A stretch of DNA of 62,754 nucleotides from Deltaproteobacteria bacterium (GTDB taxonomy: Bacteria > Desulfobacterota > Desulfuromonadia > Desulfuromonadales > Geopsychrobacteraceae), in the NCBI GenBank assembly GCA_024280485.1, contig JAJRQB010000022.1:1-62754 (forward strand), read 5' to 3'. The translations under genes were made by a program, and so were the position numbers. Within the stretch, counting starts at the first letter, position 1, and the number at the start of each line of letters is the position of its first letter. This document shows positions 1-62,754 of the stretch, piece by piece. Below the pieces are notes generated by a model that was not told where the DNA came from, ran no database searches, and saw nothing but the letters and a program-made list of their open reading frames with translations.

Positions 1-73
1 CCTCAACCCCGGCCGGGGTCATGCAGACGCGGTTCTCTTCGGTCTTAATTTCTTTCAGAATTCCGACGATCAT
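1..73 (-). CDS. ald: alanine dehydrogenase, 5' end only
   Basis: The reverse strand encodes the first 24 residues, beginning MIVGILKEIKTEENRV and continuing into a TPAGVE motif, which is the characteristic N-terminus of NAD-dependent alanine dehydrogenase (L-alanine to pyruvate plus ammonia, cytoplasmic). An AAGGAG ribosome site lies 6 bases before the ATG at 73. The gene runs off the left edge. It is divergent from an Lrp/AsnC regulator, a common arrangement for ald control. Confidence 0.8.
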   Translation of the reverse strand, partial: MIVGILKEIKTEENRVCMTPAGVE

Positions 74-245
74 TTCATACTCCTTCAAGCGCTCAAAAGC
101 TTTCAGTTGAATATTGGCTACTGGCTTTTTTAGTAAATTTGAAACAAGTATAACAGGCGGCACTCACAATTAACTTGCAAACATCAGCGCCTAACCATAC
201 CTTTCAAGAAGATTCAACCATCATTTCTCATTTTGGAGCAAGATC

Positions 246-722
246 ATGCCAGACGTACCGCTAGACGCAATAGATCTGCGAATTTTAGCTGCTTTACAAA
301 AAGATGGCCGACTCAGCAACGTACAGCTAGCAGTGCAGATTGGATTATCAGAGTCGGCATGCCTGCGCCGTGTAAGGCAACTTGAGAAAACTGGCGTTAT
401 TGATCGTTATGTCATGCTGATAAATCAAGCTGAGATCGGTAAACCAGGGACGGTATTTGTCAGGGTCACGCTTGAAGGACAGCAGCAGGAGAAGCTACTT
501 CAGTTTGAAAAAGAGGTCATAAAAGTTAAAGATGTAATGGAATGCTATCTGATGTCAGGTGACAGCGACTATCTGCTACGGATCATCATCCGCGACAACG
601 ACGACTATATGCGCATCCATAATCGCCTGACATCTTTACCAGGTGTCCAACGTGTGCAATCTTCATTTGCCATGAAAACTGTCGTCAGAAAGACAGAACT
701 TCCTCTCGAACTTCATAGCTAA
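246..722 (+). CDS. Lrp/AsnC-family transcriptional regulator
   Basis: A 158-residue protein with an N-terminal AsnC-type helix-turn-helix (about residues 5-60, opening LDAIDLRILAALQKDGR) and a C-terminal ligand-binding RAM domain (about 70-145, including SGDSDYLLRI). GGAG lies 9 bases before the ATG. It is divergent from alanine dehydrogenase across 172 bases, so by analogy with AldR/BkdR-type regulators it probably controls ald in response to alanine or another amino acid. The divergent region has a plausible rightward promoter (TTGAAT, 18-base gap, TAGTAA, from about 108). The specific effector is inferred, not visible. Confidence 0.85.
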   Translation: MPDVPLDAIDLRILAALQKDGRLSNVQLAVQIGLSESACLRRVRQLEKTGVIDRYVMLINQAEIGKPGTVFVRVTLEGQQQEKLLQFEKEVIKVKDVMECYLMSGDSDYLLRIIIRDNDDYMRIHNRLTSLPGVQRVQSSFAMKTVVRKTELPLELHS

Positions 723-741
723 AACTTCAAACCTTCTCCCA

Positions 742-776
742 TTGACGGCACGTTCCACAGGATGATAGTTTAAACT
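742..776 (+). promoter_or_regulatory. promoter and probable MarR operator of the marR-doxX-pirin-wrbA operon
   Basis: TTGACG (742-747) and GATAGT (764-769) are separated by 16 bases. The perfect palindrome AGTTTAAACT (767-776) overlaps the -10 element and lies just ahead of the MarR gene, as expected for an autorepressed MarR operon. Assignment of the palindrome to this MarR protein is inference. Confidence 0.45.
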
Positions 777-801
777 TAAATCATTTAACCAGGAGCTAAT
801 A

Positions 802-1248
802 ATGCCGACACATCATCAAGGTGATCAGAAAGAAAAGAGTGCACTGAATGCCTACATCAGTCTGCTGCGTTGCACTGGAACCGTCACCAGCGCCACCTGC
901 CGCCACCTTGCCAGCGAAAAACTGAGTATTGGCCAGTTCGGCACTCTTGAAGCGCTTCATCACCTTGGCCCGCTCTGCCAACGCGATATTGGCAAAAAGC
1001 TACTGAAAACCGGCGGCAATATCACCACCGTAGTTGACAACCTTGAAAAACGTGGCCTGGTCGTGCGCCGTAAAATGCCCGAAGACCGCCGCTACTACAG
1101 CGTCGCACTGACCGAAACAGGCCAGGACCTTATCGCGCGGATCATGCCACGCCACATCGAAACCATAACAGCCAAAATGTCGGTTCTCAACTCGCAGGAA
1201 CAGGAAGAGCTGCGCCGCCTCTGCCGCAAACTGGGACTTGAAGGCTAG
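802..1248 (+). CDS. MarR-family transcriptional regulator
   Basis: 148 residues with a winged helix-turn-helix (about 40-110) containing the typical dimer and DNA-recognition segment GGNITTVVDNLEKRGLV and wing EDRRYY. AGGAG precedes the ATG. It heads a tightly spaced operon with DoxX, pirin and WrbA, all linked to redox or quinone metabolism, so it probably acts as a quinone/oxidant- or phenolic-responsive repressor of that operon. There are no conserved cysteine pairs that would point clearly to thiol sensing: the cysteines at the recognition-proximal CRH and QRDIGK region could be redox active, but this is uncertain. Confidence 0.85.
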   Translation: MPTHHQGDQKEKSALNAYISLLRCTGTVTSATCRHLASEKLSIGQFGTLEALHHLGPLCQRDIGKKLLKTGGNITTVVDNLEKRGLVVRRKMPEDRRYYSVALTETGQDLIARIMPRHIETITAKMSVLNSQEQEELRRLCRKLGLEG

Positions 1249-1288
1249 GAGTTCAATATTTAACTGTTTGTCAGAAAGGAATAGAACG

Positions 1289-1738
1289 ATGCTTAAAAAA
1301 ATTCTCGCAACCGAATATAGCCTGACATCTCTGTTACTACGCCTGACTTTAGGGATCGTGATGTTACCCCACGGACTACAGAAAACCCTTGGCCTGTTTG
1401 GCGGCAACGGCTTCTCCGGTACCTACGGTTATTTTACGACCCAGATGGGGATGCCCGGGATCGTCGCCCTGCTGGTCATTCTGGCCGAATCACTCGGCGC
1501 ACTCGGTTTGATCATCGGTTTTGGCACCCGTCTTGGGGCACTGGGAGTGATAGCCGTCATGAGCGGCGCAATCACAATTCACTGGCAGCATGGTTTCTTT
1601 ATGAACTGGGCCGGCAAGCAAGCTGGCGAAGGTTTCGAATATCACTTGCTGGCACTGGGTATCGCAATTGTGCTGCTGATTAAAGGTGGCGGAGCTCTCT
1701 CAGTTGATCGCCTGATCGCGGGGAGGATTAAGCCATGA
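1289..1738 (+). CDS. DoxX-family membrane protein
   Basis: 149 residues when started at the ATG at 1289, which has AGAAAGGA just upstream; an upstream GTG in the same frame has no ribosome site. It has four predicted transmembrane segments and the DoxX landmarks PHGLQK near residue 28 and FFMNWAGKQAGEGFEYHLL near the C-terminus. DoxX proteins are inner-membrane, quinone-associated proteins linked to oxidative stress. It overlaps the pirin start by 4 bases. A clear paralogue with the same FFMNW-GKQAGEGFEYHLL block lies at 55993-56487 on the far side of the prophage. Confidence 0.85.
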   Translation: MLKKILATEYSLTSLLLRLTLGIVMLPHGLQKTLGLFGGNGFSGTYGYFTTQMGMPGIVALLVILAESLGALGLIIGFGTRLGALGVIAVMSGAITIHWQHGFFMNWAGKQAGEGFEYHLLALGIAIVLLIKGGGALSVDRLIAGRIKP

Positions 1739-2433
1739 TCAATATTCGACACAGCGAAGAACGCGGTCATGCGGACCACGGCTGGCTCGATACCCGTCAC
1801 AGCTTTTCTTTTGCCGACTATCAGGATCCGCAACAAATGGGCTTTCGCAGCCTGAGGGTCATCAATCAGGACAGGCTTACAGCCGACAGTGGCTTCCCGA
1901 CCCATCCCCATCAGGAGATGGAAATCATTTCTCTGGTCCTCAAAGGAAAACTGCAGCACCGTGATTCAATTGGCAACGAAGGAGTCATCAACGCAGGTGA
2001 AGTGCAGCGGATGAGTGCCGGAACCGGGATAAGACACAGTGAATGGAATCCCTCAAAAGAATATCCGGTTGAATTTCTACAGATCTGGATTCTACCCAAC
2101 GAAAAGGGACTGACACCCAGTTATCAGCAACGTACTCCCCTTCAGGAAGAAAACCAGCAGCATTGGACCCTGCTCGCGTCGCCGAATGCACGCGCTGGCT
2201 CAGTCAGTATTCATCAAGACGTCGAGTTATGGCGCGGCCACCTGCCACAGAACAAACAAACTTCCCTGAAACTGCGCCCCGACCGACATGCCTGGCTGCA
2301 ATTGATAGAAGGTGATTTACAGATCAATGAAAAGCGCTTGCGGACTGGCGATGGTGCCGCGATCAGCGACCTGACAAAACTCGATTTCAGTAGTATCGAA
2401 GGGGCCGATTTTCTGCTCTTCGATCTGGCCTGA
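1735..2433 (+). CDS. pirin-family bicupin protein (YhaK/YhhW type)
   Basis: 232 residues. The N-terminal cupin carries the pirin signature LDTRHSFSFADY and metal ligands H57, H59 (in THPHQE), H101 and E103 (in RHSEWNPS). YhhW-type pirins are iron-binding cytoplasmic proteins, some with quercetin 2,3-dioxygenase activity. GGAGG precedes the ATG, which overlaps the DoxX stop. Operon context with DoxX and WrbA suggests handling of quinones or flavonoid-like oxidants; the actual substrate is unknown. Confidence 0.85.
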   Translation: MINIRHSEERGHADHGWLDTRHSFSFADYQDPQQMGFRSLRVINQDRLTADSGFPTHPHQEMEIISLVLKGKLQHRDSIGNEGVINAGEVQRMSAGTGIRHSEWNPSKEYPVEFLQIWILPNEKGLTPSYQQRTPLQEENQQHWTLLASPNARAGSVSIHQDVELWRGHLPQNKQTSLKLRPDRHAWLQLIEGDLQINEKRLRTGDGAAISDLTKLDFSSIEGADFLLFDLA

Positions 2434-2455
2434 ACAAACGTAAGGGAGATGAGCC

Positions 2456-3076
2456 ATGACAAAAATACAAGTGGTCTTTTACAGCATGTATTCCCATGTT
2501 TATAAAATGGCAGAAGCGATAGCAGAAGGCGCGCGTCAGGTGCCTGATGTTGAGGTCAGTTTACTGCAAGTGGCCGAACTGATGTCGGATGAGGCTCTGG
2601 AAAAGAGCGGGGCCAAGGATGCGCGCGCCAGTTTTTCACATATCCCGATTGCAACCCCCGACCAATTGGCCGAAGCCGACGGCATCATCTTCGGCACCCC
2701 GACCCGCTTCGGCAACATGGCTGCGCAGATGCGTAACTTCCTCGACCAGACCGGTGGTCTATGGATGAACGGATCCTTGATCGGCAAGGTCGGTAGTGTC
2801 TTCGTATCAACGGCCAGCCAGCACGGCGGCCAGGAAACAACTATCACCAGTTTCCACACCACCCTGTTACACCATGGGATGATTATCGTCGGAGTTCCCT
2901 ACAGTGAGCCACGCTTGCTCAGTCTGGATGAAGTCTCGGGGGGCAGTCCATACGGTGCCACAACCCTTGCTGGCACTGACGGTTCACGTCTGCCAAGTAA
3001 TAATGAACTGGCAATCGCGCGTTTCCAGGGTACCCATGTCGCTAAAGTCACCGCCCAACTCAAACGCGGAGCTTGA
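2456..3076 (+). CDS. wrbA: NAD(P)H:quinone oxidoreductase, WrbA family
   Basis: 206 residues with a flavodoxin-like fold: FMN phosphate loop near [14 protein letters not shown] (8-21), the WrbA signature [24 protein letters not shown] (about 80-103) and a C-terminal [10 protein letters not shown] segment. WrbA enzymes carry out two-electron reduction of quinones with FMN. GGGAG lies before the ATG. It is the last gene of the MarR-DoxX-pirin-WrbA operon and ends only 22 bases before the tRNA-Thr promoter, with no visible terminator between. Confidence 0.9.
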
Positions 3077-3097
3077 TCTGGGTCAGATTGGAAGTGA

Positions 3098-3126
3098 TTG
3101 ACTAAGCGCGCCAATTGCGTTAAATA
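3098..3126 (+). promoter_or_regulatory. original host promoter of tRNA-Thr
   Basis: TTGACT (3098-3103), 17 bases, TAAATA (3121-3126), followed 14 bases later by the tRNA 5' sequence. Prophage insertion leaves this promoter driving only a 28-base tRNA fragment and then a terminator at 3191. Confidence 0.7.
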
Positions 3127-3140
3127 CTGCAGACGCTTTT

Positions 3141-3168
3141 GCCGCTCTAGCTCAGTTGGTAGAGCAAC
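3141..3168 (+). other. attL: truncated 5' copy of tRNA-Thr
   Basis: These 28 bases match the 5' end of the intact tRNA-Thr at 51519, covering acceptor strand and D-arm. Positions 3147-3168 are a 22-base perfect match to 51525-51546; the preceding six bases differ at two positions (GCCGCT here, GCCGTC at the right). After 3168 the sequences diverge completely, placing the left prophage boundary here. Confidence 0.85.
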
Positions 3169-3190
3169 ATAGTCTAAATATAATATATGA

Positions 3191-3220
3191 AGCCGCAACC
3201 ATTTAATGTTGCGGCTTTTT
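3191..3220 (+). terminator. intrinsic terminator just inside attL
   Basis: Stem AGCCGCAAC / GTTGCGGCT with an 8-base loop followed by TTTT. It would stop transcription entering the prophage from the stranded tRNA-Thr promoter, and lies between that promoter and the convergent recombinase gene. Confidence 0.75.
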
Positions 3221-3293
3221 ATTTGCCTTGATGACTACGCAAGCTTTTGGGCGGGTTCACCATAAGTCTGATTATCAACCAAAAAACAGCAAC

Positions 3294-4793
3294 TTACAGT
3301 TTGTAGTGATTTCCGTGATATTCGGTAGGCTTTGGGGCTTTTGTCGGGATGGGGACTCGGGCCATCTCGCTGCCTTTGGCCGATCGAGGGAAGCGATAGG
3401 TGATTAGGAGGTAGTTAGCGTACATGCGGATCCCCTCGATGACCAGGGGCAGGAACTCGCGTTTTTCTTCAAAGGTCATCAGCTCGAAATCGTCCCGTGA
3501 CAAATCGATCGCGTCAAAGTCTGGCGGGCTAGTTTTATTTGCAATGACCTTTGATCTCTGGATTTGGATGGTGCTTATGGCTTTATCGATATCGGTACGC
3601 TTGCTCCTGACGCTGGGATCGGTGATATCGAGAACGCCAGAGACTATTGCATCGATCAGGCGTTTTTTCTGATCAATGAGATCGCCCTCCCCTTTTTGTA
3701 ATTTGGCCAGACTGTTATCGTCGCTACTCACCTGCTCTTGCTTTTCAACCCACCATTTTTTTAGATTGTCACTGCCGCATCCCAGGGTGATGAAGCCGCT
3801 GGTCAATATTTTTTCGTCTATGACGACCTGCGGAACCATGCGCGATTTAGGGCATTTGGCTCTTAAACCTTTGGCGTTGCAGCCGTAGTAATCGAGCCGC
3901 GTACCGTCTTTACGGGTGTTGGAGTTCTGCCAGGCGCGGACGGTGCGGCCGCAGTATCCGCAGCGGATTAGTTTGAGGTTGGTGAACAGAGCTGCGGCTG
4001 ATCGCTTTGGCCCGCTAGTTCTGCCGGCGCGGCGGTTGGCACGGATGCGCTGCGCCTGGTCTTCATCCATAACCTTTGGCCATTGTCCCTGGATGGTGTT
4101 GTCGGTTTCGGGATCGATGCGCAGGCCCTGCAGAAATAACAGCCGTTGATCTGAGACATGCCTGCGGGCGCTGATCAGTGAGATCCCTGCGTCCTCGGCA
4201 ATACCTCTGGCGCTGTGGGTTTCGGCGAGTTTCCAGATTCTTTGTGCCTGGGCCAGCAATACCGAATCGACCTTGAGGCCTCCGATGGTCTTATCGTAGG
4301 CATAGGGGATCGGTGGGTTTCCGCTCAGGTATTTGCCAGAGAGGAAGGCTTGTCGGCGGCCGTCTGCCATGCGCTCTTTGAGCCAGAGCATCTCGGTGTT
4401 GGACATGGTCCCGGTGATGCCGAGCAGCAGACGGTGTGAAATTTCGTTGGGATCGAGGATCTGTGTCAGGGTAGCAAGCTTGACGTTGTTGTCAGCACAA
4501 AGGGCGACCCATTGGAGGTAATCGACACCGGTTTCATCGCGGCTGAGGCGAGATAATTCCAGGGTTAGGATAATATCGATCTTGCCAGCGCGGATATCGG
4601 CTTCGAGCCGGGCTCGTTCAGGTAGAGCTTCGGCCTTACCTCTGGCAGCTGAGGCAAAGCCTTCATCATAGATGAGGGGCGTCCAGCCCTGGGACTTTGC
4701 GTGGGCTGGCAGCTGTTGCCGCTGGACGGTGAGCCGGTGGGCGTCTTTACCGGCTTCTTCGCGGCTTTTGCGGATGTAGATGGCGCAGTTCAT
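3294..4793 (-). CDS. int: large serine recombinase (prophage integrase)
   Basis: 499 residues. The N-terminal resolvase domain (1-150) has the catalytic serine S10 in YIRKSREE with R8, and the LSRLSRDETG motif. The recombinase domain (about 165-270) and a zinc ribbon (CGYC near 290 with a later C-N-A-K...KC pair) follow, then a C-terminal coiled coil: the full large-serine-integrase layout. It sits directly inside attL, as expected for the enzyme that integrated the element. No tyrosine recombinase is seen anywhere in the prophage, so this enzyme presumably acts at the tRNA-Thr site. That is unusual, since tRNA targets are mostly used by tyrosine integrases. The ribosome site is weak. Confidence 0.9.
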   Translation of the reverse strand: MNCAIYIRKSREEAGKDAHRLTVQRQQLPAHAKSQGWTPLIYDEGFASAARGKAEALPERARLEADIRAGKIDIILTLELSRLSRDETGVDYLQWVALCADNNVKLATLTQILDPNEISHRLLLGITGTMSNTEMLWLKERMADGRRQAFLSGKYLSGNPPIPYAYDKTIGGLKVDSVLLAQAQRIWKLAETHSARGIAEDAGISLISARRHVSDQRLLFLQGLRIDPETDNTIQGQWPKVMDEDQAQRIRANRRAGRTSGPKRSAAALFTNLKLIRCGYCGRTVRAWQNSNTRKDGTRLDYYGCNAKGLRAKCPKSRMVPQVVIDEKILTSGFITLGCGSDNLKKWWVEKQEQVSSDDNSLAKLQKGEGDLIDQKKRLIDAIVSGVLDITDPSVRSKRTDIDKAISTIQIQRSKVIANKTSPPDFDAIDLSRDDFELMTFEEKREFLPLVIEGIRMYANYLLITYRFPRSAKGSEMARVPIPTKAPKPTEYHGNHYKL

Positions 4794-4838
4794 TTGTACG
4801 TGCCTGGTCCCGGGTCTCGACGGCCCGCTGTGAGCGTG

Positions 4839-5117
4839 TCAGGCCACTTGCAGCTTGCAGCCAAGAGCCTTTGCCACCCGGCTTACAGTGACAAAGTTGG
4901 GGTTGCCGCCGTCGGCCAGCGATTTGTACAGGCTGGCGCGGGTTACTCCGGCGAGCTTTGCAACCTCGGTCATCCCCCTGGCGCGCGCGGCAGTATTCAG
5001 CGCATGGATAAAATCGGCTTCGTTACCAGTTTCAAGAGTCTCTTGCAGGAACTCGCGGATATCTTCAGGTTTGGTCAGATGTTCTGCGATATCGAAAGGT
5101 TTGATTTTGAGGGTCAT
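4839..5117 (-). CDS. HTH antitoxin of a RelE/HigB-like addiction module
   Basis: 92 residues matching the putative addiction module antidote family: N-terminal DIAEHLTKPEDI segment and a C-terminal helix-turn-helix (AKLAGVTRASLYKSLADGGNPNF). The ATG lies 3 bases after the toxin stop, with GGAGG inside the toxin gene end, so the two are translationally linked in toxin-first order. The protein should neutralise the toxin and autorepress the operon. Confidence 0.85.
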   Translation of the reverse strand: MTLKIKPFDIAEHLTKPEDIREFLQETLETGNEADFIHALNTAARARGMTEVAKLAGVTRASLYKSLADGGNPNFVTVSRVAKALGCKLQVA

Positions 5118-5120
5118 GGT

Positions 5121-5420
5121 TTATGCCTCCATGTCGTGCAAAAGTTCGGTGGCCGTCTTTATGTCTTTGGCCTGGGTCGATTTGTCTCCTCCAGTCAGCA
5201 GCAACACCACTTGGCGGCCACGGATCGTGTAGTAAACCCGCAGCCCGCTACCGAAGAAAAACCGCAGCTCAAAAAGGTTGTTGTCAACCTGTTTGAAGTC
5301 ACCGAAATTGCCGTTTTCCACGCGGCCAAGCCGGGCCATCACCCGGTTTTTGGTCGGGCGATTTTTCAGCCTGTGCAGCCACTTATCAAAGGTATCGGTG
5401 CTGTGCAGTTCGTATGTCAT
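5121..5420 (-). CDS. RelE/ParE-superfamily toxin (addiction module killer protein)
   Basis: 99 residues if started at the ATG at 5420; a longer in-frame reading to 5690 adds a low-complexity, non-homologous extension. It has the family landmarks F-DKWLHRLKNRPTKNRV, RVENGNFGDFK and FELRFFFGSGLRVYY, with a C-terminal LLTGGDKSTQAKDI block. Homologues are mRNA interferases acting at the ribosome. It lies beside the integrase, typical of a lysogen-maintenance or lysogenic-conversion gene. Confidence 0.85.
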   Translation of the reverse strand: MTYELHSTDTFDKWLHRLKNRPTKNRVMARLGRVENGNFGDFKQVDNNLFELRFFFGSGLRVYYTIRGRQVVLLLTGGDKSTQAKDIKTATELLHDMEA

Positions 5421-5521
5421 AGCCCTAGTGTATCCCACGGGAGACACAACGTCAAACGGAAAAGGATTTGGATGTTGATGCGTTATTTGTTGATTGTTGA
5501 GATCTGATCCACTAGTCGTCC

Positions 5522-6286
5522 TTATATTTGCGATTGAACCCATTTGTTTAATTCGTCGTATTTGAGCAGATCCCTGGTGTGGTTGGTCCAATAGCCTCGT
5601 TCGAGATGGTAACCGTGCCGCTCGCCCTCGTAATAGACGTCCGCCCACTCGCTCCCCTCTTTTATGCGCAACTCGACAGGACTTCCGCATACGGTGTCAG
5701 TCATGAATGTTCGGCCTGTTGCTGCCGCTTCTGGTCTGCCTATCTCACCGAGAATTTGGACCAGATGTTTGCAGAGCCGCTCGGGATCTTTACGACCTCG
5801 GTATTTTCTGTCTTGGAAATTTGGGCAGGTGCATGTGAGTTTATCGGTATCAACGATGTATTCAGTATTGGGATCGCTGAAGCTGGTGACTGCATGTACG
5901 CCAGCTGGATTGGTCGATGGGCTGCTGTAGGTGCCTGTACGGGTAATACCATGATCTTTTGGTTTCGCTCTTTTTTTACTATTTTTGGTGGCATTCTTTT
6001 CAGCGAAGCGCTTGATTACCTCACTGACCCGGACAGAAAAACAGCCAGCGTGGTAAGCCATAAATATCAAAACAAGGATGACGGCCGCTGCAGAAGAAAT
6101 CATCCTTTCGGAAACTGCATAAAAGCCCACAGCGAGGGCATAAAGAAGATAAAAAAAGGTATGAACAAAAAAGGCTTTCGCCCGTGTCGGGTTGACACTG
6201 AATCTGAGTACCGGTCCAGGTTTGAAGATCCCGAAAATTGCAGCAAACAGCGCAACCCACATCGGCAAAGATAAAGCAGTATCCAC
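5522..6286 (-). CDS. membrane-anchored SWIM zinc-finger protein
   Basis: 254 residues from the GTG at 6286, which has AGGGAGG upstream; an ATG at 6334 in the same frame is less well placed. Three hydrophobic segments occupy about residues 5-85 (one near FAAIFGIF, then YLLYALAVGFYAV and AVILVLIFMAYHAG). A basic linker follows, then a SWIM-type finger CTCPNFQDRKYRGR...LCKHLVQIL (C-x-C ... C-x-H) around residue 155, and an acidic/aromatic C-terminus. I know no phage function for this layout. Its position between the toxin-antitoxin pair and the repressor, in the region expressed in lysogens, suggests a moron such as a superinfection-exclusion factor; this is inference. Confidence 0.65.
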   Translation of the reverse strand: MDTALSLPMWVALFAAIFGIFKPGPVLRFSVNPTRAKAFFVHTFFYLLYALAVGFYAVSERMISSAAAVILVLIFMAYHAGCFSVRVSEVIKRFAEKNATKNSKKRAKPKDHGITRTGTYSSPSTNPAGVHAVTSFSDPNTEYIVDTDKLTCTCPNFQDRKYRGRKDPERLCKHLVQILGEIGRPEAAATGRTFMTDTVCGSPVELRIKEGSEWADVYYEGERHGYHLERGYWTNHTRDLLKYDELNKWVQSQI

Positions 6287-6346
6287 ATGCCCCTCCCTTA
6301 ATTTGATAATGAAATTACAGAATTTCCCAACCAAGTCGCCTCATCT

Positions 6347-6814
6347 CTATGCGGAGTTCTGAGCCGCCGAGTTTGAGCCCCCATCCCCTTTTTCCCGCGA
6401 CTCCTGGGCCGATTCTTCGAGCATGGCCATTGCGTGTTTTTTGGCAAAGTCGCTGGCCTTCTCCCATATATCTAATAGGTGCTGCTGTTCTTTTGTGACC
6501 GGGTTACGGGCTCTTCCCGGTAGTGCCTTTAGCTCCTTATCAGCTGCGCTTGCTTCCTCTGGAGTTAGAGAAAAGTACTCTAAATACCTTGGCGGCACAG
6601 CAGACCATTGTTTGCCTTCGCCTGTTTTTAGCCACTCAATCTCTACCCCTGCTTTTGTAGCGACCCTAGCAAGACTACCTTCAGGGATATTCTTCCGTCT
6701 TCGCCAGTTGCCTGCTGAACCCGATGAAAAGCCTGCAATAGCAAGCATTTGTGCAGCATTGTCGGCACCCGTTGCGTAAATCATACGGTTAATTATAGAT
6801 TCAATGTCGCACAT
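6347..6814 (-). CDS. CI-like phage repressor lacking the S24 peptidase domain
   Basis: 155 residues. Residues 1-65 match the phage CI repressor helix-turn-helix family (IINRMIYATGADNAAQMLAIAGFSSGS..WRRRKNIPEGSL.RVATKAGVEIEWLKTG). The rest is a polar, partly helical tail instead of the usual LexA-like self-cleaving domain, so RecA-driven autocleavage would not be expected. AAGGA lies 11 bases before the ATG. It is probably the lysogeny repressor acting at the palindromes around 6837 and 7290; induction must use another route such as an antirepressor. Confidence 0.7.
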   Translation of the reverse strand: MCDIESIINRMIYATGADNAAQMLAIAGFSSGSAGNWRRRKNIPEGSLARVATKAGVEIEWLKTGEGKQWSAVPPRYLEYFSLTPEEASAADKELKALPGRARNPVTKEQQHLLDIWEKASDFAKKHAMAMLEESAQESREKGDGGSNSAAQNSA

Positions 6815-6828
6815 TGTGAGTTTTATCC

Positions 6829-6857
6829 TTGACCAAGCGCACGCTGTGCGCTATTAG
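6829..6857 (+). promoter_or_regulatory. rightward promoter with embedded operator palindrome
   Basis: TTGACC (6829-6834), a 17-base spacer, TATTAG (6852-6857). The spacer ends with the dyad GCGCACGCTGTGCGC (6837-6851), a natural repressor site. It points rightward, away from the CI-like gene and into a region whose best gene (6907-7272) is on the opposite strand. Confidence 0.5.
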
Positions 6858-6906
6858 TTATCTACGGAAGCAATAGAGCGCGAACTTAATTTCTAAGGAG
6901 CTACGG

Positions 6907-7272
6907 TTATGACTTCCAGCCAAGAACCGAACAACCTATGCCGTGCCGTTGAGCTTGCAGAAGGTGTGGTTCTTCTCGTTTATCCATCTGAGCAAGCTGC
7001 TCGGGTTGCATCCGCTCAGCGAGTTCAATCTCTTGGGCTTCCCAGTGGTGCTTACGCAGGTAGTCAATCGCCCTTATTTGGGCTGAATCAAGGTTTTGGT
7101 CCATCACCCAGACATGAGCTTGGCCACCTTTTATCGGGTGGCGATCTGAAGAGGGCAGAACTTTGATCGAAAAAAAATAGGGGTACATCTTGGTGCTTTT
7201 GGCTTCGAGTGGCTCTGCTTTTACCGAGGAAACCGTTTTGTCGCAATTCGGGCATTTTCCTGAGTTGACCAT
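6907..7272 (-). CDS. small zinc-ribbon protein of the lysogeny region
   Basis: 121 residues. The N-terminus has a CPNC knuckle (C7, C10) and the remainder is mixed alpha/beta with no recognised domain; only one knuckle is visible, with a lone cysteine near the C-terminus. GGAGGG lies 8 bases before the ATG. It is divergent from the Cro-like gene across 64 bases and upstream of the CI-like gene, so it may be co-transcribed with the repressor. An overlapping ORF of 85 codons on the other strand (6909-7166) also has a good ribosome site, but its composition looks like a shadow. Confidence 0.55.
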   Translation of the reverse strand: MVNSGKCPNCDKTVSSVKAEPLEAKSTKMYPYFFSIKVLPSSDRHPIKGGQAHVWVMDQNLDSAQIRAIDYLRKHHWEAQEIELAERMQPEQLAQMDKREEPHLLQAQRHGIGCSVLGWKS

Positions 7273-7289
7273 TTTGGTGTCCCTCCACC

Positions 7290-7311
7290 GGGTTGTTTAA
7301 TTAGTAAACCC
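7290..7311. promoter_or_regulatory. imperfect palindrome between divergent early genes (candidate operator)
   Basis: GGGTT...TAATTA...AACCC, a 22-base imperfect dyad centred between the leftward zinc-ribbon gene and the rightward Cro-like gene. Position and symmetry fit an operator of the genetic switch. No strong -35/-10 pair is evident around it. Confidence 0.4.
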
Positions 7312-7336
7312 GAAAGTTAACAAGGAACTAATTGTT

Positions 7337-7585
7337 ATGCAAACGAATAACGCAAACGCAATCCCAGAGAATTTAAGGCGGTTGATGGCTGAGCGGAATA
7401 TCAGTGCCCAGACGTTGTCTTATGAGGCGCGTCTCCCTCCAAGCAGAATCAGTCAATTGCTGAGGGGGGCAACGCTTAATCCCACACTCTATACGTTGCA
7501 GAGTTTGGCGGCGGCGTTGGGCGTGAAGATTGATGATCTGGTCACTGAAGCTAACTCGGATGATAGCCAGCCGACACGTAATTAA
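7337..7585 (+). CDS. Cro-like XRE-family regulator
   Basis: 82 residues with a single XRE helix-turn-helix spanning about 10-70 (LMAERNISAQTLSYEARLPPSRISQLLRG ... TLQSLAAALGVKIDDLV). AAGGA precedes the ATG. It is the first gene of the rightward early operon, divergent from the repressor-side genes, matching the position of Cro in lambdoid phages. Confidence 0.8.
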   Translation: MQTNNANAIPENLRRLMAERNISAQTLSYEARLPPSRISQLLRGATLNPTLYTLQSLAAALGVKIDDLVTEANSDDSQPTRN

Positions 7586-7610
7586 ACAGTAGAGAGATTG
7601 AGGGGTATCT

Positions 7611-8075
7611 ATGCCGAAGGTGAAGTCGATGATGATCACTTTTAAAGAGGCGCTGCAGGAGGATTTGCGCGGCTCTAAGGTTCCGGCCAAGGTCGTGGCT
7701 GAGGAGCTGGAAATGTCTTACAGCATGCTGATGAATGCCTGTAATCCAGACTTGCCTGAATTCAACTTTCAGGCGCGTAAGTTAGCGCGTTTTGCCCAGG
7801 TGACGGGTGGTTTTCATGCGATCAATTTCATCGAACAAAGTTTGGGCCGGGTGTCTTTTAGTTTGCCGGAGATTCCCGACGAGCTTGAGGAGATCGACTC
7901 GTTGGTTGCGGCGAATGTGCGTGAGTTCGGGGCTGCTCTAACGGAGATCGGCCAGGCGCTTGCGGATCGGAGAATTACCAAAGTTGAGGCGAAGCGCCTG
8001 GAGAAGACGATTACCGAGCAGGTGCGTAAGGCGATGTCGTTGATTGAGTCGGTTAAGAAGGTTGCGGAGGGTTAG
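7611..8075 (+). CDS. phage regulatory protein CII (CP76 family)
   Basis: 154 residues with the CP76/CII-like layout: FKEALQEDLRGSKVPAKVVAEELEMSYSMLMNACNP (about 10-45), a helical middle, and a long C-terminal alpha-helical region rich in Leu and Arg. Members of this family act early in the lysis-lysogeny decision. GAGGGG lies before the ATG. It is the second gene of the rightward early operon. Confidence 0.75.
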   Translation: MPKVKSMMITFKEALQEDLRGSKVPAKVVAEELEMSYSMLMNACNPDLPEFNFQARKLARFAQVTGGFHAINFIEQSLGRVSFSLPEIPDELEEIDSLVAANVREFGAALTEIGQALADRRITKVEAKRLEKTITEQVRKAMSLIESVKKVAEG

Positions 8076-8077
8076 AG

Positions 8078-9154
8078 ATGGCACTGACAGCAACGACTAT
8101 CGCTCAAAAATTGGGAATGAAAATTAACAAGGTAAGCCCATGCCTTGCAGACCTGGGCTTGCTCGAGCGCTATGAGGGCTACCATGGCCGCAAGGCTTGG
8201 CGATTGACCGCTGAGGGTCGCAAATTTGGCTTCAGCAAGGAGTTGGAAACCTGCAGTGACGGTTCACCGATGTTGAGTATTTCGTGGCGTGAGTCAGTTG
8301 TGGAGCTGTTGAGCGAGCAGGTTGGCGGTGCTCTTGGTGCACAACAAGCGATGCTGGCGCAGGCGGCTGATTTGAATACGGTTGAGGCGGATCTGGAGTT
8401 TGAGCCGGGGACAGAGTTTGTGTTGCAGCCGAAGCTGAATGGGATTCGGGCGATCTGGAACCCGGATCGGCAGGCTTTGTTTACCCGTAACGGCAAGAAG
8501 ATTCGTTCGGTGCCGCATATTGTTGCTGAGTTGAAGAGGCACGAGCTGGGGCATTTGCCTTTGGATGGCGAGATCTACCGGCATGACTCTTCGTTTCAGG
8601 TGATTAACGGTCTGGCGGCTCGGCACCGGGGTAGTGATGAGACTGAGGTTTTGCAGTTTCATGTATTCGATATTGCTCAGGCGGGTATGCCGGCGACGGC
8701 GCGGCTTGAGATGGTGAGCAAGTTGACTGTCGGGCGTTATGTGCGCGTGGTGGAATCACAGCAAACAAATGACTTGGAAGTTATCCAGGCGGTTTATGAG
8801 GGTTATCTGGGTCAGGGTTATGAGGGGATCATGTTACGTTTGGCTGAGCGGGATTATCGGTCGGGCCGTTCGCACTTTATGTACAAGATGAAGCCGGTGT
8901 TTGACCTGGAGGCGACCTTGATCGGTTTCGCTCCGGCGAAGGCTGGTTCGTGCAACGAGTCTACTTTTGGCAGCCTTATTTTGAGGCTGGACAGTGGGCA
9001 GGTTTTCAACTGTGCGGGGTTGTCTGCGGCTGAAAGGCTTCACCTGGCTGATGTCGCTGAAAAAGGGTGCCGGATCACTGTGGCCTATGGTGCGATGTCT
9101 GAGGCTGGTGTTCCGTTGTTTCCTCGTTATAAGGGGATCCGTTGGGATCTGTAA
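8078..9154 (+). CDS. ATP-dependent DNA ligase with N-terminal winged helix
   Basis: 358 residues. The nucleotidyltransferase core has motif I PKLNGIR with adenylated lysine K119 (Asn where most ligases have Asp), motif III LDGEIYR, motif IV EGIMLR and motif V YKMKP, followed by an OB-fold-like C-terminus (AYGAMSEAGVPLFPRYKGIR). The first ~55 residues (TTIAQKLGMKINKVSPCLADLGLLE...RKAWRLTAEGRKFG) form a winged helix-turn-helix of the kind found in phage antirepressor and Roi-like proteins, an unusual fusion for a ligase. GGAGGG precedes the ATG. Presumably it seals nicks in phage replication. Confidence 0.85.
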   Translation: MALTATTIAQKLGMKINKVSPCLADLGLLERYEGYHGRKAWRLTAEGRKFGFSKELETCSDGSPMLSISWRESVVELLSEQVGGALGAQQAMLAQAADLNTVEADLEFEPGTEFVLQPKLNGIRAIWNPDRQALFTRNGKKIRSVPHIVAELKRHELGHLPLDGEIYRHDSSFQVINGLAARHRGSDETEVLQFHVFDIAQAGMPATARLEMVSKLTVGRYVRVVESQQTNDLEVIQAVYEGYLGQGYEGIMLRLAERDYRSGRSHFMYKMKPVFDLEATLIGFAPAKAGSCNESTFGSLILRLDSGQVFNCAGLSAAERLHLADVAEKGCRITVAYGAMSEAGVPLFPRYKGIRWDL

Positions 9155-9166
9155 GGGGTGGTTGTT

Positions 9167-9751
9167 ATGTCTGAGGTTAGTATTTCGCTGGATTTCACCG
9201 ATGCGATAGAGCGGTTTTCTAAAGAGTTAATGGCGACGAGAAACCAGATCAGGGTGGCGACCAATCGTAGCGCGGAAAAGGTGGCGAAGTGGTTTCGAAC
9301 GCAGGTGAAAAAAGATCTGCAACGGGCACTGGGCGGCGATGGTGTCATAACCCAGGCGGCAATCGGGAAACGGATCAACCTTGCCAAGGGTAGAGCTGCA
9401 GAACCCTATTTGGCTGTAGTGGACATAAATCTGATGCCGCTACCTGCGCGATTCTTCAACAATCTGCAACAGGACAAGAGCCGTGGCGGTGGTACCAGGG
9501 TTGGGCGTGAATATTTCAAGGGCGCGTTTATCGCCAAACTCAAACCGGCCAACAAGCGACCGGGAGTTTATAGGCGCAAGGATCATCGGCGGCACCCTGT
9601 GCTTTCAATGCATATACCTATTTATGGGATAGTCATCGATCTAATCCCAGCATATGAAAAGGGTATGGCCGTTGAGTTTGAGAGAATTTTTGATCATGAA
9701 TTACAAGTGGCCATGGGTGCTATTGGAACCGATAAGGGAGCTGTGAAATGA
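9167..9751 (+). CDS. minor tail protein Z-like (GpZ family), extra copy in the early region
   Basis: 194 residues from the ATG at 9167. The N-terminus (SISLDFTDAIERFSKEL...NQIRVATNRSAEKVAKWFRTQVKKDL) and C-terminus (AYEKGMAVEFERIFDHELQVAMG) follow the GpZ pattern. The same pattern recurs at 34775-35308 (VSIYFDYEH...QAVKKLAAWVQTQIARE ... FEEFFEHELKFEMGW). It overlaps the next gene by 4 bases, exactly as the late pair does. A structural gene in the early operon beside a ligase is out of place: a duplicated pair that may have been repurposed, or a remnant. Confidence 0.65.
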   Translation: MSEVSISLDFTDAIERFSKELMATRNQIRVATNRSAEKVAKWFRTQVKKDLQRALGGDGVITQAAIGKRINLAKGRAAEPYLAVVDINLMPLPARFFNNLQQDKSRGGGTRVGREYFKGAFIAKLKPANKRPGVYRRKDHRRHPVLSMHIPIYGIVIDLIPAYEKGMAVEFERIFDHELQVAMGAIGTDKGAVK

Positions 9752-10257
9752 GTGTAATTACCGATCTGCATCAGAAAATTATTGCGGGTATCAAGGCGGT
9801 TGCCCCAGGCCTGAAAAGTTGTGAGGCGTACCCGCAATTTGTGAAGAAGATTGCCACACCAGCGGTGCTGCTTGAGATGGGTGCCATGGACCCATCGCAG
9901 GATCCCGGCACGGGCGAGTTGGCCTTGGATGCTAGGTTTTCAGTTTATGTGATCGTTTCTTGCGGGGATCCCGATTTCAATTTGGCGACGCGTGAGCTTG
10001 CCGCGCAGATCGCCATTGTTGTGGCTGGTAATCGCTGGGGCCTGCCGGTTGGACCGGCACGTATCGATTCGATTGAACCCGACACGTTTAAACCTAACAT
10101 CCTGGGCTATGAGATCTGGCGTGTCAGTTGGACCCATCTGATCTTGCTGGGTGATTCGGTATGGGATGATTCGGGTGTGACTCCATCTGAGATCTATCTA
10201 GGCTACAGCCCGGATATCGGGTTTGGGCATGAGGATGATTATCAGCGTGTTGAGTGA
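9748..10257 (+). CDS. Mu gp37-like (DUF1834) tail-completion protein, extra copy in the early region
   Basis: 169 residues, the same length as its paralogue at 35308-35817. Shared blocks include CEAYP..VKKI..PA.L.E near residue 27, VGPA....S.EP..FKP..LG near 110, and a C-terminal YSPDIGFGHEDDY versus WSPDIGIGHEPDY. The family is a Mu-like head-tail or tail terminator component. It overlaps the GpZ-like gene by 4 bases. Both copies are intact, so the early pair is either recently duplicated or kept under selection. Confidence 0.7.
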   Translation: MSVITDLHQKIIAGIKAVAPGLKSCEAYPQFVKKIATPAVLLEMGAMDPSQDPGTGELALDARFSVYVIVSCGDPDFNLATRELAAQIAIVVAGNRWGLPVGPARIDSIEPDTFKPNILGYEIWRVSWTHLILLGDSVWDDSGVTPSEIYLGYSPDIGFGHEDDYQRVE

Positions 10258-10284
10258 TCGGCGGACTGGAACGGAGGGGTGATT

Positions 10285-10467
10285 ATGGAAAATTTTAAAG
10301 ACACGGACAAACTGATATTAGCGACTGGCCACCCACCGCGCATAGGTGAGTTATCTGCCTTAAAGAGTCGTCGGCTTTGCTCTATGCCGGAGGGTCGCAA
10401 GTTTAATGCTGAGAGAGTTAAGGCTCTGACTGGTGCCGATCCTATAAAGGCCCGGAGGATAGGTTGA
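10285..10467 (+). CDS. small hypothetical phage protein
   Basis: 60 residues from the ATG at 10285, with GGAGGGG 6 bases upstream. It is basic, with RIGELSALKSRRLCSMPEGRKFNAERVKALTGADPIKARRIG, no membrane segment and no recognised domain. Its stop overlaps the next ATG (TGATG). It belongs to a run of small early genes after the displaced tail pair. Confidence 0.6.
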   Translation: MENFKDTDKLILATGHPPRIGELSALKSRRLCSMPEGRKFNAERVKALTGADPIKARRIG

Positions 10468-10763
10468 TGGGTGACAAGAGCATACTCAAAAACTTTGAAT
10501 CGGCCTGCCAGAAGGTAATCGAGGATGGGACCGCTGCTGCGACTAAGCACCCCATCAATGCTGATTTTTATCTAGACCGTATGTCTGGCCAGATGCTTGG
10601 CATTCAGGCTGCGATATATGTGCTTGTTCCTGATGATGACAATTTTCTCGATGCGTTGGTTTTTATCCAGTCCAAATATTTTGATTTAGGGCAGGCGAAA
10701 ACCGCCCGTATCAGATCTGAGATCAATGAGCGGGATTACGAGGCGGTGGTTAGTGATGAGTAG
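10467..10763 (+). CDS. small hypothetical phage protein
   Basis: 98 residues from the ATG at 10467, with GGAGGA upstream. It is acidic and alpha-helical, with no recognised domain. The start overlaps the preceding stop and the end overlaps the next gene by 8 bases, indicating translational coupling. Confidence 0.6.
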   Translation: MGDKSILKNFESACQKVIEDGTAAATKHPINADFYLDRMSGQMLGIQAAIYVLVPDDDNFLDALVFIQSKYFDLGQAKTARIRSEINERDYEAVVSDE

Positions 10764-10893
10764 CAAATCTCTTAGTGATGTTATCGAGGCGGTTGCGACT
10801 GCTTACGACTATGTGATTGAGCATCGAGTGCGGCTATTAGGTGAGTCTGAGGCACACATGGCTGAGATGTCCGACAGCGGCGCGGAGGTGTAG
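10756..10893 (+). CDS. small hypothetical phage protein, 45 residues
   Basis: An ATG at 10756 inside the preceding gene opens a 45-residue acidic helical protein (MSSKSLSDVIEAVATAYDYV start). It is followed without gap by the next ATG at 10894, so it sits in a perfectly tiled run of small genes. No family recognised. Confidence 0.45.
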   Translation: MSSKSLSDVIEAVATAYDYVIEHRVRLLGESEAHMAEMSDSGAEV

Positions 10894-11052
10894 ATGTCCC
10901 GGTCTCGTTATCAGACTAGACCTGAGGATTGCACTCTGGAGCAGCTGGAGAGTGTTGGCCGATTGTATGATTTTATCCATCGAATCAAGCCGGTGTTGGC
11001 TCAACGTCGTGAAGCTTTGAGATCTGCAGGATCACCACAGAATCAGTTGTAA
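10894..11052 (+). CDS. small hypothetical phage protein, 52 residues
   Basis: 52 residues with GGAGG 5 bases before the ATG, basic and helical (start MSRSRYQTRPEDCTLEQL). It ends just before two hairpins, the second a terminator, so it is the last gene of the first early transcription unit. Confidence 0.5.
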   Translation: MSRSRYQTRPEDCTLEQLESVGRLYDFIHRIKPVLAQRREALRSAGSPQNQL

Positions 11053-11054
11053 TT

Positions 11055-11120
11055 TGATCACCCGATTGAGGTGATCAGTTAGGCCAGGGAGAGGCCCCTC
11101 CCCTCTCTCTGGCCTTTTAT
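11055..11120 (+). terminator. double hairpin ending in an intrinsic terminator
   Basis: A perfect 8-base dyad TGATCACC / GGTGATCA (11055-11077) is followed by a stem AGGCCAGGGAGAG / CTCTCTCTGGCCT (11081-11117) and a short T-run. This separates the ligase-containing early operon from the replication operon. The first hairpin could also be a regulatory or antitermination site. Confidence 0.65.
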
Positions 11121-11148
11121 TTGAGTGAGGGATCGCCAGGAGGGCGGC

Positions 11149-11280
11149 ATGAAAAAGCTATGGATTCGTATGTTTGAGCACAGTGATTTGGCTGCCCTTT
11201 GGTTGGTCTACGCTGTGCTTTTTATTTTGTGCGCGAATGTATGTGCTGGTTTTGCTGGCTGGAATGGCTGGAATGGCTGA
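11149..11280 (+). CDS. small single-pass membrane protein
   Basis: 43 residues with AGGAGG upstream: a short basic N-terminus (MKKLWIRMF), one hydrophobic segment (LAALWLVYAVLFILCANVCAGFAG) and a C-terminal WNGWNG repeat. Function unknown. It opens the next early operon. Confidence 0.5.
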   Translation: MKKLWIRMFEHSDLAALWLVYAVLFILCANVCAGFAGWNGWNG

Positions 11281-11290
11281 GGAGGTTGTG

Positions 11291-11734
11291 ATGTTGTCTG
11301 ATCGTTACCAGGAGCGCCGGGATAGGTTGATACAGATCCTTGCTCTGACCAATCTTGAGTGTCGGTTTGTTGAGCAACAGTATCGAGCCAATACGGCTGC
11401 GAGGCGGGTTGCGTTGTTGGTTGGTCAGTACGTTGAGACTGATAGTCGTTCTGAGCGCGAGGGTTTGTTGCGGCTCCTGGTCGAGACTGCGGTGCCGGTA
11501 TTACGGGATGCAATTGAGGCGGCGGCACTGAAGGTTCCGGATGGTTATACCGTTTTATCAGATCAGCATCTACGTGCGTTGCGTTCAGTGGCAATACAGG
11601 GACTGGTGGTCAGCAGTACTACCGGTGATGTGCGTGACTACGCGATCGGGAGGATGAAGCGGCGGCTTGAAGTGGTCACCAACCTGGATGGGGTAGTTGG
11701 TGGAGAAACTCTAAAGGAGGGGGCGCATGGGTAA
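11291..11734 (+). CDS. hypothetical phage protein
   Basis: 147 residues from the ATG at 11291, which has GGAGG 5 bases upstream; a longer in-frame reading would overlap the small membrane protein gene and is unlikely. Mostly helical (YQERRDRLIQILALTNLECRFVEQ; RLLVETAVPVLRDAIEAAAL). No recognised domain. It overlaps the next gene by 8 bases. Confidence 0.6.
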   Translation: MLSDRYQERRDRLIQILALTNLECRFVEQQYRANTAARRVALLVGQYVETDSRSEREGLLRLLVETAVPVLRDAIEAAALKVPDGYTVLSDQHLRALRSVAIQGLVVSSTTGDVRDYAIGRMKRRLEVVTNLDGVVGGETLKEGAHG

Positions 11735-12143
11735 GCAGGGAATATACAGCGAGGAGCTCGCCGGTAAGTTGATCCGTAAGTGTCTCGATGACCTAAGCAC
11801 TCTTTATTTACCAGGGGCGTTCGAATGGGCGCGGCTCACTCGAAGTGACCTCTCTGACGCCGTGATGACTGCGTTCAAGGCCATCGACCTACCTTGCGAT
11901 GCTTCTAACATCCAAGGGCTGCATGCAGCCCTTGCATCCTTTAGGTCCGCCTCGGCGGACCTGGTCGCCGGTTTCCGGCGAGTGCAGATGAGGAGCCGGA
12001 ACGGCTCGTCCGGCCCGCGCCCCCCCTCTCCCGAAGAGATCATCCCAAAGGTCCAAATGGTCCCTGAGGGCGATTTCGGGGCGCAGAAGCTGCTGTTCGG
12101 AAGTCAATCCGGCACGGGTCCTTTGGGGCATCTGGGGGCCTAA
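11727..12143 (+). CDS. hypothetical phage protein
   Basis: 138 residues with AAAGGAGGGG upstream. The N-terminal half is helical; the C-terminal half is proline/glycine-rich (SGPRPPSPEEIIPKVQM). No family recognised. It overlaps its upstream neighbour and precedes the primase-helicase by about 100 bases. Confidence 0.55.
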   Translation: MGKQGIYSEELAGKLIRKCLDDLSTLYLPGAFEWARLTRSDLSDAVMTAFKAIDLPCDASNIQGLHAALASFRSASADLVAGFRRVQMRSRNGSSGPRPPSPEEIIPKVQMVPEGDFGAQKLLFGSQSGTGPLGHLGA

Positions 12144-12247
12144 CGGGTACGAAGGGCGCAGGCTTTGTGTCCGGATGAATTTTGGATTGCTCTGTAAAAA
12201 TGTAACTCCGTCTGTAATTTTCGGCGGATATACCATAAGTGGTGGAT

Positions 12248-13819
12248 ATGGATAACGAAACAAAAGTGATCGATATCAAGAAGGCGGTGGCGGATCGCGT
12301 CGCTGAGGAATCTGCCGACCTAGTTGAACCAGGGGTAGCAGATGAGATCGCGGAGAAATTCGTGCTCGATTGCTATCGCGCCAATGAGCGGGGCGACGGG
12401 CTGCTGTTCATCGCAATTCATCGCGGCCGGTTTCTCTACAATAACGCCGCGGCCGAATGGATGCACTGGACCGGTCATCACTGGGAGCGGGATATCATGG
12501 GCCACCACCATCGAGCAGTTGAAGATGTGGCGGTCAAGTATCTCGAGACAGCCTACGGGCTCAAAGAAAAAATTGAGAAAGCAGTCAAGTCCGAAGAAAC
12601 AGATATTGCCCGAAAACTGAAAGACCAGCAGATCGATCTTTTCAAACGTGTCAGCAAGCTCCGCTCAAGTGGCGGTGTTGAGAATTGCATCAAGTTCGCC
12701 AGGATGAACATTGAGCCGCTCGCCATTCACGGCGAAGAGATCGACACCAACCCCTGGCTGCTCGCCACAAAAAACGGCGTCATCGATCTGCGTAACGGGA
12801 TCCACTCACCAGGCAATCCAGATGATCATCTGCTCAAGGCCAGCCCGATCGCCTGGCAAGGGCTCGATGCCAAATGCCCCAATTTTGATAAGTTCCTGCT
12901 CGAGATCTGTGACGGCAACCAGGATCAAGTCGACTACATCGTTCGAGTTATTGGCTACGGCATTACCGGCACAGTCAAAGAGCATATTTTCCCGGTGCTC
13001 CAGGGGCAGGGCCGCAACGGAAAAGGTGTCCTGGTCGATCTGCTCAAACACGTCCTGGGAGATCTCGCCGGTCCCATCGAATCAGAGATGCTACTCGATC
13101 AAGGCCGCTCTAAAAACTCCGGCGGTCCCAGCGCCGACATCATGAGACTCAAAGGACTGCGGATCGCCTTCGCCAGTGAGACCGATGAAGGTCGCAGGTT
13201 CTCCAGCTCCAGAGTCAAGTGGTTCACCGGTGGCGATATGCTCATCGGCCGAAACCCACACGACAAATATCCAACCGAATTCATACCGACGCACCTGCTC
13301 TTTCTGCTCACTAATAGCAAGCCACACGCCCAGGGCGATGACTTCGCCTTTTGGGAGCGGATGCACCTTATTTTCTTCGGGATCAGTTTCGTTAATCGTA
13401 AACCGAAAGCCGCCAACGAACGAGAAGCCAAAAAAGGGTTGATCGATTCCCTCAAAGAAGAAGCGCCCGGCATCCTGGCAAAGCTGGTTAACGGTTGTCT
13501 CGATTGGCAGAAAAACGGCCTGCAGCCGCCAGCGATCGTCACCGAAGCCACCGCCCAGTATCGTCGCGATGAAGACCTGATCGGCGGCTTCATTGAGGAC
13601 TGCTGCGAAGAAAAGCCGGGCGAAAAATGCGGCGCTAGCGATGCTTACAAAGCCTTCGAAAACTGGTACCGCCTCGAGAAGGGTAACAAGGTGCCATCGC
13701 CCAAATTCTTCGGCCAACAAATGGGTAAGAAATTCGAGAAGAAAAAGAGCGGCACCTATTTCTATCACGGCCTTGTCATCATCGAACATGGTCAGGCTGC
13801 CTTTGAAACGGGCTATTAA
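12248..13819 (+). CDS. D5-type phage/plasmid primase-helicase (P4 family)
   Basis: 523 residues from the ATG at 12248; a GTG 9 bases upstream is an alternative. The D5 N-terminal region contains WMHWTGHHWERD and NPWLLATKNGVIDLRNG. An SF3 helicase ATPase follows with Walker A GQGRNGKGV near 253-261, a conserved LRIAFASETDEGRRF, KWFTGGD and HLLFLLTNSKP sensor block. A C-terminal winged helix (DAYKAFENWYRLEKGNKVPSPKFFGQQMGKKF) completes it. It should unwind DNA at the phage origin. The origin-like repeat region lies immediately downstream and the Toprim primase follows. Confidence 0.85.
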   Translation: MDNETKVIDIKKAVADRVAEESADLVEPGVADEIAEKFVLDCYRANERGDGLLFIAIHRGRFLYNNAAAEWMHWTGHHWERDIMGHHHRAVEDVAVKYLETAYGLKEKIEKAVKSEETDIARKLKDQQIDLFKRVSKLRSSGGVENCIKFARMNIEPLAIHGEEIDTNPWLLATKNGVIDLRNGIHSPGNPDDHLLKASPIAWQGLDAKCPNFDKFLLEICDGNQDQVDYIVRVIGYGITGTVKEHIFPVLQGQGRNGKGVLVDLLKHVLGDLAGPIESEMLLDQGRSKNSGGPSADIMRLKGLRIAFASETDEGRRFSSSRVKWFTGGDMLIGRNPHDKYPTEFIPTHLLFLLTNSKPHAQGDDFAFWERMHLIFFGISFVNRKPKAANEREAKKGLIDSLKEEAPGILAKLVNGCLDWQKNGLQPPAIVTEATAQYRRDEDLIGGFIEDCCEEKPGEKCGASDAYKAFENWYRLEKGNKVPSPKFFGQQMGKKFEKKKSGTYFYHGLVIIEHGQAAFETGY

Positions 13820-13821
13820 TC

Positions 13822-14110
13822 TGGGATAGAGGGAGGGTCGGCGGACTGAATAGGGAGGGAGGGGGCGCGGCGAACTGACTGAAAATCTTGCAGATTTCGC
13901 AAAGTTGGGAGGGAGGGAGGCAAAACGCGAGAAGTAGCGGCCCAGTATATAGAGGGTTGGTTGGTTTTGTATTTACCTACATTCTCCCTCCCTCTATCCC
14001 AAAAAGAAAAAAAGTAGTTAAAAAACAAAAAGTTGGCATAGGGACCATTGATAAAAACACCGTCCCTTGACGGTCCCTTGACGGTCCCTTGACCCTCCCT
14101 CTTTTATTTT
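13822..14110. other. origin-like region with dyads, G-runs and iterons
   Basis: This is a 300-base gap between the helicase and primase genes. It starts and continues with a perfect 16-base inverted repeat (13822-13837 and 13986-14001, core GGGATAGAGGGAGGG). It contains repeated GGGAGGGAGGG tracts at 13852-13866 and 13907-13920, a small dyad AAATCT-TGC-AGATTT at 13882-13896, an A-rich stretch at 14001-14035 and three tandem 11-base iterons at 14062-14094. No convincing gene is present. Location and structure fit a phage replication origin; there is no functional proof. Confidence 0.5.
14062..14094 (+). repeat. three tandem 11-base iterons
   Basis: GTCCCTTGACG at 14062-14072 and 14073-14083, and GTCCCTTGACC at 14084-14094. 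They lie directly before the primase start and may bind an initiator or a regulator of primase expression. TTGAC within each unit also resembles a -35 element. Confidence 0.8.
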
Positions 14111-14121
14111 GGATGGAAAAA

Positions 14122-15567
14122 ATGAACATACTCGATCTGCTTAAAAGCCATAACCTGCCCAGCCGTAAAGTCAGCAGTTTAAAGGGCGGCGAATATCACT
14201 CACCATGCCCCACCTGCGGCGGCGGTGATAAGGATGCCAAGGGTCACAGCGATCGCATGCAGCTGTTCCCCGAGCAGGGCACCAACGGTACCTGGTACTG
14301 TCGCGGCTGCGGCAAAGGTGGCGACGCCGTCGAGTGGCTCATCTTTCATGATGGAATGAACTTTCCAGCAGCCTGCGCTGCCCTCGGCCGCGAGCTCCCC
14401 GAGCAGCAAGAGTACGCCACCCCGGTTGTCCGCCGTCAGCAGGCCGCACCGTTTAAGCCCAGAGACATCATTGCGCCGGTTGGTTCCTGGCAAGAAAAAG
14501 CCAGCAAGCTCGTTGGTTACGCCCATGCTCAGCTACGCGCCAACCCTGAGCAGCTCGCCTGGTTGCAAGATCGCGGCATCACCGCCGATACTGCCCACCG
14601 TCACATGCTCGGTTGGCTCCCCGGCGAAAACGGCAAGCCAGCCCACTTCAAAAGTCGTAAAGCCTGGAGCATTCCAGCAAGCACCCAGGGTACAAAGCCA
14701 GATTCTCTGTGGATCCCTCGCGGCATCGTCATTCCACAAATCACCGATGACCAAACACAGCGCATCCGGATCCGTCGCCCCGAAGCCGATCGCGAACTGT
14801 TCCTCCCCGATCGCAGCTATCATGTCCTACCCGGATCCGGACAAGCCCCGCTGCTCATCTATAACAATCAGCGCGTCATCACTGTCACTGAATCCGAGCT
14901 CGACGCCATCCTGGTTGAACAAGAAGCTGGCGAGCTCACCGGCACTGTCTCAATGGGGAACTCGACCGCCAAGCCAGATGCCGCCGCCCATGGCGCCCTC
15001 AGTCAAGCCGATCTCATCCTGGTCGCCCTCGATTTTGACAAAGCAGATTCCCAGGGCCGTCGCGCAGGTGGCCAAGCCTGGATCTGGTGGAGCAACAACT
15101 ATCGCAACGCAATCCGCTGGCCCACCCCGGTCGGCAAGGATCCAGGCGATGCTTTCAAGGCCGGACTCTCGATCCTCCAGTGGATTCAGGCCGCTGTGCC
15201 TGCCATTTGGACTGAAGGGACTATTGACGCCGGTCGCAGCAACGGGGGGGAGGGGGAAGTTCTGGCAGAAGAACCCGCCATCGCCGCTGAGGTTGCAGAG
15301 CGTGTCGAGCAAGAAGAGGTCGGCAATCGCCCTGAAGGCGTCACTGAGCTCGGGCAGCTGCTGCAGGCTCACAAACACGCTCATGTCGATCTGTCCGGTG
15401 GCGGCTGTCGTATTGTCACCCACCCCGAATGGCGCAAGCACTTCGAGGCCGAATTCTCCCGCATCAGTCGCCTGGTCTTTTATGACGCAGAGGTCTTTCA
15501 ATTTCTCATCAACCATCCGGCTGAAATTATCACCGGGCAAAACTACTGGGAAGGATCCAGCCAATGA
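14122..15567 (+). CDS. DNA primase with CHC2 zinc finger and Toprim domain
   Basis: 481 residues from the ATG at 14122; an ATG at 14113 is also possible. The N-terminal CHC2 zinc-binding domain has CPTC near 31-34 and CRGC near 61-64. The Toprim domain has the glutamate in TESELDAI (about 258) and the DxD-like acidic pair in LVALDFDKADS. A C-terminal region of low similarity follows. It should make RNA primers for phage replication, working with the D5 helicase upstream. It overlaps the next gene by 4 bases. Confidence 0.85.
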   Translation: MNILDLLKSHNLPSRKVSSLKGGEYHSPCPTCGGGDKDAKGHSDRMQLFPEQGTNGTWYCRGCGKGGDAVEWLIFHDGMNFPAACAALGRELPEQQEYATPVVRRQQAAPFKPRDIIAPVGSWQEKASKLVGYAHAQLRANPEQLAWLQDRGITADTAHRHMLGWLPGENGKPAHFKSRKAWSIPASTQGTKPDSLWIPRGIVIPQITDDQTQRIRIRRPEADRELFLPDRSYHVLPGSGQAPLLIYNNQRVITVTESELDAILVEQEAGELTGTVSMGNSTAKPDAAAHGALSQADLILVALDFDKADSQGRRAGGQAWIWWSNNYRNAIRWPTPVGKDPGDAFKAGLSILQWIQAAVPAIWTEGTIDAGRSNGGEGEVLAEEPAIAAEVAERVEQEEVGNRPEGVTELGQLLQAHKHAHVDLSGGGCRIVTHPEWRKHFEAEFSRISRLVFYDAEVFQFLINHPAEIITGQNYWEGSSQ

Positions 15568-15806
15568 GCAACCAGTTAAGAAAAATTTCCAGACTCAGAG
15601 ACGCCAACTATCGCCGGTCCTGGCAGGTGTGGCTCGAAACAGTCAAAGAGCTGTCCCTGGGGCAACGTCTCACCATCGCTTACCAGATCGTGCCCGGGTT
15701 GCGGGTTGCCTCGCAGCTATCAGTGATGCTGTTGATCGTTGTTATTTTTCTGGTCGCGGTTCTCTCCGGCGCGCCGATCGAGTGGCCAGAGTTCGCAATT
15801 CACTAA
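15564..15806 (+). CDS. small membrane protein of the replication module
   Basis: 80 residues with a basic N-terminal half (LRKISRLRDANYRRSWQVW) and one clear transmembrane helix (LSVMLLIVVIFLVAVLSG) near the C-terminus. It overlaps the primase gene by 4 bases (ATGA). Function unknown; it could tether replication proteins to the membrane. Confidence 0.55.
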   Translation: MSNQLRKISRLRDANYRRSWQVWLETVKELSLGQRLTIAYQIVPGLRVASQLSVMLLIVVIFLVAVLSGAPIEWPEFAIH

Positions 15807-15825
15807 AAACAGTAAGGAGAGAGAA

Positions 15826-16389
15826 ATGAAAAACGAATGTCCGAAGTGGATCAAATTTTTAAAAGAAGTTGTCGGTGATGATGTCGCTATTGAGCAATTG
15901 CGGTTCTGGATGAAGTCGCTCGTAGCCGGAGAGAGGATGCACCAGGCTTTATTGTTGGTCGGTCCTGGCCTCGGCAAAAGCACACTTGCTCAGGTTGTTG
16001 CGCAGATGGTCGGTAGTGATTCAGTTAGTCGGGTCGATAGTTTTTTGAAAACAACCTGTCTCGCCCCGCTGAAAAATTCGCGACTTAATATCTGCGAAGA
16101 AGATTTCAACTTCTCTCGCTGTTCGGCTCGGTTGAAGTCGATCATGGGTGGAGATACTCAATTGTCCCGCTATCCGTACCAGCGGGTTGCTGAAGAGTTT
16201 GTTTTTGAGGGTGCTTTGCTGTTTACGCACAATGGTCAGATAAAAGAACAGAGCCTTAGTCTCGAGGGGCGTCTGCTGCGGATCCCGTTTGAAGGTCCCG
16301 CCCCTGCCCAGTTGAATTTTGAATTACGGGATGAGCTGCTGGCAGAGCTCGAGCAGATCAAGTCTTGGGCTCTCGAGGGGGGTAAATAA
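15826..16389 (+). CDS. stand-alone SF3/D5-like helicase ATPase domain
   Basis: 187 residues from the ATG at 15826, with AAGGAGAGAG upstream. Walker A is GPGLGKST near residue 46, with LNICEEDFNFS as the probable Walker B/C region, an LKSIMGGDTQLSRYPY segment equivalent to the ITGGD block of D5 helicases, and LLFTHNGQIK as sensor. It lacks both the D5 N-terminal domain and the C-terminal winged helix, so it is ATPase core only. It lies immediately before the PRTRC ParB gene; a matching winged-helix piece lies after the PRTRC block at 21408. Confidence 0.65.
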   Translation: MKNECPKWIKFLKEVVGDDVAIEQLRFWMKSLVAGERMHQALLLVGPGLGKSTLAQVVAQMVGSDSVSRVDSFLKTTCLAPLKNSRLNICEEDFNFSRCSARLKSIMGGDTQLSRYPYQRVAEEFVFEGALLFTHNGQIKEQSLSLEGRLLRIPFEGPAPAQLNFELRDELLAELEQIKSWALEGGK

Positions 16390-16390
16390 T

Positions 16391-18166
16391 ATGACACATC
16401 ACACAAACGCAACCTTCGAGAACATCGCCCTGGCCAGCCTGCAGGTTAACGAGCAGAACGCGCGGAAATTTCAAGAGGCTACCAGCGGCCATCGCCGTAC
16501 CAAGTTTGATGAACTGGTCGCTTCAGTGCGCGAAAAGGGAATCATCGAACCCTTGGTGGTTCGGCCGATCGATGATGATAACTATCAGATCATAGCTGGT
16601 GAGCGTCGGTACCGTGCGGCAGAGCTTGTGGCTGCAGACGCTGGCGCTGCCGCCGATTATTATAAGGTTCCATGCATGATCTGGCAGGTTGACGATGCTG
16701 AAGCCTTCGACCTGGCTATTATTGAAAACCTTCAGCGTGAAGATCTGACACCTTTCGAGGCAGCGACTGCGTTCAAAACTTACCTCGATCAATTCGGCAA
16801 TACGCCAGAAGCGGTGTCAGAGCTCGCAGCGCGTACCGGTCTGCCAGCTCATGCCATCCGGCGCCAGGTGCGGCTGCTCAATCTGCCGACCGAAATCCTC
16901 AATATCTGGGGTGATGGCACTATCACCGCCGGTCATGTCGAAGCTTTCACCCGCATCGATGATCGCGAAAAGTGTCTGCAGGTGATGGGCGAATGCCTGC
17001 GTCGCAAGTTCTCGGTGCGTGAGCTGCGGGAACATATCAACGGAATTTCTCCCGATCTCGAGCAGGGCTTTTTCTATAAGGATGATTGCCTGGCTTGCGC
17101 ATCCAATACCAGCCTGCAGTCCGGTCTATTCTCTGAAGTTGAAACCGATGGCAAGTGTGCCAGTCCTGCCTGTTTTGAAGATAAACAGGCCGCTTTTCTT
17201 CTTAGTAACTGGGATAAGAGCAAGGCCGCAGAACAGTTCCGCACCCGAGGTTTCCGCTTCAGTCATCGCCTTGGCCAGGAATCCCGCGAAATGATTACCG
17301 CTGAGGTGACCGCCGCTCGTTGTTTCGGCTGTGATCAATTTGTCAGTGTCTTGCGTCTGACCGGTTTGATTATGGGCGGCTACGCTCGCACCTGTGTCGG
17401 ATCGCGTGAATGCTTCGAAGAGCTCTACTGTCAGACTGCCTCAAATCAGGTTGAAATATCGGAAGTCGAAGAGACCAAACAGCCGGTTGAGAATCAGGTC
17501 GAATCAACCGAGCAGCCTCCGGCAGAAACTCCGTCGACCAGCAAGAAAAAAGTCGCTGCGGCTAAAGAAACAACTGGGCCAGTCTTCTCCGCTCAACGTG
17601 GCACAAGATTCCGTGACACCTTTTTCGGCAACCGGCTTCCTGCCCTTATCGCCCTCACTCCACCCGATCAAGCGCAGAGTCTCCGTCTGGTGGTGTTGGC
17701 TTTGGCGCTTTCTTCTGCGGCCGCAAAGACCGAACTGGTCGCAGGGCTCGGCAGCAACGATACGCCCGAGGACCTCACCCGCAAGATATTCGAGATCCCG
17801 ATGCCCGAGTTGCTCCCCTTGTTGCAGCAACTGGCCAGCGCCCAGGTCATGAGTAGCGGTTACAACTCCACCACCCCAACTGTGCGCCAGGTGGTAGCAG
17901 AGCGATTCGGTATCGAGCTGCACAAAGAATGGTGCTTTACCGAGGACTATCTGAAGGATCTGAAAAAAAGCGAAATCGTTAAGATCGGCGAAGAGGATCA
18001 GGTCAATATTTGGAAGGATGAAAAGGTCAAAGCCTATCACCGTGAACATTTTTCCGGCAAAGGGCTCATGTCTCTCAAGCGAGAAGATCTGATCGATCTG
18101 GTGTTCAAGAGCGGAGCCGATCTCACTGGCCGGGTGCCTGCTGAAATTCTTGGCAAGAAGAAATAG
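16391..18166 (+). CDS. PRTRC-system ParB-family protein
   Basis: 591 residues. The ParB/Srx nuclease-like N-domain has GERRYRA (70-76) and ENLQREDLTPFEAA (112-125), followed by a KorB-like HTH (SELAARTGLPAHAIRRQVRLLNLP). The middle has cysteine pairs (CLAC; C-x4-C; CFGCDQF), and a charged Pro/Glu-rich linker precedes a C-terminal domain seen in PRTRC ParB proteins. These proteins are named for their co-occurrence with a ThiF-like protein; whether this one segregates DNA or binds a partner site is unknown. No ParA is present. Confidence 0.8.
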   Translation: MTHHTNATFENIALASLQVNEQNARKFQEATSGHRRTKFDELVASVREKGIIEPLVVRPIDDDNYQIIAGERRYRAAELVAADAGAAADYYKVPCMIWQVDDAEAFDLAIIENLQREDLTPFEAATAFKTYLDQFGNTPEAVSELAARTGLPAHAIRRQVRLLNLPTEILNIWGDGTITAGHVEAFTRIDDREKCLQVMGECLRRKFSVRELREHINGISPDLEQGFFYKDDCLACASNTSLQSGLFSEVETDGKCASPACFEDKQAAFLLSNWDKSKAAEQFRTRGFRFSHRLGQESREMITAEVTAARCFGCDQFVSVLRLTGLIMGGYARTCVGSRECFEELYCQTASNQVEISEVEETKQPVENQVESTEQPPAETPSTSKKKVAAAKETTGPVFSAQRGTRFRDTFFGNRLPALIALTPPDQAQSLRLVVLALALSSAAAKTELVAGLGSNDTPEDLTRKIFEIPMPELLPLLQQLASAQVMSSGYNSTTPTVRQVVAERFGIELHKEWCFTEDYLKDLKKSEIVKIGEEDQVNIWKDEKVKAYHREHFSGKGLMSLKREDLIDLVFKSGADLTGRVPAEILGKKK

Positions 18167-18175
18167 GAATTCACT

Positions 18176-19258
18176 GTGTCTGTCAACGTCATCATCGAAC
18201 GGATCAGCGCCAGCCTTAACGCTGGAGCGCTGCCAATAAGGCAAGCCGACGTTCAAGTTGGTCCGCTTGATATGGCAGATATGGTTCGGCCGTATGCTGA
18301 AATTTTCCCAGGAGTACCGACCAGTATCGAATCGCCAGAGATCTTCGGCTGGGGTTCGGGCTCACTCAAGAAGCCACACCACCTGGTTCCCTCTCCGCGC
18401 CGTAGTTGCCTCCCCTTGGCAGCACCGCGCTATAGCTCCGCGCCGATCTGCGTACCCGGCGCTGGCATCTTCCATTCGATGCTTGGTGTTTGGGAGTGGT
18501 ATCAGGCAAAAGGCCTTGCCAAGCCAGAGTTGCTGGATGGACCGTTCGCAGCAGAAGAGCTGGAAGCTTTCCTCGAGCCGCTCGTTGACGGGCTCTCGGA
18601 TTACTGGCCCTTGGCTGTGCATCTTGAGCAGGCCGGGTGCGACAGTGTCGAGGATCTGATCGGGCTCCCGCTGCTATTGCCGCACACCTCTTATGATGAG
18701 GAGCATGTCGGTGTGGTCGAGGCTTTGCTGAGCGGTGTTGATTCTATCGCCTCAATGCTGACTGAGTTTCTGAGTTATGACAGTTTTTTCGATCTTCCGG
18801 AAGAAGACCTCGCCATTATCAAATCGGCCGGTTTTGTGAAGCTTGTTCAGTGCTATGCCGACTTTAAAGGTGAGAAGACTTGCGACATTCTCAAATTGGA
18901 AAATTTCGGTACAACCTTTTTCGGTCAACTCTGGCAGCAGTTTCCCGAATGGGAAATAGAGCGCTTGCCGATCATCAGCGGTGATGGTGGGCGTGATGCC
19001 GAGATCATCATCAAGGGCCCAGACACCATAGAATTCTGCCTCGCCTACGCCGAAGCCTACGAACAGATGATGGGTGCCATGCCTTATCCGTTTGACTTCG
19101 AGGCCAATGAGGATCGGGCTGTTGACCATTTCGTGCATGAGCTCTGCGAGGTTTGGCGCAAGGGCCGCCGCATGTCATCGGTGCCCCTGGGTGCCGGTAT
19201 GAAAAACGTCTTTAAGGATTATTTTGCCAAGGAGGGAAACCGTGTCCAAACAGCCTAA
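18176..19258 (+). CDS. PRTRC system protein F-like
   Basis: 360 residues from a GTG at 18176 with AGGA upstream. It is acidic, with a SIASMLTEFLSYDSFFDLPEEDLA helical segment and a C-terminal FVHELCEVWRKGRRMS. I assign it to protein F from its size and its fixed position between ParB and protein B; sequence recognition alone is weak. Function unknown. It overlaps protein B by 17 bases. Confidence 0.55.
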   Translation: MSVNVIIERISASLNAGALPIRQADVQVGPLDMADMVRPYAEIFPGVPTSIESPEIFGWGSGSLKKPHHLVPSPRRSCLPLAAPRYSSAPICVPGAGIFHSMLGVWEWYQAKGLAKPELLDGPFAAEELEAFLEPLVDGLSDYWPLAVHLEQAGCDSVEDLIGLPLLLPHTSYDEEHVGVVEALLSGVDSIASMLTEFLSYDSFFDLPEEDLAIIKSAGFVKLVQCYADFKGEKTCDILKLENFGTTFFGQLWQQFPEWEIERLPIISGDGGRDAEIIIKGPDTIEFCLAYAEAYEQMMGAMPYPFDFEANEDRAVDHFVHELCEVWRKGRRMSSVPLGAGMKNVFKDYFAKEGNRVQTA

Positions 19259-19898
19259 CTCTACCGTCCAGATGCAGAAGCAACTCTACGGCATTGGCAT
19301 ATTCGAGGCAGAGATTGTGCTCTCTGATTTCACCAATGGTTCGGAGCGCAGGTTTGTCGTAACTCCAGATCAACTTATGGGTTTCATCCACTCAGACATA
19401 ACCCTGCAGTCATTCCCGGGTTTGATCTGGATGAAAGCCGGTGCTGGCTCAGAAAAATATCTACTGACCTTGCCCGCTGGGCAGCGCACCATCCTTTATC
19501 GAAGAAAAAAGAACGTCATCACCAAGCGCCTGCAGCTTCCTGCCATTGCCATCGAAGCCGGTATCGAACCTGTTGAAAAGCAGGTTCGTACTATCCGCAT
19601 GTGGGGCTTTGCCGGTCGCCAGCTTAAGCCAGACAGCATCCTTTATGAGCTGCCATTGCCGAATTTGGGCGGCAGCCATCTTTGCCTCGGTAGCACCGAA
19701 CGGGCCGTTGATAGAGATATTCTCGGGGCCGTCGAACGGACAATCTTCGATACTCCGTTCAACCATCACAACCATCTTGTCGGGCGTGAAAAGCTACCGT
19801 TTCACGACTACGTCAAGAAATACGCCGGTCGCTGCCCCTTTCATACCCTCACCAAAATCGGCCACGGCCGCGACATTCTCGGAGGGCACCTTCGATGA
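19242..19898 (+). CDS. PRTRC system protein B (E2-like, Prok-E2_D family)
   Basis: 218 residues from the GTG at 19242, with AAGGAGGG 5 bases upstream. The C-terminal region has LPLPNLGGSHLCLGS with Cys148 followed by TPFNHHNHL. The P-x-N ... G-x-x-C arrangement parallels the HPN...G-x-C-L active site of ubiquitin-conjugating enzymes. PRTRC B proteins have been placed in a prokaryotic E2-like family. It overlaps the E1-like gene by 4 bases. Conjugation activity is inferred from family and neighbours. Confidence 0.7.
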   Translation: MSKQPNSTVQMQKQLYGIGIFEAEIVLSDFTNGSERRFVVTPDQLMGFIHSDITLQSFPGLIWMKAGAGSEKYLLTLPAGQRTILYRRKKNVITKRLQLPAIAIEAGIEPVEKQVRTIRMWGFAGRQLKPDSILYELPLPNLGGSHLCLGSTERAVDRDILGAVERTIFDTPFNHHNHLVGREKLPFHDYVKKYAGRCPFHTLTKIGHGRDILGGHLR

Positions 19899-20632
19899 AT
19901 CGTAAAACGTACCTGGCACCGCAGTTCAGAAAATTATTGCTCATCGGCACCGGTGGCACTGGCAGTTACCTGGCTCCAGGCCTGGCCAAGCTTGTCGCTG
20001 GTTATCGGCTCAAGCTCGAAGTACTTCTGGTCGATCCCGACGTAGTCGAAGAAAAGAACTGCGCTCGGCAAAACTTCCACTCCTGGGAGATCGGGCAAGC
20101 CAAGGCCGAGGCCATCGCCTTCCGGCTCAATCAGCAATACGGCGTCGATTTCGGTTTCGTCCAGGGCAAAGGAGAGGATCACTTCGGCCACTACCTTGAC
20201 AGATCCCGCCTGATCGTCAGTTGCGTCGACACCATCGCCGCTCGCAAACCATGCAAAGAGCAAGGCCCCTGGCTCGATCTCGGCAATGGTCAGGAGACTG
20301 GTCAGGCAATTTACGGCACGACCGTCGACAAGAAGCTGCTTGCAGGCGAGCTGGAACGCTGGGACACCTCCCCGCACGTCGGTCATCTACCCAGTCCCTA
20401 CAAAGTTGCCGGCATGGGTCGGCTGCGCTCCAGTAAGCGTCAGACGTCTTGTGCTGATACCCCTTTTGCCGAGCAGGGAATCTTCGCCAACGAGTGGGCC
20501 GCCAATGCCGGTCTGGCAATTATTCACCAGCTGCTGATCAAGGGGGAGCTGACCACCCCGGCCATCTACTTCGACACCGGCAAGGGCCGGATGGTTTCGG
20601 GATTTATAACCAAAGATCTGTTGAGCCACTAA
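19895..20632 (+). CDS. PRTRC system ThiF-family protein (E1-like adenylyltransferase)
   Basis: 245 residues. The Rossmann-type nucleotide site is GTGGTG (18-23), followed by D47PD, the E1 signature NCARQNF (55-61), and VDT (111-113). A conserved-type cysteine, C186 in TSCAD, matches the candidate catalytic position of PRTRC ThiF proteins. No zinc-binding CxxC pairs are present. It should adenylate the C-terminus of the ubiquitin-like partner at 21220. It overlaps protein B by 4 bases, and AAGGAG of the next gene follows. Confidence 0.8.
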   Translation: MNRKTYLAPQFRKLLLIGTGGTGSYLAPGLAKLVAGYRLKLEVLLVDPDVVEEKNCARQNFHSWEIGQAKAEAIAFRLNQQYGVDFGFVQGKGEDHFGHYLDRSRLIVSCVDTIAARKPCKEQGPWLDLGNGQETGQAIYGTTVDKKLLAGELERWDTSPHVGHLPSPYKVAGMGRLRSSKRQTSCADTPFAEQGIFANEWAANAGLAIIHQLLIKGELTTPAIYFDTGKGRMVSGFITKDLLSH

Positions 20633-20642
20633 GGAGCGCACT

Positions 20643-20924
20643 ATGGATAGGGCAGAAAAAGCCAAGGAAGTGAAGCGAGTTGTGAAGGTGGGGGATGTTC
20701 TAACTCACACACGCTGTATGGGGTGCCTGGAAGAACACATTTTTACCGGCTGGGATGGGGAATGGATGTGTGGTGATCCGGCCCCTGCGCCTGCTTTTTT
20801 CGCGGATTTATCTGCTGAGCCGGTAAACGATATAGCGCCAGGCAATGTAACGCATATCAACAGCGTTCCTGTGGAAAATGTTGAATTTCTACTAAATGTG
20901 AAAAAAGAAAGGGAGAGAAGCTAA
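20643..20924 (+). CDS. hypothetical protein inside the PRTRC block
   Basis: 93 residues with AAGGAG before the ATG. A short cysteine-containing segment (HTRCMGCLEEHIFTGWDGEWMC) may bind a metal. No recognised family. It overlaps the next gene by 1 base (TAATG), so it is probably co-translated with the PRTRC genes. Confidence 0.55.
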   Translation: MDRAEKAKEVKRVVKVGDVLTHTRCMGCLEEHIFTGWDGEWMCGDPAPAPAFFADLSAEPVNDIAPGNVTHINSVPVENVEFLLNVKKERERS

Positions 20925-21205
20925 TGGCAGAAACCAGAGTACAGATCGCCTACCACTTCAAGTTCGATCCGGCCCAGCAGATCGTGGGCCCGGTGCAGAT
21001 CCCCGAGATGATCACCCGCACCATTGCTGTCGGTAGTGAGATCATCCCGCAGAAAGTGACATCCAGTTCGATCCCTGAAGCCGATCGCGCCGCTTTGTTG
21101 GTCGAGATGGAAAAGCAGGTCCGTGAAGCCACTCGCACCGCCAAACCTGCCGGTGCAGCTGGGGCCAATGTTGGCCAGAACAATGAAGAAATCAGCGTTT
21201 TTTGA
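20924..21205 (+). CDS. hypothetical protein inside the PRTRC block
   Basis: 93 residues. The N-terminal two-thirds look like beta strands (VQIAYHFKFDPAQQIVGPVQIPEM), followed by a helix and an Ala/Gly-rich tail. It occupies the slot where PRTRC protein E sometimes lies but shows no convincing similarity to it. It ends just before the ribosome site of the ubiquitin-like gene. Confidence 0.5.
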   Translation: MAETRVQIAYHFKFDPAQQIVGPVQIPEMITRTIAVGSEIIPQKVTSSSIPEADRAALLVEMEKQVREATRTAKPAGAAGANVGQNNEEISVF

Positions 21206-21219
21206 GGGGAGAGAAACCG

Positions 21220-21408
21220 ATGGCAACTGAAACAACAGACATGATCGTTAAGTTCGAAGGGCGTGAGTACAACGTCCCGGCCGGATTCACCGTCGAAGAG
21301 TTCGTCGACAGCCTGGCCACCACCAACCCCAAAGCAGCCACCGCCAAGCTGATCAAGGATAGCGAAGGGGTTTATACGCTGAAGCCGCAGTTTAAGGATA
21401 AGGGGTGA
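21220..21408 (+). CDS. PRTRC system protein C (ubiquitin-like, Prok_Ub family)
   Basis: 62 residues from the ATG at 21220, with GGGGAGAG upstream; a TTG start 18 bases earlier is less likely. The layout fits a short beta-grasp protein: strand pair MIVKFEGREYNVP, helix TVEEFVDSLATTNPKAATA, strand KDSEGVYTLKP and a free C-terminus FKDKG. Family members commonly end in KG rather than GG. It is the presumed modifier activated by the E1-like protein at 19895. It overlaps the next gene by 1 base. Confidence 0.7.
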   Translation: MATETTDMIVKFEGREYNVPAGFTVEEFVDSLATTNPKAATAKLIKDSEGVYTLKPQFKDKG

Positions 21409-22172
21409 TGACGATGAAAGTATGGGAGCCAATCGACGAACTTGTGTCCTTCGCATTCGATAAAAGCAACAACATCATGATCGAGGGCAGCGAGAACCAG
21501 GACGACTACCGAGGTGTGCTGATCGGTCACTCTCTCGATGATCCTTATGGTCATTCACTGGCCGAGGTAATTACTGGTGAAGGCCGTGAGGCAGACGAAG
21601 AGTTTGCCAAGCTGATAATCGCTGCAATGAAATATCAGGTGTCGGAGCCAACAATTGAGGAGGTTGTGCAGCATTCCGATCTGCTGCCTGGTGAGCTCGA
21701 TGATCTCTCCGTCCCTATGAGCAATGCTGATTGTGTCAAGGTCTGGTCGCAGCTCCATGAGGCCAGAACTAAGCCACCGCTTTTGAGCATGGCTTGTTCG
21801 TCAAAAGACCCTGGCGCCGAGATTGAAGATTCCCTTTACCGGGTGCTCAGCAAACGACTGGCGATAGAGGCTCAGATGGTCGTTTTTGTGACCGCCGAAG
21901 AGCCACCTTATGTGGACGGGGCTTTGGAATTTGTTCGACGCTATTTCAGCGGTCGAGTCGTTGAGGTTGGTGCTGAAGGGGAAGTCGACCGGATGAAACT
22001 CTACGAAGACTTTAGAGGGTATTGCGACCTCGAAGATTATCCGCTGCTCGGACGTAAAAAATTCTTTAGCTGCATTAAGCAGATAGTTCCTGGTTTGGAG
22101 ATAAGGAATTGCATGGGACGTCGCTATTTTAAAGGCTTGAAAATAGCGGTTAAAGAGGTTGCCAGCGGATGA
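21408..22172 (+). CDS. protein with C-terminal D5-type winged helix
   Basis: 254 residues from the ATG at 21408; the ATG at 21414 is an alternative. The N-terminal part is acidic and unrecognised. The C-terminal 75 residues (LEFVRRYFSG...MKLYEDFRGYC..EDYPLLGRKKFFSCIKQIVPGLEIRN...RRYFKGLKI) resemble the winged-helix domain at the end of D5/P4-type helicases. No ATPase is present here; the ATPase-only counterpart lies before the PRTRC block. Confidence 0.5.
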   Translation: MTMKVWEPIDELVSFAFDKSNNIMIEGSENQDDYRGVLIGHSLDDPYGHSLAEVITGEGREADEEFAKLIIAAMKYQVSEPTIEEVVQHSDLLPGELDDLSVPMSNADCVKVWSQLHEARTKPPLLSMACSSKDPGAEIEDSLYRVLSKRLAIEAQMVVFVTAEEPPYVDGALEFVRRYFSGRVVEVGAEGEVDRMKLYEDFRGYCDLEDYPLLGRKKFFSCIKQIVPGLEIRNCMGRRYFKGLKIAVKEVASG

Positions 22173-22414
22173 ACGTTGATATTCCCCAGGTCCTCCTGGT
22201 CATCCTCGGAGGATCGTCCATCTACCTGGTCGGTCGCACCGATCGCTGGCAGCGCTGTGGATATATCACTGGCCTGCTCTCTCAACCCTTCTGGTTTTAC
22301 GCCACTATCAAGGCTCAGCAGTGGGGAATGATCGTGCTTTGCTGCTGGTACACGTTCGCCTGGGGGCAGGGATTCTGGAATCATTGGGTACAGAAGGAAC
22401 TTCGCGTTCGATAG
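22169..22414 (+). CDS. small two-pass membrane protein
   Basis: 81 residues with two hydrophobic stretches (IPQVLLVILGGSSIYLVG; WGMIVLCCWYTFAWGQG) separated by a basic/aromatic loop. The pattern resembles a family of small phage and plasmid membrane proteins of unknown role. It overlaps the preceding gene by 4 bases. Confidence 0.5.
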   Translation: MNVDIPQVLLVILGGSSIYLVGRTDRWQRCGYITGLLSQPFWFYATIKAQQWGMIVLCCWYTFAWGQGFWNHWVQKELRVR

Positions 22415-22560
22415 TGAACGCCGATAAGCTGCGGCGTTGCGCCGCTTGAGTACTACCGCAATTTCGCGGATCACGACCCGGCGGTCCGTCTACTTAGATT
22501 TGCTTGTTATAAATGTTTTTCGGCTTGATCGGTAGGCCAATAAACAAGGGATATAAAATT

Positions 22561-23217
22561 ATGTGCCACGGTGGTTACGTATACAAAGGGAAAAAAGGCC
22601 CCGTATGGAAGATAACGGATGATGGAAGACATATTATTTTTTACGGTAGATATGGAGTTTGCGAAACAGCAACAAGCTGGTGTCGAGAGCATTGTTATCT
22701 AAAAACCAAGCCCACAAAAGTAAAAATTGACCCTGAGTATACGTTTATCAATTTCACAGCAGAAAACATTAGTGCTAATGAGGAACTGTCTGTAGATGTG
22801 GGCGGTGCTAAATACGTAACAATGTTTTCCTCTGGTACGCTTGGGGGTATAGGTAATTTCTACAATTGCGATCTGGAAGAAATTATCCATAAGGTGTGTA
22901 AGATTTTTTATGACAAGCGCGTTATGTTCTTCGTCCGTCAGCGGCTGGATTTTGTTAAACTCCGCTTAAAGAAACCCGCCAATGCAGTGATTGTCCTATC
23001 TTTAGATACTCGTTCTGAGATGAATCTTATCAACTGGGGTATCGACTCAGATCTAGTAAATGCCATCTCCATCGTCGAACATGTAGACAACGCCCGGCTA
23101 CTTACTATGGTGAAAGCTGTCACCACGAATACTGCTACCTGTGATCAATGCGATGACTACGACTGTTTCAATATAGGAAAAGGTAAAGGGTTGATAATTT
23201 GCGGTTTCCAGTGCTAA
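22561..23217 (+). CDS. AT-rich cysteine-containing protein, possibly GP88/DUF5131-like
   Basis: 218 residues from the ATG at 22561 (AGGG upstream; an in-frame ATG at 22513 has no ribosome site). The N-terminal cluster C-x7-C-x3-CY in GVCETATSWCREHCYLK resembles the cysteine-rich start of phage GP88- or DUF5131-type (radical-SAM-like) proteins, and the C-terminus adds CDQCDDYDC. Base composition is clearly lower in GC than the PRTRC genes before it, suggesting separate acquisition. Function unknown. Confidence 0.45.
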   Translation: MCHGGYVYKGKKGPVWKITDDGRHIIFYGRYGVCETATSWCREHCYLKTKPTKVKIDPEYTFINFTAENISANEELSVDVGGAKYVTMFSSGTLGGIGNFYNCDLEEIIHKVCKIFYDKRVMFFVRQRLDFVKLRLKKPANAVIVLSLDTRSEMNLINWGIDSDLVNAISIVEHVDNARLLTMVKAVTTNTATCDQCDDYDCFNIGKGKGLIICGFQC

Positions 23218-23234
23218 CGGAAAGGAGACAAAAA

Positions 23235-23570
23235 ATGAAATTTAGAAACTGTTTCATCGACGAAAAAGGCCGGATATTCAAAGACACGACTCTGCGAAAC
23301 GCGGCAAAAGCTTTACCGGTTAAAGAATACCAGCTAACTGACGAACTTTTAGACGAAGTTCTGCGCTGGAAACTGTCAAATTTTCACGACTATTTGACGC
23401 ACTTCAAAAGGGTTGTTAACGCCGACCTGGCAGCACCGATCATAATTAGATCCGATGGCCTGGTTATGGATGGACGGCACAGGATATTAAAGGCATTCCA
23501 CGATGGCGTAAAGACGTTACCGTCGCAGAAATTTACAATTGACCCAGAGCCAGATTTCGATGCTGCGTAA
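23235..23570 (+). CDS. small ParB/sulfiredoxin-like domain protein
   Basis: 111 residues from the ATG at 23235, with GAAAGGAG 6 bases upstream. IIIRSDGLVMDGRHRILKAF is the ParB/Srx nucleotide-binding motif (usual form DGxHR). It lacks an HTH, so it is not a partition protein. It is likely a moron gene. A palindromic attC-like segment begins 30 bases after its stop. Confidence 0.55.
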   Translation: MKFRNCFIDEKGRIFKDTTLRNAAKALPVKEYQLTDELLDEVLRWKLSNFHDYLTHFKRVVNADLAAPIIIRSDGLVMDGRHRILKAFHDGVKTLPSQKFTIDPEPDFDAA

Positions 23571-23599
23571 GAATATGACCTTGGTTTTCCGAAAAGAAT

Positions 23600-23729
23600 T
23601 TATAACGTTTGAGTTAACGGGCTTGCGGATTAAGGAGAAAACCCTATGAGCACCAAGGCTGATGAAGGTTTGCAGAGTGAATCGCGCGCGACTTGCGTAG
23701 CAAGTCCGCCGTTGAGCGATTTGTTATCT
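23600..23729 (+). repeat. attC-like imperfect palindrome
   Basis: TTATAAC (23600-23606) and GTTATCT (23723-23729) form the outer arms. Inside, AACGG-G-CTTGC (23616-23626) pairs with GCAAG-T-C-CG-CCGTT (23700-23713) with unpaired bases on one strand. Read on the minus strand the right end gives TTAACTCAAACGTTATA, close to the TTAACTCAAGCGTTAGA end of classical attC sites. The next gene starts inside the loop, which is atypical. Confidence 0.35.
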
Positions 23730-23882
23730 GCCTTGGCAGAAATGGTCGGTGCCGTAGAGTCGATTACTTACCCTGGCTGGTTTGATGATGAAAGCATCTA
23801 CATTGGCAGGCATGGTGACATTGACTGCACCGAAGAAGTGAAGCCAGCCCTTGATAGGGCAAGAAAGTTGTTGGGCAGATAA
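23646..23882 (+). CDS. small hypothetical protein
   Basis: 78 residues with AAGGAG before the ATG. The C-terminal two-thirds (LLSALAEMVGAVESITYPGWFDDESIYIG ... ALDRARKLLG) look like a genuine small globular protein. The N-terminus is encoded inside the attC-like palindrome, so the present start may be a fusion. No family recognised. Confidence 0.5.
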   Translation: MSTKADEGLQSESRATCVASPPLSDLLSALAEMVGAVESITYPGWFDDESIYIGRHGDIDCTEEVKPALDRARKLLGR

Positions 23883-23911
23883 CATGGGCAGATAACATGG
23901 GCAGATAACGG
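23873..23911 (+). repeat. three tandem 13-base repeats
   Basis: GGGCAGATAACAT at 23873-23885 and 23886-23898, then GGGCAGATAACGG at 23899-23911. The first copy contains the stop codon of the preceding gene. Each unit holds the GATAAC core that also borders the nearby attC-like palindromes. Confidence 0.85.
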
Positions 23912-23954
23912 TAGTGATAAGCGGTTGATTGCCGTACTTGAAAGGAGCAGAAAC

Positions 23955-24140
23955 TTGGGCGAGAAAATAGACAGCAACAACAATCCGCTTGATTTTGTGG
24001 TTGGATTGCAGCCAGGCATGAGCGTGGAGAAACAGCTTGATTTGGCAAACACCCTCATTGAGGAACTACTTGATAGCGGGTGCCTCGGGCTGTATGAGAC
24101 TGCAAAGGTTCATAAATATTGGGGCGTGGACTGCACCTGA
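23955..24140 (+). CDS. small hypothetical protein
   Basis: 61 residues from a TTG at 23955 with AAAGGAG 7 bases upstream; the longer reading from 23925 has no ribosome site. Mostly helical (MSVEKQLDLANTLIEELLDSG) with a C-terminal YETAKVHKYWGVDC. No family recognised. It is followed by an attC-like palindrome at 24166. Confidence 0.45.
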   Translation: MGEKIDSNNNPLDFVVGLQPGMSVEKQLDLANTLIEELLDSGCLGLYETAKVHKYWGVDCT

Positions 24141-24165
24141 AATTTTTAAGCAATACAACGAGAAG

Positions 24166-24257
24166 CGATAACGCGCGACGACTTCGACTGTTGGAGCACC
24201 ACCGAGTTATTCGAGAAAAAGACGATGTGTTTCGTCGCGTGCATTACGTGGTTATGT
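24166..24257 (+). repeat. attC-like imperfect palindrome
   Basis: CGATAAC (24166-24172) and GTTATGT (24251-24257) are the outer arms. The 8-base perfect stem CGCGACGA (24174-24181) / TCGTCGCG (24232-24239) lies inside, with unequal spacers and a 50-base loop. It follows one small gene and precedes another by about 25 bases, the layout of an integron cassette boundary. Confidence 0.4.
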
Positions 24258-24282
24258 GGCCTTTTTCGAGCGAGGAACGATT

Positions 24283-24543
24283 ATGAGAAACCAACAGATG
24301 TCAGTAGAAATTAAGGATGGTCGTTTAGAGATAAGTATTGGCGTTGATCTAATGTGCCACGCAATAACACATGGCCCGTGCCAAGAGGCGCTTGAAATTA
24401 CCGACAACGATATGTTTGCCGGTGAGGTTTTGAGGGCTTTGAAATGTGAGGAAGAAGACGGAACAAACCCTGTGCATATAATGCTGGATGCTGCAGCCGA
24501 ACAAGCCATTGAGGACGGGGCAGAAGGTTGCGAGTTAGCTTAG
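24283..24543 (+). CDS. conserved small hypothetical protein
   Basis: 86 residues with GAGGA before the ATG. The pattern KDGRLEISIGVDLMCHAITH...EITDNDMFAGEVLRALKCEEEDGTNPVHIMLDAA resembles a conserved small protein seen in other phages and plasmids, function unknown. A perfect ACTTAAC (RYYYAAC) core lies 3 bases after its stop, possibly the start of a further degenerate attC. Confidence 0.55.
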   Translation: MRNQQMSVEIKDGRLEISIGVDLMCHAITHGPCQEALEITDNDMFAGEVLRALKCEEEDGTNPVHIMLDAAAEQAIEDGAEGCELA

Positions 24544-24616
24544 CCACTTAACACCAACTAAGCAACCTGCAAGCTGTTTATCATCCCGCTAAATAAAACA
24601 AACCAGAGGCCACACC

Positions 24617-25396
24617 ATGACCGACACCGAAAAACTACAGAAACTCCTCGAGGTCGCAGACGAGTCAGATCGTATGGAACTGCAGATCATGCAGAAAGCC
24701 ATCGAAACCACGCGCAGCGCTTATCAGTCTGCAGCAACAGCCAGCAATAAAAAGGACTGGGATGTTGCGCGTGAAGGTCTGCAAGACGCGAGTGACCGGC
24801 TCTGGTCTCGGTACATGGTGCAAGAAGAACGGCTCGACAACCGCAAGGCGGTGCTTGAATACCTCAACGAAAACGGCTACAGCATCTCCCAGGGTAAACT
24901 CTATGGTCATGCGAAAAAGGGTCTGCTGCGGTTGCAGCCTGATAAGTCGGTGTTGATGTCCTCGGTCGAGGCCTATATCAACAACCCTGATTCCGGCCTG
25001 ATCAAACATGCCGAAACCGGGCAAACCGAAGAGGATCAGGCCAAGGTGAGCCGCAAGCTCGATCTTGAACTCTCGCTCCTTAAAACCAAGGCCGAACGGC
25101 AGCGCTTCGATTTTGATAAAGAAAAAGGCCGCTATCTGCCGCGTGAAGAGTTCGAGCTCGAACTGGCCAGCCGCGCCGCCGTACTCGAAACCGGGTTCAA
25201 GCATCGGTTCAAGACCAGAGTCGGCGAGTGGATCCAGTTGTGCGGTGGCGATCAAGGCAAACGCACCCTGCTGCTTGATGCCATGCTCAAAGAATTGGAT
25301 GTGCAGCTTAATGACTTCGCGACCAGTGAGCGCTACCAGGTGATGTTTATCGCCGATGAATCGGCCGATGAGACGACCGAAGAGGAGGCAGAATGA
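24617..25396 (+). CDS. terminase small subunit-like DNA-packaging protein
   Basis: 259 residues with AGAGG before the ATG. A helix-turn-helix-like region (VLEYLNENGYSISQGKLYGHAKKGLL, about 80-105), then long charged helices (LDLELSLLKTKAERQRFDFDKEKGRYLPREEFELELASRAAVLETGFKH), as in Nu1-like small terminases, which recognise cos DNA. It overlaps the large-subunit gene by 4 bases. Identification relies on this pattern and on position. Confidence 0.7.
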   Translation: MTDTEKLQKLLEVADESDRMELQIMQKAIETTRSAYQSAATASNKKDWDVAREGLQDASDRLWSRYMVQEERLDNRKAVLEYLNENGYSISQGKLYGHAKKGLLRLQPDKSVLMSSVEAYINNPDSGLIKHAETGQTEEDQAKVSRKLDLELSLLKTKAERQRFDFDKEKGRYLPREEFELELASRAAVLETGFKHRFKTRVGEWIQLCGGDQGKRTLLLDAMLKELDVQLNDFATSERYQVMFIADESADETTEEEAE

Positions 25397-27330
25397 GTGA
25401 CGCGGCCAAACAACTTTTTGATACCGAAACCATTAAGGTCTCGGCCGCGGCCAGCTGGTTGCCGCGCTCGCTCAGGCGGCGTCTAGAACGGCAGCAATGT
25501 ATCGCCTACAAGGTCAAATTCAGCCGCGCCGAGCGCAAGATCTACCGCAAGCGCACCCCGTTACCGGTTTCCCAGTGGGCTGAAAAGAACCGGGTAGTGA
25601 CTCTCAGTTCGCTGCCTGGTCCCTGGAAAAACGAATCCACGCCATACCTGACCGGCATCATGGATGCCTCCAATTACCCTGGGGTACAGACCATCATCCT
25701 GTGCAAGGCTCCCCAGGTCGGTGGCTCCGAGATCGCGCACAACTTTGTCGGAGCAGCCATCGATCAGCAGCCGGGCCCGGTGCTCTACGTCTACCCTGAT
25801 GAGCAGACCGCCAAAGAGAACAGCAAAGACCGTATTCAGCCGATGATCAACAGTTCGCCCCGGCTGCGCAGCTATCTGACCGGAGTGCAGGATGATTCAG
25901 CGGTGATGAGAATCAGCCTGAAGCACATGCCTATTTACATGGCCTGGGCTACTTCGCCCAACCGCTTGGCCAACAAGCCGATCAAGATCCTCATTCTGGA
26001 TGAGATCGACAAATATCCAGCGAGCAGCGGCAAGCGAGAAGCCGATGCCATCGCCCTGGCTGAAATGCGCACCAATACTTTCAGCGACAGCCGTACCATT
26101 TGGAAGATCTCCACCCCGACGATTGAGTCTGGCAATATCTGGGTCGCGCTCAATAACGAGGCCCAGGTGATCTTTGATTATTGGGTCACCTGTCCGCACT
26201 GCGGCGAGCTGCAGCTGATGGAGTTTGATCGCATCAAGTGGCCCAAAGATGAGCGCGATCCGGAGAAGCTCGAAGCATCGCGCCTGGCCGAATATGACTG
26301 CAGCGGCTGTGATCATAGCTGGGACGATGAGACCCGCGATCGGGCGGTGCGCAATGGCCACTGGCGGTCACGCGGAAGTCTGCTCGAGCTGTTTGTTTAC
26401 TTGAACGCCAACCGTCCGAAAAAGGTCGGCTTTCATATTCCCGCCTGGCTCAGCCGATTAGTTTCGCTCTCCGAGATCGCCGGAGATTTCCTGCGTGGTC
26501 AAAAGGATAAAACCAAGCTTAAAAAGTTCATGAACCAACGTAAAGCCGAGCCCTGGATCGACTACGGACAAGACCGTGAAACGGCCGCAATCCTTGCCCT
26601 GCGGGATTCGCACCGCCCTCGCGGCATTTATCCCTCTGGTGATATCGCAGGTTTGACCATCGGCATAGATACTCAGGACGTCGGTTTTTACTATCGGATA
26701 ACTGCCTGGGGCTTTGGCATGGAGATGCCTGCTGGGTTAGTCGCTGAAGGGAAAATAGAAACATTGGATGCCCTCGAAGAGGTCATTTATCGCGAGTATG
26801 AAAATCCTGATGGCTATCGGCTGATGATCATGGGCGGCATGATCGATACCGGCGGTCACAGGACGGCTGAGATTTACGACTGGTGTCGCCTGCATCAACA
26901 CATTCTGCCGATCAAGGGCAAATCAACCCGTGGTGGAGCGCCGGTCGATTGGTCACAGATCGACTACTACCCGGGCACTAAAACCAAGATTCCAGGTGGC
27001 CTCATTCTCTATAAAATCGATACAATTTTTTATAAGGACATGCTCGCCAGCAAGTTGGAGATAAAGCGCGATGATCCTGGAGCCTACCTTTTCCACAATG
27101 AGATTGATGAGGATTATGCCGCACAGATGTGCGTCGAGTACCGGGATGCAGAGTCAGGAAAGTGGGAATGTCCCAAAGGCAAGGCCAACCACTACTGGGA
27201 CTGCAGCGTCTATGACCTGGCTTATGCCCACTATCGGAACATTCGTAGCTGGGTCAGGCCAGATCCAGCTCAGCAGCAAGCCGCTGCCAGTGGTGGGCGT
27301 CGGGTGCGTAGTCAGGGTGTGACGGTTTAA
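25393..27330 (+). CDS. terminase large subunit, lambda GpA family
   Basis: 645 residues. N-terminal ATPase with the Walker A variant APQVGGSE (about 105-112) and Walker B LILDEIDKYP (about 200-209); a CPHCGE zinc-knuckle pair with CSGCDHSW in the middle; a C-terminal nuclease region with IGIDTQDVGFYYR (about 422-434) and a late D-x-x-VYDLAYAHYR segment. It powers DNA packaging and cuts at cos. GpA membership predicts cohesive-end packaging. The stop is followed at once by two orphan genes rather than the usual head-tail joining gene. Confidence 0.9.
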   Translation: MSDAAKQLFDTETIKVSAAASWLPRSLRRRLERQQCIAYKVKFSRAERKIYRKRTPLPVSQWAEKNRVVTLSSLPGPWKNESTPYLTGIMDASNYPGVQTIILCKAPQVGGSEIAHNFVGAAIDQQPGPVLYVYPDEQTAKENSKDRIQPMINSSPRLRSYLTGVQDDSAVMRISLKHMPIYMAWATSPNRLANKPIKILILDEIDKYPASSGKREADAIALAEMRTNTFSDSRTIWKISTPTIESGNIWVALNNEAQVIFDYWVTCPHCGELQLMEFDRIKWPKDERDPEKLEASRLAEYDCSGCDHSWDDETRDRAVRNGHWRSRGSLLELFVYLNANRPKKVGFHIPAWLSRLVSLSEIAGDFLRGQKDKTKLKKFMNQRKAEPWIDYGQDRETAAILALRDSHRPRGIYPSGDIAGLTIGIDTQDVGFYYRITAWGFGMEMPAGLVAEGKIETLDALEEVIYREYENPDGYRLMIMGGMIDTGGHRTAEIYDWCRLHQHILPIKGKSTRGGAPVDWSQIDYYPGTKTKIPGGLILYKIDTIFYKDMLASKLEIKRDDPGAYLFHNEIDEDYAAQMCVEYRDAESGKWECPKGKANHYWDCSVYDLAYAHYRNIRSWVRPDPAQQQAAASGGRRVRSQGVTV

Positions 27331-27378
27331 CGATTGGCAATAACTTGCTGCCTATTTTGGAAGAGGGGAATGACGATT

Positions 27379-27624
27379 ATGAACACGGAAGAAATTATAG
27401 AGCATTGTAGCGGTCACGAAATGACGCTGAATCGCCTTGCTGAGCTGTGTGGTTTCTTTACGCTGGCAGGAGAATATAGCTCTGGATGTACTAACCCCGA
27501 AAATCATACGTGCTCGGATGGTGCGGCTGGTAATTGCCATGCAAGCGGCTGTCCCATTGCTGGTGATATGTCTGATGATGACTCAGACATTATGGATGGC
27601 GACAGAGTTATGAGTTTGTATTAG
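27379..27624 (+). CDS. orphan cysteine-rich small protein in a cassette-like unit
   Basis: 81 residues from the ATG at 27379 (GGGG about 11 bases upstream; the ATG at 27370 is an alternative). Contains CGFFTLAGEYSSGCTNPENHTC, NCHASGC and an acidic tail, possibly metal binding. No family recognised. It is lodged between the two parts of the packaging/head operon and is directly followed by the best attC-like site of the window. Confidence 0.45.
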   Translation: MNTEEIIEHCSGHEMTLNRLAELCGFFTLAGEYSSGCTNPENHTCSDGAAGNCHASGCPIAGDMSDDDSDIMDGDRVMSLY

Positions 27625-27626
27625 CC

Positions 27627-27691
27627 GTATAACGATGGAATAACCGGTTCAGCGTCTTTTGCTGAATCCGCGTTGATGTACCTGGTTAGGT
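27627..27691 (+). repeat. attC-like site
   Basis: This starts 2 bases after a stop codon and spans 65 bases, a typical attC size. Outer boxes are GTATAAC (27627-27633) and GTTAGGT (27685-27691; fits GTTRRRY exactly). The 5' arm AACCGGTTCAGC (27642-27653) pairs fully with GCTGAA-T-CCG-C-GTT (27661-27674) apart from two single unpaired bases on one strand, as in real attC extrahelical bases. The loop is GTCTTTT. Both outer spacers begin GATG. Confidence 0.55.
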
Positions 27692-27707
27692 ACGGATCGG
27701 AGATATT

Positions 27708-28088
27708 ATGGATCAATTTCAGGGCATCCAGTTAACAACTGACCGGCCAACAGTTATAACCCTGTGCGGATCGTCTCGCTTCTGCGGCGAAATGGCGATA
27801 CTCGCCTGGGAGTTTGAAAAGGGTGGCTGCATTGCTATGGGGTTGCACCTTTTGCCACAAGGGTACTGCGAGGAAAAGGGGATGGTCCCGGATAGTGACG
27901 GAAAAATACACCACATCGGCGAGCAGGAAGGCGTTGAGCAAGAGATGGACGCCCTTCATTTCAAAAAAATAGAAATGTCAGACTCCATTTTTGTGGTGAA
28001 CATCGACGGGTATGTCGGAAGCTCAACAGCCAGAGAAATTGCCTACGCTGAATATTTAGGAAAACCTATTTCATATCTGGAAAGTTAA
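27708..28088 (+). CDS. nucleoside 2-deoxyribosyltransferase-like (DUF4406-type) protein
   Basis: 126 residues with GGAG before the ATG. VITLCGSSRFCGEMA near the N-terminus and SDSIFVVNIDGYVGSSTAREIAYAEYLGKPISYLE at the C-terminus match a Rossmann-like family related to nucleoside deoxyribosyltransferases and common in phages. A role in nucleotide salvage or modification is possible but unproven. It is the second orphan gene between terminase and the head-completion genes and also carries a partial attC-like end. Confidence 0.65.
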   Translation: MDQFQGIQLTTDRPTVITLCGSSRFCGEMAILAWEFEKGGCIAMGLHLLPQGYCEEKGMVPDSDGKIHHIGEQEGVEQEMDALHFKKIEMSDSIFVVNIDGYVGSSTAREIAYAEYLGKPISYLES

Positions 28089-28090
28089 GT

Positions 28091-28128
28091 ACCTAACATC
28101 CGTTATACAGCCTGAAGGCTGGTTATCG
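28091..28128 (+). repeat. partial attC-like end
   Basis: ACCTAAC (28091-28097) fits the attC R'' consensus RYYYAAC exactly and starts 2 bases after a stop. It is followed by the hairpin CAGCC-TGAA-GGCTG and GTTATCG (28122-28128). At 38 bases it is shorter than known complete attC sites, so it may be truncated or chance. Confidence 0.3.
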
Positions 28129-28202
28129 TGTAAATCGCTTGGCCTGTTCTGCAAAAAAGTACATACTGTTTTCAAGGTTCAGCCTCAACAAGTGGAGCAA
28201 TC

Positions 28203-28406
28203 GTGGATAAAAAGCATGGCGGAAAGCGCCCAGGATCCGGACGTAAGCCGGTCAATCCTCAACTGAAAAAGGTCCCGATCGGAATCAAGCTTCCCCAGTG
28301 GTTGGTTGATTGGTCTGGTAGCCAGGATAAGAGTCGGGCCGAGTTGATCGAGGAGGCGCTGATCGAGAAACATGGGCTTGCTCCGCCTTCTGTGGAGAAG
28401 GAATAA
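28203..28406 (+). CDS. small ribbon-helix-helix-like protein
   Basis: 67 residues from a GTG with GGAG upstream. GGKRPGSGRKPVNPQLKKVPIGIKLPQWLVDWSGSQDKSRAELIEEAL has the basic GRKP lead-in followed by a strand and two helices typical of CopG/Arc-like DNA-binding proteins in phages. It could regulate the late operon; target unknown. Confidence 0.55.
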   Translation: MDKKHGGKRPGSGRKPVNPQLKKVPIGIKLPQWLVDWSGSQDKSRAELIEEALIEKHGLAPPSVEKE

Positions 28407-28507
28407 CCACAACATCTAGTGCCAATTACTGTCACACCTCCCTAAGTAATGTGTTCATCATAAAAAAAACCTGTTGACGGCCATCGCGGGATTCCCAAGA
28501 TAGGAAA

Positions 28508-28548
28508 GCGAACTAGAGATTTTCACCAATCTCTAAATCGCTTTTTTT
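28508..28548 (+). terminator. intrinsic terminator ahead of the head operon
   Basis: Stem GCGA..TAGAGATT / AATCTCTA..TCGC with a TTCACC loop, followed by eight T. It lies 16 bases before the gpW-like start and should isolate head genes from upstream transcription unless antitermination operates. Confidence 0.75.
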
Positions 28549-28563
28549 ATTTGCGGAGGCAGC

Positions 28564-28785
28564 GTGGCAACGATCACTCTCGAACAGGCAACAGCTCAGC
28601 GCGACAAGTACCTGAACATGAGCCTGAACTATGATTGTCAGGCCTATGTCTCAACCCACGCCGGTCAGCGCAACTCCAAAGACATGCCCACCCTGGGCGA
28701 AATCAATAAGCAATTCAAATACTGGGAAGGTCAAGTCGCTCGCCTCTCTGGCGTCAGTCGCGTTAATGCGGGGTGCCCGAAATGA
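28564..28785 (+). CDS. gpW-like/DUF6148 head-tail joining protein
   Basis: 73 residues from a GTG with GGAGG 5 bases upstream. The sequence TLEQATAQRDKYLNMSLNYDCQAY...LGEINKQFKYWEGQVARLSG matches small head-completion proteins found between terminase and portal. It overlaps the portal gene by 4 bases. Confidence 0.65.
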   Translation: MATITLEQATAQRDKYLNMSLNYDCQAYVSTHAGQRNSKDMPTLGEINKQFKYWEGQVARLSGVSRVNAGCPK

Positions 28786-30389
28786 GTGGCGACCATCCGG
28801 TTGTTAAGGCTTCTCTCCTGGATCGGGCGGTGTCTTACATCAGTCCAGTCCGGGGCATGCAGCGTCATGCTGCCAAGCAGATGATGGCCATGACCGGCGG
28901 TGGTGGCTTTATCGGTGCCGACAAGTCTCGCCGTAGTTTGATGAACTGGGCAACTGGAGGCGGCAGCGCCGATGCTGACACTCTCTCCGATCTGCCGACC
29001 CTGCGTGAGCATTCCCGCGATCTGATTCGCAACACACCTATGGGTGCCGGTGCCGTTGGTACCATTGTCACCAGCTCTGCCGGTGCCGGGCTCACCCTGC
29101 AGTGTGCTATCGATCGTGAGCTGCTCAACCTTAGCGACGATCAAGCCGACACCTGGGAGTCTAATACCGAGCGGGAATTCAACCTCTGGGCCCTTACTTG
29201 CGATCTTCGGCGCAGTCTTAATTTTTGGGATATGCAGGTTCTCGCGATCCGCTCATGGCTGGAAAACGGTGATGTTTTCACGGTGCTGTCCCACAAGAAG
29301 CGTCGCGGTGATCTCTACGGACTCAAGCTCTCGATGGTCGAAGCCGATCGTGTTTGTAATGCGGATGATGCCCAGGACAGCGACAGTCTCTCGGGCGGTA
29401 TCCAGCGTGATGATGATGGGGCCCCCGAGTTTTACCATATCCTGAAACACCACCCCGGCAACGCAACCTACCAGGCTAAAAAGTGGGACAAGGTCAAGGT
29501 CTTTGGCGAGAAGCGCGGCCAGCGTAACGTACTGCATCTCTTTGACATGCTGCGCATCGATCAGTCTCGCGGCATCCCTCTGTTGGCTCCGGTCATCGAA
29601 CCGCTCAAGCAGATCAGTAAGCTCACCGAAGTTGAGCTAATGGCTTCGGTTCTGGCTTCGCTTTATACCGTCTTTGTCAAAACCGAGAACGGCGAGGGGA
29701 TCGGCGGGTTGTCTGGTCCTCCAGTCGGCGGACCGGTTGCACCTGGAGCTCCGGCTCTGGTCAAGCAAGCCCCAGCTAAAGACAAGCAGCCGATCGCAAT
29801 GGGCAGTGGCCTGATCGTCGATCTTGCCGCCAACGAGTCGGTCACAACCGACACCCCGGGCCGTCCCAACGGAGCCTTCGAACCGTTCTTCCTGGCCATC
29901 GTCAAGGAGATCGGTATCGGCATCGAGTTGCCTTTCGAAATCCTGATGAAGTCATTCAACAAAAGCTACTCAGCCAGTCGCGGTGCCATCAACGAAGCCT
30001 GGCGCATGTTCCTCAAGCGCCGGAGCAAGTTGGCTCGTGATTGGTGCGATCCGATCTTCGCCGCCTGGTTGGATGAGGCTGTTGCTCTGGGCCGCATTGC
30101 TGCCCCGGGTTACTTCGCCAATCCGTTGATCCGTCAAGCCTATCTGGGTACCAGCTGGAACGGTCCAGGTCGTGGCCAGATCAATGAGCTGGTCGAAGCT
30201 AAGGCCGCAGAGCTGAGAACCAATATCGGCATGACCACTATGGCCGCTGAGATCGCTTCCTATAACGGCGGCGACGCCCTCAAGGTTCACCAGCAGCGCG
30301 TCAAAGAGGTCAAGCGTCGCATCGAAGGTGGCCTGCAGGCCCCGCTGAAGTTGGGCGCCCCACAGAAAAAGGAGCCCGCAAATGTCTGA
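28782..30389 (+). CDS. portal protein, lambda GpB family
   Basis: 535 residues from the ATG at 28782, overlapping the previous stop (ATGA). It has the family pattern SYISPVRGMQRHAAKQMM near the start, LREHSRDLIRNTPMGAGAVGTIVTS, HLFDMLRIDQSRGIPLLAPVIEPLKQISKLTEVELMA in the middle and PFEILMKSFNKSYSASRGAINEAWRMFLKRR toward the end. It forms the dodecameric DNA-entry ring of the head. It overlaps the protease gene by 8 bases. Confidence 0.9.
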   Translation: MSGDHPVVKASLLDRAVSYISPVRGMQRHAAKQMMAMTGGGGFIGADKSRRSLMNWATGGGSADADTLSDLPTLREHSRDLIRNTPMGAGAVGTIVTSSAGAGLTLQCAIDRELLNLSDDQADTWESNTEREFNLWALTCDLRRSLNFWDMQVLAIRSWLENGDVFTVLSHKKRRGDLYGLKLSMVEADRVCNADDAQDSDSLSGGIQRDDDGAPEFYHILKHHPGNATYQAKKWDKVKVFGEKRGQRNVLHLFDMLRIDQSRGIPLLAPVIEPLKQISKLTEVELMASVLASLYTVFVKTENGEGIGGLSGPPVGGPVAPGAPALVKQAPAKDKQPIAMGSGLIVDLAANESVTTDTPGRPNGAFEPFFLAIVKEIGIGIELPFEILMKSFNKSYSASRGAINEAWRMFLKRRSKLARDWCDPIFAAWLDEAVALGRIAAPGYFANPLIRQAYLGTSWNGPGRGQINELVEAKAAELRTNIGMTTMAAEIASYNGGDALKVHQQRVKEVKRRIEGGLQAPLKLGAPQKKEPANV

Positions 30390-31662
30390 CCGTATCAAAA
30401 AGACCGCCCTGCAAGCGGTGATGGCACATCGCTGGGCAATTACCCAGGATGGCCTGCGCACCATCCTCTCTATTGCCAACCGCGAGGGGGATGTTGAAGC
30501 GCTTAAGGCGAAGCTGGGTGAGGCCATGCCTGATACACGCAGTGTCGAGATGCGCGGCAATGTTGCGGTGGTCCCCTTTGCCGGGCCGATCTTCCGCTAT
30601 GCCAACCTCTTTACCGAGCTTTCCGGCGCAACCTCCCTGGGGATGCTGACTCTCGATTATCAGAAGGCTCTCGAGGATCCGTCGGTCAAGTCGATTCTGA
30701 TGGTTCCAGATAGTCCAGGTGGTCAGGTCAACGGCACCAACGAATTCTCCGACATGGTTTACCGCATGAACAAGATCAAGCCGACTCTGGCTTATGTCGG
30801 TGGTACTGCTGCCAGTGCGGCCTACTGGGATATCAGCGGTTGTCGCGAGATCATTGTCGACGATACCGCCTGCCTCGGTTCGATCGGGGTGGTCGCCACT
30901 TTTCAGGATGACAGCAAGGCCCGCGAGGATCGCGGTATCAAGTCGATCGAGATCGTGTCCTCTGCCAGCCCCAATAAGCGCCCGGACCTTAGCTCTGAAA
31001 GTGGCCAGGCGCTGGTCCGTAAAGAATTGGATGCTCTGGCAGATGTCTTTATCGCCAAGGTCGCCAAGCATCGCGGCGTCTCAGTAGAGCAAGTCCGCAG
31101 CGAGTTCGGTCAGGGCGGGGTGTTTATTGGTCAGCATGCCGTCGATGCCGGTCTGGCTGATCGTATCGGCTCATATGAAGAAGTCATCGAAACGATGCAG
31201 AAGGATTTCAGCGGCAGCACCAGTGTGAGTTTTGCCGTTAAGCAGTCAACCGAAATTGGAGGTACCACCATGGATAAAGAATTAAAAGAGCTGAAAGAGA
31301 AAACCCCGAAGCTGTACGCCGCTGTTCTTGAGATTGGCCACAAAGCCGGTCACGCCGAGGGCATCACCGCCGGAGCTCTTGCCGAGCAACAGCGTGTCAA
31401 AGCCGTCAACGCCGCCCTGATCCCCGGTCATGAAAAGTTGATCGCCACTCTGGCTGCCGACGGTAAAACCACCGGTGGCGAAGCTGCACTGGCGGTTCTC
31501 GGTGCTGAGAACAAGCTGCGTGATACGGCAGCGGCTGAGATCGAAGAAGATGCTCCTGCGGCACCAAATGCCGCCGAGCCTGGTAGTGAAACTGCTGAGG
31601 CCAAGCAAGAGCAGGAGAACGTCGCTGGATTGAAGGCTGGGATGGCGAGAGTCAGAGCTTAA
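30382..31662 (+). CDS. S49-family prohead protease (GpC-like) with scaffold C-terminus
   Basis: 426 residues. The SppA/ClpP-like domain has the SPGGQVNG oxyanion segment and nucleophile S145 in GGTAASAAYWDISG; the general-base lysine is expected about 50 residues later (KAREDRGIKSIEI region). After a flexible linker, residues 297-426 form a helical, Ala/Glu-rich scaffold-like tail. The lambda GpC/Nu3 arrangement is the model: the full product processes the prohead and a shorter product from an internal start acts as scaffold (31270). Confidence 0.9.
   Translation: MSDRIKKTALQAVMAHRWAITQDGLRTILSIANREGDVEALKAKLGEAMPDTRSVEMRGNVAVVPFAGPIFRYANLFTELSGATSLGMLTLDYQKALEDPSVKSILMVPDSPGGQVNGTNEFSDMVYRMNKIKPTLAYVGGTAASAAYWDISGCREIIVDDTACLGSIGVVATFQDDSKAREDRGIKSIEIVSSASPNKRPDLSSESGQALVRKELDALADVFIAKVAKHRGVSVEQVRSEFGQGGVFIGQHAVDAGLADRIGSYEEVIETMQKDFSGSTSVSFAVKQSTEIGGTTMDKELKELKEKTPKLYAAVLEIGHKAGHAEGITAGALAEQQRVKAVNAALIPGHEKLIATLAADGKTTGGEAALAVLGAENKLRDTAAAEIEEDAPAAPNAAEPGSETAEAKQEQENVAGLKAGMARVRA
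31270..31662 (+). CDS. nested scaffolding protein (Nu3-like), internal start in the protease gene
   Basis: 130 residues in the same frame as the protease. The ATG at 31270 has a near-perfect ribosome site, GGAGG at 31258-31262 with a 7-base gap, which has no reason to exist inside an ORF unless used. The product (MDKELKELKEKTPKLYAAV...) is helical and acidic toward the C-terminus, like lambda Nu3. Confidence 0.65.
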   Translation: MDKELKELKEKTPKLYAAVLEIGHKAGHAEGITAGALAEQQRVKAVNAALIPGHEKLIATLAADGKTTGGEAALAVLGAENKLRDTAAAEIEEDAPAAPNAAEPGSETAEAKQEQENVAGLKAGMARVRA

Positions 31663-31703
31663 ATCGTAAACCTGTAACCCGATCCCCTTAGGAGGATATT
31701 TCA

Positions 31704-32066
31704 ATGGAAATCGAAACTTTAAATACAGACAACCTGATTGCGGGTGACTTCCCCATCGTACCTGGGGACGGAACCATCTTGACCGGCCAGACTTTGGTTC
31801 GCGGCACTGTGGTGGCAAAAGATAGCGGCAATGCCAACAAGCTGATCCCTGTCCAATCGGATCACGGCACCGCTTCTGTCCACGACCCCTACGGTGTTTT
31901 AGCCGAGGACGTCGACGCTACTGGCGGTGATGTTGTCACCACGGTCTACCAGGCTGGTGAGTTCAACGAGGACTCTTTGGTTTTCGGTGGCACCGACACC
32001 GCCGACACTCACCGGGACGCCTTGCGCGATCTCTCGATTTTCCTTAAGAAACCAGTTTCGGCTTAA
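31704..32066 (+). CDS. head decoration protein (GpD-like)
   Basis: 120 residues with TTAGGAGGA upstream. The sequence IAGDFPIVPGDGTILTGQTLVRGTVVAKDS...YGVLAEDVDATGGDVVTTVYQAGEFNEDSLVFG follows the lambda GpD/HDPD family, trimers that stabilise the expanded capsid. It sits directly before the major capsid gene, as in lambda. Confidence 0.85.
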   Translation: MEIETLNTDNLIAGDFPIVPGDGTILTGQTLVRGTVVAKDSGNANKLIPVQSDHGTASVHDPYGVLAEDVDATGGDVVTTVYQAGEFNEDSLVFGGTDTADTHRDALRDLSIFLKKPVSA

Positions 32067-32106
32067 GTGTCGGCACTTTAAACAATTAACAAGGAGGCTT
32101 TTAGCC

Positions 32107-33279
32107 ATGAAAAGATTCGCTCTGTTTTCCTCTTTGGTGCTGCTGATCGGCATCGCCCTGGCGTTTGTAGGTGTCCCTGCATTCGCCGACAGTCTACCTG
32201 CCATCGATGGGTTGGATGATGCAGGCAAGGCCGCACCGTTGCTGCTCGGTAATGTCAGTCTGTTCCAGTCTCGGACATTGATGGAACCACTCAATGAGAA
32301 GCAACCCGCTACCACCTTTCTGCTGCGGACCTTCTTCAAGGGTGAAAAGATCTTTGAGACCAAGGCCATTGATTTTGAAAAAATCAGCGGCACTCGTCGG
32401 TTGGCACCATTTGTTTCGCCGATGCGTAAAGGCAAGCTGATGGAAAAAGAGGGCCGCTCTATGACGAGTTTTGAGCCGCCCTACATTAAGGGCCTCGGGA
32501 CTCTTCAGCCTTCTGATCTTAATGCCCCGGCTGCAGGCGAAACGATTTACGCAGGGGGTAAAAAGCACGGGCAACGTTTGGCTGAAAAGACTGGCGAAAT
32601 CATCGCTGAACAAGAGGACACTATTGTCGCTCGTGAAGAGTGGATGGCCGCTCAGGCACTCGATAGCGGCGTTGTTGTCGTTAAGGGTGATGGCGTCGAT
32701 ACGGCGGTCGATTTCGGCATGCCTGCATCGCACAAGGTCACCCTGGTTGGTACCGATCTCTGGACCGATATCGTCAACAGTGACCCGGGCGCTGATCTTA
32801 AGGCCTGGTGTAAGCAGAACGGCAAAGATTCTGGGGTAATTTCGAACACCGTTGTTATGGGGGATGACGTCTGGACTGCCTGGAGCAACCATCCAAAGGT
32901 TGAAGGCAAGCTTGACAACCGTCGGATTGAACAAGGGCAGATCAAGATTGAGCTGCTGCCCGAAGGCGTGACCTTCTGCGGTACCTACAGGGACTCTGGC
33001 TGCATTGTCGATCTCTACACTTATGATTCTTGGTTCACCGATGATGATGGAACCGTCAAGCCTTATGTGCCGGTCGACAAGGTTTGGGTCGGTAGTGACC
33101 GTGCCAAAAACAAAAAACTCTACGGCATGATTCAGGATCTGAAGGCGAACTACGCAGTTAAGCGTTTCGTCAAGAGCTGGGAAAAGGAAGATCCTTCCTG
33201 CCGTTTCATCCTGGTTCAGTCGGCTGCATTGGTCGGGCTGCTTCAGCCTAAGGCCTTTACTTCGGCGAAGGTCGTTTAA
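32107..33279 (+). CDS. major capsid protein (GpE family) with Sec-like N-terminal signal
   Basis: 390 residues from the ATG at 32107 with AAGGAGG upstream. From about residue 45 the sequence follows the lambda GpE family (LFQSRTLMEPLNEKQP, FVSPMRKGKLMEKEGRSMTSFEPPYIKG, C-terminal RFILVQSAALVGLLQP). Residues 1-27 form an apparent Sec signal peptide: MKRF, a hydrophobic core LVLLIGIALAFVGV, and the cleavage-like site PAFA-DS. A capsid protein should stay in the cytoplasm, so this is odd; the extension might instead be an N-terminal delta segment removed by the prohead protease. Confidence 0.85.
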   Translation: MKRFALFSSLVLLIGIALAFVGVPAFADSLPAIDGLDDAGKAAPLLLGNVSLFQSRTLMEPLNEKQPATTFLLRTFFKGEKIFETKAIDFEKISGTRRLAPFVSPMRKGKLMEKEGRSMTSFEPPYIKGLGTLQPSDLNAPAAGETIYAGGKKHGQRLAEKTGEIIAEQEDTIVAREEWMAAQALDSGVVVVKGDGVDTAVDFGMPASHKVTLVGTDLWTDIVNSDPGADLKAWCKQNGKDSGVISNTVVMGDDVWTAWSNHPKVEGKLDNRRIEQGQIKIELLPEGVTFCGTYRDSGCIVDLYTYDSWFTDDDGTVKPYVPVDKVWVGSDRAKNKKLYGMIQDLKANYAVKRFVKSWEKEDPSCRFILVQSAALVGLLQPKAFTSAKVV

Positions 33280-33285
33280 TCCTCA

Positions 33286-33309
33286 CCGGTGCTGGTTCGC
33301 CAGCACCGG
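33286..33309 (+). other. UUCG-capped mRNA hairpin after the capsid gene
   Basis: Perfect 10-bp stem CCGGTGCTGG / CCAGCACCGG with a TTCG tetraloop and no T-run, 7 bases after the capsid stop. It probably stabilises the upstream mRNA or lowers read-through rather than acting as a full terminator. Confidence 0.7.
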
Positions 33310-33337
33310 GCATCCAATCTGATAGCGAGGTAATGCT

Positions 33338-33658
33338 GTGGCTAAGAAAACTGTTGAAATCATTGCTCTTGAAACAATCAAGTACGACAAAAAATTTCGG
33401 GTTCCTGGTACCGATTCCGCAACATTTGAATGTGAATTGAAAGTCGCAAAAAAGTTGGTTGATGACGGCCTGGCATGTCTGCCCCAAAATTTTGAGCAGG
33501 CGAGCCAGCCGACAAATCAGCCGGCAGCCAAGATCATCGCCGATGCCGAGGCCGAGGCCAAGAAGATCATCGCAGGTGCAAATTCCAAAGCTGCTGAAAT
33601 CGTTAAGTCCGCTGAAACCAAGGCTGCTGGAATCATCGAGGCAGCTGGGAAGAAGTAA
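33338..33658 (+). CDS. hypothetical head-region protein with coiled-coil tail
   Basis: 106 residues from a GTG with GAGG upstream. The N-terminal ~55 residues form a small domain (VEIIALETIKYDKKFRVPGTDSATFE). The C-terminal half is repetitive and helical (AKIIADAEAEAKKIIAGANSKAAEIVKSAETKAAGII). It occupies the position of FI-like head-completion proteins; the exact role is unclear. Confidence 0.55.
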   Translation: MAKKTVEIIALETIKYDKKFRVPGTDSATFECELKVAKKLVDDGLACLPQNFEQASQPTNQPAAKIIADAEAEAKKIIAGANSKAAEIVKSAETKAAGIIEAAGKK

Positions 33659-33678
33659 GGCCGAGCTCGATCGGCCGA

Positions 33679-33714
33679 GCCTGTGTCCCTGGCCTCTCTC
33701 CCAGGGACACAGGC
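33679..33714 (+). other. strong intergenic hairpin
   Basis: Perfect 14-bp stem GCCTGTGTCCCTGG / CCAGGGACACAGGC with an 8-base loop and no T-run. It lies between two structural genes and is a likely mRNA processing, stabilising or attenuation signal. Confidence 0.65.
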
Positions 33715-33745
33715 AACCCTTTAACTACAACAACCGGTGGGGATC

Positions 33746-33985
33746 ATGAGCAAAGAGACGGCAATGCATTTCATTTTTTGGGGCAGTTTAGTTGTTACTG
33801 GAATCTGGTTCCTTAGGATGTTTTTAAATAAATCGACTATCGGCACCCGCTACCGTACCGAGAATGATTGCTCTGTTTGTCGTGAAGACAGAGACAGCGA
33901 GTTAAGAAAAATCCGCGTATTGCTGCACCAGGTTGCGTATCGAACTGGTGTCGACCCAGCCCTCATTGAGGAGATTATCAAGTGA
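33746..33985 (+). CDS. small membrane-anchored protein of the head region
   Basis: 79 residues from the ATG at 33746 (GGGG upstream). One transmembrane helix (FIFWGSLVVTGIWFLRMFL), a CSVC pair and a helical C-terminus. It overlaps the next gene by 4 bases. Unknown role; a membrane protein is unusual in this position. Confidence 0.5.
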   Translation: MSKETAMHFIFWGSLVVTGIWFLRMFLNKSTIGTRYRTENDCSVCREDRDSELRKIRVLLHQVAYRTGVDPALIEEIIK

Positions 33986-34476
33986 ACCAGCCAATCTCTG
34001 ACACAACCATCATCACCGCAGTCTCTGGTCGTTTCCCCGAGCTGCTCGATGATCTCACCAGCTTCGGCTGGTTGTGGGTCAAGGCTGCAGTCGGTGTCTT
34101 GAAGATCGAGACCGAGCAGCAGCTGGCTGAGTTTGTTGTGGCCCTGGCTAAAAACTATCGCCATTTTCCGGAGATCCCCGATTGCCGCGAGCGTTTGTTT
34201 TTCGCGTTGGCCGCCCAGAGTTGCTACCTCGAGATGATCGGCAAGGCTCTTGCCGTGGCTCGTGATGCTTGCGAACTGCCAGCCAGCTTTACTCTCTGGC
34301 GTCAGTCCGGAAGCCTTCCGGGTAAGTGGCAGACCTGGCGTTTTACGCGCTCGTATTTATCGCATCCGGTCTGTTTAACCCATGGCCAGTTTCCGGATCA
34401 GCTCGGTCTGACCGGCTACATCATCAAGGTTGAGCAGCGCTATCTGCGTATGCTCGAGCCAGCGGGAGCGGTCTGA
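33982..34476 (+). CDS. hypothetical head-tail connector-region protein
   Basis: 164 residues from a GTG overlapping the preceding stop. FPELLDDLTSFGWLWVKAAVGVLKIETEQQLAEFVVALAKNYRHFPEIPDC is helical and resembles adaptor-like proteins only in general form. Its place between capsid and attachment genes suggests a connector component. Confidence 0.5.
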   Translation: MNQPISDTTIITAVSGRFPELLDDLTSFGWLWVKAAVGVLKIETEQQLAEFVVALAKNYRHFPEIPDCRERLFFALAAQSCYLEMIGKALAVARDACELPASFTLWRQSGSLPGKWQTWRFTRSYLSHPVCLTHGQFPDQLGLTGYIIKVEQRYLRMLEPAGAV

Positions 34477-34778
34477 TGGCGATCGATCATTTAGAAGTAC
34501 TGCGCATGGAGATTCGTGATTTTGGTGAGCCGATAACGGTGCTGCCTGCACAGGCTGCTGCCTTTGTTGCCATGATGATTTTTGATGATGCCGTTGATGA
34601 GGCCAGGATCGGTCATGTCGGTGGGCACATGGGACAGCCAACCTTCCGTTGTCTGCCAGAGGTCGATGGCCTGATTGCAGTCGGAACGCGGATCACTCTG
34701 GATGGCGTTGAATATAAGGTTTTTGAAGTTGTTCGACGTCGTCATTGTTTGACCGAGATCCTGGTGAAAGAGCAATGA
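34476..34778 (+). CDS. head-tail joining protein (lambda FII/phage_attach-like)
   Basis: 100 residues starting 1 base inside the previous stop. GEPITVLPAQ...FDDAVDEARIGHVGGHMGQPTFRCLPEV...GTRITLDGVEYKVFEVV has the beta-rich layout of small attachment proteins that join head and tail. It overlaps the next gene by 4 bases. Confidence 0.55.
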   Translation: MAIDHLEVLRMEIRDFGEPITVLPAQAAAFVAMMIFDDAVDEARIGHVGGHMGQPTFRCLPEVDGLIAVGTRITLDGVEYKVFEVVRRRHCLTEILVKEQ

Positions 34779-35308
34779 GTACACCTCAGGTCTCGATCTA
34801 CTTCGACTATGAGCATGGTCTGTTGTCATCGCAATTTGGTGCCGCTCCGCATCAGATCATGCGAGCACAGGGTCGGGCAGTTAAAAAGCTGGCGGCATGG
34901 GTACAGACACAGATCGCCCGTGAGGCTGGCAGCAAAACAAAGGTCCCGCAAAAGGTACTTAAACCTCGATTTTATCGCAGCATGAAGGGCGGCAGTAATC
35001 CTGAGGCTCGAATATGGATAGGGATCAATCCTGTCAAGGCAAGAAGGCTGGGCCGCGTTAGTCAGTCTGGTCGGGGCGCTAAGGCTGGTCGGCGCTTTTT
35101 CAGAAAATCTTTTGCTGCCAACGTTTATGGAGACGACCAGCAGGTATGGATACGTAAGGGTGCTGCCAGGTTGCCGATTGCCGAGGTTGGTGTCTCGATT
35201 GCCGAAGGATTTGAAGATGTCCTGGATAAATATCAGGATGTCGCGGCCAGAAAATTCGAAGAGTTTTTTGAGCATGAACTCAAATTTGAGATGGGATGGT
35301 TTAACTGA
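34775..35308 (+). CDS. minor tail protein Z-like (GpZ family), late copy
   Basis: 177 residues from the ATG at 34775 (GAAAG upstream), overlapping both neighbours. Contains QGRAVKKLAAWVQTQIAREAG, ARIWIGINPVKARRLG..., RRFFRKSFAANV and FEEFFEHELKFEMGW. GpZ-type proteins act at the tail terminus or neck. It is the paralogue of 9167-9751, and the two pairs have the same gene order. Confidence 0.7.
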   Translation: MSTPQVSIYFDYEHGLLSSQFGAAPHQIMRAQGRAVKKLAAWVQTQIAREAGSKTKVPQKVLKPRFYRSMKGGSNPEARIWIGINPVKARRLGRVSQSGRGAKAGRRFFRKSFAANVYGDDQQVWIRKGAARLPIAEVGVSIAEGFEDVLDKYQDVAARKFEEFFEHELKFEMGWFN

Positions 35309-35817
35309 TGATGACTGCTTTGCACGCAGCAATAATTGCCTCTCTTAAGTCTACGTTTTCTTCGGTTCCGACTTGCGAGGCATACCCGCGTCTGGTGAAA
35401 AAGATCAGTTCTCCGGCGATTCTGACTGAGATCGTCGACCTGACTCCAACGACTGACCTTGGCACTGAGCAGCTTGAGGTTGCCGCAAGGTTTCGCGCTT
35501 ATATCGTTTTTGATTTAACAGATCTGGCCGCTGAGATGGACACCGTAAATATGGCGGCAGCAGTTGCTGCGGCCATAAAAAAAGCAAGTCGTTTTGGTTG
35601 TGAGGTTGGCCCGGCAAAAGTGCTTAGCGTTGAGCCTGCTGATTTCAAGCCTGACTTGCTGGGCTTTTCGTCTTGGGTAGTCGAGTGGACGCATGAAGTC
35701 TGTTTTGGTGATTCGGTCTGGTCTGGTACGGGGAGCCCCGTGACCGAGATCATGGTCGGTTGGTCACCCGATATCGGTATCGGTCATGAGCCGGATTATG
35801 AGCAGGTGCAGCCATGA
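35308..35817 (+). CDS. Mu gp37-like (DUF1834) protein, late copy
   Basis: 169 residues. CEAYPRLVKKISSPAILTEI near the start and MVGWSPDIGIGHEPDYEQ at the end. A Mu-like tail-completion family. The paralogue at 9748-10257 has equal length and the same end motif. It overlaps the baseplate V gene by 4 bases. Confidence 0.75.
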   Translation: MMTALHAAIIASLKSTFSSVPTCEAYPRLVKKISSPAILTEIVDLTPTTDLGTEQLEVAARFRAYIVFDLTDLAAEMDTVNMAAAVAAAIKKASRFGCEVGPAKVLSVEPADFKPDLLGFSSWVVEWTHEVCFGDSVWSGTGSPVTEIMVGWSPDIGIGHEPDYEQVQP

Positions 35818-36473
35818 GCAGTGTTGAATATCGCTTGGCCGAATTGGAGCGCAAGCTTGCCAACCTGCAGATGGTCGGTGTGATTTTTGAGCTTGATGAG
35901 GCGGCTGCGAGGGTCAAGGTGCGTTGTGGTGAACTGGAGTCCGGCTGGCTTCCCTGGTTCACCCGGCGGGCCGGTGGCGATCGTGATTGGTGGTCACCCG
36001 AGGTCGGCGAACAGGTGATGGTGTTCTCACCCTGCGGGGATCCCGCTCAGGGGGTTGTGCTGCCATCCATCTATCGAAACGCACATCCGGCTCCGGCCAA
36101 CAGCAAGAACGTGCGGCGGATCATCTTCGCTGATGGCACGGTTGTCGAGTATGACCGGGCTGCTCATCTGCTGAAAGCAGACGTCAAGGGCGATGTCCAA
36201 TTGCTGGCCAGTGGCACTTTGGTTGCCAATATCACCGGGAACACGACTCTGACAACACCAACTGCAACCATTAACGGTGACCTGGTTGTTAATGGCGAAG
36301 TTTCCGTCAGTAAGAGTGTTGCCGCGACGTTGAACATTACCGCCGGGCAGAATATCGGCGATCAGGGCGGCAGTAAAACCATGGCCGCGATGCGTACAAC
36401 CTATAACGCTCACCAGCATCCCGAAAACGGTGATGGTGGCGGGACAACATCTGCGCCTAACCAACAGCAATAA
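35814..36473 (+). CDS. baseplate assembly protein V (GpV)
   Basis: 219 residues: N-terminal OB-fold (GVIFELDEAAARVKVRCGELESGWLPWFTRRAGGDRDWWSPEVGEQVMVFSPCGDP) and a C-terminal beta-helical spike with TLTTPTATINGDLVVNGEVSVSKSV repeats and HQHPENGDGG, a His-containing tip. GpV trimers form the membrane-piercing spike of P2-like tails. Confidence 0.9.
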   Translation: MSSVEYRLAELERKLANLQMVGVIFELDEAAARVKVRCGELESGWLPWFTRRAGGDRDWWSPEVGEQVMVFSPCGDPAQGVVLPSIYRNAHPAPANSKNVRRIIFADGTVVEYDRAAHLLKADVKGDVQLLASGTLVANITGNTTLTTPTATINGDLVVNGEVSVSKSVAATLNITAGQNIGDQGGSKTMAAMRTTYNAHQHPENGDGGGTTSAPNQQQ

Positions 36474-36485
36474 GGAGCAACCATC

Positions 36486-36653
36486 ATGAAATGTATCGTA
36501 TTGAAGCCCCTGCTCGATTCTGAGAGCCGCCCTATTAAACCTGGTGAGTCGGTCGATCTGCATCCCCGCGTGGCTGAGTCATTACGTCTGCAGGGCAAGG
36601 TCAAGTTCGCACCAGCCAAGCCAGCCAGTTCTGCTAAAGGCAAGAAGAAATAG
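36486..36653 (+). CDS. small hypothetical tail-region protein, 55 residues
   Basis: ATG at 36486 with AAGGAG upstream. KCIVLKPLLDSESRPIKPGESV then a Lys/Ala-rich tail ending AKGKKK. Between baseplate V and sheath; small proteins of this type are common before tail sheath genes, role unknown. Confidence 0.55.
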   Translation: MKCIVLKPLLDSESRPIKPGESVDLHPRVAESLRLQGKVKFAPAKPASSAKGKKK

Positions 36654-36679
36654 AACCCATTTTTTGAGGAGGTAACACC

Positions 36680-38095
36680 ATGTCCAGTTTTCTGCACGGC
36701 GTCGAGGTCCTGTCGGTTGACAGCGGTCCGCGTCCCATTCGCACTGTCCGTTCGGCCGTTATCGGTCTGGTCGGCACCGCGCCGAAGGGCCCGGTTAACA
36801 CTCCGGTCCTGATCGCTGGTTCGCGCACTGAGGCTGTTGCTCTGTTCGGTACCGGCGTTGGCACTATCCCCGAGGCGCTCGATGCCATCTTTGACCAGGG
36901 CGGTGCGCTGGTCGTGGTTATCAACGTGCTCGACCCGGTGACTCATAAGGTGGCTGTTGTTCAGGCCGATTATGTGTTGGGTGCCGATGACACCCTGACC
37001 CTGGCCGATGCTTACAACTCTGGCCTGGTTGTTAAAGATGCCACCGATACCACCACCTATGCGGAGGATGTTGATTACAGCATCGATACCGATACCGGCG
37101 TGATCACCCGTATTGCTGCCGGTGACATTGCTGCCGCTGCGACTCTCAAGATCAATTACGACAAGCCCGATGTGACGGCGGTACTCAGTGCCGATCTGGT
37201 CGGCGGGGTTGATGGTGGCACAGGAGCTTACACGGGTGTTCATGGCCTGCTGGCCTCTGCATCTGTCGTGCATGTTACGCCGAAGATCCTCTGTGCACCT
37301 GGTTACACCGGTGAGCGTCCCGGGGCGCTGGCCAATCCGGTGGTGGCTGAGATGGTCGGCATTGCCGATCGCCTGCGGGCCATCATCGTTACCGACGCAC
37401 CCAACACCACCGACGCTGATGCTATCGAGTATCGAGGCGACTGGGGCAGCAAACGGGTCTATGTCATCGATCCTTATTACAAGGTCTGGGATACCGTCGC
37501 CAATGTCGCTGTTGATCAGCCTCCCAGCGCTCGTGTCGCCGGGGTGATCGCTGCCAATGATGACCGGGGCAACGGTGGTGGTGGTTTCTGGACCTCTCCT
37601 TCCAATCGCCTGGTCAACGGCATTGTCGGCACCAGCCGCGCTGTCGATTTCTCCTTTGGTGATGCCAACTGTCGGGCGAATCTGCTCAATGAGCAAGAGG
37701 TTGCTACCACGATCCGCGAAGAAGGTTATCGCCTCTGGGGTAACCGCACCTGTTCGAGTGATCCCAAGTGGGCGTTTCTGGCCCATGTGCGTCTTGAGGA
37801 CATGATCCTCGAGAGCCTGCTGCGGGCTCACCTTTGGGCGGTCGATCGCAATATCACCAAGACCTACTCCGAAGATGTGGTCGAGGGGGTTAACGCCTAT
37901 CTGGATAGCCTGGTCAACAAGGGTGCTATCTCGGGTGGCCGTTGCTGGTTCGATCCAGAGCTCAACACTCAGGTTGAGATGGACGCCGGGCGGGCATTCT
38001 TTAACTTCGATTACGGTCGTTACGGGGTTGCCGAGCGGGTCACCTTTCAGGCTGCTGTCAATAACGATTACACCGTTGACGCGGTGTTCGGCTAA
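36680..38095 (+). CDS. contractile tail sheath protein (GpFI)
   Basis: 471 residues with GAGGAGG upstream. FLHGVEVLSVDSGPRPIRTVRSAVIGLVGTAPKGP at the N-terminus and the DRGNGGGGFWTSPSNRLVNGIVGTSRAVDFSFGD / GYRLWGNRTCSSDPKWAFLAHVR blocks are diagnostic of P2/Mu-type sheath proteins. It forms the contracting outer tube of the tail. Confidence 0.95.
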   Translation: MSSFLHGVEVLSVDSGPRPIRTVRSAVIGLVGTAPKGPVNTPVLIAGSRTEAVALFGTGVGTIPEALDAIFDQGGALVVVINVLDPVTHKVAVVQADYVLGADDTLTLADAYNSGLVVKDATDTTTYAEDVDYSIDTDTGVITRIAAGDIAAAATLKINYDKPDVTAVLSADLVGGVDGGTGAYTGVHGLLASASVVHVTPKILCAPGYTGERPGALANPVVAEMVGIADRLRAIIVTDAPNTTDADAIEYRGDWGSKRVYVIDPYYKVWDTVANVAVDQPPSARVAGVIAANDDRGNGGGGFWTSPSNRLVNGIVGTSRAVDFSFGDANCRANLLNEQEVATTIREEGYRLWGNRTCSSDPKWAFLAHVRLEDMILESLLRAHLWAVDRNITKTYSEDVVEGVNAYLDSLVNKGAISGGRCWFDPELNTQVEMDAGRAFFNFDYGRYGVAERVTFQAAVNNDYTVDAVFG

Positions 38096-38107
38096 GGAGA
38101 AACAGCA

Positions 38108-38611
38108 ATGTTGAATGACATTTTGAAGAACATGAACCTGTTCGTTGATGGCCTAGGTCACGCTGGCAACATTGACGAATTGACCCTGCCGAAGCTGGCC
38201 CTGAAGACAGAGGATTTCAGAGCGGGCGGCATGGACGCGCCAGTTGCTGTCGATATGGGGATGGAAAAGCTGGAGATCAGCTTCACTCTTTCTCGCTTCG
38301 ACAAAGAGACCCTTAAATTGTTCGGCCTGGCACCTGGCAATGTGAAGCCGTTGACTGCGCGTGGGTCGGTCGAAAGTGAAGACGGTACCAAGCTGCCGGT
38401 GGTTGTCAATATGCGCGGCACTATGCGCGAGCTTGATATGGGCAACTGGAAGCCTGGCGAAAAGGCAACCGTTAAGGCCGCGATTGATTTGCGTTACTAC
38501 AAACTAACGCACGGTGGCGAAGTGGTCCACGAGATCGACATCGAGAATATGGTCCGCATTATTGGTGGTGTGGATCAGTTGGCCGAGACTCGCAAGAATA
38601 TCGGTCTGTAA
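38108..38611 (+). CDS. tail tube protein (GpFII)
   Basis: 167 residues with AAGGAG upstream. LNDILKNMNLFVDGLGHAGNIDELTLPKLALKTEDFRAGGMDAPVAVDMGMEKLEISF is the classic FII start; it ends with the expected beta-strand region. It forms the rigid inner tube and is followed directly by a terminator. Confidence 0.95.
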   Translation: MLNDILKNMNLFVDGLGHAGNIDELTLPKLALKTEDFRAGGMDAPVAVDMGMEKLEISFTLSRFDKETLKLFGLAPGNVKPLTARGSVESEDGTKLPVVVNMRGTMRELDMGNWKPGEKATVKAAIDLRYYKLTHGGEVVHEIDIENMVRIIGGVDQLAETRKNIGL

Positions 38612-38617
38612 TTAAAT

Positions 38618-38647
38618 GCGGGGCAGCCATGCTGCCCCGCCCTTTTT
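38618..38647 (+). terminator. intrinsic terminator after the tube gene
   Basis: Stem GCGGGGCAGC / GCTGCCCCGC with a CAT loop and CCTTTTT. It probably lowers expression of the chaperone and tape measure relative to the abundant sheath and tube. Confidence 0.8.
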
Positions 38648-38659
38648 AAGGAGAGAGTC

Positions 38660-38902
38660 ATGGTTCCAGAAACAATCAAGTTGGATTATCCGATCAATGT
38701 CGATGGCGTTGAGGTCGGTGAGTTGCGGTTGCGCCGGGTCAGTGTCTTGGACCTGGAAGTCATGGGCCGCGAAAAGTCTGATCTGTTGAAATCGATTCGG
38801 CTGCTGGCCCAGGTGGCTGATTTGCCGATGGACACAATCAGAGAGATGGACGCCGCTGATTTTAATAAGGCCAGTGAGGTTGTTTCGGGTTTTTTGGACT
38901 GA
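38660..38902 (+). CDS. tail assembly chaperone, GpE
   Basis: 80 residues with AAGGAGAG upstream. A small helical protein (ELRLRRVSVLDLEVMGREKSDLLKSIRLLAQVADLPMDTIREM) ending FLD at 38902. Its last codons contain the slippery heptamer TTTTTTG (38890-38896), in register with the zero frame as GGT TTT TTG. It chaperones the tape measure during tail assembly. Confidence 0.8.
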   Translation: MVPETIKLDYPINVDGVEVGELRLRRVSVLDLEVMGREKSDLLKSIRLLAQVADLPMDTIREMDAADFNKASEVVSGFLD

Positions 38903-39045
38903 CGGATGAGCTTTTCGAGCCGGTCATTGCCAACATAGCCACAGTATTCCACTGGGCTGAGTCGGAAATGAAGAGCATGCCGATTGAGAAGCTGCTGCGT
39001 TATCACAAGTTGGCGAAAGAAAGATCTAGGGTAGGGCCGCGCTGA
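38660..39045 (+). CDS. tail chaperone frameshift product E+E' (-1 frameshift at 38890-38896)
   Basis: Slipping -1 on T-TTT-TTG continues as GLTDELFEPVIANIATVFHW then AESEMKSMPIEKLLRYHKLAKERS, to a stop at 39043-39045 (128 residues in all). The ATVFHW....M.. E.L..... pattern is that of P2 GpE extension proteins, and P2 uses the same TTTTTTG site, so programmed frameshifting is strongly supported. Confidence 0.8.
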
Positions 39046-39199
39046 TCAGCCCGACAGCAACCAGCGCAGGGATATAGACCAGCAGGGCCAGCAGGAGACC
39101 ACCCGGAACACCCCAGAGGATCGGCAGCAAGATCGCCGAAGGGATGGCGGCGATGATCAGTTCCGAAACGATAGATTTTGCCGAAAGTGTTGAGCTCAT
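39026..39199 (-). CDS. possible small hydrophobic protein on the opposite strand
   Basis: 57 residues from an ATG at 39199: polar start MSSTLSAKS then two hydrophobic stretches (IIAAIPSAILLPILWGV; LLLALLVYIPALVAVGLISAAL). It fills the otherwise unexplained 167-base gap between the chaperone and the tape measure. There is no clear ribosome site and no promoter is evident, so it may be a chance ORF. Confidence 0.25.
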   Translation of the reverse strand: MSSTLSAKSIVSELIIAAIPSAILLPILWGVPGGLLLALLVYIPALVAVGLISAALP

Positions 39200-39212
39200 A
39201 TGGAGAGTATAG

Positions 39213-41495
39213 ATGGCTGACTTGAAAAAAACAATTTTGATCGGTGCAGTCGATAAATTCAGCGGACCAGCGCGGAAAATTGCCAATATCTCTGAGGTGC
39301 TGGCGAGCAAACTTAACGACAGCCAGAAAGAGCTGGTCGCCCTAGGGAAGAACAATAAATCTGTCGAGCGGATGCGGCAGCTCGAAACGCGCATAGGCAA
39401 GACTGCAGCAAAGATGGATCTGGCTCGCAAGCGAGTGACTGAACTCGGAAAAGAGCTCGGGAAAACCGCCAAGCCGACCAAGAAACTTCAGCAAGAATTC
39501 GACCGGGCAAAGCGATCTGTCACTGATCTTAAAAACAAGCACGTTGAACAGGTAAGCTCCCTGAAGGATCTTCGCAGCGAGCTGCGCGGTGCTGGGATCG
39601 ACACTCGAAACCTTAAGAAAGCTCAAGATGGAATCGCCGCAAGTCTCGAAAAATCAACAGAAAAAATGAAGCGGATGCAGGCTGCTGCATCCGAGATCCA
39701 GACAGCCAACAGTGTCCACGAGCGCACCATGCAGCGGGCAGCCAACCTCTCTCTTTTGGCCAGTGGGCTCGGCAGTGCCGGGCGCCCCATGCTCGGTACT
39801 ATCCGTAACCCGATGGCTCAAATGCGTGGGGTTGAACGTTCCAGGGGTGAGCTGTCATCACTTGGTATGCAGGACACATCCGGGGTGATCGGCATGGGCC
39901 GCAAGCTGAGCGGTCAACTTGCCGGGATGAATACGGCGGCTTTCGTCTCTGCGGCTTACGATATCAAGAGCGGCATCTCCAGTCTCACAGATCAGGGCGT
40001 TGCTTCGATGACCGCCCTTGCAGCAAAAACCGCCAAGGCGACTAAGTCTGACGTTGGTCAGATGACCTCTCTGTTTGCCACCGGATATGGATCATTCAAG
40101 AACAGTCTGTTTAAAAACCTCAGTGACGATGAATTCGGTGCGGTCTTCTCTGCGGGTCTTTCCGGTGCGGTAAAGCAGTTTAAAACTGACGGCAGCAAGA
40201 TGCAGCAGTCGATTCAGAGTATGGGGTCCGGCCTGGCAGAATCAGGCATTGCTTTAGCGGACCAGTTCACCGCCCTCGGCATGCTGCAGCAAAAGAATGA
40301 AGCCGGTAAGTCAGGTACCATTCTGGCGGCTCTTGAGCGTTCTGCGGCCAAGGCTCAGACGCGGTTTGCTGATATGGGCTATGCCATAGATACCCTGGAT
40401 GCCAACGGTAACCTGCGCGATTTGCCTGATTTGCTGGAAGAGATGCAAACAAAGTTTGGTGTTGGGCGTAAGAAAGCGTACAGCACCGAGATCGGATCTA
40501 TCATCCAGGACGCCTTCGGTTCTGAAGAGGCGGTCAATTTCTTCAAGTCGCTTTGGGGGCAGCAGGACCAGTTTCGTGAGAATGCCAAGGCTCTTCGCGA
40601 TGCTCAGAAACAGGGTGTCGCGTTCACTGAAGCCATGGCCAGAGCGATGGACAACAACCTCGATTCGCGCCTTGCCATCGTTGCGCAAAAGTTCACCATC
40701 ATCGCCGAGATGATTGGTTACTCATTGGCTCCGGCTCTGGAGCGTTTTATCCCGGCTGCTGAGGCCGCCGCCGCGTGGATCTCCGGAATCGTTTCACGGC
40801 ATCCGGCCCTGGTTACCGCCGCAGTCGGCATGACCGCCGCTATCGGTGGCATTGCCATTGTGGTGGCCCCGCTATTGATCGGTTTTGCCGCTCTCTCGGT
40901 CGCCATGAGCAAGCTCGGCCTCAAGTCCAGAATTACTGCAGCCGAGATGGCTGCCGGTGGTGGTGCTCGCAAGGGGGGTTGGTTTGGTAAGACCGGCAAG
41001 CTTGGGAAGTTTGGCAAGCTCAGCAAGATGAAGATGGGCGGCGCTGCTGGCCTGTTACTGGGAGCCGCTTCAATCGGCAGCACGCTCTTGGATAGCTCCA
41101 GTTCTACGGGCGAAAAGGCTGCAAGTATCTCTGCCGATGTCGGAGGTATCGGCGGCGCGATCGGTGGCGCTGCTCTTGGTGCAGCTGCTGGATCCTTTAT
41201 CCCGGTTATTGGTACGGCGATCGGCGGGATTATTGGCGGGATTATTGGCGGTTTCGGTGGTGAAGCTGCTGGGGCCTGGGCTGGGGGCATGTTCTTGCCG
41301 GGCTCCGACGAGGCGCTTACTTCTGCACCCTTGGTGGCCGGTGGCGGGCAGGTGATTAATAGCAGCCCGGTTGTAAATCTACAGCTGCAGGCCAGTCATG
41401 ATGTTGATGATGTGAAAGCGGGGATGAGGGAGGGGCTGAGGGAGCATGAACAGGAGCTTGCTGCTCTGCAGCGGGGGGCTCACTATGGCGACTAA
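39213..41495 (+). CDS. tail tape measure protein (GpT)
   Basis: 760 residues with GGAGAG upstream. The long N-terminal coiled coil (about 20-170) is followed by a helical core and several hydrophobic segments (about 500-560 and 610-690, Gly/Ala/Ile-rich, e.g. IGTAIGGIIGGIIGGFGG). The C-terminus is acidic (EGLREHEQELAAL). Length sets tail length, here similar to P2-like tails. It overlaps the GpU gene by 11 bases. Confidence 0.9.
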   Translation: MADLKKTILIGAVDKFSGPARKIANISEVLASKLNDSQKELVALGKNNKSVERMRQLETRIGKTAAKMDLARKRVTELGKELGKTAKPTKKLQQEFDRAKRSVTDLKNKHVEQVSSLKDLRSELRGAGIDTRNLKKAQDGIAASLEKSTEKMKRMQAAASEIQTANSVHERTMQRAANLSLLASGLGSAGRPMLGTIRNPMAQMRGVERSRGELSSLGMQDTSGVIGMGRKLSGQLAGMNTAAFVSAAYDIKSGISSLTDQGVASMTALAAKTAKATKSDVGQMTSLFATGYGSFKNSLFKNLSDDEFGAVFSAGLSGAVKQFKTDGSKMQQSIQSMGSGLAESGIALADQFTALGMLQQKNEAGKSGTILAALERSAAKAQTRFADMGYAIDTLDANGNLRDLPDLLEEMQTKFGVGRKKAYSTEIGSIIQDAFGSEEAVNFFKSLWGQQDQFRENAKALRDAQKQGVAFTEAMARAMDNNLDSRLAIVAQKFTIIAEMIGYSLAPALERFIPAAEAAAAWISGIVSRHPALVTAAVGMTAAIGGIAIVVAPLLIGFAALSVAMSKLGLKSRITAAEMAAGGGARKGGWFGKTGKLGKFGKLSKMKMGGAAGLLLGAASIGSTLLDSSSSTGEKAASISADVGGIGGAIGGAALGAAAGSFIPVIGTAIGGIIGGIIGGFGGEAAGAWAGGMFLPGSDEALTSAPLVAGGGQVINSSPVVNLQLQASHDVDDVKAGMREGLREHEQELAALQRGAHYGD

Positions 41496-41895
41496 GACCA
41501 TGATGTCCCTGGGTGACTTCCGTTTTTCAATCGATACCGCCGCCTATCAGAAGCTACAGCGCACTGTCGAGTACAGGTGGCCTGCACAGGCCCGTGTCGG
41601 TCGCCGTCCGGCCCGGCAGTTCGTCGGCATCGGTGATGACAGCATCTCCCTGGATGGCGTGATCTATCCAAACTATCGGGGCGGTCTGGGACAAGTTGAG
41701 AAGATGCGAACCTTGGCGGGCAAGGGTGAGCCGTTGAGTATGGTTTCTGGCCCAGACGAGACAGGTTCTGGCAGGGCCATGGGTAAGTGGTGTATCACCC
41801 GGATTGCCGAGACTCAGTCGGTCCATTTTTCAGACGGTAGCCCGCGCAAGCAGGAATTCCGCTTGCAGCTCAGTCACTACGGGGAGGATAGCTGA
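41485..41895 (+). CDS. tail protein GpU
   Basis: 136 residues from the ATG at 41485 (GGGGGG upstream; an in-frame upstream start lies inside the tape measure gene). MMSLGDFRFSIDTAAYQKLQRTVEYRW and DSISLDGVIYPNYRGGLGQVEKMRTLAGKGEPL are classic GpU features. It caps or terminates the tail tube. Confidence 0.9.
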   Translation: MATKTMMSLGDFRFSIDTAAYQKLQRTVEYRWPAQARVGRRPARQFVGIGDDSISLDGVIYPNYRGGLGQVEKMRTLAGKGEPLSMVSGPDETGSGRAMGKWCITRIAETQSVHFSDGSPRKQEFRLQLSHYGEDS

Positions 41896-42104
41896 TGCCG
41901 CAGACTTATCGCACCAGCGATGGAGACATGCTCGACGAGATCTGTCATCGCCATTATGGCCGCTCGAGCGGAGTCGTTGAGGTGGTCCTCGAGGCCAACC
42001 CGGGCTTGGCAGACAAAGGACTGATATTCAGCGTTGGTGTCGAGATTCTGCTGCCAGAGCTACCAACCACCAATGAACTACAAACCGTGAAGCTATGGGA
42101 TTGA
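41895..42104 (+). CDS. tail protein X (GpX, LysM-like)
   Basis: 69 residues. YRTSDGDMLDEICHRHYGRSSGVVEVVLEANPGLADKGLIFSVGVEILLPEL is a LysM-like fold typical of P2 GpX. It overlaps GpU by 1 base. Confidence 0.9.
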   Translation: MPQTYRTSDGDMLDEICHRHYGRSSGVVEVVLEANPGLADKGLIFSVGVEILLPELPTTNELQTVKLWD

Positions 42105-42105
42105 T

Positions 42106-43074
42106 ATGACGCCTGATTTCCTCATCAAAGCCGACAACCAGGATGTGACCGCTATTATCCGCGATCGACTGATCGAATTGCGGGTGACCGATGTTTCTGG
42201 GCTTACCAGCGATACGGTCATGATCCGTCTCGACGATCGGGCTCCGGTGATCGAGCTCCCGCGTAAAGGAGCCAAGCTGGAGATCTCCCTCGGCTACCAA
42301 GGCGCTGGTCTCGATCATAAGGGACTTTTTGTGGTTGATGAGATCGGCCTTGAAGGGCCACCCGACACACTGGTGATCCGCGCTCGGGCAGCCGATCTTC
42401 GCAAGGGGCTCAAGGAACGTCGCACGCGTAGTTTTGACAACATCAAGATTGGTGACCTGGTCGCCAGTATCGCCAGCGCTCACGGCTATCTGCCGAAGGT
42501 TTCTGCTGAGCTTGCTGCCGTAACGATTGCGCACATAGATCAGACTACTGAGTCAGATCTGGAACTGCTCACCCGGTTGGCCGAGGGGCGTGGTGCCGTC
42601 GCCAAGGTCGCCAACGGTCTGTTGCTCTTTGTTCTTAAAGCAGCATCTAAAAGTTCCAGCGGCAAAGACCTGCCGGCAGTGACCAAGCTGCGCAGTGATC
42701 TGACCCGCTGGAATGTCCTTTTGGCAGATCGGGGCACGTACCCAGCGGTTGAAGCTCGCTACCAGGATATCCCTGCCGGTGCTGAAAAGAAGATTCTGGT
42801 CGGCAGCGGCACTCCGGTTTACAGGTTGGTGCCGAAGTATGCCGATGCTGAGACTGCTGCCGCTGTTGCAAAATCAAAACTCGCAGTCTTGGCGCGAGGC
42901 GTCGGTACTATCACTGGAGCCTGTAGTGGGGATCTCGCGTTAGCAGCGGAGGGCAAGTTGATTCTTTCCGGAGTTCGGTCTGGAGTTGATGGTGAGTGGC
43001 TGCTGGCCCAGGTGACCCATGTGATTAACGGCAGCGGCTACCGCTGTGAATTTCAGGGTGAGACAGTCAAATGA
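42106..43074 (+). CDS. late control/baseplate hub protein D (GpD)
   Basis: 322 residues. PDFLIKADNQDVTAIIRDRLIELRVTDVSGLTSDTVMIRLDD opens the hub domain of the P2 GpD/T4 gp27 type, with later LVASIASAHGYLPKVSAEL and LLTRLAEGRGAVAKVANGLLLF. It forms the baseplate hub carrying the GpV spike. It overlaps the next gene by 4 bases. Confidence 0.9.
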   Translation: MTPDFLIKADNQDVTAIIRDRLIELRVTDVSGLTSDTVMIRLDDRAPVIELPRKGAKLEISLGYQGAGLDHKGLFVVDEIGLEGPPDTLVIRARAADLRKGLKERRTRSFDNIKIGDLVASIASAHGYLPKVSAELAAVTIAHIDQTTESDLELLTRLAEGRGAVAKVANGLLLFVLKAASKSSSGKDLPAVTKLRSDLTRWNVLLADRGTYPAVEARYQDIPAGAEKKILVGSGTPVYRLVPKYADAETAAAVAKSKLAVLARGVGTITGACSGDLALAAEGKLILSGVRSGVDGEWLLAQVTHVINGSGYRCEFQGETVK

Positions 43075-43406
43075 ATGGAATGAATGCAACAAACGGAAAA
43101 GCCTTGGAAAGCAGCGCCCATCTGCGGCAGTCAATCACAGATATCTTGTCGACACCGCTCGGCAGTCGGGTGATGCGACGTGACTACGGCAGTCGGCTTT
43201 TTCGGCTGATTGATCGCCCGGTGAACTCGGAGTGGTTGGTTGACTGTTATGCCTGGGTAGCCGAGGCGCTGGATAAATGGGAGCCGCGCTTTAAGTTGGT
43301 TCGGGTCCAGGTCGAGTCGGTCGAAGAAGGCCATCCGACGCTCACCCTTGAGGGAACCTATTTGCCGGACGGAAAGCCAATGAAAATGGAGGGCATCATC
43401 GTATGA
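43071..43406 (+). CDS. baseplate wedge protein W (GpW/gp25-like)
   Basis: 111 residues. SAHLRQSITDILSTPLGSRVMRRDYGSRLFRLIDRPVN is the diagnostic gp25-like motif, with EPRFKLVRVQVE downstream. It initiates sheath assembly from the baseplate. It overlaps neighbours on both sides by 4 bases. Confidence 0.9.
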   Translation: MNGMNATNGKALESSAHLRQSITDILSTPLGSRVMRRDYGSRLFRLIDRPVNSEWLVDCYAWVAEALDKWEPRFKLVRVQVESVEEGHPTLTLEGTYLPDGKPMKMEGIIV

Positions 43407-44290
43407 GTATCGACCTGACCCAGTTGCCTGCGCCGTCTGTCGTGGAGCAGCTTAATTTTGAAACGATTCTGGCCGAGATTCTGGCCGATTACCAACTGCG
43501 TTATCCCGCCTATGACGCGCTGATCGAATCTGATCCGGCTTACAAGCTGCTCGAGACCGCCGCTTATCGTGAGCTGCAACTGCGGCAACGGGTCAATGAC
43601 GCCGCCCGGGCGGTGATGTTGGCCTTTGCTGTAGGTAGCGATATGGACCATCTGGCTGCCATACAGAGTGTGCAGCGTCTGCTGATCAGTGCGGCGGATC
43701 CAGATGCCGTGCCACCGGTCCCGGCTGTTTACGAAACCGACACCCGCTTACGTGAGCGGACTCAGTTGGCCCCCGAAGGGCAAAGCACCGCCGGACCGAC
43801 CGGGGCCTATGAGTTTCATGCCTTGTCGGCAGATGCGACGGTGCTGGATGTCGATATCTCCAGCCCTGCTGCCGTACAGGTTGTGGTGACCGTGCTCTCG
43901 ACCATTGGTGATGGCACTCCGGATCAAGCCCTTCTCGATGCAGTGACCGCCGCCCTGGCTGATGACAAGAAGGTGCGACCCCTGACCGATCAGGTCACGG
44001 TGCAGGCCGCGACCATCGTCAACTTTACTGTCGACGCGACTCTGACCGTTTACCCGGGTCCTGATTCCGAGGTGATCCGTCAAGCCGCTGAGGATGCCGT
44101 GACCGCTTACGCTGCTGCGCATCACCGGCTCGGGCATGACATTACCCTTTCGGGGCTCTATGCCGCTCTGCATCAGCCTGGAGTGCAAAAGGTTGTTATG
44201 GCTGCTCCGGTTGCCGACCTGGTTGTCGCTGCAGCGGCTGCGTCTTATTGCACCGGAATCACCGTAGCGATCGGGGGCACCGATGAGTGA
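43403..44290 (+). CDS. baseplate protein J (GpJ)
   Basis: 295 residues. EILADYQLRYPAYDALIESDPAYKLLETAAYRELQLRQRVNDAARAVMLAFAVGSDMDHLA and TQLAPEGQSTAGPTGAYEFHALSADATVLDVDI are typical of P2 GpJ, a wedge component. It overlaps GpI by 8 bases. Confidence 0.95.
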   Translation: MSIDLTQLPAPSVVEQLNFETILAEILADYQLRYPAYDALIESDPAYKLLETAAYRELQLRQRVNDAARAVMLAFAVGSDMDHLAAIQSVQRLLISAADPDAVPPVPAVYETDTRLRERTQLAPEGQSTAGPTGAYEFHALSADATVLDVDISSPAAVQVVVTVLSTIGDGTPDQALLDAVTAALADDKKVRPLTDQVTVQAATIVNFTVDATLTVYPGPDSEVIRQAAEDAVTAYAAAHHRLGHDITLSGLYAALHQPGVQKVVMAAPVADLVVAAAAASYCTGITVAIGGTDE

Positions 44291-44816
44291 GACCCTGCTG
44301 CCGCCTAACGCCACCGCCCAGGAGACTGCCTTGGAGGGAGCGATCGCCCGGATCGGCGAAGTGTCGGTTCCGCTGCGTGATCTGTGGAATCCGCAGACTT
44401 GTCCGGTTGCTCTTTTACCCTGGTTGGCCTGGGCGTTGTCGGTTGACGAATGGGAGAGTGATTGGCCCGAGGCGATCAAGCGTTCGGTTATTGCTGGCAG
44501 CATGGAGATTCACCGCCACAAAGGCACGCCCTGGGCGGTTGAGCAGGCTCTTATTTTGGCCGGGATGCCTTTCGCCAGGGTGCAGGAGTGGTTTGAGTAC
44601 GCAGGCACCCCGGGACATTTCAAGGTGGTGGTCGATATCGAGGGAGAAGTCGTGAGCGGTGCCGAAGAGGCAAAGCTGCTGCGCTATATCAATTCAGCCA
44701 AACGCAAGAGCGCTTGGCTGGATGTCCTGGAATACAACTTTTCAGTGGCCTCGGCTGTGCCGGTCTACGCCATCGGCCTGCAATCGTCTGAAGTCATCAC
44801 CGTCAATCCGCAATAA
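44283..44816 (+). CDS. tail protein I (GpI)
   Basis: 177 residues. LLPPNATAQETALEGAIARIGEVSVPLRDLWNPQTCPVALLPWLAWALSVDEWESDWPEAIKRSVI is the characteristic GpI sequence. A baseplate wedge/fibre attachment protein preceding the fibre gene, as in P2. Confidence 0.95.
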   Translation: MSETLLPPNATAQETALEGAIARIGEVSVPLRDLWNPQTCPVALLPWLAWALSVDEWESDWPEAIKRSVIAGSMEIHRHKGTPWAVEQALILAGMPFARVQEWFEYAGTPGHFKVVVDIEGEVVSGAEEAKLLRYINSAKRKSAWLDVLEYNFSVASAVPVYAIGLQSSEVITVNPQ

Positions 44817-44825
44817 GGAGTCGTT

Positions 44826-46130
44826 ATGCCGGAAGCTTTTTACAACATACTCACCACCCTGGGGCTCAACGCTCTGGCAAATGCCCAGGCAACCCAGACC
44901 CCATTGCCGCTGGTTAACTTCGCGGTGGGTGACAGCAATGGAGTCTATTCTGCGCCGGTCGTGGGCCAGATCGCCCTGGTCAACGAGGTTTGGCGCGGCA
45001 CTATCAACCGGGTCTATGTTTCGCTAAAAGATGCCAGCCATATCGTGGTTGAAGCATTAATCCCCGCCGCTGATGGGGGCTTTAATGTTCGCGAGGCCGG
45101 AGTGTTTGATGGTGCCGGAAATCTGATCGCGGTTGGCAAGTATCCGTTGACCTTTAAACCGGCCCTGGGCAGCGGCAGCGAGAAGGATCTGTATGTTCGC
45201 ATGATCATGCAGGTGACCAATGCCGCCAACGTAGACCAAACGATCGACCCGACTCTGATCTACCTGACCCAGTGGCACCTGGACGAACATGCCGATCTGC
45301 GCAACAACCCGCACGTTGTTACTGTTGCGCAGATTGGAGCTGAGACCCCTGCCGGTGCGCAAACCAAGGTTGATACGCATCGGGATGTTGCTGCTCCCCA
45401 TAGTGGCCATGAGACACCAGCCGGTGCGCAAACCAAGGTTGATACGCATCGGGATGTTGCTGCTCCCCATAGTGGCCATGAGACACCAGCCGGTGCGCAA
45501 GCCAAGGTTGATGCTTCGATATCGGCTCTGATGTCTGCACCTCCGGCAGTCCTCGATACGCTCAATGAGCTGGCGGCCGCTTTGGGTGATGATCCTAATT
45601 TTGCAACAACCATGGTCAACGCCCTGGCGACCAAGGAGACCCCGGCTGGGGCGCAGGCCAAGGTCAATGCTCTGTTGCCTTCTGGCACGAGGATGGTCTT
45701 TGTTCAGGCCGCTGCGCCTACCGGATGGACAAAGGTGCTCGGTATGGATGGTCGAGGTATCAGGCTGGTTGATGGTGTAGGTGGCGGTCTTGCCGGTAAC
45801 AGTGATGCCTTTGGCGCTCACACTCACAGCGTCGGAGAGCACGGTCATGGTCATACCTTGTCTGTTGCCAGCCATACGCTAACGGTTTCTGAGATGCCAA
45901 TTCATGCCCATACTCTTTCCGCGACCGACACGGTTGAATCAAATGATCCTGCCGGTGGTAGTTATTTGGCAGGAGTTGCTAGCTCTCCGGTTACCGCCAC
46001 GACAAGCAATTCGGGTGGTGGGGCAGGACACGGGCATGGGGTCTCAGGTGCGGTCAGCAACTCTGCCGCTTTTAATACCAGCAGCTTTGTCCCGAAGTAT
46101 GTCAATTCAATCGTCTGCTCTAAGGATTAA
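44826..46130 (+). CDS. tail fibre protein (GpH-like, tail-collar type)
   Basis: 434 residues with AAGGAG upstream. The N-terminal baseplate-binding domain (YNILTTLGLNALANAQATQTPLPLVNFAVGDSNG) matches phage tail-collar fibre proteins. A repeat section built on ETPAGAQTKVDTHRDVAAPHSGH follows, then a collar-like segment (FVQAAAPTGWTKVLGMDGRGIR) and a His-rich part (GAHTHSVGEHGHGHTLSV, PIHAHT) with HxH motifs that in fibre trimers often bind iron. The repeat copy number could alter fibre length. Confidence 0.85.
   Translation: MPEAFYNILTTLGLNALANAQATQTPLPLVNFAVGDSNGVYSAPVVGQIALVNEVWRGTINRVYVSLKDASHIVVEALIPAADGGFNVREAGVFDGAGNLIAVGKYPLTFKPALGSGSEKDLYVRMIMQVTNAANVDQTIDPTLIYLTQWHLDEHADLRNNPHVVTVAQIGAETPAGAQTKVDTHRDVAAPHSGHETPAGAQTKVDTHRDVAAPHSGHETPAGAQAKVDASISALMSAPPAVLDTLNELAAALGDDPNFATTMVNALATKETPAGAQAKVNALLPSGTRMVFVQAAAPTGWTKVLGMDGRGIRLVDGVGGGLAGNSDAFGAHTHSVGEHGHGHTLSVASHTLTVSEMPIHAHTLSATDTVESNDPAGGSYLAGVASSPVTATTSNSGGGAGHGHGVSGAVSNSAAFNTSSFVPKYVNSIVCSKD
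45351..45488 (+). repeat. two exact tandem 69-bp repeats in the tail fibre gene
   Basis: The copies 45351-45419 and 45420-45488 are identical and in frame (23 codons each), with a partial third unit from 45489. Exact identity implies recent duplication or slippage, giving a shaft segment whose length could vary. Confidence 0.9.
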
Positions 46131-46132
46131 TC

Positions 46133-46468
46133 GTGAAACGAATTATTACTGAATGCCCTCTGGTTATGGAGTGCGAGAAGGATGCAGTGGTCGGCGAAGA
46201 GAAGGTAACCATGCGCTGTGCCTGGTACACCAAGCTGATCGGGCAGCACCCGCAGACTGGAGCCGAGCTGGAGCAGTGGGGTTGCGCCATGGCCATGATC
46301 CCGGTGCTGCAGGTAGAGACAAGCAATATGGTGCGAGGTGTTCAGGCCGCGACGGAAAGCTTGCGTAATGAGAATTCTAACGCTGGATCCCAGGCCCTCG
46401 AAGGTATGACGGCGCTCGCCAGAGCAATACAATCATCCACTATGCTGACGATAGAAGGAGGCAGCTAA
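46133..46468 (+). CDS. conserved hypothetical protein downstream of the tail fibre
   Basis: 111 residues from a GTG with AAGGA upstream. MRCAWYTKLIGQHPQTGAELEQWGCAMAMIPVLQVETSNMVRGVQAATES resembles a conserved protein often found near tail fibres in prophages. Two cysteine pairs; function unknown. Confidence 0.6.
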   Translation: MKRIITECPLVMECEKDAVVGEEKVTMRCAWYTKLIGQHPQTGAELEQWGCAMAMIPVLQVETSNMVRGVQAATESLRNENSNAGSQALEGMTALARAIQSSTMLTIEGGS

Positions 46469-46469
46469 C

Positions 46470-47096
46470 ATGCAGGCAAATGAACATATCCGTATCGTGG
46501 TCCCTGATTCGATGGTTATCGTCGACGGTCAAGCTTATCAGTTCGACTTTGCTGCGCCAGCTGATGTCTGGGCGGTTCACTGGAACGTGACCAATGGCAC
46601 CGGAGAGGTTGAGTATTCGGATGGCCGTGCCAATGACCAGATAGACGACTTTGCTCCATTCGCATCGGTCCTGACGGATCTTGATGCCTACCTGGCAACA
46701 ATCCCTCCGTCGCGTCTTCATGTGCTGGTCAACGGACAGTGGGAAATCGATTTGGTCCTGTACCGGGCGGCAAAGGGAAAGCTGATCAACAGGGACCGCG
46801 ATAGCGCTATCGACGGCGGCGTCTCCTGCGGCGTGAATGTCTTTGACAGCGACGATGTCAGTCGTAACAACCTGACGAGCACGGTTGCCGCAGTGCAGGC
46901 AGGGGTTCCTCTGCCCGCTGGTTTTACCTGGCGCAGCAAAAACGATCAAGACGTACCGCTCGATGCCGCTGGTCTGATCGCACTGGCGGGCGCCATGCTG
47001 GGTCATGTCAATTTGCAATACCAGAAGAGCTGGAACCTGAAGGCTCAGGTTGCTGCTGCGGTGACAGTTGCAGAGCTCGACGCAATCACCTGGTGA
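46470..47096 (+). CDS. DUF4376-containing fibre-associated protein
   Basis: 208 residues with AAGGAGG upstream. The C-terminal FTWRSKNDQDVPLDAAGLIALAGAMLGHVNLQYQKSWNLKAQV is typical of DUF4376 proteins that follow tail fibre genes; the N-terminal half is beta-rich (VPDSMVIVDGQAYQFDFAAPADVWAVHWNV). Probably a fibre assembly or tip protein. Confidence 0.65.
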   Translation: MQANEHIRIVVPDSMVIVDGQAYQFDFAAPADVWAVHWNVTNGTGEVEYSDGRANDQIDDFAPFASVLTDLDAYLATIPPSRLHVLVNGQWEIDLVLYRAAKGKLINRDRDSAIDGGVSCGVNVFDSDDVSRNNLTSTVAAVQAGVPLPAGFTWRSKNDQDVPLDAAGLIALAGAMLGHVNLQYQKSWNLKAQVAAAVTVAELDAITW

Positions 47097-47134
47097 TAAA
47101 ACAACCATAATCCCCTAGATGACAGGAGTGCCTC

Positions 47135-47500
47135 ATGCTCGAGAAAAAAAACGCCAACCCCAACGCCATCGCCGGTAGCAACCTGCTCGATCTGGATGTC
47201 GCAGCACTGACTGCGGTAGGCGGTAACTACTCGCAGATCCTTAACTGCGGTCACTGTAATCATATCGCCGTCGATCTGAATGCCGACAAGGGCTGCACGA
47301 TTGTGATCACCCCGGTTCTAAGTGTCGACAACGATGAATTTCTGGGCCTGCCAGGCGACCCCGAAGTGCTTGGCAACGGTGGCGGTGTAGCAGGTGCTGA
47401 ATATCAGAGGATTGGAGCGCCACGGGTTAAGGTTACCGTTACCAAGGACGAGGCAGGGGACTGCAACTATACGCGGATATCGGTGCGGGGGCTGGTATGA
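47135..47500 (+). CDS. hypothetical tail-region protein
   Basis: 121 residues with AGGAG before the ATG. Mostly beta (YSQILNCGHCNHIAVDLNADKGCTIVITPVLSVDNDEFLG). No recognised family. It overlaps the adhesin gene by 4 bases and may be a chaperone or base for it. Confidence 0.55.
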   Translation: MLEKKNANPNAIAGSNLLDLDVAALTAVGGNYSQILNCGHCNHIAVDLNADKGCTIVITPVLSVDNDEFLGLPGDPEVLGNGGGVAGAEYQRIGAPRVKVTVTKDEAGDCNYTRISVRGLV

Positions 47501-49032
47501 GGCCAGCCAGCAGTCGTGTTCAGGTGGGGCGCAGGCGAGAAACCAACCCTCTGGCGCATCCTCTGCGGGCGTTGATTCTAAAGCACAATGTACCCGCTAT
47601 CTTGCTCGACAACTCATCCGGCACGCTTTTTCAGGAATCAACCGGCGAGACCCCGGCGAGCTATGGGGATGTTGTCGGGCTAGGTCTGGATCGATCACAG
47701 GGTCTGGCGAGGGGGCCTGAGCTTTGGGACGTGGCGGATGTTACGTTCAGCGGGGCTGGCTGGTCTTACGAGGGTGCCGGTGTGTGGATACATAGCGGGA
47801 CAGTTCTTGGTGAGCTTCGTGTTGACGGCAAACTCACAGAGGGCCACCTGTATCGTTGTAACTTTGAGACTCTCGTAGCTGGTTATGCCCAGTTGCAGCT
47901 AGGTGGTTTTGCTGACGGCGTCAATTCTGCATTCACTACCGTCCCAGCAGTGATTGATAAAGTACTCCCAGCTTTAAATTTGGTGCTTAACTCCATCAGA
48001 ATAACAACGTCAATTGACGGCATGCGTGTTCGGGTTAGTTCCACCCGCGAACTCAAAGGCAACCATCTGACTCAAGCTACAACCGCCGCCAAGCCGCTGC
48101 TGTTCGGTGGGTCTGGTGGGGTTGGGCCTGAGATATTTACTAACGGAGATGGTTCTACTTCGGATGTCTCTGGCTATACCATTGTCAATGACGCAACCGT
48201 GGCTATTGTAAACGGTGAAACAGTTATTACAGCCGGTGTCGACGCAAACGGGTATGTATATATGCCTGTGTCTGTAGTAGCAGGTAAATCCTATATTCTT
48301 TATGGTGAAGCATTGGGGTCTACTGGGACAGCAGCGAATCATCTGACCATATGGAATGCGGATTGGTCACAGTTGCTTGGCGTCCTAGTTTCAGGGGTCG
48401 CAACAGTGGTAGTTCCTACCGGGGACACAATTAAATTTGGTTTGCAGAATAGTGGGGCAGAGGGAGATACCAGCACATTCGATAACCTTTCTGTCAGAGA
48501 ACTCGCCTACCCCCACCTGTCATTCGATGGTGTTGACGACTACCTATCAGGGTCCAACCCATTCACCGGGGATGAGTTGACGGTGATCTGGTGCGGGAAG
48601 TGGAGAACTGCGGCGGCAGGGACCACCTACCCGTTCGGCATGAGTGACGATGTTAGCAATGATAACTACTGCGGGTTGCGGCGTAGCTCTAATGGGAACT
48701 TAGCCTGTGTGGTTGCTGGGACAGTTGGGGTTTCTCTAGCGGTTGCAGGTGGCGCCGCGGCCGGTACCGATAAAATGCTGGCTGGTTTCCGCTTATCATC
48801 CACCCTTATAAATGCTTTCAAGAACTCGACCAGCGGGGCGGGGACTGTAACCACGCCCGCGATTCTGGAGAATGCCGCAAGCATTTCTGTTGGTGCCCTC
48901 AACCTCCCTACATGGCTAGGCCAGGGGGATACTGATTGCCACTATTTCTTTGCCGTTAACAAATACCTGACTGATGCTGAACTGGCGCAGGCCAAACAGT
49001 TTATCGCCAACAGATGCGGGGTGACCCTATGA
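47497..49032 (+). CDS. probable receptor-binding tail adhesin
   Basis: 511 residues, rich in Gly, Ser, Thr and Val. A bacterial adhesin-like beta region (PELWDVADVTFSGAGWSYEGAGVWIHSG) is followed by a second carbohydrate-binding-like repeat (PEIFTNGDGSTSDVSGYTIVND). The C-terminal LamG/concanavalin-like domain (LSFDGVDDYLSGSNPFTGDELTVIWCGKWR ... NKYLTDAELAQAKQFIANRCG) completes it. This layout suits a host-surface glycan receptor protein; the receptor cannot be inferred. Confidence 0.65.
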   Translation: MRPASSRVQVGRRRETNPLAHPLRALILKHNVPAILLDNSSGTLFQESTGETPASYGDVVGLGLDRSQGLARGPELWDVADVTFSGAGWSYEGAGVWIHSGTVLGELRVDGKLTEGHLYRCNFETLVAGYAQLQLGGFADGVNSAFTTVPAVIDKVLPALNLVLNSIRITTSIDGMRVRVSSTRELKGNHLTQATTAAKPLLFGGSGGVGPEIFTNGDGSTSDVSGYTIVNDATVAIVNGETVITAGVDANGYVYMPVSVVAGKSYILYGEALGSTGTAANHLTIWNADWSQLLGVLVSGVATVVVPTGDTIKFGLQNSGAEGDTSTFDNLSVRELAYPHLSFDGVDDYLSGSNPFTGDELTVIWCGKWRTAAAGTTYPFGMSDDVSNDNYCGLRRSSNGNLACVVAGTVGVSLAVAGGAAAGTDKMLAGFRLSSTLINAFKNSTSGAGTVTTPAILENAASISVGALNLPTWLGQGDTDCHYFFAVNKYLTDAELAQAKQFIANRCGVTL

Positions 49033-49418
49033 GCTATAGCCATAACGTTGTAATCATCATCCCTGAAAGCCTGCAAGCAGTCGCCAACGCTATCGCCCGC
49101 GCCCTCGATCCAGACACGGGCGGAGCCAAGACTTTCACCCGGCTTTACACGGATGGCGCTGACAACTTCTTTGCCACATCGACTCCATGCGTTGAGTCCT
49201 TTGCTGCCACTGTCCAGGCGATTGTTGACGGTCAGTTTCCGCTGTTTGCATTGGTGTCACAGACCTACGTCACCCGCTGGCCGGAAGAAACACCACCGAG
49301 CGCAGAAGATTGCGCGGCATTTGTCGCGGCTGCGGTGATCCGAATTGATGAGCCATTAGTCGATGTGCTAACCGAGTTGGGGTTGGCGGCGGTGGAGGCG
49401 GGTGATGAGGTGGTATGA
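49029..49418 (+). CDS. hypothetical protein
   Basis: 129 residues from the ATG at 49029, overlapping the adhesin stop (ATGA). It has VVIIIPESLQAVANAIARALDPDTGGAKTFTRLYTDG and an acidic C-terminus. No recognised family; probably tail related. Confidence 0.5.
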   Translation: MSYSHNVVIIIPESLQAVANAIARALDPDTGGAKTFTRLYTDGADNFFATSTPCVESFAATVQAIVDGQFPLFALVSQTYVTRWPEETPPSAEDCAAFVAAAVIRIDEPLVDVLTELGLAAVEAGDEVV

Positions 49419-49860
49419 CGTAAGGCATCCTGATACTGCGGAAATGATCGCCTGCTTGTTGTGTGTGCTCTCAGTGTTCCACTTGCTGGTTGGCCATGAG
49501 TGGGTCGCCTTCGGGATGACAATTTGTTTTACGGTGATCAGCGTTTGGCTGTGGCGGAACAGGGCAAGGATCGAGGAGAGAGTTCACGATTCTGGGCAAG
49601 CTGGATATCAGGCTCGCAAGCCCGTCGATTGGCGCAAGTATCTGCTCAATAATGTGATTGCTTTTGATATCCAGATCAACTGTCTGTTGGGTGGTCGGGT
49701 CAGGACTATCTCTGAGCGGATCGGTGATCTTAAGCATCATGGTCGGCTCGGGCAGCGCAAGTTCACGCTCGAGCGGCTGGTTGATTCATTTATTCTGGAA
49801 CCTATTGATCCTGGCCACAGTGTCAGGGTGTATCTATCTAATAAGAAGGAGTCGGTATGA
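49405..49860 (+). CDS. membrane protein of the lysis region
   Basis: 151 residues from the ATG at 49405 with GGAGG upstream. Two close hydrophobic helices (EMIACLLCVLSVFHLLVG; WVAFGMTICFTVISVWLW), then a basic cytoplasmic domain (KPVDWRKYLLNNVIAFDIQINCLLGGRVRTISERIG). It immediately precedes the holin, so it could be an antiholin or lysis regulator; inferred from place only. Confidence 0.5.
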   Translation: MRWYDVRHPDTAEMIACLLCVLSVFHLLVGHEWVAFGMTICFTVISVWLWRNRARIEERVHDSGQAGYQARKPVDWRKYLLNNVIAFDIQINCLLGGRVRTISERIGDLKHHGRLGQRKFTLERLVDSFILEPIDPGHSVRVYLSNKKESV

Positions 49861-50135
49861 CCGCAATTCAACAATCGAAACGTCTGGTGCTTGATTTTCT
49901 CATTGCTGGTGGCTTGATGGCTTTTTACCTGTCTGGGATCTATACCCAGTTCCCTGGGCCGGTGCAGCTGATCAGCCTTAAGGTGGTGCTGGTGAGTATG
50001 GCTTTTATTCATGCGCACCTGGTTGGCAAGATCGTATTCGGCCGCGTCAAATGGGATGAGCCCCTCAACTCAAAGGCGATCATTCGTATTGCTCTCTACC
50101 TGGCGTTTATCTATGCGTACTCTACTGGCGGTTAG
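49857..50135 (+). CDS. putative holin
   Basis: 92 residues with about three hydrophobic helices (LVLDFLIAGGLMAFYLSGI; LISLKVVLVSMAFIHAHLVG; IIRIALYLAFIYAY) and the HAHLVGKIVFGRVKW segment, which resembles a conserved phage holin-like protein. It overlaps the endolysin gene by 23 bases, the usual holin-endolysin coupling. Confidence 0.65.
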   Translation: MTAIQQSKRLVLDFLIAGGLMAFYLSGIYTQFPGPVQLISLKVVLVSMAFIHAHLVGKIVFGRVKWDEPLNSKAIIRIALYLAFIYAYSTGG

Positions 50136-50706
50136 TCTACTTCTGTCGGTGGTCTGCTGTGTTCCGGCTTATGCTGGCACGGTGGATCGCTGCCAGTCGT
50201 ATTCGCAGGAGGTCCGCAAGGCTCACGCCTATTATTTTGGGATCGATTTCCCCTGGCACTATTCGGTGGCCCAGCTGCAGCAGGAGTCTCGCTGTCGTGA
50301 TGTGATCAGCCGTGACGGGATCGGCTCTCAGGGTGCGGCTCAGATCACCTATAAATGGTGGCGCAAGCCATTGATCAAGGCGGGGATCCCCGAGGTCAGT
50401 ACGCGCAAGAATCATCTGCGGGCCCAGGCTTACATCAACTGGGATGCCTGGGGGCAATCACCGCGAAAGCTCTGGGTCAGTTATCAGATTTACAACGGCG
50501 GCCGCCTGGTCCTCAAGGAGATCAAGCGAGCGGGCAAGCTCGATCACGCTGCAGCTCGAGCTGAGTGTCGGCGCAAGATAATCCGCTTCAATAACGGTCA
50601 GACCATCAGCGCTTGTGACATCAATTATGAATATCCGGAGCGGATCGCGAAGTATGCCGAAAGCTATCGGCTGATCGAGGATCCTGCCCGCTTTCAATTC
50701 TGGTAA
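50113..50706 (+). CDS. secreted endolysin (lytic transglycosylase-like)
   Basis: 197 residues from the ATG at 50113. Residues 1-21 are a Sec signal peptide (MRTLLAVSLLLSVVCCVPAYA-G). The SLT-like catalytic core has E58 in VAQLQQESRCRD, with GSQGAAQITYKWW and LWVSYQIYNGG as the usual second and third motifs. Export by Sec means holin serves mainly to trigger membrane collapse. An upstream in-frame start exists but would destroy the signal peptide. Confidence 0.8.
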   Translation: MRTLLAVSLLLSVVCCVPAYAGTVDRCQSYSQEVRKAHAYYFGIDFPWHYSVAQLQQESRCRDVISRDGIGSQGAAQITYKWWRKPLIKAGIPEVSTRKNHLRAQAYINWDAWGQSPRKLWVSYQIYNGGRLVLKEIKRAGKLDHAAARAECRRKIIRFNNGQTISACDINYEYPERIAKYAESYRLIEDPARFQFW

Positions 50707-50715
50707 GGAGAGGTC

Positions 50716-51099
50716 ATGAATATTTTAAGTTTGCTCGGCTCTAAGGCATCGATGGCGATCATCGGTGTGGTGCTGGTCGGTGCGACCTGGGGCGGCATGA
50801 AGTTTAAGATCTGGCGTCTCGAGGGCCAGCTGGCAAAAGAGCAGGCGACCAGTGCCCAGATCCAGGTGCGTGAGCGGGTTTGTAAATCAGACCTTGGCGA
50901 GCTGCGCATGTCGTTCACCAAACAGAATGAGCGGATCGATCTGCTGCAGGAGGACGCTGCCGCCATGGCCCTGGCTGCTGATCAGGCTGTGCTGCAGGTG
51001 CTGGTTACTCCGGAGGAGATCGAGAAGATTGTCCAGGGGCCACCTGGTCATGATGAAATGAATCGCTTTGTGATCGATCTGATCAAGGAGGGAAGCTGA
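50716..51099 (+). CDS. inner-membrane spanin (Rz-like)
   Basis: 127 residues with AAGGAGAGG upstream. One N-terminal transmembrane helix (ASMAIIGVVLVGATWGGMKF) and a periplasmic coiled coil (LEGQLAKEQATSAQ...TKQNERIDLLQEDAAAM). It overlaps the next start by 1 base and pairs with the lipoprotein that follows. Confidence 0.75.
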   Translation: MNILSLLGSKASMAIIGVVLVGATWGGMKFKIWRLEGQLAKEQATSAQIQVRERVCKSDLGELRMSFTKQNERIDLLQEDAAAMALAADQAVLQVLVTPEEIEKIVQGPPGHDEMNRFVIDLIKEGS

Positions 51100-51380
51100 T
51101 GCGGTATTTATGGTTGTTCCTGGTTCTGCTTTTAGCTGCCTGTGCGCAGCCCGAGCCGATCGTGCGTTACCATACGGTAGAGGTTAAGGTACCGGTTCAG
51201 GTCAAGGCCGTACCGCCCGAAATTTTGCGCACTCCCCCCTCCCTGGAAGCACCGAAGTTTGTCCCTCCCTCCAGTCCAGACGCATCGAGCGCCTTGACCA
51301 AAAATGGCGAACAGCAACTCAAGCGCCTGCTGCTGCAGCTACGGAATCGAGAGAGAGCCTGGCGGGCGTGGGGTGGCTAG
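51099..51380 (+). CDS. outer-membrane spanin lipoprotein (Rz1-like)
   Basis: 93 residues. Lipobox LLAAC with acylated C15, then a proline-rich stretch (PEILRTPPSLEAPKFVPPSSPD) typical of Rz1, and a short helical C-terminus. Together with Rz it fuses the two membranes in the last step of lysis. Last gene of the prophage. Confidence 0.75.
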   Translation: MRYLWLFLVLLLAACAQPEPIVRYHTVEVKVPVQVKAVPPEILRTPPSLEAPKFVPPSSPDASSALTKNGEQQLKRLLLQLRNRERAWRAWGG

Positions 51381-51387
51381 CATTGCC

Positions 51388-51417
51388 TTGACATTCCGCG
51401 CTCGGGATAGTAATTAT
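51388..51417 (+). promoter_or_regulatory. phage-borne promoter likely driving the rebuilt tRNA-Thr
   Basis: TTGACA (51388-51393), 18 bases, AATTAT (51412-51417), about 100 bases before the tRNA. The original host promoter is stranded at attL, so transcription of the tRNA must start inside the prophage. A dyad ACTACAT / ATGTAGT (about 51424-51460) follows; its role is unknown. Confidence 0.4.
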
Positions 51418-51518
51418 CTCACCCACTACATGGAATCTAGACCTGATTTCAGCCCATTATGTAGTTGGTTTTTGAATGATTGCCCAGCAAAACCGGACAG
51501 TTACAAGAGCACGTATTA

Positions 51519-51594
51519 GCCGTCCTAGCTCAGTTGGTAGAGCAACGCACTCGTAATGCGTAGGTCGTCGGTTCAACTCCGATGGGCGGCTCCA
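51519..51594 (+). tRNA. tRNA-Thr (CGU anticodon), rebuilt at attR
   Basis: 76 bases with CCA encoded. Acceptor GCCGTCC pairs with GGGCGGC (one G-U), D-arm GCTC/GAGC, anticodon stem ACGCA/TGCGT with loop CTCGTAA (anticodon CGT), T-arm GTCGG/CCGAT. Bases up to the att core come from the phage and the rest from the host. The two changes relative to attL (CT to TC at positions 5-6) keep the acceptor stem paired. Confidence 0.95.
51525..51546 (+). other. attR core
   Basis: 22-base perfect copy of 3147-3168, lying in the acceptor/D-arm of tRNA-Thr. It marks the right prophage boundary. Confidence 0.85.
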
Positions 51595-51600
51595 GTAATA

Positions 51601-51638
51601 AAAACAGCAGGTTAGATGATTATCTGACCTGCTGTTTT
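51601..51638 (+). terminator. tRNA-Thr terminator
   Basis: Stem AAAACAGCAGGTTAGAT / ATCTGACCTGCTGTTTT with a GATT loop, nearly perfect, 6 bases after the tRNA CCA. Confidence 0.85.
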
Positions 51639-52352
51639 CATCTCAAGAACAGTCAAAAATGCGATTAGGTGCCAAGATAGGTACCATGATTTATAATCGT
51701 ACTCCCAAAAAATACAGTTGCCAGTAGTGCACTTGCCCTTGCAATCCCCCTCCGCAGAGGCCTGTGCGCTGCAGGCTTTTTGTCACCTGTATGCATATTA
51801 TGACGAAACTGGCCATCTATAATGATTTCAAATCGGCCACCTATAATTGCGTGAAATCCGTCGGCCATAATGATGAGAAACCCGCCACCTTTGTTTTCAA
51901 GGCTCCTAAGAACATACGAGAACCCATTTTGGAAGGACATTTAAGGAACGGAGTTAGAGTGCTAACTGAGCGAAACGGACAGGGGCAAAACTGCTATGTT
52001 TTGACAATGATGTTCAGAAGAGTGTCTTGCTTTGCAGGGTATTCAGTAATGTTAGATCCGCTCAGATCTTTGGCTCTGAAAACAATGTGGCACAAAATCC
52101 AAGACGCTTGTTATCGGTCAAAACTTACAACATTTGAGGACTCCCAGTCTGGTGGGACTAATTGATCTGCGGGGGATGTAATAGTAGCCAGATAGCTGTA
52201 TAGTATAAGTGAAGGATATTTAAGATTCGTCAACCCTAGCAAGGAGGTTTGCCTATCGAAAATAAGCCCGATTTAATGATGAGTACTACACAGCAACCGG
52301 CGACCATTGAGCGCCGGAAGTGCCCGTGATCAGGGAAACTCGCAGAGTATTT

Positions 52353-52388
52353 AGAAGGCCCGCGCGACAAGTGGCGGGCCTTTCACTT
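52353..52388 (+). terminator. intrinsic terminator in the gene-poor stretch
   Basis: Stem AAGGCCCGC / GCGGGCCTT with a GCGACAAGTG loop, followed by TCACTTTT. With no gene just upstream, it may end a small RNA starting near 52205. Confidence 0.6.
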
Positions 52389-52573
52389 TTATGGGATGGT
52401 CCGAGAGGGGAAATGAATCGCCCCTAGTCTCTTCGACACTCTAGGCTTTGTCAAAATTTAGTAGTTATGGCGGGCGGCAAGCCGTAACCAGCAAGCCTCT
52501 TCATTTCGCAAATATCTTGTCAAAAAGTTTTATCATAACTCTAAAGGAATTTTGGCAGGCGGCTGACTATCCG

Positions 52574-52650
52574 ATAAATCACCACATATCATACATGGAA
52601 ATGGCTACCTCAGGAATTGGGGTAGCCATACTTGTTTTGCAGGGTCTGTA
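52574..52650 (+). repeat. ~70-bp palindromic repeat, copy 1
   Basis: Core hairpin ATGGCTACC / GGTAGCCAT with flanking blocks (AAATCACCA..., TTTTGCAGGGTCTGTA) shared with four other copies at 54849, 57743, 58746 and 61027. All are on the same strand. Confidence 0.75.
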
Positions 52651-52816
52651 GGAATTTTGAATTTCAGCCAAAAACAACCTATGAATTAGTTGCGAGAGGA
52701 CTTGTGAGAAATAAGTGAGAAACGTTTGTTACAATAGCTTTTGACGTTTATTTCAGATCAACCATATACATGATGAGTATTTCAGTTGCTAGGTTTCTTC
52801 GAATATGGGGAAATCG

Positions 52817-54808
52817 ATGATGAGGAAATACAGGCTATCAACCATATTAGTAGATGGTTTTTGCGTTCAGCAGAGAGATAAACAATTGCATATGGACGAT
52901 AGGAAATACAGATCTTTTTTTGACAACTCGGCCGATGCGATGCTCATCATCGAAAACGGCGTGTTTGTGGCCTGCAATTCGGCCACTGTGTCGATGCTCG
53001 GCTACGACCGGAAAGAAGAGTTCATTAATACGCCACCATCCAAGCTGTCTCCTGAGTATCAACCAGACGGACAATCGTCCTTCAATAAAGCTAACGAGAT
53101 GATGCGACTGGCGAGAGATAATGGAAATCACCGGTTTGAGTGGGATCACCTCAGAAAGGACGGATCGATTATTCCTGTGGAGGTTTCTCTTACTGCAATT
53201 GGAACCGACAACGGAAGTCAATTGCACACAGTGTGGCGAGATGTCTCTGCACGCAAGCTGGCGGAAAATGCTTTGCAAGCAAGCGAGAAGCGCCTTAGCA
53301 TGCTGGTGGAATGTGCCCCCGAGGCAATCTTTGTCCGAGACAAAAGTTGTTTTATTTATTTGAATAGTGCCGCTGTAAAGCTTTTCGGGGCGAATTCTGC
53401 ACAGGACCTCATTGGAACCCAGACCATTGAACGTTATCATCCCAAAGACAGGGAAGACATTCGTGAACGGATGCAGATACTTAATGATCAATCTCTTGAT
53501 GCCCCCCTGAAACAGTCGATCTGTCTGCAATTGGATGGCACCGAAGTGAATGTGGAGTCTTCGGCGGTTCCGATGAACTATCAAGGCAAAGATGGCACGT
53601 TGGTTTTTATGCGTGACATCACTGACAGAGTTGAAGAACAAAAACGACATCGACAGTTTGAAATGCAGCTTCACCAGTCACAGAAGATGGAAGCCATTGG
53701 CACGATGGCTGGCGGCATAGCCCACGATTTCAACAACCTTCTGGCGATTATCGGCGGCAATCTGGAGCTTATCAACTTAAGAAGTCTTGCCGGAAAACCT
53801 TTCGATGAAAATCTTGAACACATCAAGGAAGCCTCAGTTCGGGCAAAACATCTCGTCGCTCAGATCCTGGCCTTCAGCCGCCAGGAAAAACAGGAGCGGG
53901 TTCCAATCAATTTAACGGCCCTCGTCAGTGAATCTCTAAATTTTCTGCGTCCCATGATACCCACTACCGTGGAGGTGATGACAGAGGTTCCTGAATATTC
54001 TGTCTCCATCAATGCTGACACAACCCAATTACAGCAAGTCCTCATCAACCTCTGTTCCAATGCAATCCACGCCATGAACGATAAGGGGTTGTTGCGGATC
54101 AGCCTGGTAGAAACAAAACTTACAGCTCAAGAGGTTCCCTTGACCGTTGATCTGCATGCAGACCGATACGCCAAGCTTTCTGTTAGCGATACTGGCAAGG
54201 GGATGGACAAGGTGACCCTCGACCGGATCTTTGACCCTTTCTTTACGACCAAGGAGGTTGGTATCGGGACGGGCATGGGTTTATCAGTAACTCACGGTGT
54301 CGTTGAACAGCATGAGGGGTTTATCCAGGTCGCTAGCACCCCTGGTCAGGGCACCACGTTCACCCTTTATTTCCCTGTCACCACGAACATCGAGGCAACG
54401 GAAGAGACTGAGGAGGAGACAGACCTGCCAACCGGAACAGAATCCGTTCTTTTTGTTGATGATGAGCAATACGTTGCAAAGGCTTGTGGTGGCATGCTGG
54501 AACACTTGGGATATAAAGTCACTGTTGTGACCGAAAGCGTTGAAGCCCTTGATCTGTTCAAGGCGCATCCGGACGATTTTGACCTGGTTATTACCGATCA
54601 GACCATGCCAAAAATGTCAGGTGTTGAGCTGGCAAAAGAACTCTTGAAAATCAGGCCGGACATCCCGATCATCCTTTGCAGTGGATACAGTGCACAGATT
54701 ACTGATGGGGAGGCTCTGGGAATTGGTATTTATTCCTTCTGCCAGAAACCGATAACGATCAAGCAGCTTGCCACCGTTGCCAGGGAAGCATTGGACACAA
54801 GTAAATAG
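52817..54808 (+). CDS. PAS-PAS hybrid histidine kinase with C-terminal receiver
   Basis: 663 residues from the ATG at 52817 (GGGGA upstream; an ATG 12 bases earlier is in frame). Two PAS domains (about 20-140 and 145-270), HisKA with the phospho-acceptor in GGIAHDFNNLLAII near residue 303, HATPase with N-box LINLCSNAIHAM, G1 SDTGKGM and G2 GTGMGLSV, and a receiver with the aspartate in LVITDQTMP near residue 594. No transmembrane segment, so a cytoplasmic sensor. PAS domains have no obvious haem or flavin motif. The signal and any partner are unknown; the neighbouring genes give no clear target. Confidence 0.9.
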   Translation: MMRKYRLSTILVDGFCVQQRDKQLHMDDRKYRSFFDNSADAMLIIENGVFVACNSATVSMLGYDRKEEFINTPPSKLSPEYQPDGQSSFNKANEMMRLARDNGNHRFEWDHLRKDGSIIPVEVSLTAIGTDNGSQLHTVWRDVSARKLAENALQASEKRLSMLVECAPEAIFVRDKSCFIYLNSAAVKLFGANSAQDLIGTQTIERYHPKDREDIRERMQILNDQSLDAPLKQSICLQLDGTEVNVESSAVPMNYQGKDGTLVFMRDITDRVEEQKRHRQFEMQLHQSQKMEAIGTMAGGIAHDFNNLLAIIGGNLELINLRSLAGKPFDENLEHIKEASVRAKHLVAQILAFSRQEKQERVPINLTALVSESLNFLRPMIPTTVEVMTEVPEYSVSINADTTQLQQVLINLCSNAIHAMNDKGLLRISLVETKLTAQEVPLTVDLHADRYAKLSVSDTGKGMDKVTLDRIFDPFFTTKEVGIGTGMGLSVTHGVVEQHEGFIQVASTPGQGTTFTLYFPVTTNIEATEETEEETDLPTGTESVLFVDDEQYVAKACGGMLEHLGYKVTVVTESVEALDLFKAHPDDFDLVITDQTMPKMSGVELAKELLKIRPDIPIILCSGYSAQITDGEALGIGIYSFCQKPITIKQLATVAREALDTSK

Positions 54809-54848
54809 TCGTCTGTAACTGCATGATGCCGGGTCTTATAATTCACGA

Positions 54849-54912
54849 TCAATCAGACATGAAAACAGCCACCTCAGGAATGGGGTAGCTGTTCTTACAT
54901 TACAGGGTATCT
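54849..54912 (+). repeat. ~70-bp palindromic repeat, copy 2
   Basis: AATCAGACATGAAAACAGCC opening, core ACAGCCACC / GGGGTAGCTGT, then TTACAGGGTATCTG. It starts about 40 bases after the kinase stop and probably doubles as its terminator. Confidence 0.75.
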
Positions 54913-55001
54913 GGGACGGTCGCCCCTTTTGAGTTGCTCTTCTATTGCTGTAAATTACACTGTCTGATTTACATGATTCCAGGAGTTGTAGATGATTGAT
55001 C

Positions 55002-55886
55002 TTAACTAGGATAATTTTGGATCAAAAAATCAATCAATGCCCTTAATGCCGGCGTCATCAGCCTATTTTGTGAATAAACCAAGGAAATTGGCAACGGTTC
55101 TAATTGCCACTCTAGAAAAAGCACCTCTAGCTGACCTGTCGATAGAGCATCTTCAACAATAAAGTCCGGCAAATATGCAATCCCGATTCCTTCTTTTGCG
55201 AAGTCTAGAATCGTTTCTCCATTGTTGGCCTCGACTTTGTTGGTGACAGAAACAGAATACTTACGTCGGCCCTCCTGGAAGGGCCACTTATTTTTATACC
55301 TGGGCGTTGTATCAACAAGGCATTGAAACCTGTTGAGTTCCTGTGGTGTATGAGGTCTTCCATTGGCTCTGAGATAATCGGGGCTTGCCACAACGCGCAA
55401 ACGAACATCACCGATATGTCTGGCAATCAAACTGCTGTCCTCCAGGGTTCCGGCTCGAACGGCTAAATCTATCCCTTCTTCAACCAGATTGACGTAACGG
55501 TCAACGCAGAGCATTGATAGTGACACCTCTGGGTAGGTCTGCATGAATTTCGTCAACAGGGGGGCTAAGCGAGTATTTGAAAGGAACGCTGGTGCTGTTA
55601 TCCTGATGACTCCGGCGATATTCTCCTGTTGCTCGTTAGCATGAATTCGCAAGGTTTCCAGCCGTACGAGCAGCTCTTTCATTTCCCCAAGAAATACCCT
55701 GCCCTCTTCGGTAAGGCTCTGAGCACGAGTCGTCCTATACAGTAGTTTGAACCCCAGCCACCGCTCCAGTTCAGAGACTTGGCGACTAACAGCAGAATTT
55801 ACCAGATTCAGATTTTCAGCCGCCTGCCGAAAACTTCCCTCCCTGACAACTTCCTGGAATATTTGCATAGCACGGATGACATCCAT
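55002..55886 (-). CDS. LysR-family transcriptional regulator
   Basis: 294 residues. N-terminal winged HTH (MDVIRAMQIFQEVVREGSFRQAAENLNLVNSAVSRQVSELERWLGFKLLYRTTRAQSLTEEG reads across 1-60) and an effector-binding domain (GVIRITAPAFLSNTRLAPLLTKFMQ...DLAVRAGTLEDSSLIARHIG). It is divergent from the second DoxX gene across 106 bases, so it very likely controls that gene. The subtype resembles regulators of quinone/aldehyde-responsive genes. Confidence 0.9.
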   Translation of the reverse strand: MDVIRAMQIFQEVVREGSFRQAAENLNLVNSAVSRQVSELERWLGFKLLYRTTRAQSLTEEGRVFLGEMKELLVRLETLRIHANEQQENIAGVIRITAPAFLSNTRLAPLLTKFMQTYPEVSLSMLCVDRYVNLVEEGIDLAVRAGTLEDSSLIARHIGDVRLRVVASPDYLRANGRPHTPQELNRFQCLVDTTPRYKNKWPFQEGRRKYSVSVTNKVEANNGETILDFAKEGIGIAYLPDFIVEDALSTGQLEVLFLEWQLEPLPISLVYSQNRLMTPALRALIDFLIQNYPS

Positions 55887-55992
55887 GATTGTTCTCCAAA
55901 TTAGAGCAATGTGTTCGCTGTGCGGCCATTTATCTCTCGCTAGTCATTAATTATACTGATCAAAACTTAGAAAGAAACCAAGGAGAGATAAA

Positions 55993-56487
55993 TTGTTAAC
56001 CAAATTAATTTCAACAAAAGACGTCGTCTCAGTGCTGCTCCTCCGCATCACTTTAGCTCTGGTGATTTTTCCCCACGGTGCCCAGAAACTATTTGGCTGG
56101 TTCGGTGGGCACGGCTTCGGTGGAACAATGCACTACTTTACCGAAGGCATGGGAATCCCCTACATCTTCGCCCTGTTGGCTATTCTGGCCGAATCCTTCG
56201 GTGCCCTGGGGCTGCTCGTCGGCCTTGGAACGCGCATCGCTGCATTGGGTGTCGGAACTACGATCGGAGTGGCCGCATTTATGGGGCATGTTCAGAATGG
56301 TTTTTTTATGAACTGGTTCGGCAAACAGGCTGGGGAAGGTTTTGAATATCATCTGCTGGTTGTCGGCATGTCCCTGGCGTTGGTTTGTAGCGGAGGCGGT
56401 AAGTGGTCACTGGATCGCCTGTTGGAAAAAATGACAACAAGGAGAAACTCTAATAACAGAGTAGGCCTTGAAAGGAGAGAACAATGA
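55993..56487 (+). CDS. DoxX-family membrane protein, second copy
   Basis: 164 residues from a TTG with AAGGAGAG 5 bases upstream (no suitable ATG). Four transmembrane helices, PHGAQKLFGWFGGHGFGG near residue 28 and FFMNWFGKQAGEGFEYHLL near 105, both shared with the copy at 1289. The C-terminus carries an extra basic tail. It is controlled by a divergent LysR protein rather than by MarR, so the two DoxX paralogues probably respond to different signals. Confidence 0.85.
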   Translation: MLTKLISTKDVVSVLLLRITLALVIFPHGAQKLFGWFGGHGFGGTMHYFTEGMGIPYIFALLAILAESFGALGLLVGLGTRIAALGVGTTIGVAAFMGHVQNGFFMNWFGKQAGEGFEYHLLVVGMSLALVCSGGGKWSLDRLLEKMTTRRNSNNRVGLERREQ

Positions 56488-57050
56488 GAACACTCATCAT
56501 CGCCACATTCGTCCTGTTTATAGTCGACTTAGCTGGATGTGCCCGCTCTGCGAACACGATGAAGCTACAGGCTAAAATCGATGAGCTTCAAGCTCAGGTC
56601 GATGCGCACAAGGCAGAGCGAGCAGCCACGGCGACCCACTTGGCAATCTTCGACAAGCTCGACTTGGTTGCTTTCAACAACCGCGACATGTAACTCATCA
56701 AGCAGATTCACGCTGATGATGTAAGGGTTTACAATCCCGATGGCACGATCACTGAGCCAATGCCCCCACATGCTGAAGAGCTTCAGTTTCTGTTCGATAC
56801 CTTCGATTTCAAGGTTGCTGAGCACATTGTTGGTTTCGGCTTTGGTGAATGGACTGCCGGTATTAGCATTTCGGAAGGCAAGTGGGTCAAGCCGATTACA
56901 ATGCCTGATGGGACAGTGCTGCAACCCACCGGCAATCCTGTGAGTCTCAAGATTGCAACCATCGCCCGATGGGGAAATGATCGCGTTGCTGAAGAATATC
57001 TGTTCTGGGACAACGCCGACTGGAATCGACAAATCGGCCTTGGCCAATAG
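56484..57050 (+). pseudogene. SnoaL/NTF2-like lipoprotein gene split by an in-frame TAA
   Basis: The reading frame from 56484 is open to 57050 except for one TAA at 56691-56693. The upstream part (69 residues) has a lipobox-like LAGC (C19) and a coiled coil and ends LVAFNNRDM. Immediately after the stop the frame resumes LIKQIHADDVRVYNPDGTITEPMPPHAEELQFLFDTF...EEYLFWDNADWNRQIG, the SnoaL-like ester cyclase fold. A single-base change would restore a ~188-residue protein. It overlaps DoxX by 4 bases. Sequencing error or recent inactivation are both possible. Confidence 0.7.
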
Positions 57051-57093
57051 AATCTTACAACGATGAGTATTGAACAAAAGAACGGAGAGTCAT

Positions 57094-57702
57094 ATGAAAA
57101 TAATAATTGTCGGAGCATCTGGTCGTATAGGCCGGGAAGTAGATAACGCATTATCTAATAACCACGAAATTATTCGCGTTGGTGTGCGTAGTGGTGACAT
57201 CCAGTGTGATTACACTGATGCAAAGTCAGTACAAGCGATGTTCGAGAAAATTGGTGAATTTGATTCGTTGATTTCTGTCGCAGGCGGCGATAGTGCTTTC
57301 AAGTCATTTGCAGATTTAACTGATGAAGATTACCGCTATGGATTTGAACGAAAGTTTCTCGGCCAAGTAAGGCTACTCAAATATGGGGAGTCTTTCGTAC
57401 GGAAGAACGGCTCATTCGTGTTCACAAGTGGTTTTCTGAATCACTATCCCAACCCTGCAAGTATCGCTACGGGGCCATTGAATGCGACCGTCGACACTTT
57501 TGTAAACAATACTGCCCCGCTACTGCCACGCGGAATCCGTCTCAATGTAGTGAGTCCAGCAGCCATTGTTGAACCTGGTCAAGAACGAAAAGGCGTGGTT
57601 ACAGCCACAGAGACGGCGAAACTATACGTTGAGGCTGTTGAGGGTGATATGTCGGGGAAAGTCCTAAGGGCATGGGGCGGCTTACCTGTCATCCCTAACT
57701 GA
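57094..57702 (+). CDS. short-chain dehydrogenase/reductase
   Basis: 202 residues from the ATG at 57094 (GGAGAG upstream). Rossmann motif IIIVGASGRIGRE (3-15) and a SVAGGDS segment. The catalytic region is FTSGFLNHYPNPASIATGPLNATVDTF, where the usual YxxxK is not kept, so it belongs to the YxxxK-lacking SDR group found beside DoxX/SnoaL genes. NAD(P)-dependent; substrate unknown. Probably in one operon with DoxX and the SnoaL-like gene. Confidence 0.8.
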   Translation: MKIIIVGASGRIGREVDNALSNNHEIIRVGVRSGDIQCDYTDAKSVQAMFEKIGEFDSLISVAGGDSAFKSFADLTDEDYRYGFERKFLGQVRLLKYGESFVRKNGSFVFTSGFLNHYPNPASIATGPLNATVDTFVNNTAPLLPRGIRLNVVSPAAIVEPGQERKGVVTATETAKLYVEAVEGDMSGKVLRAWGGLPVIPN

Positions 57703-57742
57703 TTGGTTCTTTCGGAAGGCTCTGAAGGGATTTTTATTTTCT

Positions 57743-57820
57743 CATAAATCACCATAAATCAGACGCGAAAATGGCCACCTCAGTAATTGGGGTGGCCATT
57801 CTTACATTGCAGAGTGTTTA
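57743..57820 (+). repeat. ~70-bp palindromic repeat, copy 3
   Basis: AAATCACCATAAATCAGAC opening, core ATGGCCACC / GGTGGCCAT, then CATTGCAGAGTGTTTA. It follows the SDR gene stop by 40 bases. Confidence 0.8.
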
Positions 57821-57905
57821 GCAATTGGACGATTCCCCTACTCTTATAGATCAAATTTTGGTGAGATAACTTATCGGACAGAAGTGACAGCTACCTTGAA
57901 CCCAC

Positions 57906-57914
57906 TGGTATAAT
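57906..57914 (+). promoter_or_regulatory. extended -10 promoter of the phosphatase gene
   Basis: TGGTATAAT (57906-57914): a perfect TATAAT with the TGn extension; the best -35 is a weak GTGACA 19 bases upstream. A start site near 57921 makes the ATG at 57952 the proper gene start. Confidence 0.6.
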
Positions 57915-57951
57915 GGACAGAGGGGCCAACACCCTAACCTCAGGAGAGGAT

Positions 57952-58680
57952 ATGTCGGAAGACCTACAACTGGCCGCTAAGGTTCATTACAGCTTCTTAC
58001 CCGACGACTACGAAGATGACCGGCTGGACATCGCGATCGATCTGCGCCCCCTGCATACCATCGGCGGCGACTATTGCAGCATCCTTCCGTTGGGGAAAAA
58101 CCGTATGTTGGTTTGTATCTGCGATGCGGTCGGTCATGATGTCGCGGCCGCACTCTTTGCGGCACGAATTAATACCTATGTTCTTACACACGCCCAGGCT
58201 GATCTGATTCCCTGTGAGCTGGTTGCTGGCCTGAATGCCTATCTGTGCAAACGTCTGGCCGGTACTGGTGTGTACGCGACCTTTTATGCACTGTTGTTGG
58301 ATTTCGAGTCTGGCACAATGACGCTTTCAGGCGCCGCTCACCCACCGGTCTTGCAGCTTGAAAAAGATCAAGACAGGTGCAAGGAGTGGTCATCGATTAC
58401 TACTTTTCTCGGCATTAGAGATCCGATGCCACTGCTCTGTGGTTCAGAGCGGCTACGATTAAATGCCGGCGATCGCTTTCTCCTCTATTCCGACGGTCTG
58501 ATCGAAGTGGAAGATGCCGAGGGCCAAGCCTTTGGGACGGAAAGACTGTCCGGCACTTTGATTGCGCATCGCAATCTCAGTGGCCAGGTGTTGAATAATG
58601 CCATACTGATGCAGGCAGAGTCTTATGCGGACAACGGTTTTAACGATGATGTCTTACTGATGAGTATTACGATCAAGTAG
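57952..58680 (+). CDS. RsbU/SpoIIE-type PP2C serine phosphatase
   Basis: 242 residues from the ATG at 57952 with AGGAGAGG upstream. AAKVHYSFLPDDYEDDRLDIAIDLRPLHTIGGDY is the RsbU-like opening, with metal-binding D in GGDY, CDAVGHDVAAALFA, LSGAAHPPVL and LYSDGLIEVEDAEG, ending GFNDDVLLMSI. No sensor domain is attached. It likely dephosphorylates an anti-anti-sigma (STAS) protein, but no such partner is in the window. Confidence 0.85.
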   Translation: MSEDLQLAAKVHYSFLPDDYEDDRLDIAIDLRPLHTIGGDYCSILPLGKNRMLVCICDAVGHDVAAALFAARINTYVLTHAQADLIPCELVAGLNAYLCKRLAGTGVYATFYALLLDFESGTMTLSGAAHPPVLQLEKDQDRCKEWSSITTFLGIRDPMPLLCGSERLRLNAGDRFLLYSDGLIEVEDAEGQAFGTERLSGTLIAHRNLSGQVLNNAILMQAESYADNGFNDDVLLMSITIK

Positions 58681-59072
58681 CTTTTATTTCTGAATGTTTA
58701 GAACTGATCAGTTTAGTGGCTGGGACAAGGGGAATGTATTCCTGGATTTCACCATCAAACAGACATGACAACGGCCCCCTCGAAAATCGGGTGGCCGTTC
58801 TTGCTTTGCAGGTTCAGTAGGAATGTCGCAAATCAACCAATTCGAACACACCAAATCAATGCAGGAGCAATTGTGAGAAAAATATTAATAATTTAGAAAA
58901 ACTTACAATCTCCGAGTTTGACGTGATCTTGGACATAAAGGCGAAGAGATAAACAGTCAACCCGAAGCCTATGTGTGTTGGAAAGGGCTTTTTATGGCTG
59001 AATTGCGTCAACTCATCAAAAGAAAATTCCTGTGATTCAGATATACTTGATTACCTAAGGAGGTGTCAGATC
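58681..59072. other. intergenic region before the aldolase gene
   Basis: Holds palindromic repeat copy 4 (58746-58820) and an AT-rich stretch (58871-58915). A TTGACG at about 58918 is the only promoter-like box and lacks a good -10. No gene seen. The aldolase ribosome site AAGGAGG is at its end. Confidence 0.5.
58746..58820 (+). repeat. ~70-bp palindromic repeat, copy 4
   Basis: TTTCACCATCAAACAGACAT opening, core ACGGCC / GGCCGT, then TTGCTTTGCAGGTTCAGTAG. It follows the phosphatase gene by 66 bases. Confidence 0.75.
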
Positions 59073-60086
59073 ATGAATATAAGCCAAAGATTGCAGCAAA
59101 CTATTTATGACATGGTTGATGATCGTCGCGGCATACTCGCAGCGGATGAAAGCGAACCGACCATCAAGAAGCGTTTCGCCGCCATCAACCTCGAATCCAC
59201 AGAAGAAAATCGGCGCGCATATCGCACCTTATTGCTCGAAACACCGATACTGGGAGACTTCATCAGCGGCGTTATTCTGTTCGAAGAAACCCTTGGTCAG
59301 AAAGATGCGGACGGCACACCCCTAGCGGAGGTTGCATGGAATCAGAAAATTGTTCCCGGCATTAAAGTCGATAAAGGCACAGAACGGCTCGTTGGCTCGC
59401 CCGGCGATCTCGTTACCAAAGGATTGGACGGTCTCGCTGACCGTTTAATTACTTATATCGAACAGGGTGCACGTTTTGCCAAGTGGCGAGAAGTTTACCC
59501 CATTACCGCTACTAATCCCACTCAGCTGGGTTTCCATGCCAATGCCGAAAGGCTGGCACACTACGCTGCTACCTGTCAGGAGCTGGGCATAGTCCCGATT
59601 GTCGAACCTGAAGTGCTGATGGATGGCGATCATGATATAGATCGTTGTGAAGAAGTCACCGAGCGGGTTTTGTACACCGTGTTTCAGGCATTGTTGCGAT
59701 ACGGGGTAACGCTTGAACACATGATTCTGAAACCCAATATGGTGTTGCCCGGCAAAGACTGCCGAACCGCAGACCCTGATAAAATAGCAGAAGCGACCAT
59801 ACGAGTATTTCGCAGAGCTGTACCCGCAGCCGTACCCAGCATCAATTTTCTGTCTGGTGGTCAGAGTCCCGAAGAAGCGACAATCAATTTGAATGCCATT
59901 AACCAGATAGGCGGCCCCTGGCAGCTAAGCATTTCCTACGGACGTGCATTGCAACAACCGGTATTGGAAGCCTGGCAAGGTAAAGCTGAAAATATTGAGG
60001 CGGCGGAAATAGCCCTATTGAAACGTGCCCGCCTAAACTGTCTGGCTCGTCAGGGACACTACAAGCCAAACATGGAGACCGATTAG
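59073..60086 (+). CDS. fructose-bisphosphate aldolase, class I
   Basis: 337 residues from the ATG at 59073 with AAGGAGG upstream. It follows the eukaryote-type class I pattern: GILAADESEPTIKKRF near 22-37, FISGVILFEETLGQ near 70, PGIKVDKGT near 100, IVPIVEPEVLMDGDHDI near 180, and the Schiff-base lysine in HMILKPNMVLPG near 225. It ends INFLSGGQSPEEATINLNAINQ and GRALQQPVLEAWQG. Cytoplasmic; cleaves fructose-1,6-bisphosphate without a metal ion. It stands alone, not in a glycolytic operon. Confidence 0.9.
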   Translation: MNISQRLQQTIYDMVDDRRGILAADESEPTIKKRFAAINLESTEENRRAYRTLLLETPILGDFISGVILFEETLGQKDADGTPLAEVAWNQKIVPGIKVDKGTERLVGSPGDLVTKGLDGLADRLITYIEQGARFAKWREVYPITATNPTQLGFHANAERLAHYAATCQELGIVPIVEPEVLMDGDHDIDRCEEVTERVLYTVFQALLRYGVTLEHMILKPNMVLPGKDCRTADPDKIAEATIRVFRRAVPAAVPSINFLSGGQSPEEATINLNAINQIGGPWQLSISYGRALQQPVLEAWQGKAENIEAAEIALLKRARLNCLARQGHYKPNMETD

Positions 60087-60144
60087 CCATTTATAACTAT
60101 CGCGGGTAGATGATAGTTCGCATGTCGCCTCCGCGCTACTCAAG

Positions 60145-60313
60145 CTAGCAGTCTGTCGGACTTGCCGGACCGAAGCGAAAAATTGAGCGTTTGAGTCCAG
60201 ATTTTGGCTCGTTTGCAGGTTCATAGCCATAGCTATGGGGCAAAAAGGAGCGGGAATCTGGACCAAATGATCAAATTTGCAGCCGGTTCATGGAAAGCCC
60301 GACAGGCTGCTAG
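60145..60313. mobile_element. foldback MITE-like element
   Basis: 169 bp with terminal inverted repeats CTAGCAGTCTGTCGGACTT and (from the other end) CTAGCAGCCTGTCGGGCTT, two mismatches in 19. CTAG at both ends could be the target duplication typical of some IS families. The interior is also palindromic (GTCCAGATT ... AATCTGGAC; centre CCATAGCTATGG). No coding capacity. Confidence 0.75.
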
Positions 60314-60368
60314 ATGGTGAGGCTGTAGATAAATAATACTTCTTAGGAACCACCATCAATAGAACACT

Positions 60369-60400
60369 AAACGCCCACGGTTATCAGATCGTGGGCGTTT
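60369..60400 (+). terminator. intrinsic hairpin after the aldolase/MITE region
   Basis: AAACGCCCACG / CGTGGGCGTTT, perfect 11-bp stem with a 10-base loop; works in either direction given A and T flanks. Confidence 0.7.
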
Positions 60401-60475
60401 CTGAGTTATCAGGGCATTTGATACTTGCAGACATGTTAAAGTCACTGGGATAATGATTCGTTGAATAGAGGCATT

Positions 60476-61006
60476 ATGTCTAATATTGTATACATTGCTG
60501 TAAGTTTGGACGGATACATTGCTACCACTGATGGTGGCATAGATTGGTTACATGACGCTCCAAACCCGACCGAGAGTGATTATGGCTGGAGCGAATTTAT
60601 TGAGCGAATTGATGCCTTAATCATGGGGCGGAACACTTACGAAAAGGTTCTCACCTTCGGCGAATGGCCCTACGAAAAACAGGTCTTTGTAGCAACCAGT
60701 GTCTTAGAAGACGTTCCGTCACATCTGGAAGGCAAGGTTCAATTTATCAAAGGGCAACCTTCTGACCTGATTGCCGAAGCGACCCGGCAAGGCTATCAAA
60801 ACCTATATATTGACGGTGGGATAACGATACAGGGCTTCCTGGCTGCTGACCTCGTTGATGAGCTGATCCTTACGCATATCCCCGTACTGCTAGGTGACGG
60901 TTATCCACTATTCGGGAAGTTAGCTGACTCCCTCAAATTTCGACACGCTAAAACTGAGATATACAACGACATTCTTGTACAGAGTTTTTATGAGAGACAA
61001 CGCTGA
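60476..61006 (+). CDS. RibD C-terminal/dihydrofolate reductase-like protein (YyaP type)
   Basis: 176 residues from the ATG at 60476 (AGAGG upstream). VYIAVSLDGYIATTDGGIDWL at the start, ALIMGRNTYEKVLTFGEWPY in the middle and LYIDGGITIQGFLAADLVDELILTHIPVLLGDGYPLF toward the end are typical of stand-alone RibD_C/DHFR-like reductases, which use NADPH. Physiological substrate unknown. It is a single-gene unit followed by palindromic repeat copy 5. Confidence 0.85.
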   Translation: MSNIVYIAVSLDGYIATTDGGIDWLHDAPNPTESDYGWSEFIERIDALIMGRNTYEKVLTFGEWPYEKQVFVATSVLEDVPSHLEGKVQFIKGQPSDLIAEATRQGYQNLYIDGGITIQGFLAADLVDELILTHIPVLLGDGYPLFGKLADSLKFRHAKTEIYNDILVQSFYERQR

Positions 61007-61026
61007 TATTGTATTTCTTATAGGTC

Positions 61027-61100
61027 ACGATAAATCAGACATGAAAACGGCCACCTCAGAAATGGGGTGGCCGTTCTTGCTTTGCAGGGTCTGTAAGAAT
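61027..61100 (+). repeat. ~70-bp palindromic repeat, copy 5
   Basis: AAATCAGACATGAAAACGGC opening, core AACGGCCACC / GGTGGCCGTT, then TTGCTTTGCAGGGTCTGTAA. Outer CAGAC and GTCTG also pair. It begins 21 bases after the reductase stop. Confidence 0.85.
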
Positions 61101-61230
61101 TCGCAATTTACCCCTCTGCGAACCAGTCAAAACTGAGTGGGACAACATTTTGAACAGGTGAGCTAACCCTCTAAATCACCAGCTCCCCGTGCCTTGAAAT
61201 GAAGGTAATCTGAATAGTCTGATTAAAAGC

Positions 61231-61258
61231 TTGAACTCTCACTAAATAGTGGTAGATA
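61231..61258 (+). promoter_or_regulatory. probable promoter of the riboswitch-led transcript
   Basis: TTGAAC (61231-61236), 16 bases, TAGATA (61253-61258). Transcription would start near 61266, just before the aptamer-like element. Confidence 0.4.
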
Positions 61259-61285
61259 TAAAAATAGATCAAAATAATCTAGACA

Positions 61286-61368
61286 ATCCCGACAATGCCA
61301 ACTCTTCCGTGAGGGGGAGACGGAAAGTGACGGGTCTTTGTGAAAAAAGATGGCCGAGCTGCCGAAGG
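61286..61368 (+). promoter_or_regulatory. GEMM-I (cyclic-di-GMP-I) riboswitch-like aptamer
   Basis: Hairpin CTCTTCC-GTGA-GGGGGAG (61302-61319) with a GNRA loop is flanked by CC-AA and AC-GG-AAAG, the paired equivalent of GC-AAA ... GAC-GC-AAAG in known GEMM aptamers (the GC pair replaced by a covarying CC/GG). It is followed by ACGGGTCT, an A-rich loop, and GATGGCCGAGCTGCCGAAG, matching the second arm. By my alignment, the ligand-contacting G is 61297, which would favour cyclic di-GMP. It lies 255 bases before a lipoprotein gene. Confidence 0.55.
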
Positions 61369-61402
61369 ATAAAGATCCTTATGTGTGCTCGGCCTTTTGT
61401 TG
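61352..61402 (+). terminator. riboswitch expression-platform terminator
   Basis: GGCCGAGC (61352-61359) pairs with GCTCGGCC (61387-61394), with inner stem AAGGAT/ATCCTT, then TTTTGTTGTTG. The 5' arm is also the 3' part of the aptamer, so ligand binding and termination should be mutually exclusive, giving ligand-dependent read-through. Confidence 0.65.
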
Positions 61403-61620
61403 TTGTCGGCTAACTGCCATATCTGGAAGGCAACGTTATTTTAGGCAGTATTCCACACATAGGAGGTCCTCAAATGCTTGTGGCTGTTAAGGTTAAACAG
61501 GATGACTGATAAATAAAATGGGGGAATCGGTTAGGGAATTATCCAGCCATGCATATTAGCAATCTGAGTGTTATGCAGAAAGCGGATAATAACTTGCCAT
61601 GCTTTCATCAGGAGTCTGAA

Positions 61621-62664
61621 ATGCAATCTATAAACTCGTTCAAATTATATTTTACATTATTTTTATTATTGTTGTTCTCTGGTTGTGCGACGCCAATGAA
61701 AATGGCACCAGTGGACTTGCAAAACCTTACCCCAAATGAAGGTGTTGTCGTAGGCTCAATAATTGTTAAAGGTGGCAAAGCTTTGTTGAAAAAATGGAAT
61801 TTAAGCACTGAGAATCTTAGTGACTCAAGTACGTTTTCAAAAACATATTCAATAACTGCGAACCGAGATGAAGGGGAAGAAATATTTGCTTCAAAAATGC
61901 CCGCTGGTGATTATAGCTTCTCAAATTTAACCCAACCATTTTCAACATTCCGCGTAGAAACATACCTGCCATTTACAGTCAAACCTAATAAGACAGTTTA
62001 TATCGGCCGAATAATAATAGAATTTCCACCTGGTTTTATAAATATATTTACAAAAGTTGATATTAAAGTTGAGGATGCAAGAGAAGACATCATGGCCAGT
62101 GTAAGCAATCAATATGGCATATCTTTAAAGAATGTAGAAACAGGACTAGTTTTAACTAAACAGCTTGCGAAAGACGCAGTTTTGTTCAAACGGCGCGCTA
62201 AACACCCCTATAGTAGCCCGGATGGAGGATACACAGTAACTCCGCCATCTCTGGTGAAGCCCGGTGCCAGACTCGAAGAACGCCAAATAAGCCCGGTGAC
62301 GCATGCTGTCTTTTTTTCGGATGATTTTGGGAAGGTCTATTACATTCTCCGTACAGACAACACCAAAACCAAATTCACCCTTGATAAAGTCCCGAATGAT
62401 TTCAAAGCTGGCGATCTCTTGCGCGAAAAACAAAACACAACCACCGAACGGGGAAAAGAGTTACGAATACTCGGAATAAACAAAAATGGTAGCCATGTTG
62501 TTACCCGATCAAAGGAAAATGGAGAGTGGGTTGAACGAAAGAACGATCTATATGAGGCATGGTCACTTTTCATACATGGCGATCATATTTACCAAGTTAC
62601 TGCTGGCGTAACGGGATCAAGTCCAAAAGTTGCTGTAAATTCCATCTCGCCTGATTGGCGGTAA
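61621..62664 (+). CDS. lipoprotein of unknown function
   Basis: 347 residues from the ATG at 61621 with AGGAG upstream; an in-frame ATG at 61549 is less likely because it would bury the signal peptide. Hydrophobic signal YFTLFLLLLFS and lipobox FSGC with acylated C22. The mature part is beta-rich in its first half (VVVGSIIVKGGKALLKKW...TIGR-like strand VYIGRIIIEFP) and has no recognised domain. It is preceded by the GEMM-like riboswitch, so it is probably controlled by a cyclic dinucleotide and exposed in the envelope. GC content is lower than in its neighbours. Confidence 0.7.
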   Translation: MQSINSFKLYFTLFLLLLFSGCATPMKMAPVDLQNLTPNEGVVVGSIIVKGGKALLKKWNLSTENLSDSSTFSKTYSITANRDEGEEIFASKMPAGDYSFSNLTQPFSTFRVETYLPFTVKPNKTVYIGRIIIEFPPGFINIFTKVDIKVEDAREDIMASVSNQYGISLKNVETGLVLTKQLAKDAVLFKRRAKHPYSSPDGGYTVTPPSLVKPGARLEERQISPVTHAVFFSDDFGKVYYILRTDNTKTKFTLDKVPNDFKAGDLLREKQNTTTERGKELRILGINKNGSHVVTRSKENGEWVERKNDLYEAWSLFIHGDHIYQVTAGVTGSSPKVAVNSISPDWR

Positions 62665-62666
62665 GT

Positions 62667-62754
62667 TCAGCGGATCGCCACGACTGCCTCTTCCGTGGAA
62701 GAGCTTTGTTCTGCAACCCACTCATGGAGGTCGGCCATATCCAGATATCGACGC
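62667..62754 (-). CDS. C-terminal end of an unidentified gene, partial
   Basis: The reverse strand reads RRYLDMADLHEWVAEQSSST then EEAVVAIR and a stop at 62667, convergent with the lipoprotein and 2 bases from its stop. Open from the window edge; natural-looking composition, but only 28 residues are visible, so the call is uncertain. Confidence 0.4.
   Translation of the reverse strand, partial: RRYLDMADLHEWVAEQSSSTEEAVVAIR

Follow-up and report, generated by a model that had tools for sequence, protein, structure and literature searches.

A putative ubiquitin-like conjugation cassette of the PRTRC type, without a JAB peptidase, in the replication module of a prophage from a Geopsychrobacteraceae bacterium

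The window analysed in this work, the whole stretch of 62,754 nucleotides of contig JAJRQB010000022.1, contains a prophage of about 48 kb flanked by tRNA-Thr, and inside it, between primase and terminase genes, lies a cassette (16391-21408) of genes for ParB, F-like, E2-like and E1-like proteins, two small proteins and a ubiquitin-like protein, C (Table 1). Sequence 1-3168, flanking the prophage on the left, continues in the sibling genome G007 directly into an intact tRNA-Thr. As the att sites and the integrase, repressor, replication, packaging, head and tail genes are all present, the gene content is that of a temperate phage, and the preliminary description of an apparently intact prophage was corroborated; so was the position of the cassette, by the phrog and NCBIfam matches of the primases and by phrog_57 and phrog_15 for the terminase. 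The neighbours comprise primase-type replication genes and terminase, portal, protease, capsid and tail-sheath genes, and the GC content is 0.543 in the cassette vs 0.538 in the prophage. Promoter and terminator scans returned counts that differed by no more than about one standard deviation from those in shuffled sequences. A parS-like cluster for the ParB protein was considered and rejected, the 19 16-base near-palindromes of the prophage being all different, and a scan of the prophage with the letters that we take to be the Spo0J parS and Noc consensus gave no match except one Noc-like site with three mismatches.

Table 1. Features of the prophage and its cassette (positions in the window)
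Feature	Coordinates	Strand	Evidence
attL, partial copy of the tRNA-Thr 5' part, left prophage end	3138..3168		28/31 bases identical to 51516-51546, 22 consecutive
Large serine integrase	3294..4793	-	Pfam Resolvase 1.1e-18, Zn_ribbon_recom 5e-7; phrog_95 integrase 4e-49
CI-type repressor	6347..6814	-	PF07022 30.4 bits (cut-off 22)
CII-type regulator (CP76), first of the rightward gene block	7611..8075	+	PF06892 6e-17
Replication protein (primase/helicase)	12239..13819	+	phrog_1156 DNA primase 8.6e-91
DnaG-like primase	14119..15567	+	phrog_849 3.4e-27; TIGR01391 2.7e-8, below cut-off
P4-type primase C-terminal/helicase-like ATPase	15817..16389	+	TIGR01613 1.3e-19 (below cut-off); phrog_1829 DNA primase 3.9e-17
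PRTRC-type ParB family protein	16391..18166	+	TIGR03734 2.1e-52 over 34-584; GERRYRA and ENLQRE motifs
F-like protein occupying the PRTRC F position, predicted mostly helical	18176..19258	+	In 9/9 clade loci; AF2 pLDDT 78
E2-like protein (PRTRC B), presumed catalytic Cys148	19242..19898	+	Prok-E2_D above cut-off; hhalign to canonical PRTRC B 98.2%
E1-like adenylating enzyme (PRTRC ThiF), presumed catalytic Cys186	19895..20632	+	TIGR03736 3.9e-30
Non-conserved small protein with a CxxC motif plus a third Cys	20643..20924	+	No family in library searches
Conserved 93-aa core protein adjoining C, low-complexity tail ending in Phe	20924..21205	+	9/9 clade loci
Ubiquitin-like modifier (PRTRC C), ending FKDKG at the stop codon	21220..21408	+	hhalign to canonical C
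Gene after C, overlapping the C stop, not a core member	21405..22172	+	No family above curated cut-off
Terminase small and large subunits	24617..27330	+	phrog_57 6e-6; phrog_15 1.2e-148
attR (51516-51546) and restored tRNA-Thr(CGT) (51519-51594)	51516..51594	+

All the reading frames first named for the cassette were found, at or near their original positions. The identification of a ParB-related protein stands, although its TIGR03734 score (178.4 bits over nearly the full length) is below the curated cut-off of 278.6; Pfam ParB_N and HTH_ParB were both above cut-off. The E1-like protein had PRTRC_ThiF as its best NCBIfam match (TIGR03736, 105 bits, below the curated cut-off of 144.75), with Pfam ThiF above cut-off; GxGGTG and other ThiF residues are retained, and Cys186, whose number had been given correctly, occurs in 55/55 sequences. 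For the E2-like protein, Pfam Prok-E2_D reached 27.3 bits (cut-off 25) and TIGR03737 only E 0.0072, and no solved structure related by sequence was found at E 1. Its best start is GTG 19242, preceded by the Shine-Dalgarno sequence AGGAGG, and this numbering yields the Cys148 proposed earlier. The aligned E2 sequences share this Cys (50/50), an upstream Asn (49/50) and a downstream His (42/50), the latter described for type 6d E2s in section 14 of PMC1779556. What had been called protein F has the position and size of PRTRC F and a mostly helical AF2 model, but no homology to canonical PRTRC F was detected by profile-profile comparison (hhalign); library profile searches gave no family above cut-off, and its fold matched nothing better than E 0.2 among PDB or viral models.

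Two small proteins had been singled out as unfamiliar, and only that starting at 20924 proved to be a conserved core member. It showed no homology to PRTRC E (hhalign profile-profile), the likeness being one of position only, and the canonical E profile had no match in the cassette. The 20643 protein had a tblastn match in 0/8 relatives, and three relatives have nearby small CxxC proteins with no demonstrated kinship to it; an ORF similar to the gene after C was found only in L049 (30%) among 8 relatives. The start of C is ATG 21220, behind a G-rich run. Single-sequence family searches with C gave no match to the NCBIfam PRTRC C model and nothing better than E 0.04, that one to an unrelated family, whereas profile-profile comparison with canonical PRTRC C gave 92.9% (P 3.6e-7) and aligned the terminal KG of both. 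Thus, the profile searches once proposed for B and C succeeded for B through Prok-E2_D and for C only at the profile-profile level. The AF2 model of C (pLDDT 81; two strands-helix-two strands) is predicted to be beta-grasp-like, with a low-confidence and probably flexible C-terminus. Ubiquitin and ubiquitin-like domains head the Foldseek list, weakly (best E 0.058), and VIA matches were likewise weak (Z about 5, protein G domains prominent). Profile match and model together support a ubiquitin-like C, whose sequence ends in KDKG.

The same gene order, without PRTRC A, was found in 7 distinct IMG/VR viral contigs and one Geoalkalibacter plasmid, and the cassette and its 8 relatives form a single E1 clade (support 100/100). 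The closest non-phage relative found is the plasmid pGSUB1 (E1 50%), with the core genes in the same order and no JAB. On the available stretches, most relatives have recognisable replication genes upstream of the cassette and/or terminase downstream, the exceptions being L050 (terminase upstream) and L054 (neither). When the genes were compared pairwise with those of up to 4 relatives (L001, L002, L003 and L005; for ParB and F only L001 and L002), dN/dS was 0.08-0.37 in 18 comparisons, indicative of purifying selection, and it was well under 1 for E1, E2, C and the 20924 protein; two more comparisons were saturated, E2 dS being so for L003 and L005. One tail type shared by all set-bearing phages was considered and discarded, since the tail-sheath family occurred in 0/13 other records, some of them short fragments; the relative G490 has a Phage_tail_L protein, which also counts against a single tail type.

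With our own profiles, PRTRC A (JAB) was not found in the cassette or in any of the 9 clade loci, and the reported absence of both protein A and protein E from the cassette was thus confirmed. Over their full length, the records of the 8 relatives contained two JAMM proteins, both only apparent exceptions: the G490 one is a JAB+NlpC_P60 protein beside the Phage_tail_L protein (Pfam), as in lambda-type tail clusters, and the weak G485 match is a RadC. In the draft host assembly (96% complete), no Prok-JAB was above cut-off; the genome contains a RadC. RadC JABs are unlikely to possess the ubiquitin-tail groove, according to the portion of PMC5512222 available to us. Protein A is likewise missing from loci in Pseudomonas nitroreducens, P. 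rhodesiae, Marinobacter, Deinococcus and Acidobacteria. Among phages, Burkholderia phage BgVeeders33 and IMG/VR L056-L059 encode PRTRC-like sets that do include JAB. Neither phage location nor JAB absence is unique to the cassette.

The letters A to F of the PRTRC proteins follow partly what we take to be the established naming; protein D is ParM-like. We equate the PRTRC cassette (ParB-Related, ThiF-Related Cassette; NCBIfam TIGR03734-03742), present on many plasmids (114 plasmid records in our C searches), with operon type 6d of Iyer et al. (2006; PMC1779556), from the species list and gene set. In section 14 of that paper, the JAB of type 6d is always fused or adjacent; the ParB of PRTRC is not mentioned in the excerpts available to us. 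The cassette resembles these operons in its ParB, its E2 (Prok-E2_D), its E1 (PRTRC ThiF), its small Gly-ended ubiquitin-like C and the helical protein before E2. It differs in lacking JAB/protein A and PRTRC E, in an F not recognisably homologous, in the extra conserved 93-aa protein, in its location in phage replication modules and in gene order (ParB-F-E2-E1-x-20924-C vs ParB-E-C-F-B-A-E1). The plasmid loci of Geoalkalibacter pGSUB1 (L011), P. nitroreducens pPniHBP1_2 (L081) and Deinococcus pDEIPR02 (L016) likewise have no protein A and a C ending in Gly (KG); pGSUB1 belongs to the E1 clade of the cassette, whereas the other two, whose C is annotated as PRTRC C, are distant on the E1 tree. 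BgVeeders33 (OK665841, L012) encodes E, C, F, E2 and E1 by our own profiles but, unlike the cassette, also encodes protein A/JAB, and its C continues for 62 aa beyond GTKG. CBASS type II, whose Cap2 has E1 and E2 fused, shares with the cassette the E1-E2 chemistry, the joining of a protein C-terminus to targets and a related adenylation domain; the cassette has separate E1 and E2, a dedicated modifier and no isopeptidase. The conjugated CBASS substrate is the cyclase and Cap3 reverses the reaction, as the consulted part of PMC11153139 has it. The lambda tail proteins TAPI/TAPK (ubiquitin-like and JAB-NlpC; excerpts of PMC1779556) also include a phage ubiquitin-like protein, but serve tail assembly without E1/E2.

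Among 43 PRTRC-type loci with C found, 20 combine a tail with JAB, 4 have JAB and no tail, 19 have neither and 0 have a tail without JAB; therefore, every C with a tail past the terminal Gly is at a JAB-positive locus (20/20), and at JAB-negative loci the encoded C always ends at Gly (19/19). Fisher's test gave p 4.7e-8 on 41 loci, L087 and L088 (ending DRG and ANG, not KG) being outside this test and scored as tail 0 in the E1-cluster analysis. On E1 clusters, p was 4.7e-5 at 70% identity (27 clusters) and 0.004 at 50% (17 clusters, one of which had two states and was counted under both), and the link was not significant at 40% (4 clusters, p 0.4). Loci entered the survey through similarity of their E1 or C and are not a random sample; those from the C searches are 14 diversity-chosen records (13 plasmids, 1 phage) from the best 60 of 114 plasmid records and 2 phage records, the second phage record being L012, already in the set. 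Excluded from the 43 were duplicates or near-copies (L004, L049, L050, L053, L055) and 19 loci with no C on the available stretch (L013, L014, L019-L021, L032, L036, L037, L042, L048, L058-L066), and seven short loci with remote E1-like matches in the phylum (L069-L075) were left out. JAB was scored with two HMMs of our own (5 seeds) at up to 8 kb from C, which a very divergent or distant JAB would escape. L089 is a 6.6 kb fragment, and the tail scored for L041, 260 residues, probably reflects an over-long frame.

Taken together, the cassette probably represents a JAB-less, phage-encoded branch of the ubiquitin-like conjugation cascade of PRTRC (Iyer type 6d), with a putative activity suggested by its sequence. 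Upon induction, the rightward replication block would be expressed, as the gene order behind the CI/CII switch indicates, and C would be translated with its C-terminal Gly already exposed, as read from its stop codon, so that no processing peptidase would be needed. The conserved residues suggest that E1 adenylates this Gly and loads C onto Cys186, from which C would pass to Cys148 of E2 and then be joined to target lysines. Since, at the sensitivity of our searches, the element yielded no PRTRC A/JAB isopeptidase, it would have no enzyme of its own to take the mark off; C is possibly a ready-made modifier and its conjugation irreversible, while a host peptidase could remove the tag. The likeliest targets may be proteins on replicating phage DNA, where ParB might be a platform bound to DNA, or itself a substrate, and the F-like and 20924 proteins might act as adaptors. 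At canonical PRTRC loci, protein A would at least trim the C tail after ...GTKG, as co-occurrence suggests. We tentatively hypothesize a one-way, phage-specific tagging during viral DNA replication, with a pre-matured C, no deconjugase and adducts overlooked because their single Gly is isobaric with carbamidomethyl, in which protein A would be, across PRTRC systems, foremost the maturase of tailed C, the need for it being escaped by ending C at Gly; this broader proposal we regard as possible rather than probable.

The same genes might simply be an ordinary PRTRC backbone module, that is, a cascade within a plasmid-type maintenance and replication block common to phages and a pGSUB1-like plasmid, with JAB lost by incidental decay of no functional import. 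The standing of pGSUB1 as nearest non-phage relative found agrees with this, as does the repeated gain or loss of JAB (8 changes when mapped on the E1 tree, of which well-supported branches require at least 3), but decay should leave some tailed C at JAB-less loci, where there is none, and the low dN/dS of E1, E2, C and the 20924 protein points to maintenance, which makes this account unlikely. We consider it quite unlikely that the cassette is cargo for counter-defence or superinfection exclusion, tagging a host or rival-phage protein, rather than replication machinery. Its E1 has matches in PADLOC to the E1 domains of E1-E2 proteins (best 7e-11) and the reversible CBASS conjugation offers a precedent; nevertheless, the PADLOC match is mainly to the adenylation core (the best one, residues 12-81), the other cassette genes gave no defence-model match above E 0.001, and replication genes and/or terminase flank the cassette in most relatives, unlike variable cargo.

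A sulfur carrier or small-molecule system of the ThiS/MoaD or MccB type, in which E1 would adenylate C for thiocarboxylation, is highly improbable. The E1 also matches ThiF/MoeB models, and MoeB, ThiF and MccB structures besides ubiquitin-type E1s, but the cassette includes a PRTRC-B type E2 with an invariant Cys, its E1 has the invariant Cys186 and PRTRC_ThiF as best match, C ends in KG and not GG, and the neighbours scanned included no recognisable sulfur-metabolism gene.

By word matching in the open-licence PMC literature, none of the matches listed was a paper on a PRTRC system lacking JAB or carried by a phage, no activity or tested function of any PRTRC cascade was met, and 'PRTRC' and 'ubiquitin' occurred together in only one paper, unrelated by title. 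Many of the papers matched by 'PRTRC' do not concern the cassette; in PMC4838322, as far as its excerpt goes, 'PRTRC' is a plasmid name and not the cassette, and the excerpted text of the paper on BgVeeders33 relatives (PMC9658991) mentions neither ThiF nor ubiquitin. The mass-spectrometric signature suggested earlier, a KDKG remnant, would not arise, since trypsin would leave on the K-D-K-G end a single Gly of +57.02 Da; this remnant is isobaric with carbamidomethyl, so that routine tryptic proteomics with iodoacetamide could have overlooked the adducts.

Under the preferred reading of a JAB-less conjugation cascade, the prophage offers in compact form a natural set of components (E1, E2, C as ready-made modifier, 93-aa companion, F-like protein and ParB) handy for reconstitution, and the tail-JAB rule makes the role of protein A a yes/no experiment. 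If active, it would be a bacterial virus with its own ubiquitin-like pathway and no tag remover, and, as the kit recurs in related phage sequences, protein tagging may be a trait of some bacterial viruses.

The cassette (window 16391-21408) is a real, conserved, phage-borne PRTRC-like variant. It consists of seven genes in a rightward block placed between primase and terminase genes, in the order ParB, F-like protein, E2, E1, two small proteins and the ubiquitin-like protein C, and adjacent genes overlap or lie at most 14 bases apart, as expected from the tightly overlapping operon of the preliminary description. ParB and E1 scored strongly with the PRTRC models, yet under the curated cut-offs, and E2 exceeded the Pfam cut-off for Prok-E2_D. 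The family membership anticipated for both E2 and C held directly for E2, but for C a single-sequence search gave no relevant family match, and the assignment was recovered by profile-profile comparison of the C family with canonical PRTRC C (92.9% probability, terminal Lys-Gly in register). The beta-grasp fold foreseen for C agreed with an AlphaFold2 model in which a helix stands between two pairs of strands (pLDDT 81). For this model Foldseek placed ubiquitin-like domains at the top with weak E-values (best 0.058) and VIA-align gave best rows with Z of about 5, mostly protein G or L domains; taken by itself, the fold comparison would be insufficient. Among the defining parts of a PRTRC cassette, ParB, E1, E2 and C were found here, whereas protein A and protein E were not. 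The F-like protein resembles protein F in position, in size and in a mostly helical predicted model, but a profile comparison showed no homology between them. We would class the set as a PRTRC-like system of phage type that lacks JAB, not as a standard PRTRC cassette.

A search with the E1 sequence recovered relatives with the six core genes in identical order (ParB, F-like, E2, E1, 20924-type protein, C) in seven distinct IMG/VR contigs, or eight if the near-copy L004 is counted, and in the Geoalkalibacter plasmid pGSUB1. A large terminase was present on the examined stretch in six of the seven viral contigs, the exception being L054, whose contig nevertheless encodes a Phage_tail_L protein next to one with JAB and NlpC_P60 domains. 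The E1s of the nine loci (window included) formed one clade with 100/100 support, on a long stem, for which the tree tool warned that long-branch joins may be false. Pairwise dN/dS between the window and up to four relatives ranged from 0.08 to 0.37 (18 computable comparisons). Both small proteins had been described as unfamiliar members of the set; the 93-aa 20924 protein, which ends in Phe, is kept in all nine loci, whereas the 20643 protein had no match in the eight relatives. Small CxxC proteins occur at or near the corresponding place of the cassette in the window (20643-20924), L005 (8480-8869), pGSUB1 (L011, 9729-9944) and L002 (9421-9600), with no kinship demonstrated. The two cysteines singled out previously, presumed to be catalytic, proved invariant, E1 Cys186 in 55/55 sequences and E2 Cys148 (numbered from the GTG start at 19242) in 50/50, the latter with an upstream Asn in 49 and a downstream His in 42 of the 50. 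This E2 pattern agrees with the description of operon type 6d in PMC1779556 (section 14).

The cassette is rare in the host group. The host belongs to Desulfuromonadales, the order of Geoalkalibacter; of 98 related genomes, two matched the E1 at 1e-20, namely the host's own and G080, a genome of the same order in which the E1 relative lies at the exact coordinates of pGSUB1, and seven of 395 genomes of the phylum matched at 1e-12 (own 1e-141, next 1e-28). The window, which covers bases 1-62,754 of contig C28 in a draft genome, contains a prophage. The left flank (window 1-3168) is 94% identical to the sibling genome G007, where an intact tRNA-Thr gene directly continues it. The two att copies share 28 of 31 bases, 22 of them consecutive, and enclose a large serine integrase, CI and CII regulators, DNA ligase and replication genes, together with terminase, portal, protease, major capsid protein, tail sheath, tape measure and fibre genes. 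Integration inside a tRNA-Thr gene is here combined with a large serine integrase; att sharing inside a tRNA gene is the layout usual for tyrosine integrases. Past the tRNA, the right flank (51603-62754) is not collinear with the sibling stretch L028, has a GC content of 0.465 against 0.507 in the left flank, and encodes a PAS histidine kinase, a SpoIIE phosphatase and a class I aldolase. It also holds four copies of a hairpin-like repeat, 82-87% similar where aligned and without Rfam match, and a c-di-GMP-I-GGC riboswitch.

Features of the prophage ends and of the right host flank
Feature	Window position	Remark
attL, partial copy of tRNA-Thr start	3138-3168	comparison with G007
Integrase, large serine recombinase	3294-4793	
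Second att copy	51516-51546	
Whole tRNA-Thr gene	51519-51594	
Hairpin-like repeat, four copies	52579-52656, 54834-54908, 58749-58831, 61016-61106	about 75-90 bases
c-di-GMP-I-GGC riboswitch	61288-61367	upstream of 371-aa ORF
371-aa ORF	61549-62664	no Pfam match

The cassette had been reported to lack the JAB peptidase (protein A), and this was upheld, since no PRTRC A gene was detected in any of the nine loci and the host genome has no Prok-JAB match above cut-off and one RadC. A Prok-JAB search of the whole relative records matched two of eight at E 0.1, and both candidates were rejected as PRTRC A, one (G490) being a JAB+NlpC_P60 protein adjoining Phage_tail_L and the other (G485) a RadC. 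In the relative L002, a JAMM protein of the RadC family (3753-4196) is encoded upstream of ParB. According to PMC1779556, JAB is always fused or adjacent in operons of this type, and the JAB-less cassette thus departs from the original description. The lack of JAB is not unique to these loci, as loci without detected JAB also occur in Pseudomonas, Marinobacter, Deinococcus, Bacteroidota and Acidobacteriota. To explain the distribution of JAB along the E1 tree, 8 changes are needed against 18.3 in shuffles, and starred branches force at least 3 of them. Other phages carry PRTRC-like sets that include JAB: Burkholderia phage BgVeeders33 has E, C, F, E2, A and E1, and further sets lie on four IMG/VR contigs (L056-L059), with C not found in L058 and L059. 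In Vibrio phage D69 (L013, with which L014 was grouped) the gene for an E1-like protein follows that for a JAB-like one, and no C or E2 was recognised; Vibrio phages D181 and D148 match as D69 does.

The presence of JAB was associated with the end of C. Of 24 JAB-positive loci, 20 (among them the Gallionella locus L034) encode a C with a tail beyond the terminal Lys-Gly. The tails measure 3 to 260 residues, the longest probably reflecting an over-long frame, and the four loci lacking one are L015, L017, L076 and L084. C stops at an exposed Gly in all 19 JAB-negative loci. Fisher's test gave p = 4.7e-8 for 41 loci, 4.7e-5 and 0.004 after clustering E1 at 70% (27 clusters) and 50% identity (17 clusters), and 0.4 at 40%, with only 4 clusters. 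We read this co-occurrence as protein A probably trimming C, and systems whose C ends at Gly may dispense with protein A. No statement of this rule for PRTRC was met in the accessible text of the open-licence literature searched; JAB maturation of such proteins is not a new idea, since cleavage after the terminal Gly was proposed for the phage tail protein TAPI in PMC1779556.

The system probably works like a PRTRC cassette. Its position behind CI/CII suggests that the cassette would be expressed upon induction; thioester transfer would then proceed from E1 to E2, C would be joined to lysines by isopeptide bonds, and tagging may occur without reversal. The identity of the targets is the weakest point of this mechanism. 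ParB retains GERRYRA and ENLQRE, which we take to be the CTP-binding motifs of ParB clamps, and a role as a DNA-bound platform is therefore possible; no repeated parS-like site was seen in the prophage. Conjugates would carry a particular mass-spectrometric signature. C ends in F-K-D-K-G, and trypsin, cutting between Lys61 and Gly62, would leave a single Gly attached to the modified lysine (+57.02 Da, C2H3NO), a remnant with the composition of carbamidomethyl; chymotryptic cleavage after Phe58 would instead leave KDKG. Since Lys precedes Gly at the presumed mature end of 41 of 43 C proteins (Arg in one), the lone-Gly remnant should hold for most of the PRTRC systems surveyed.
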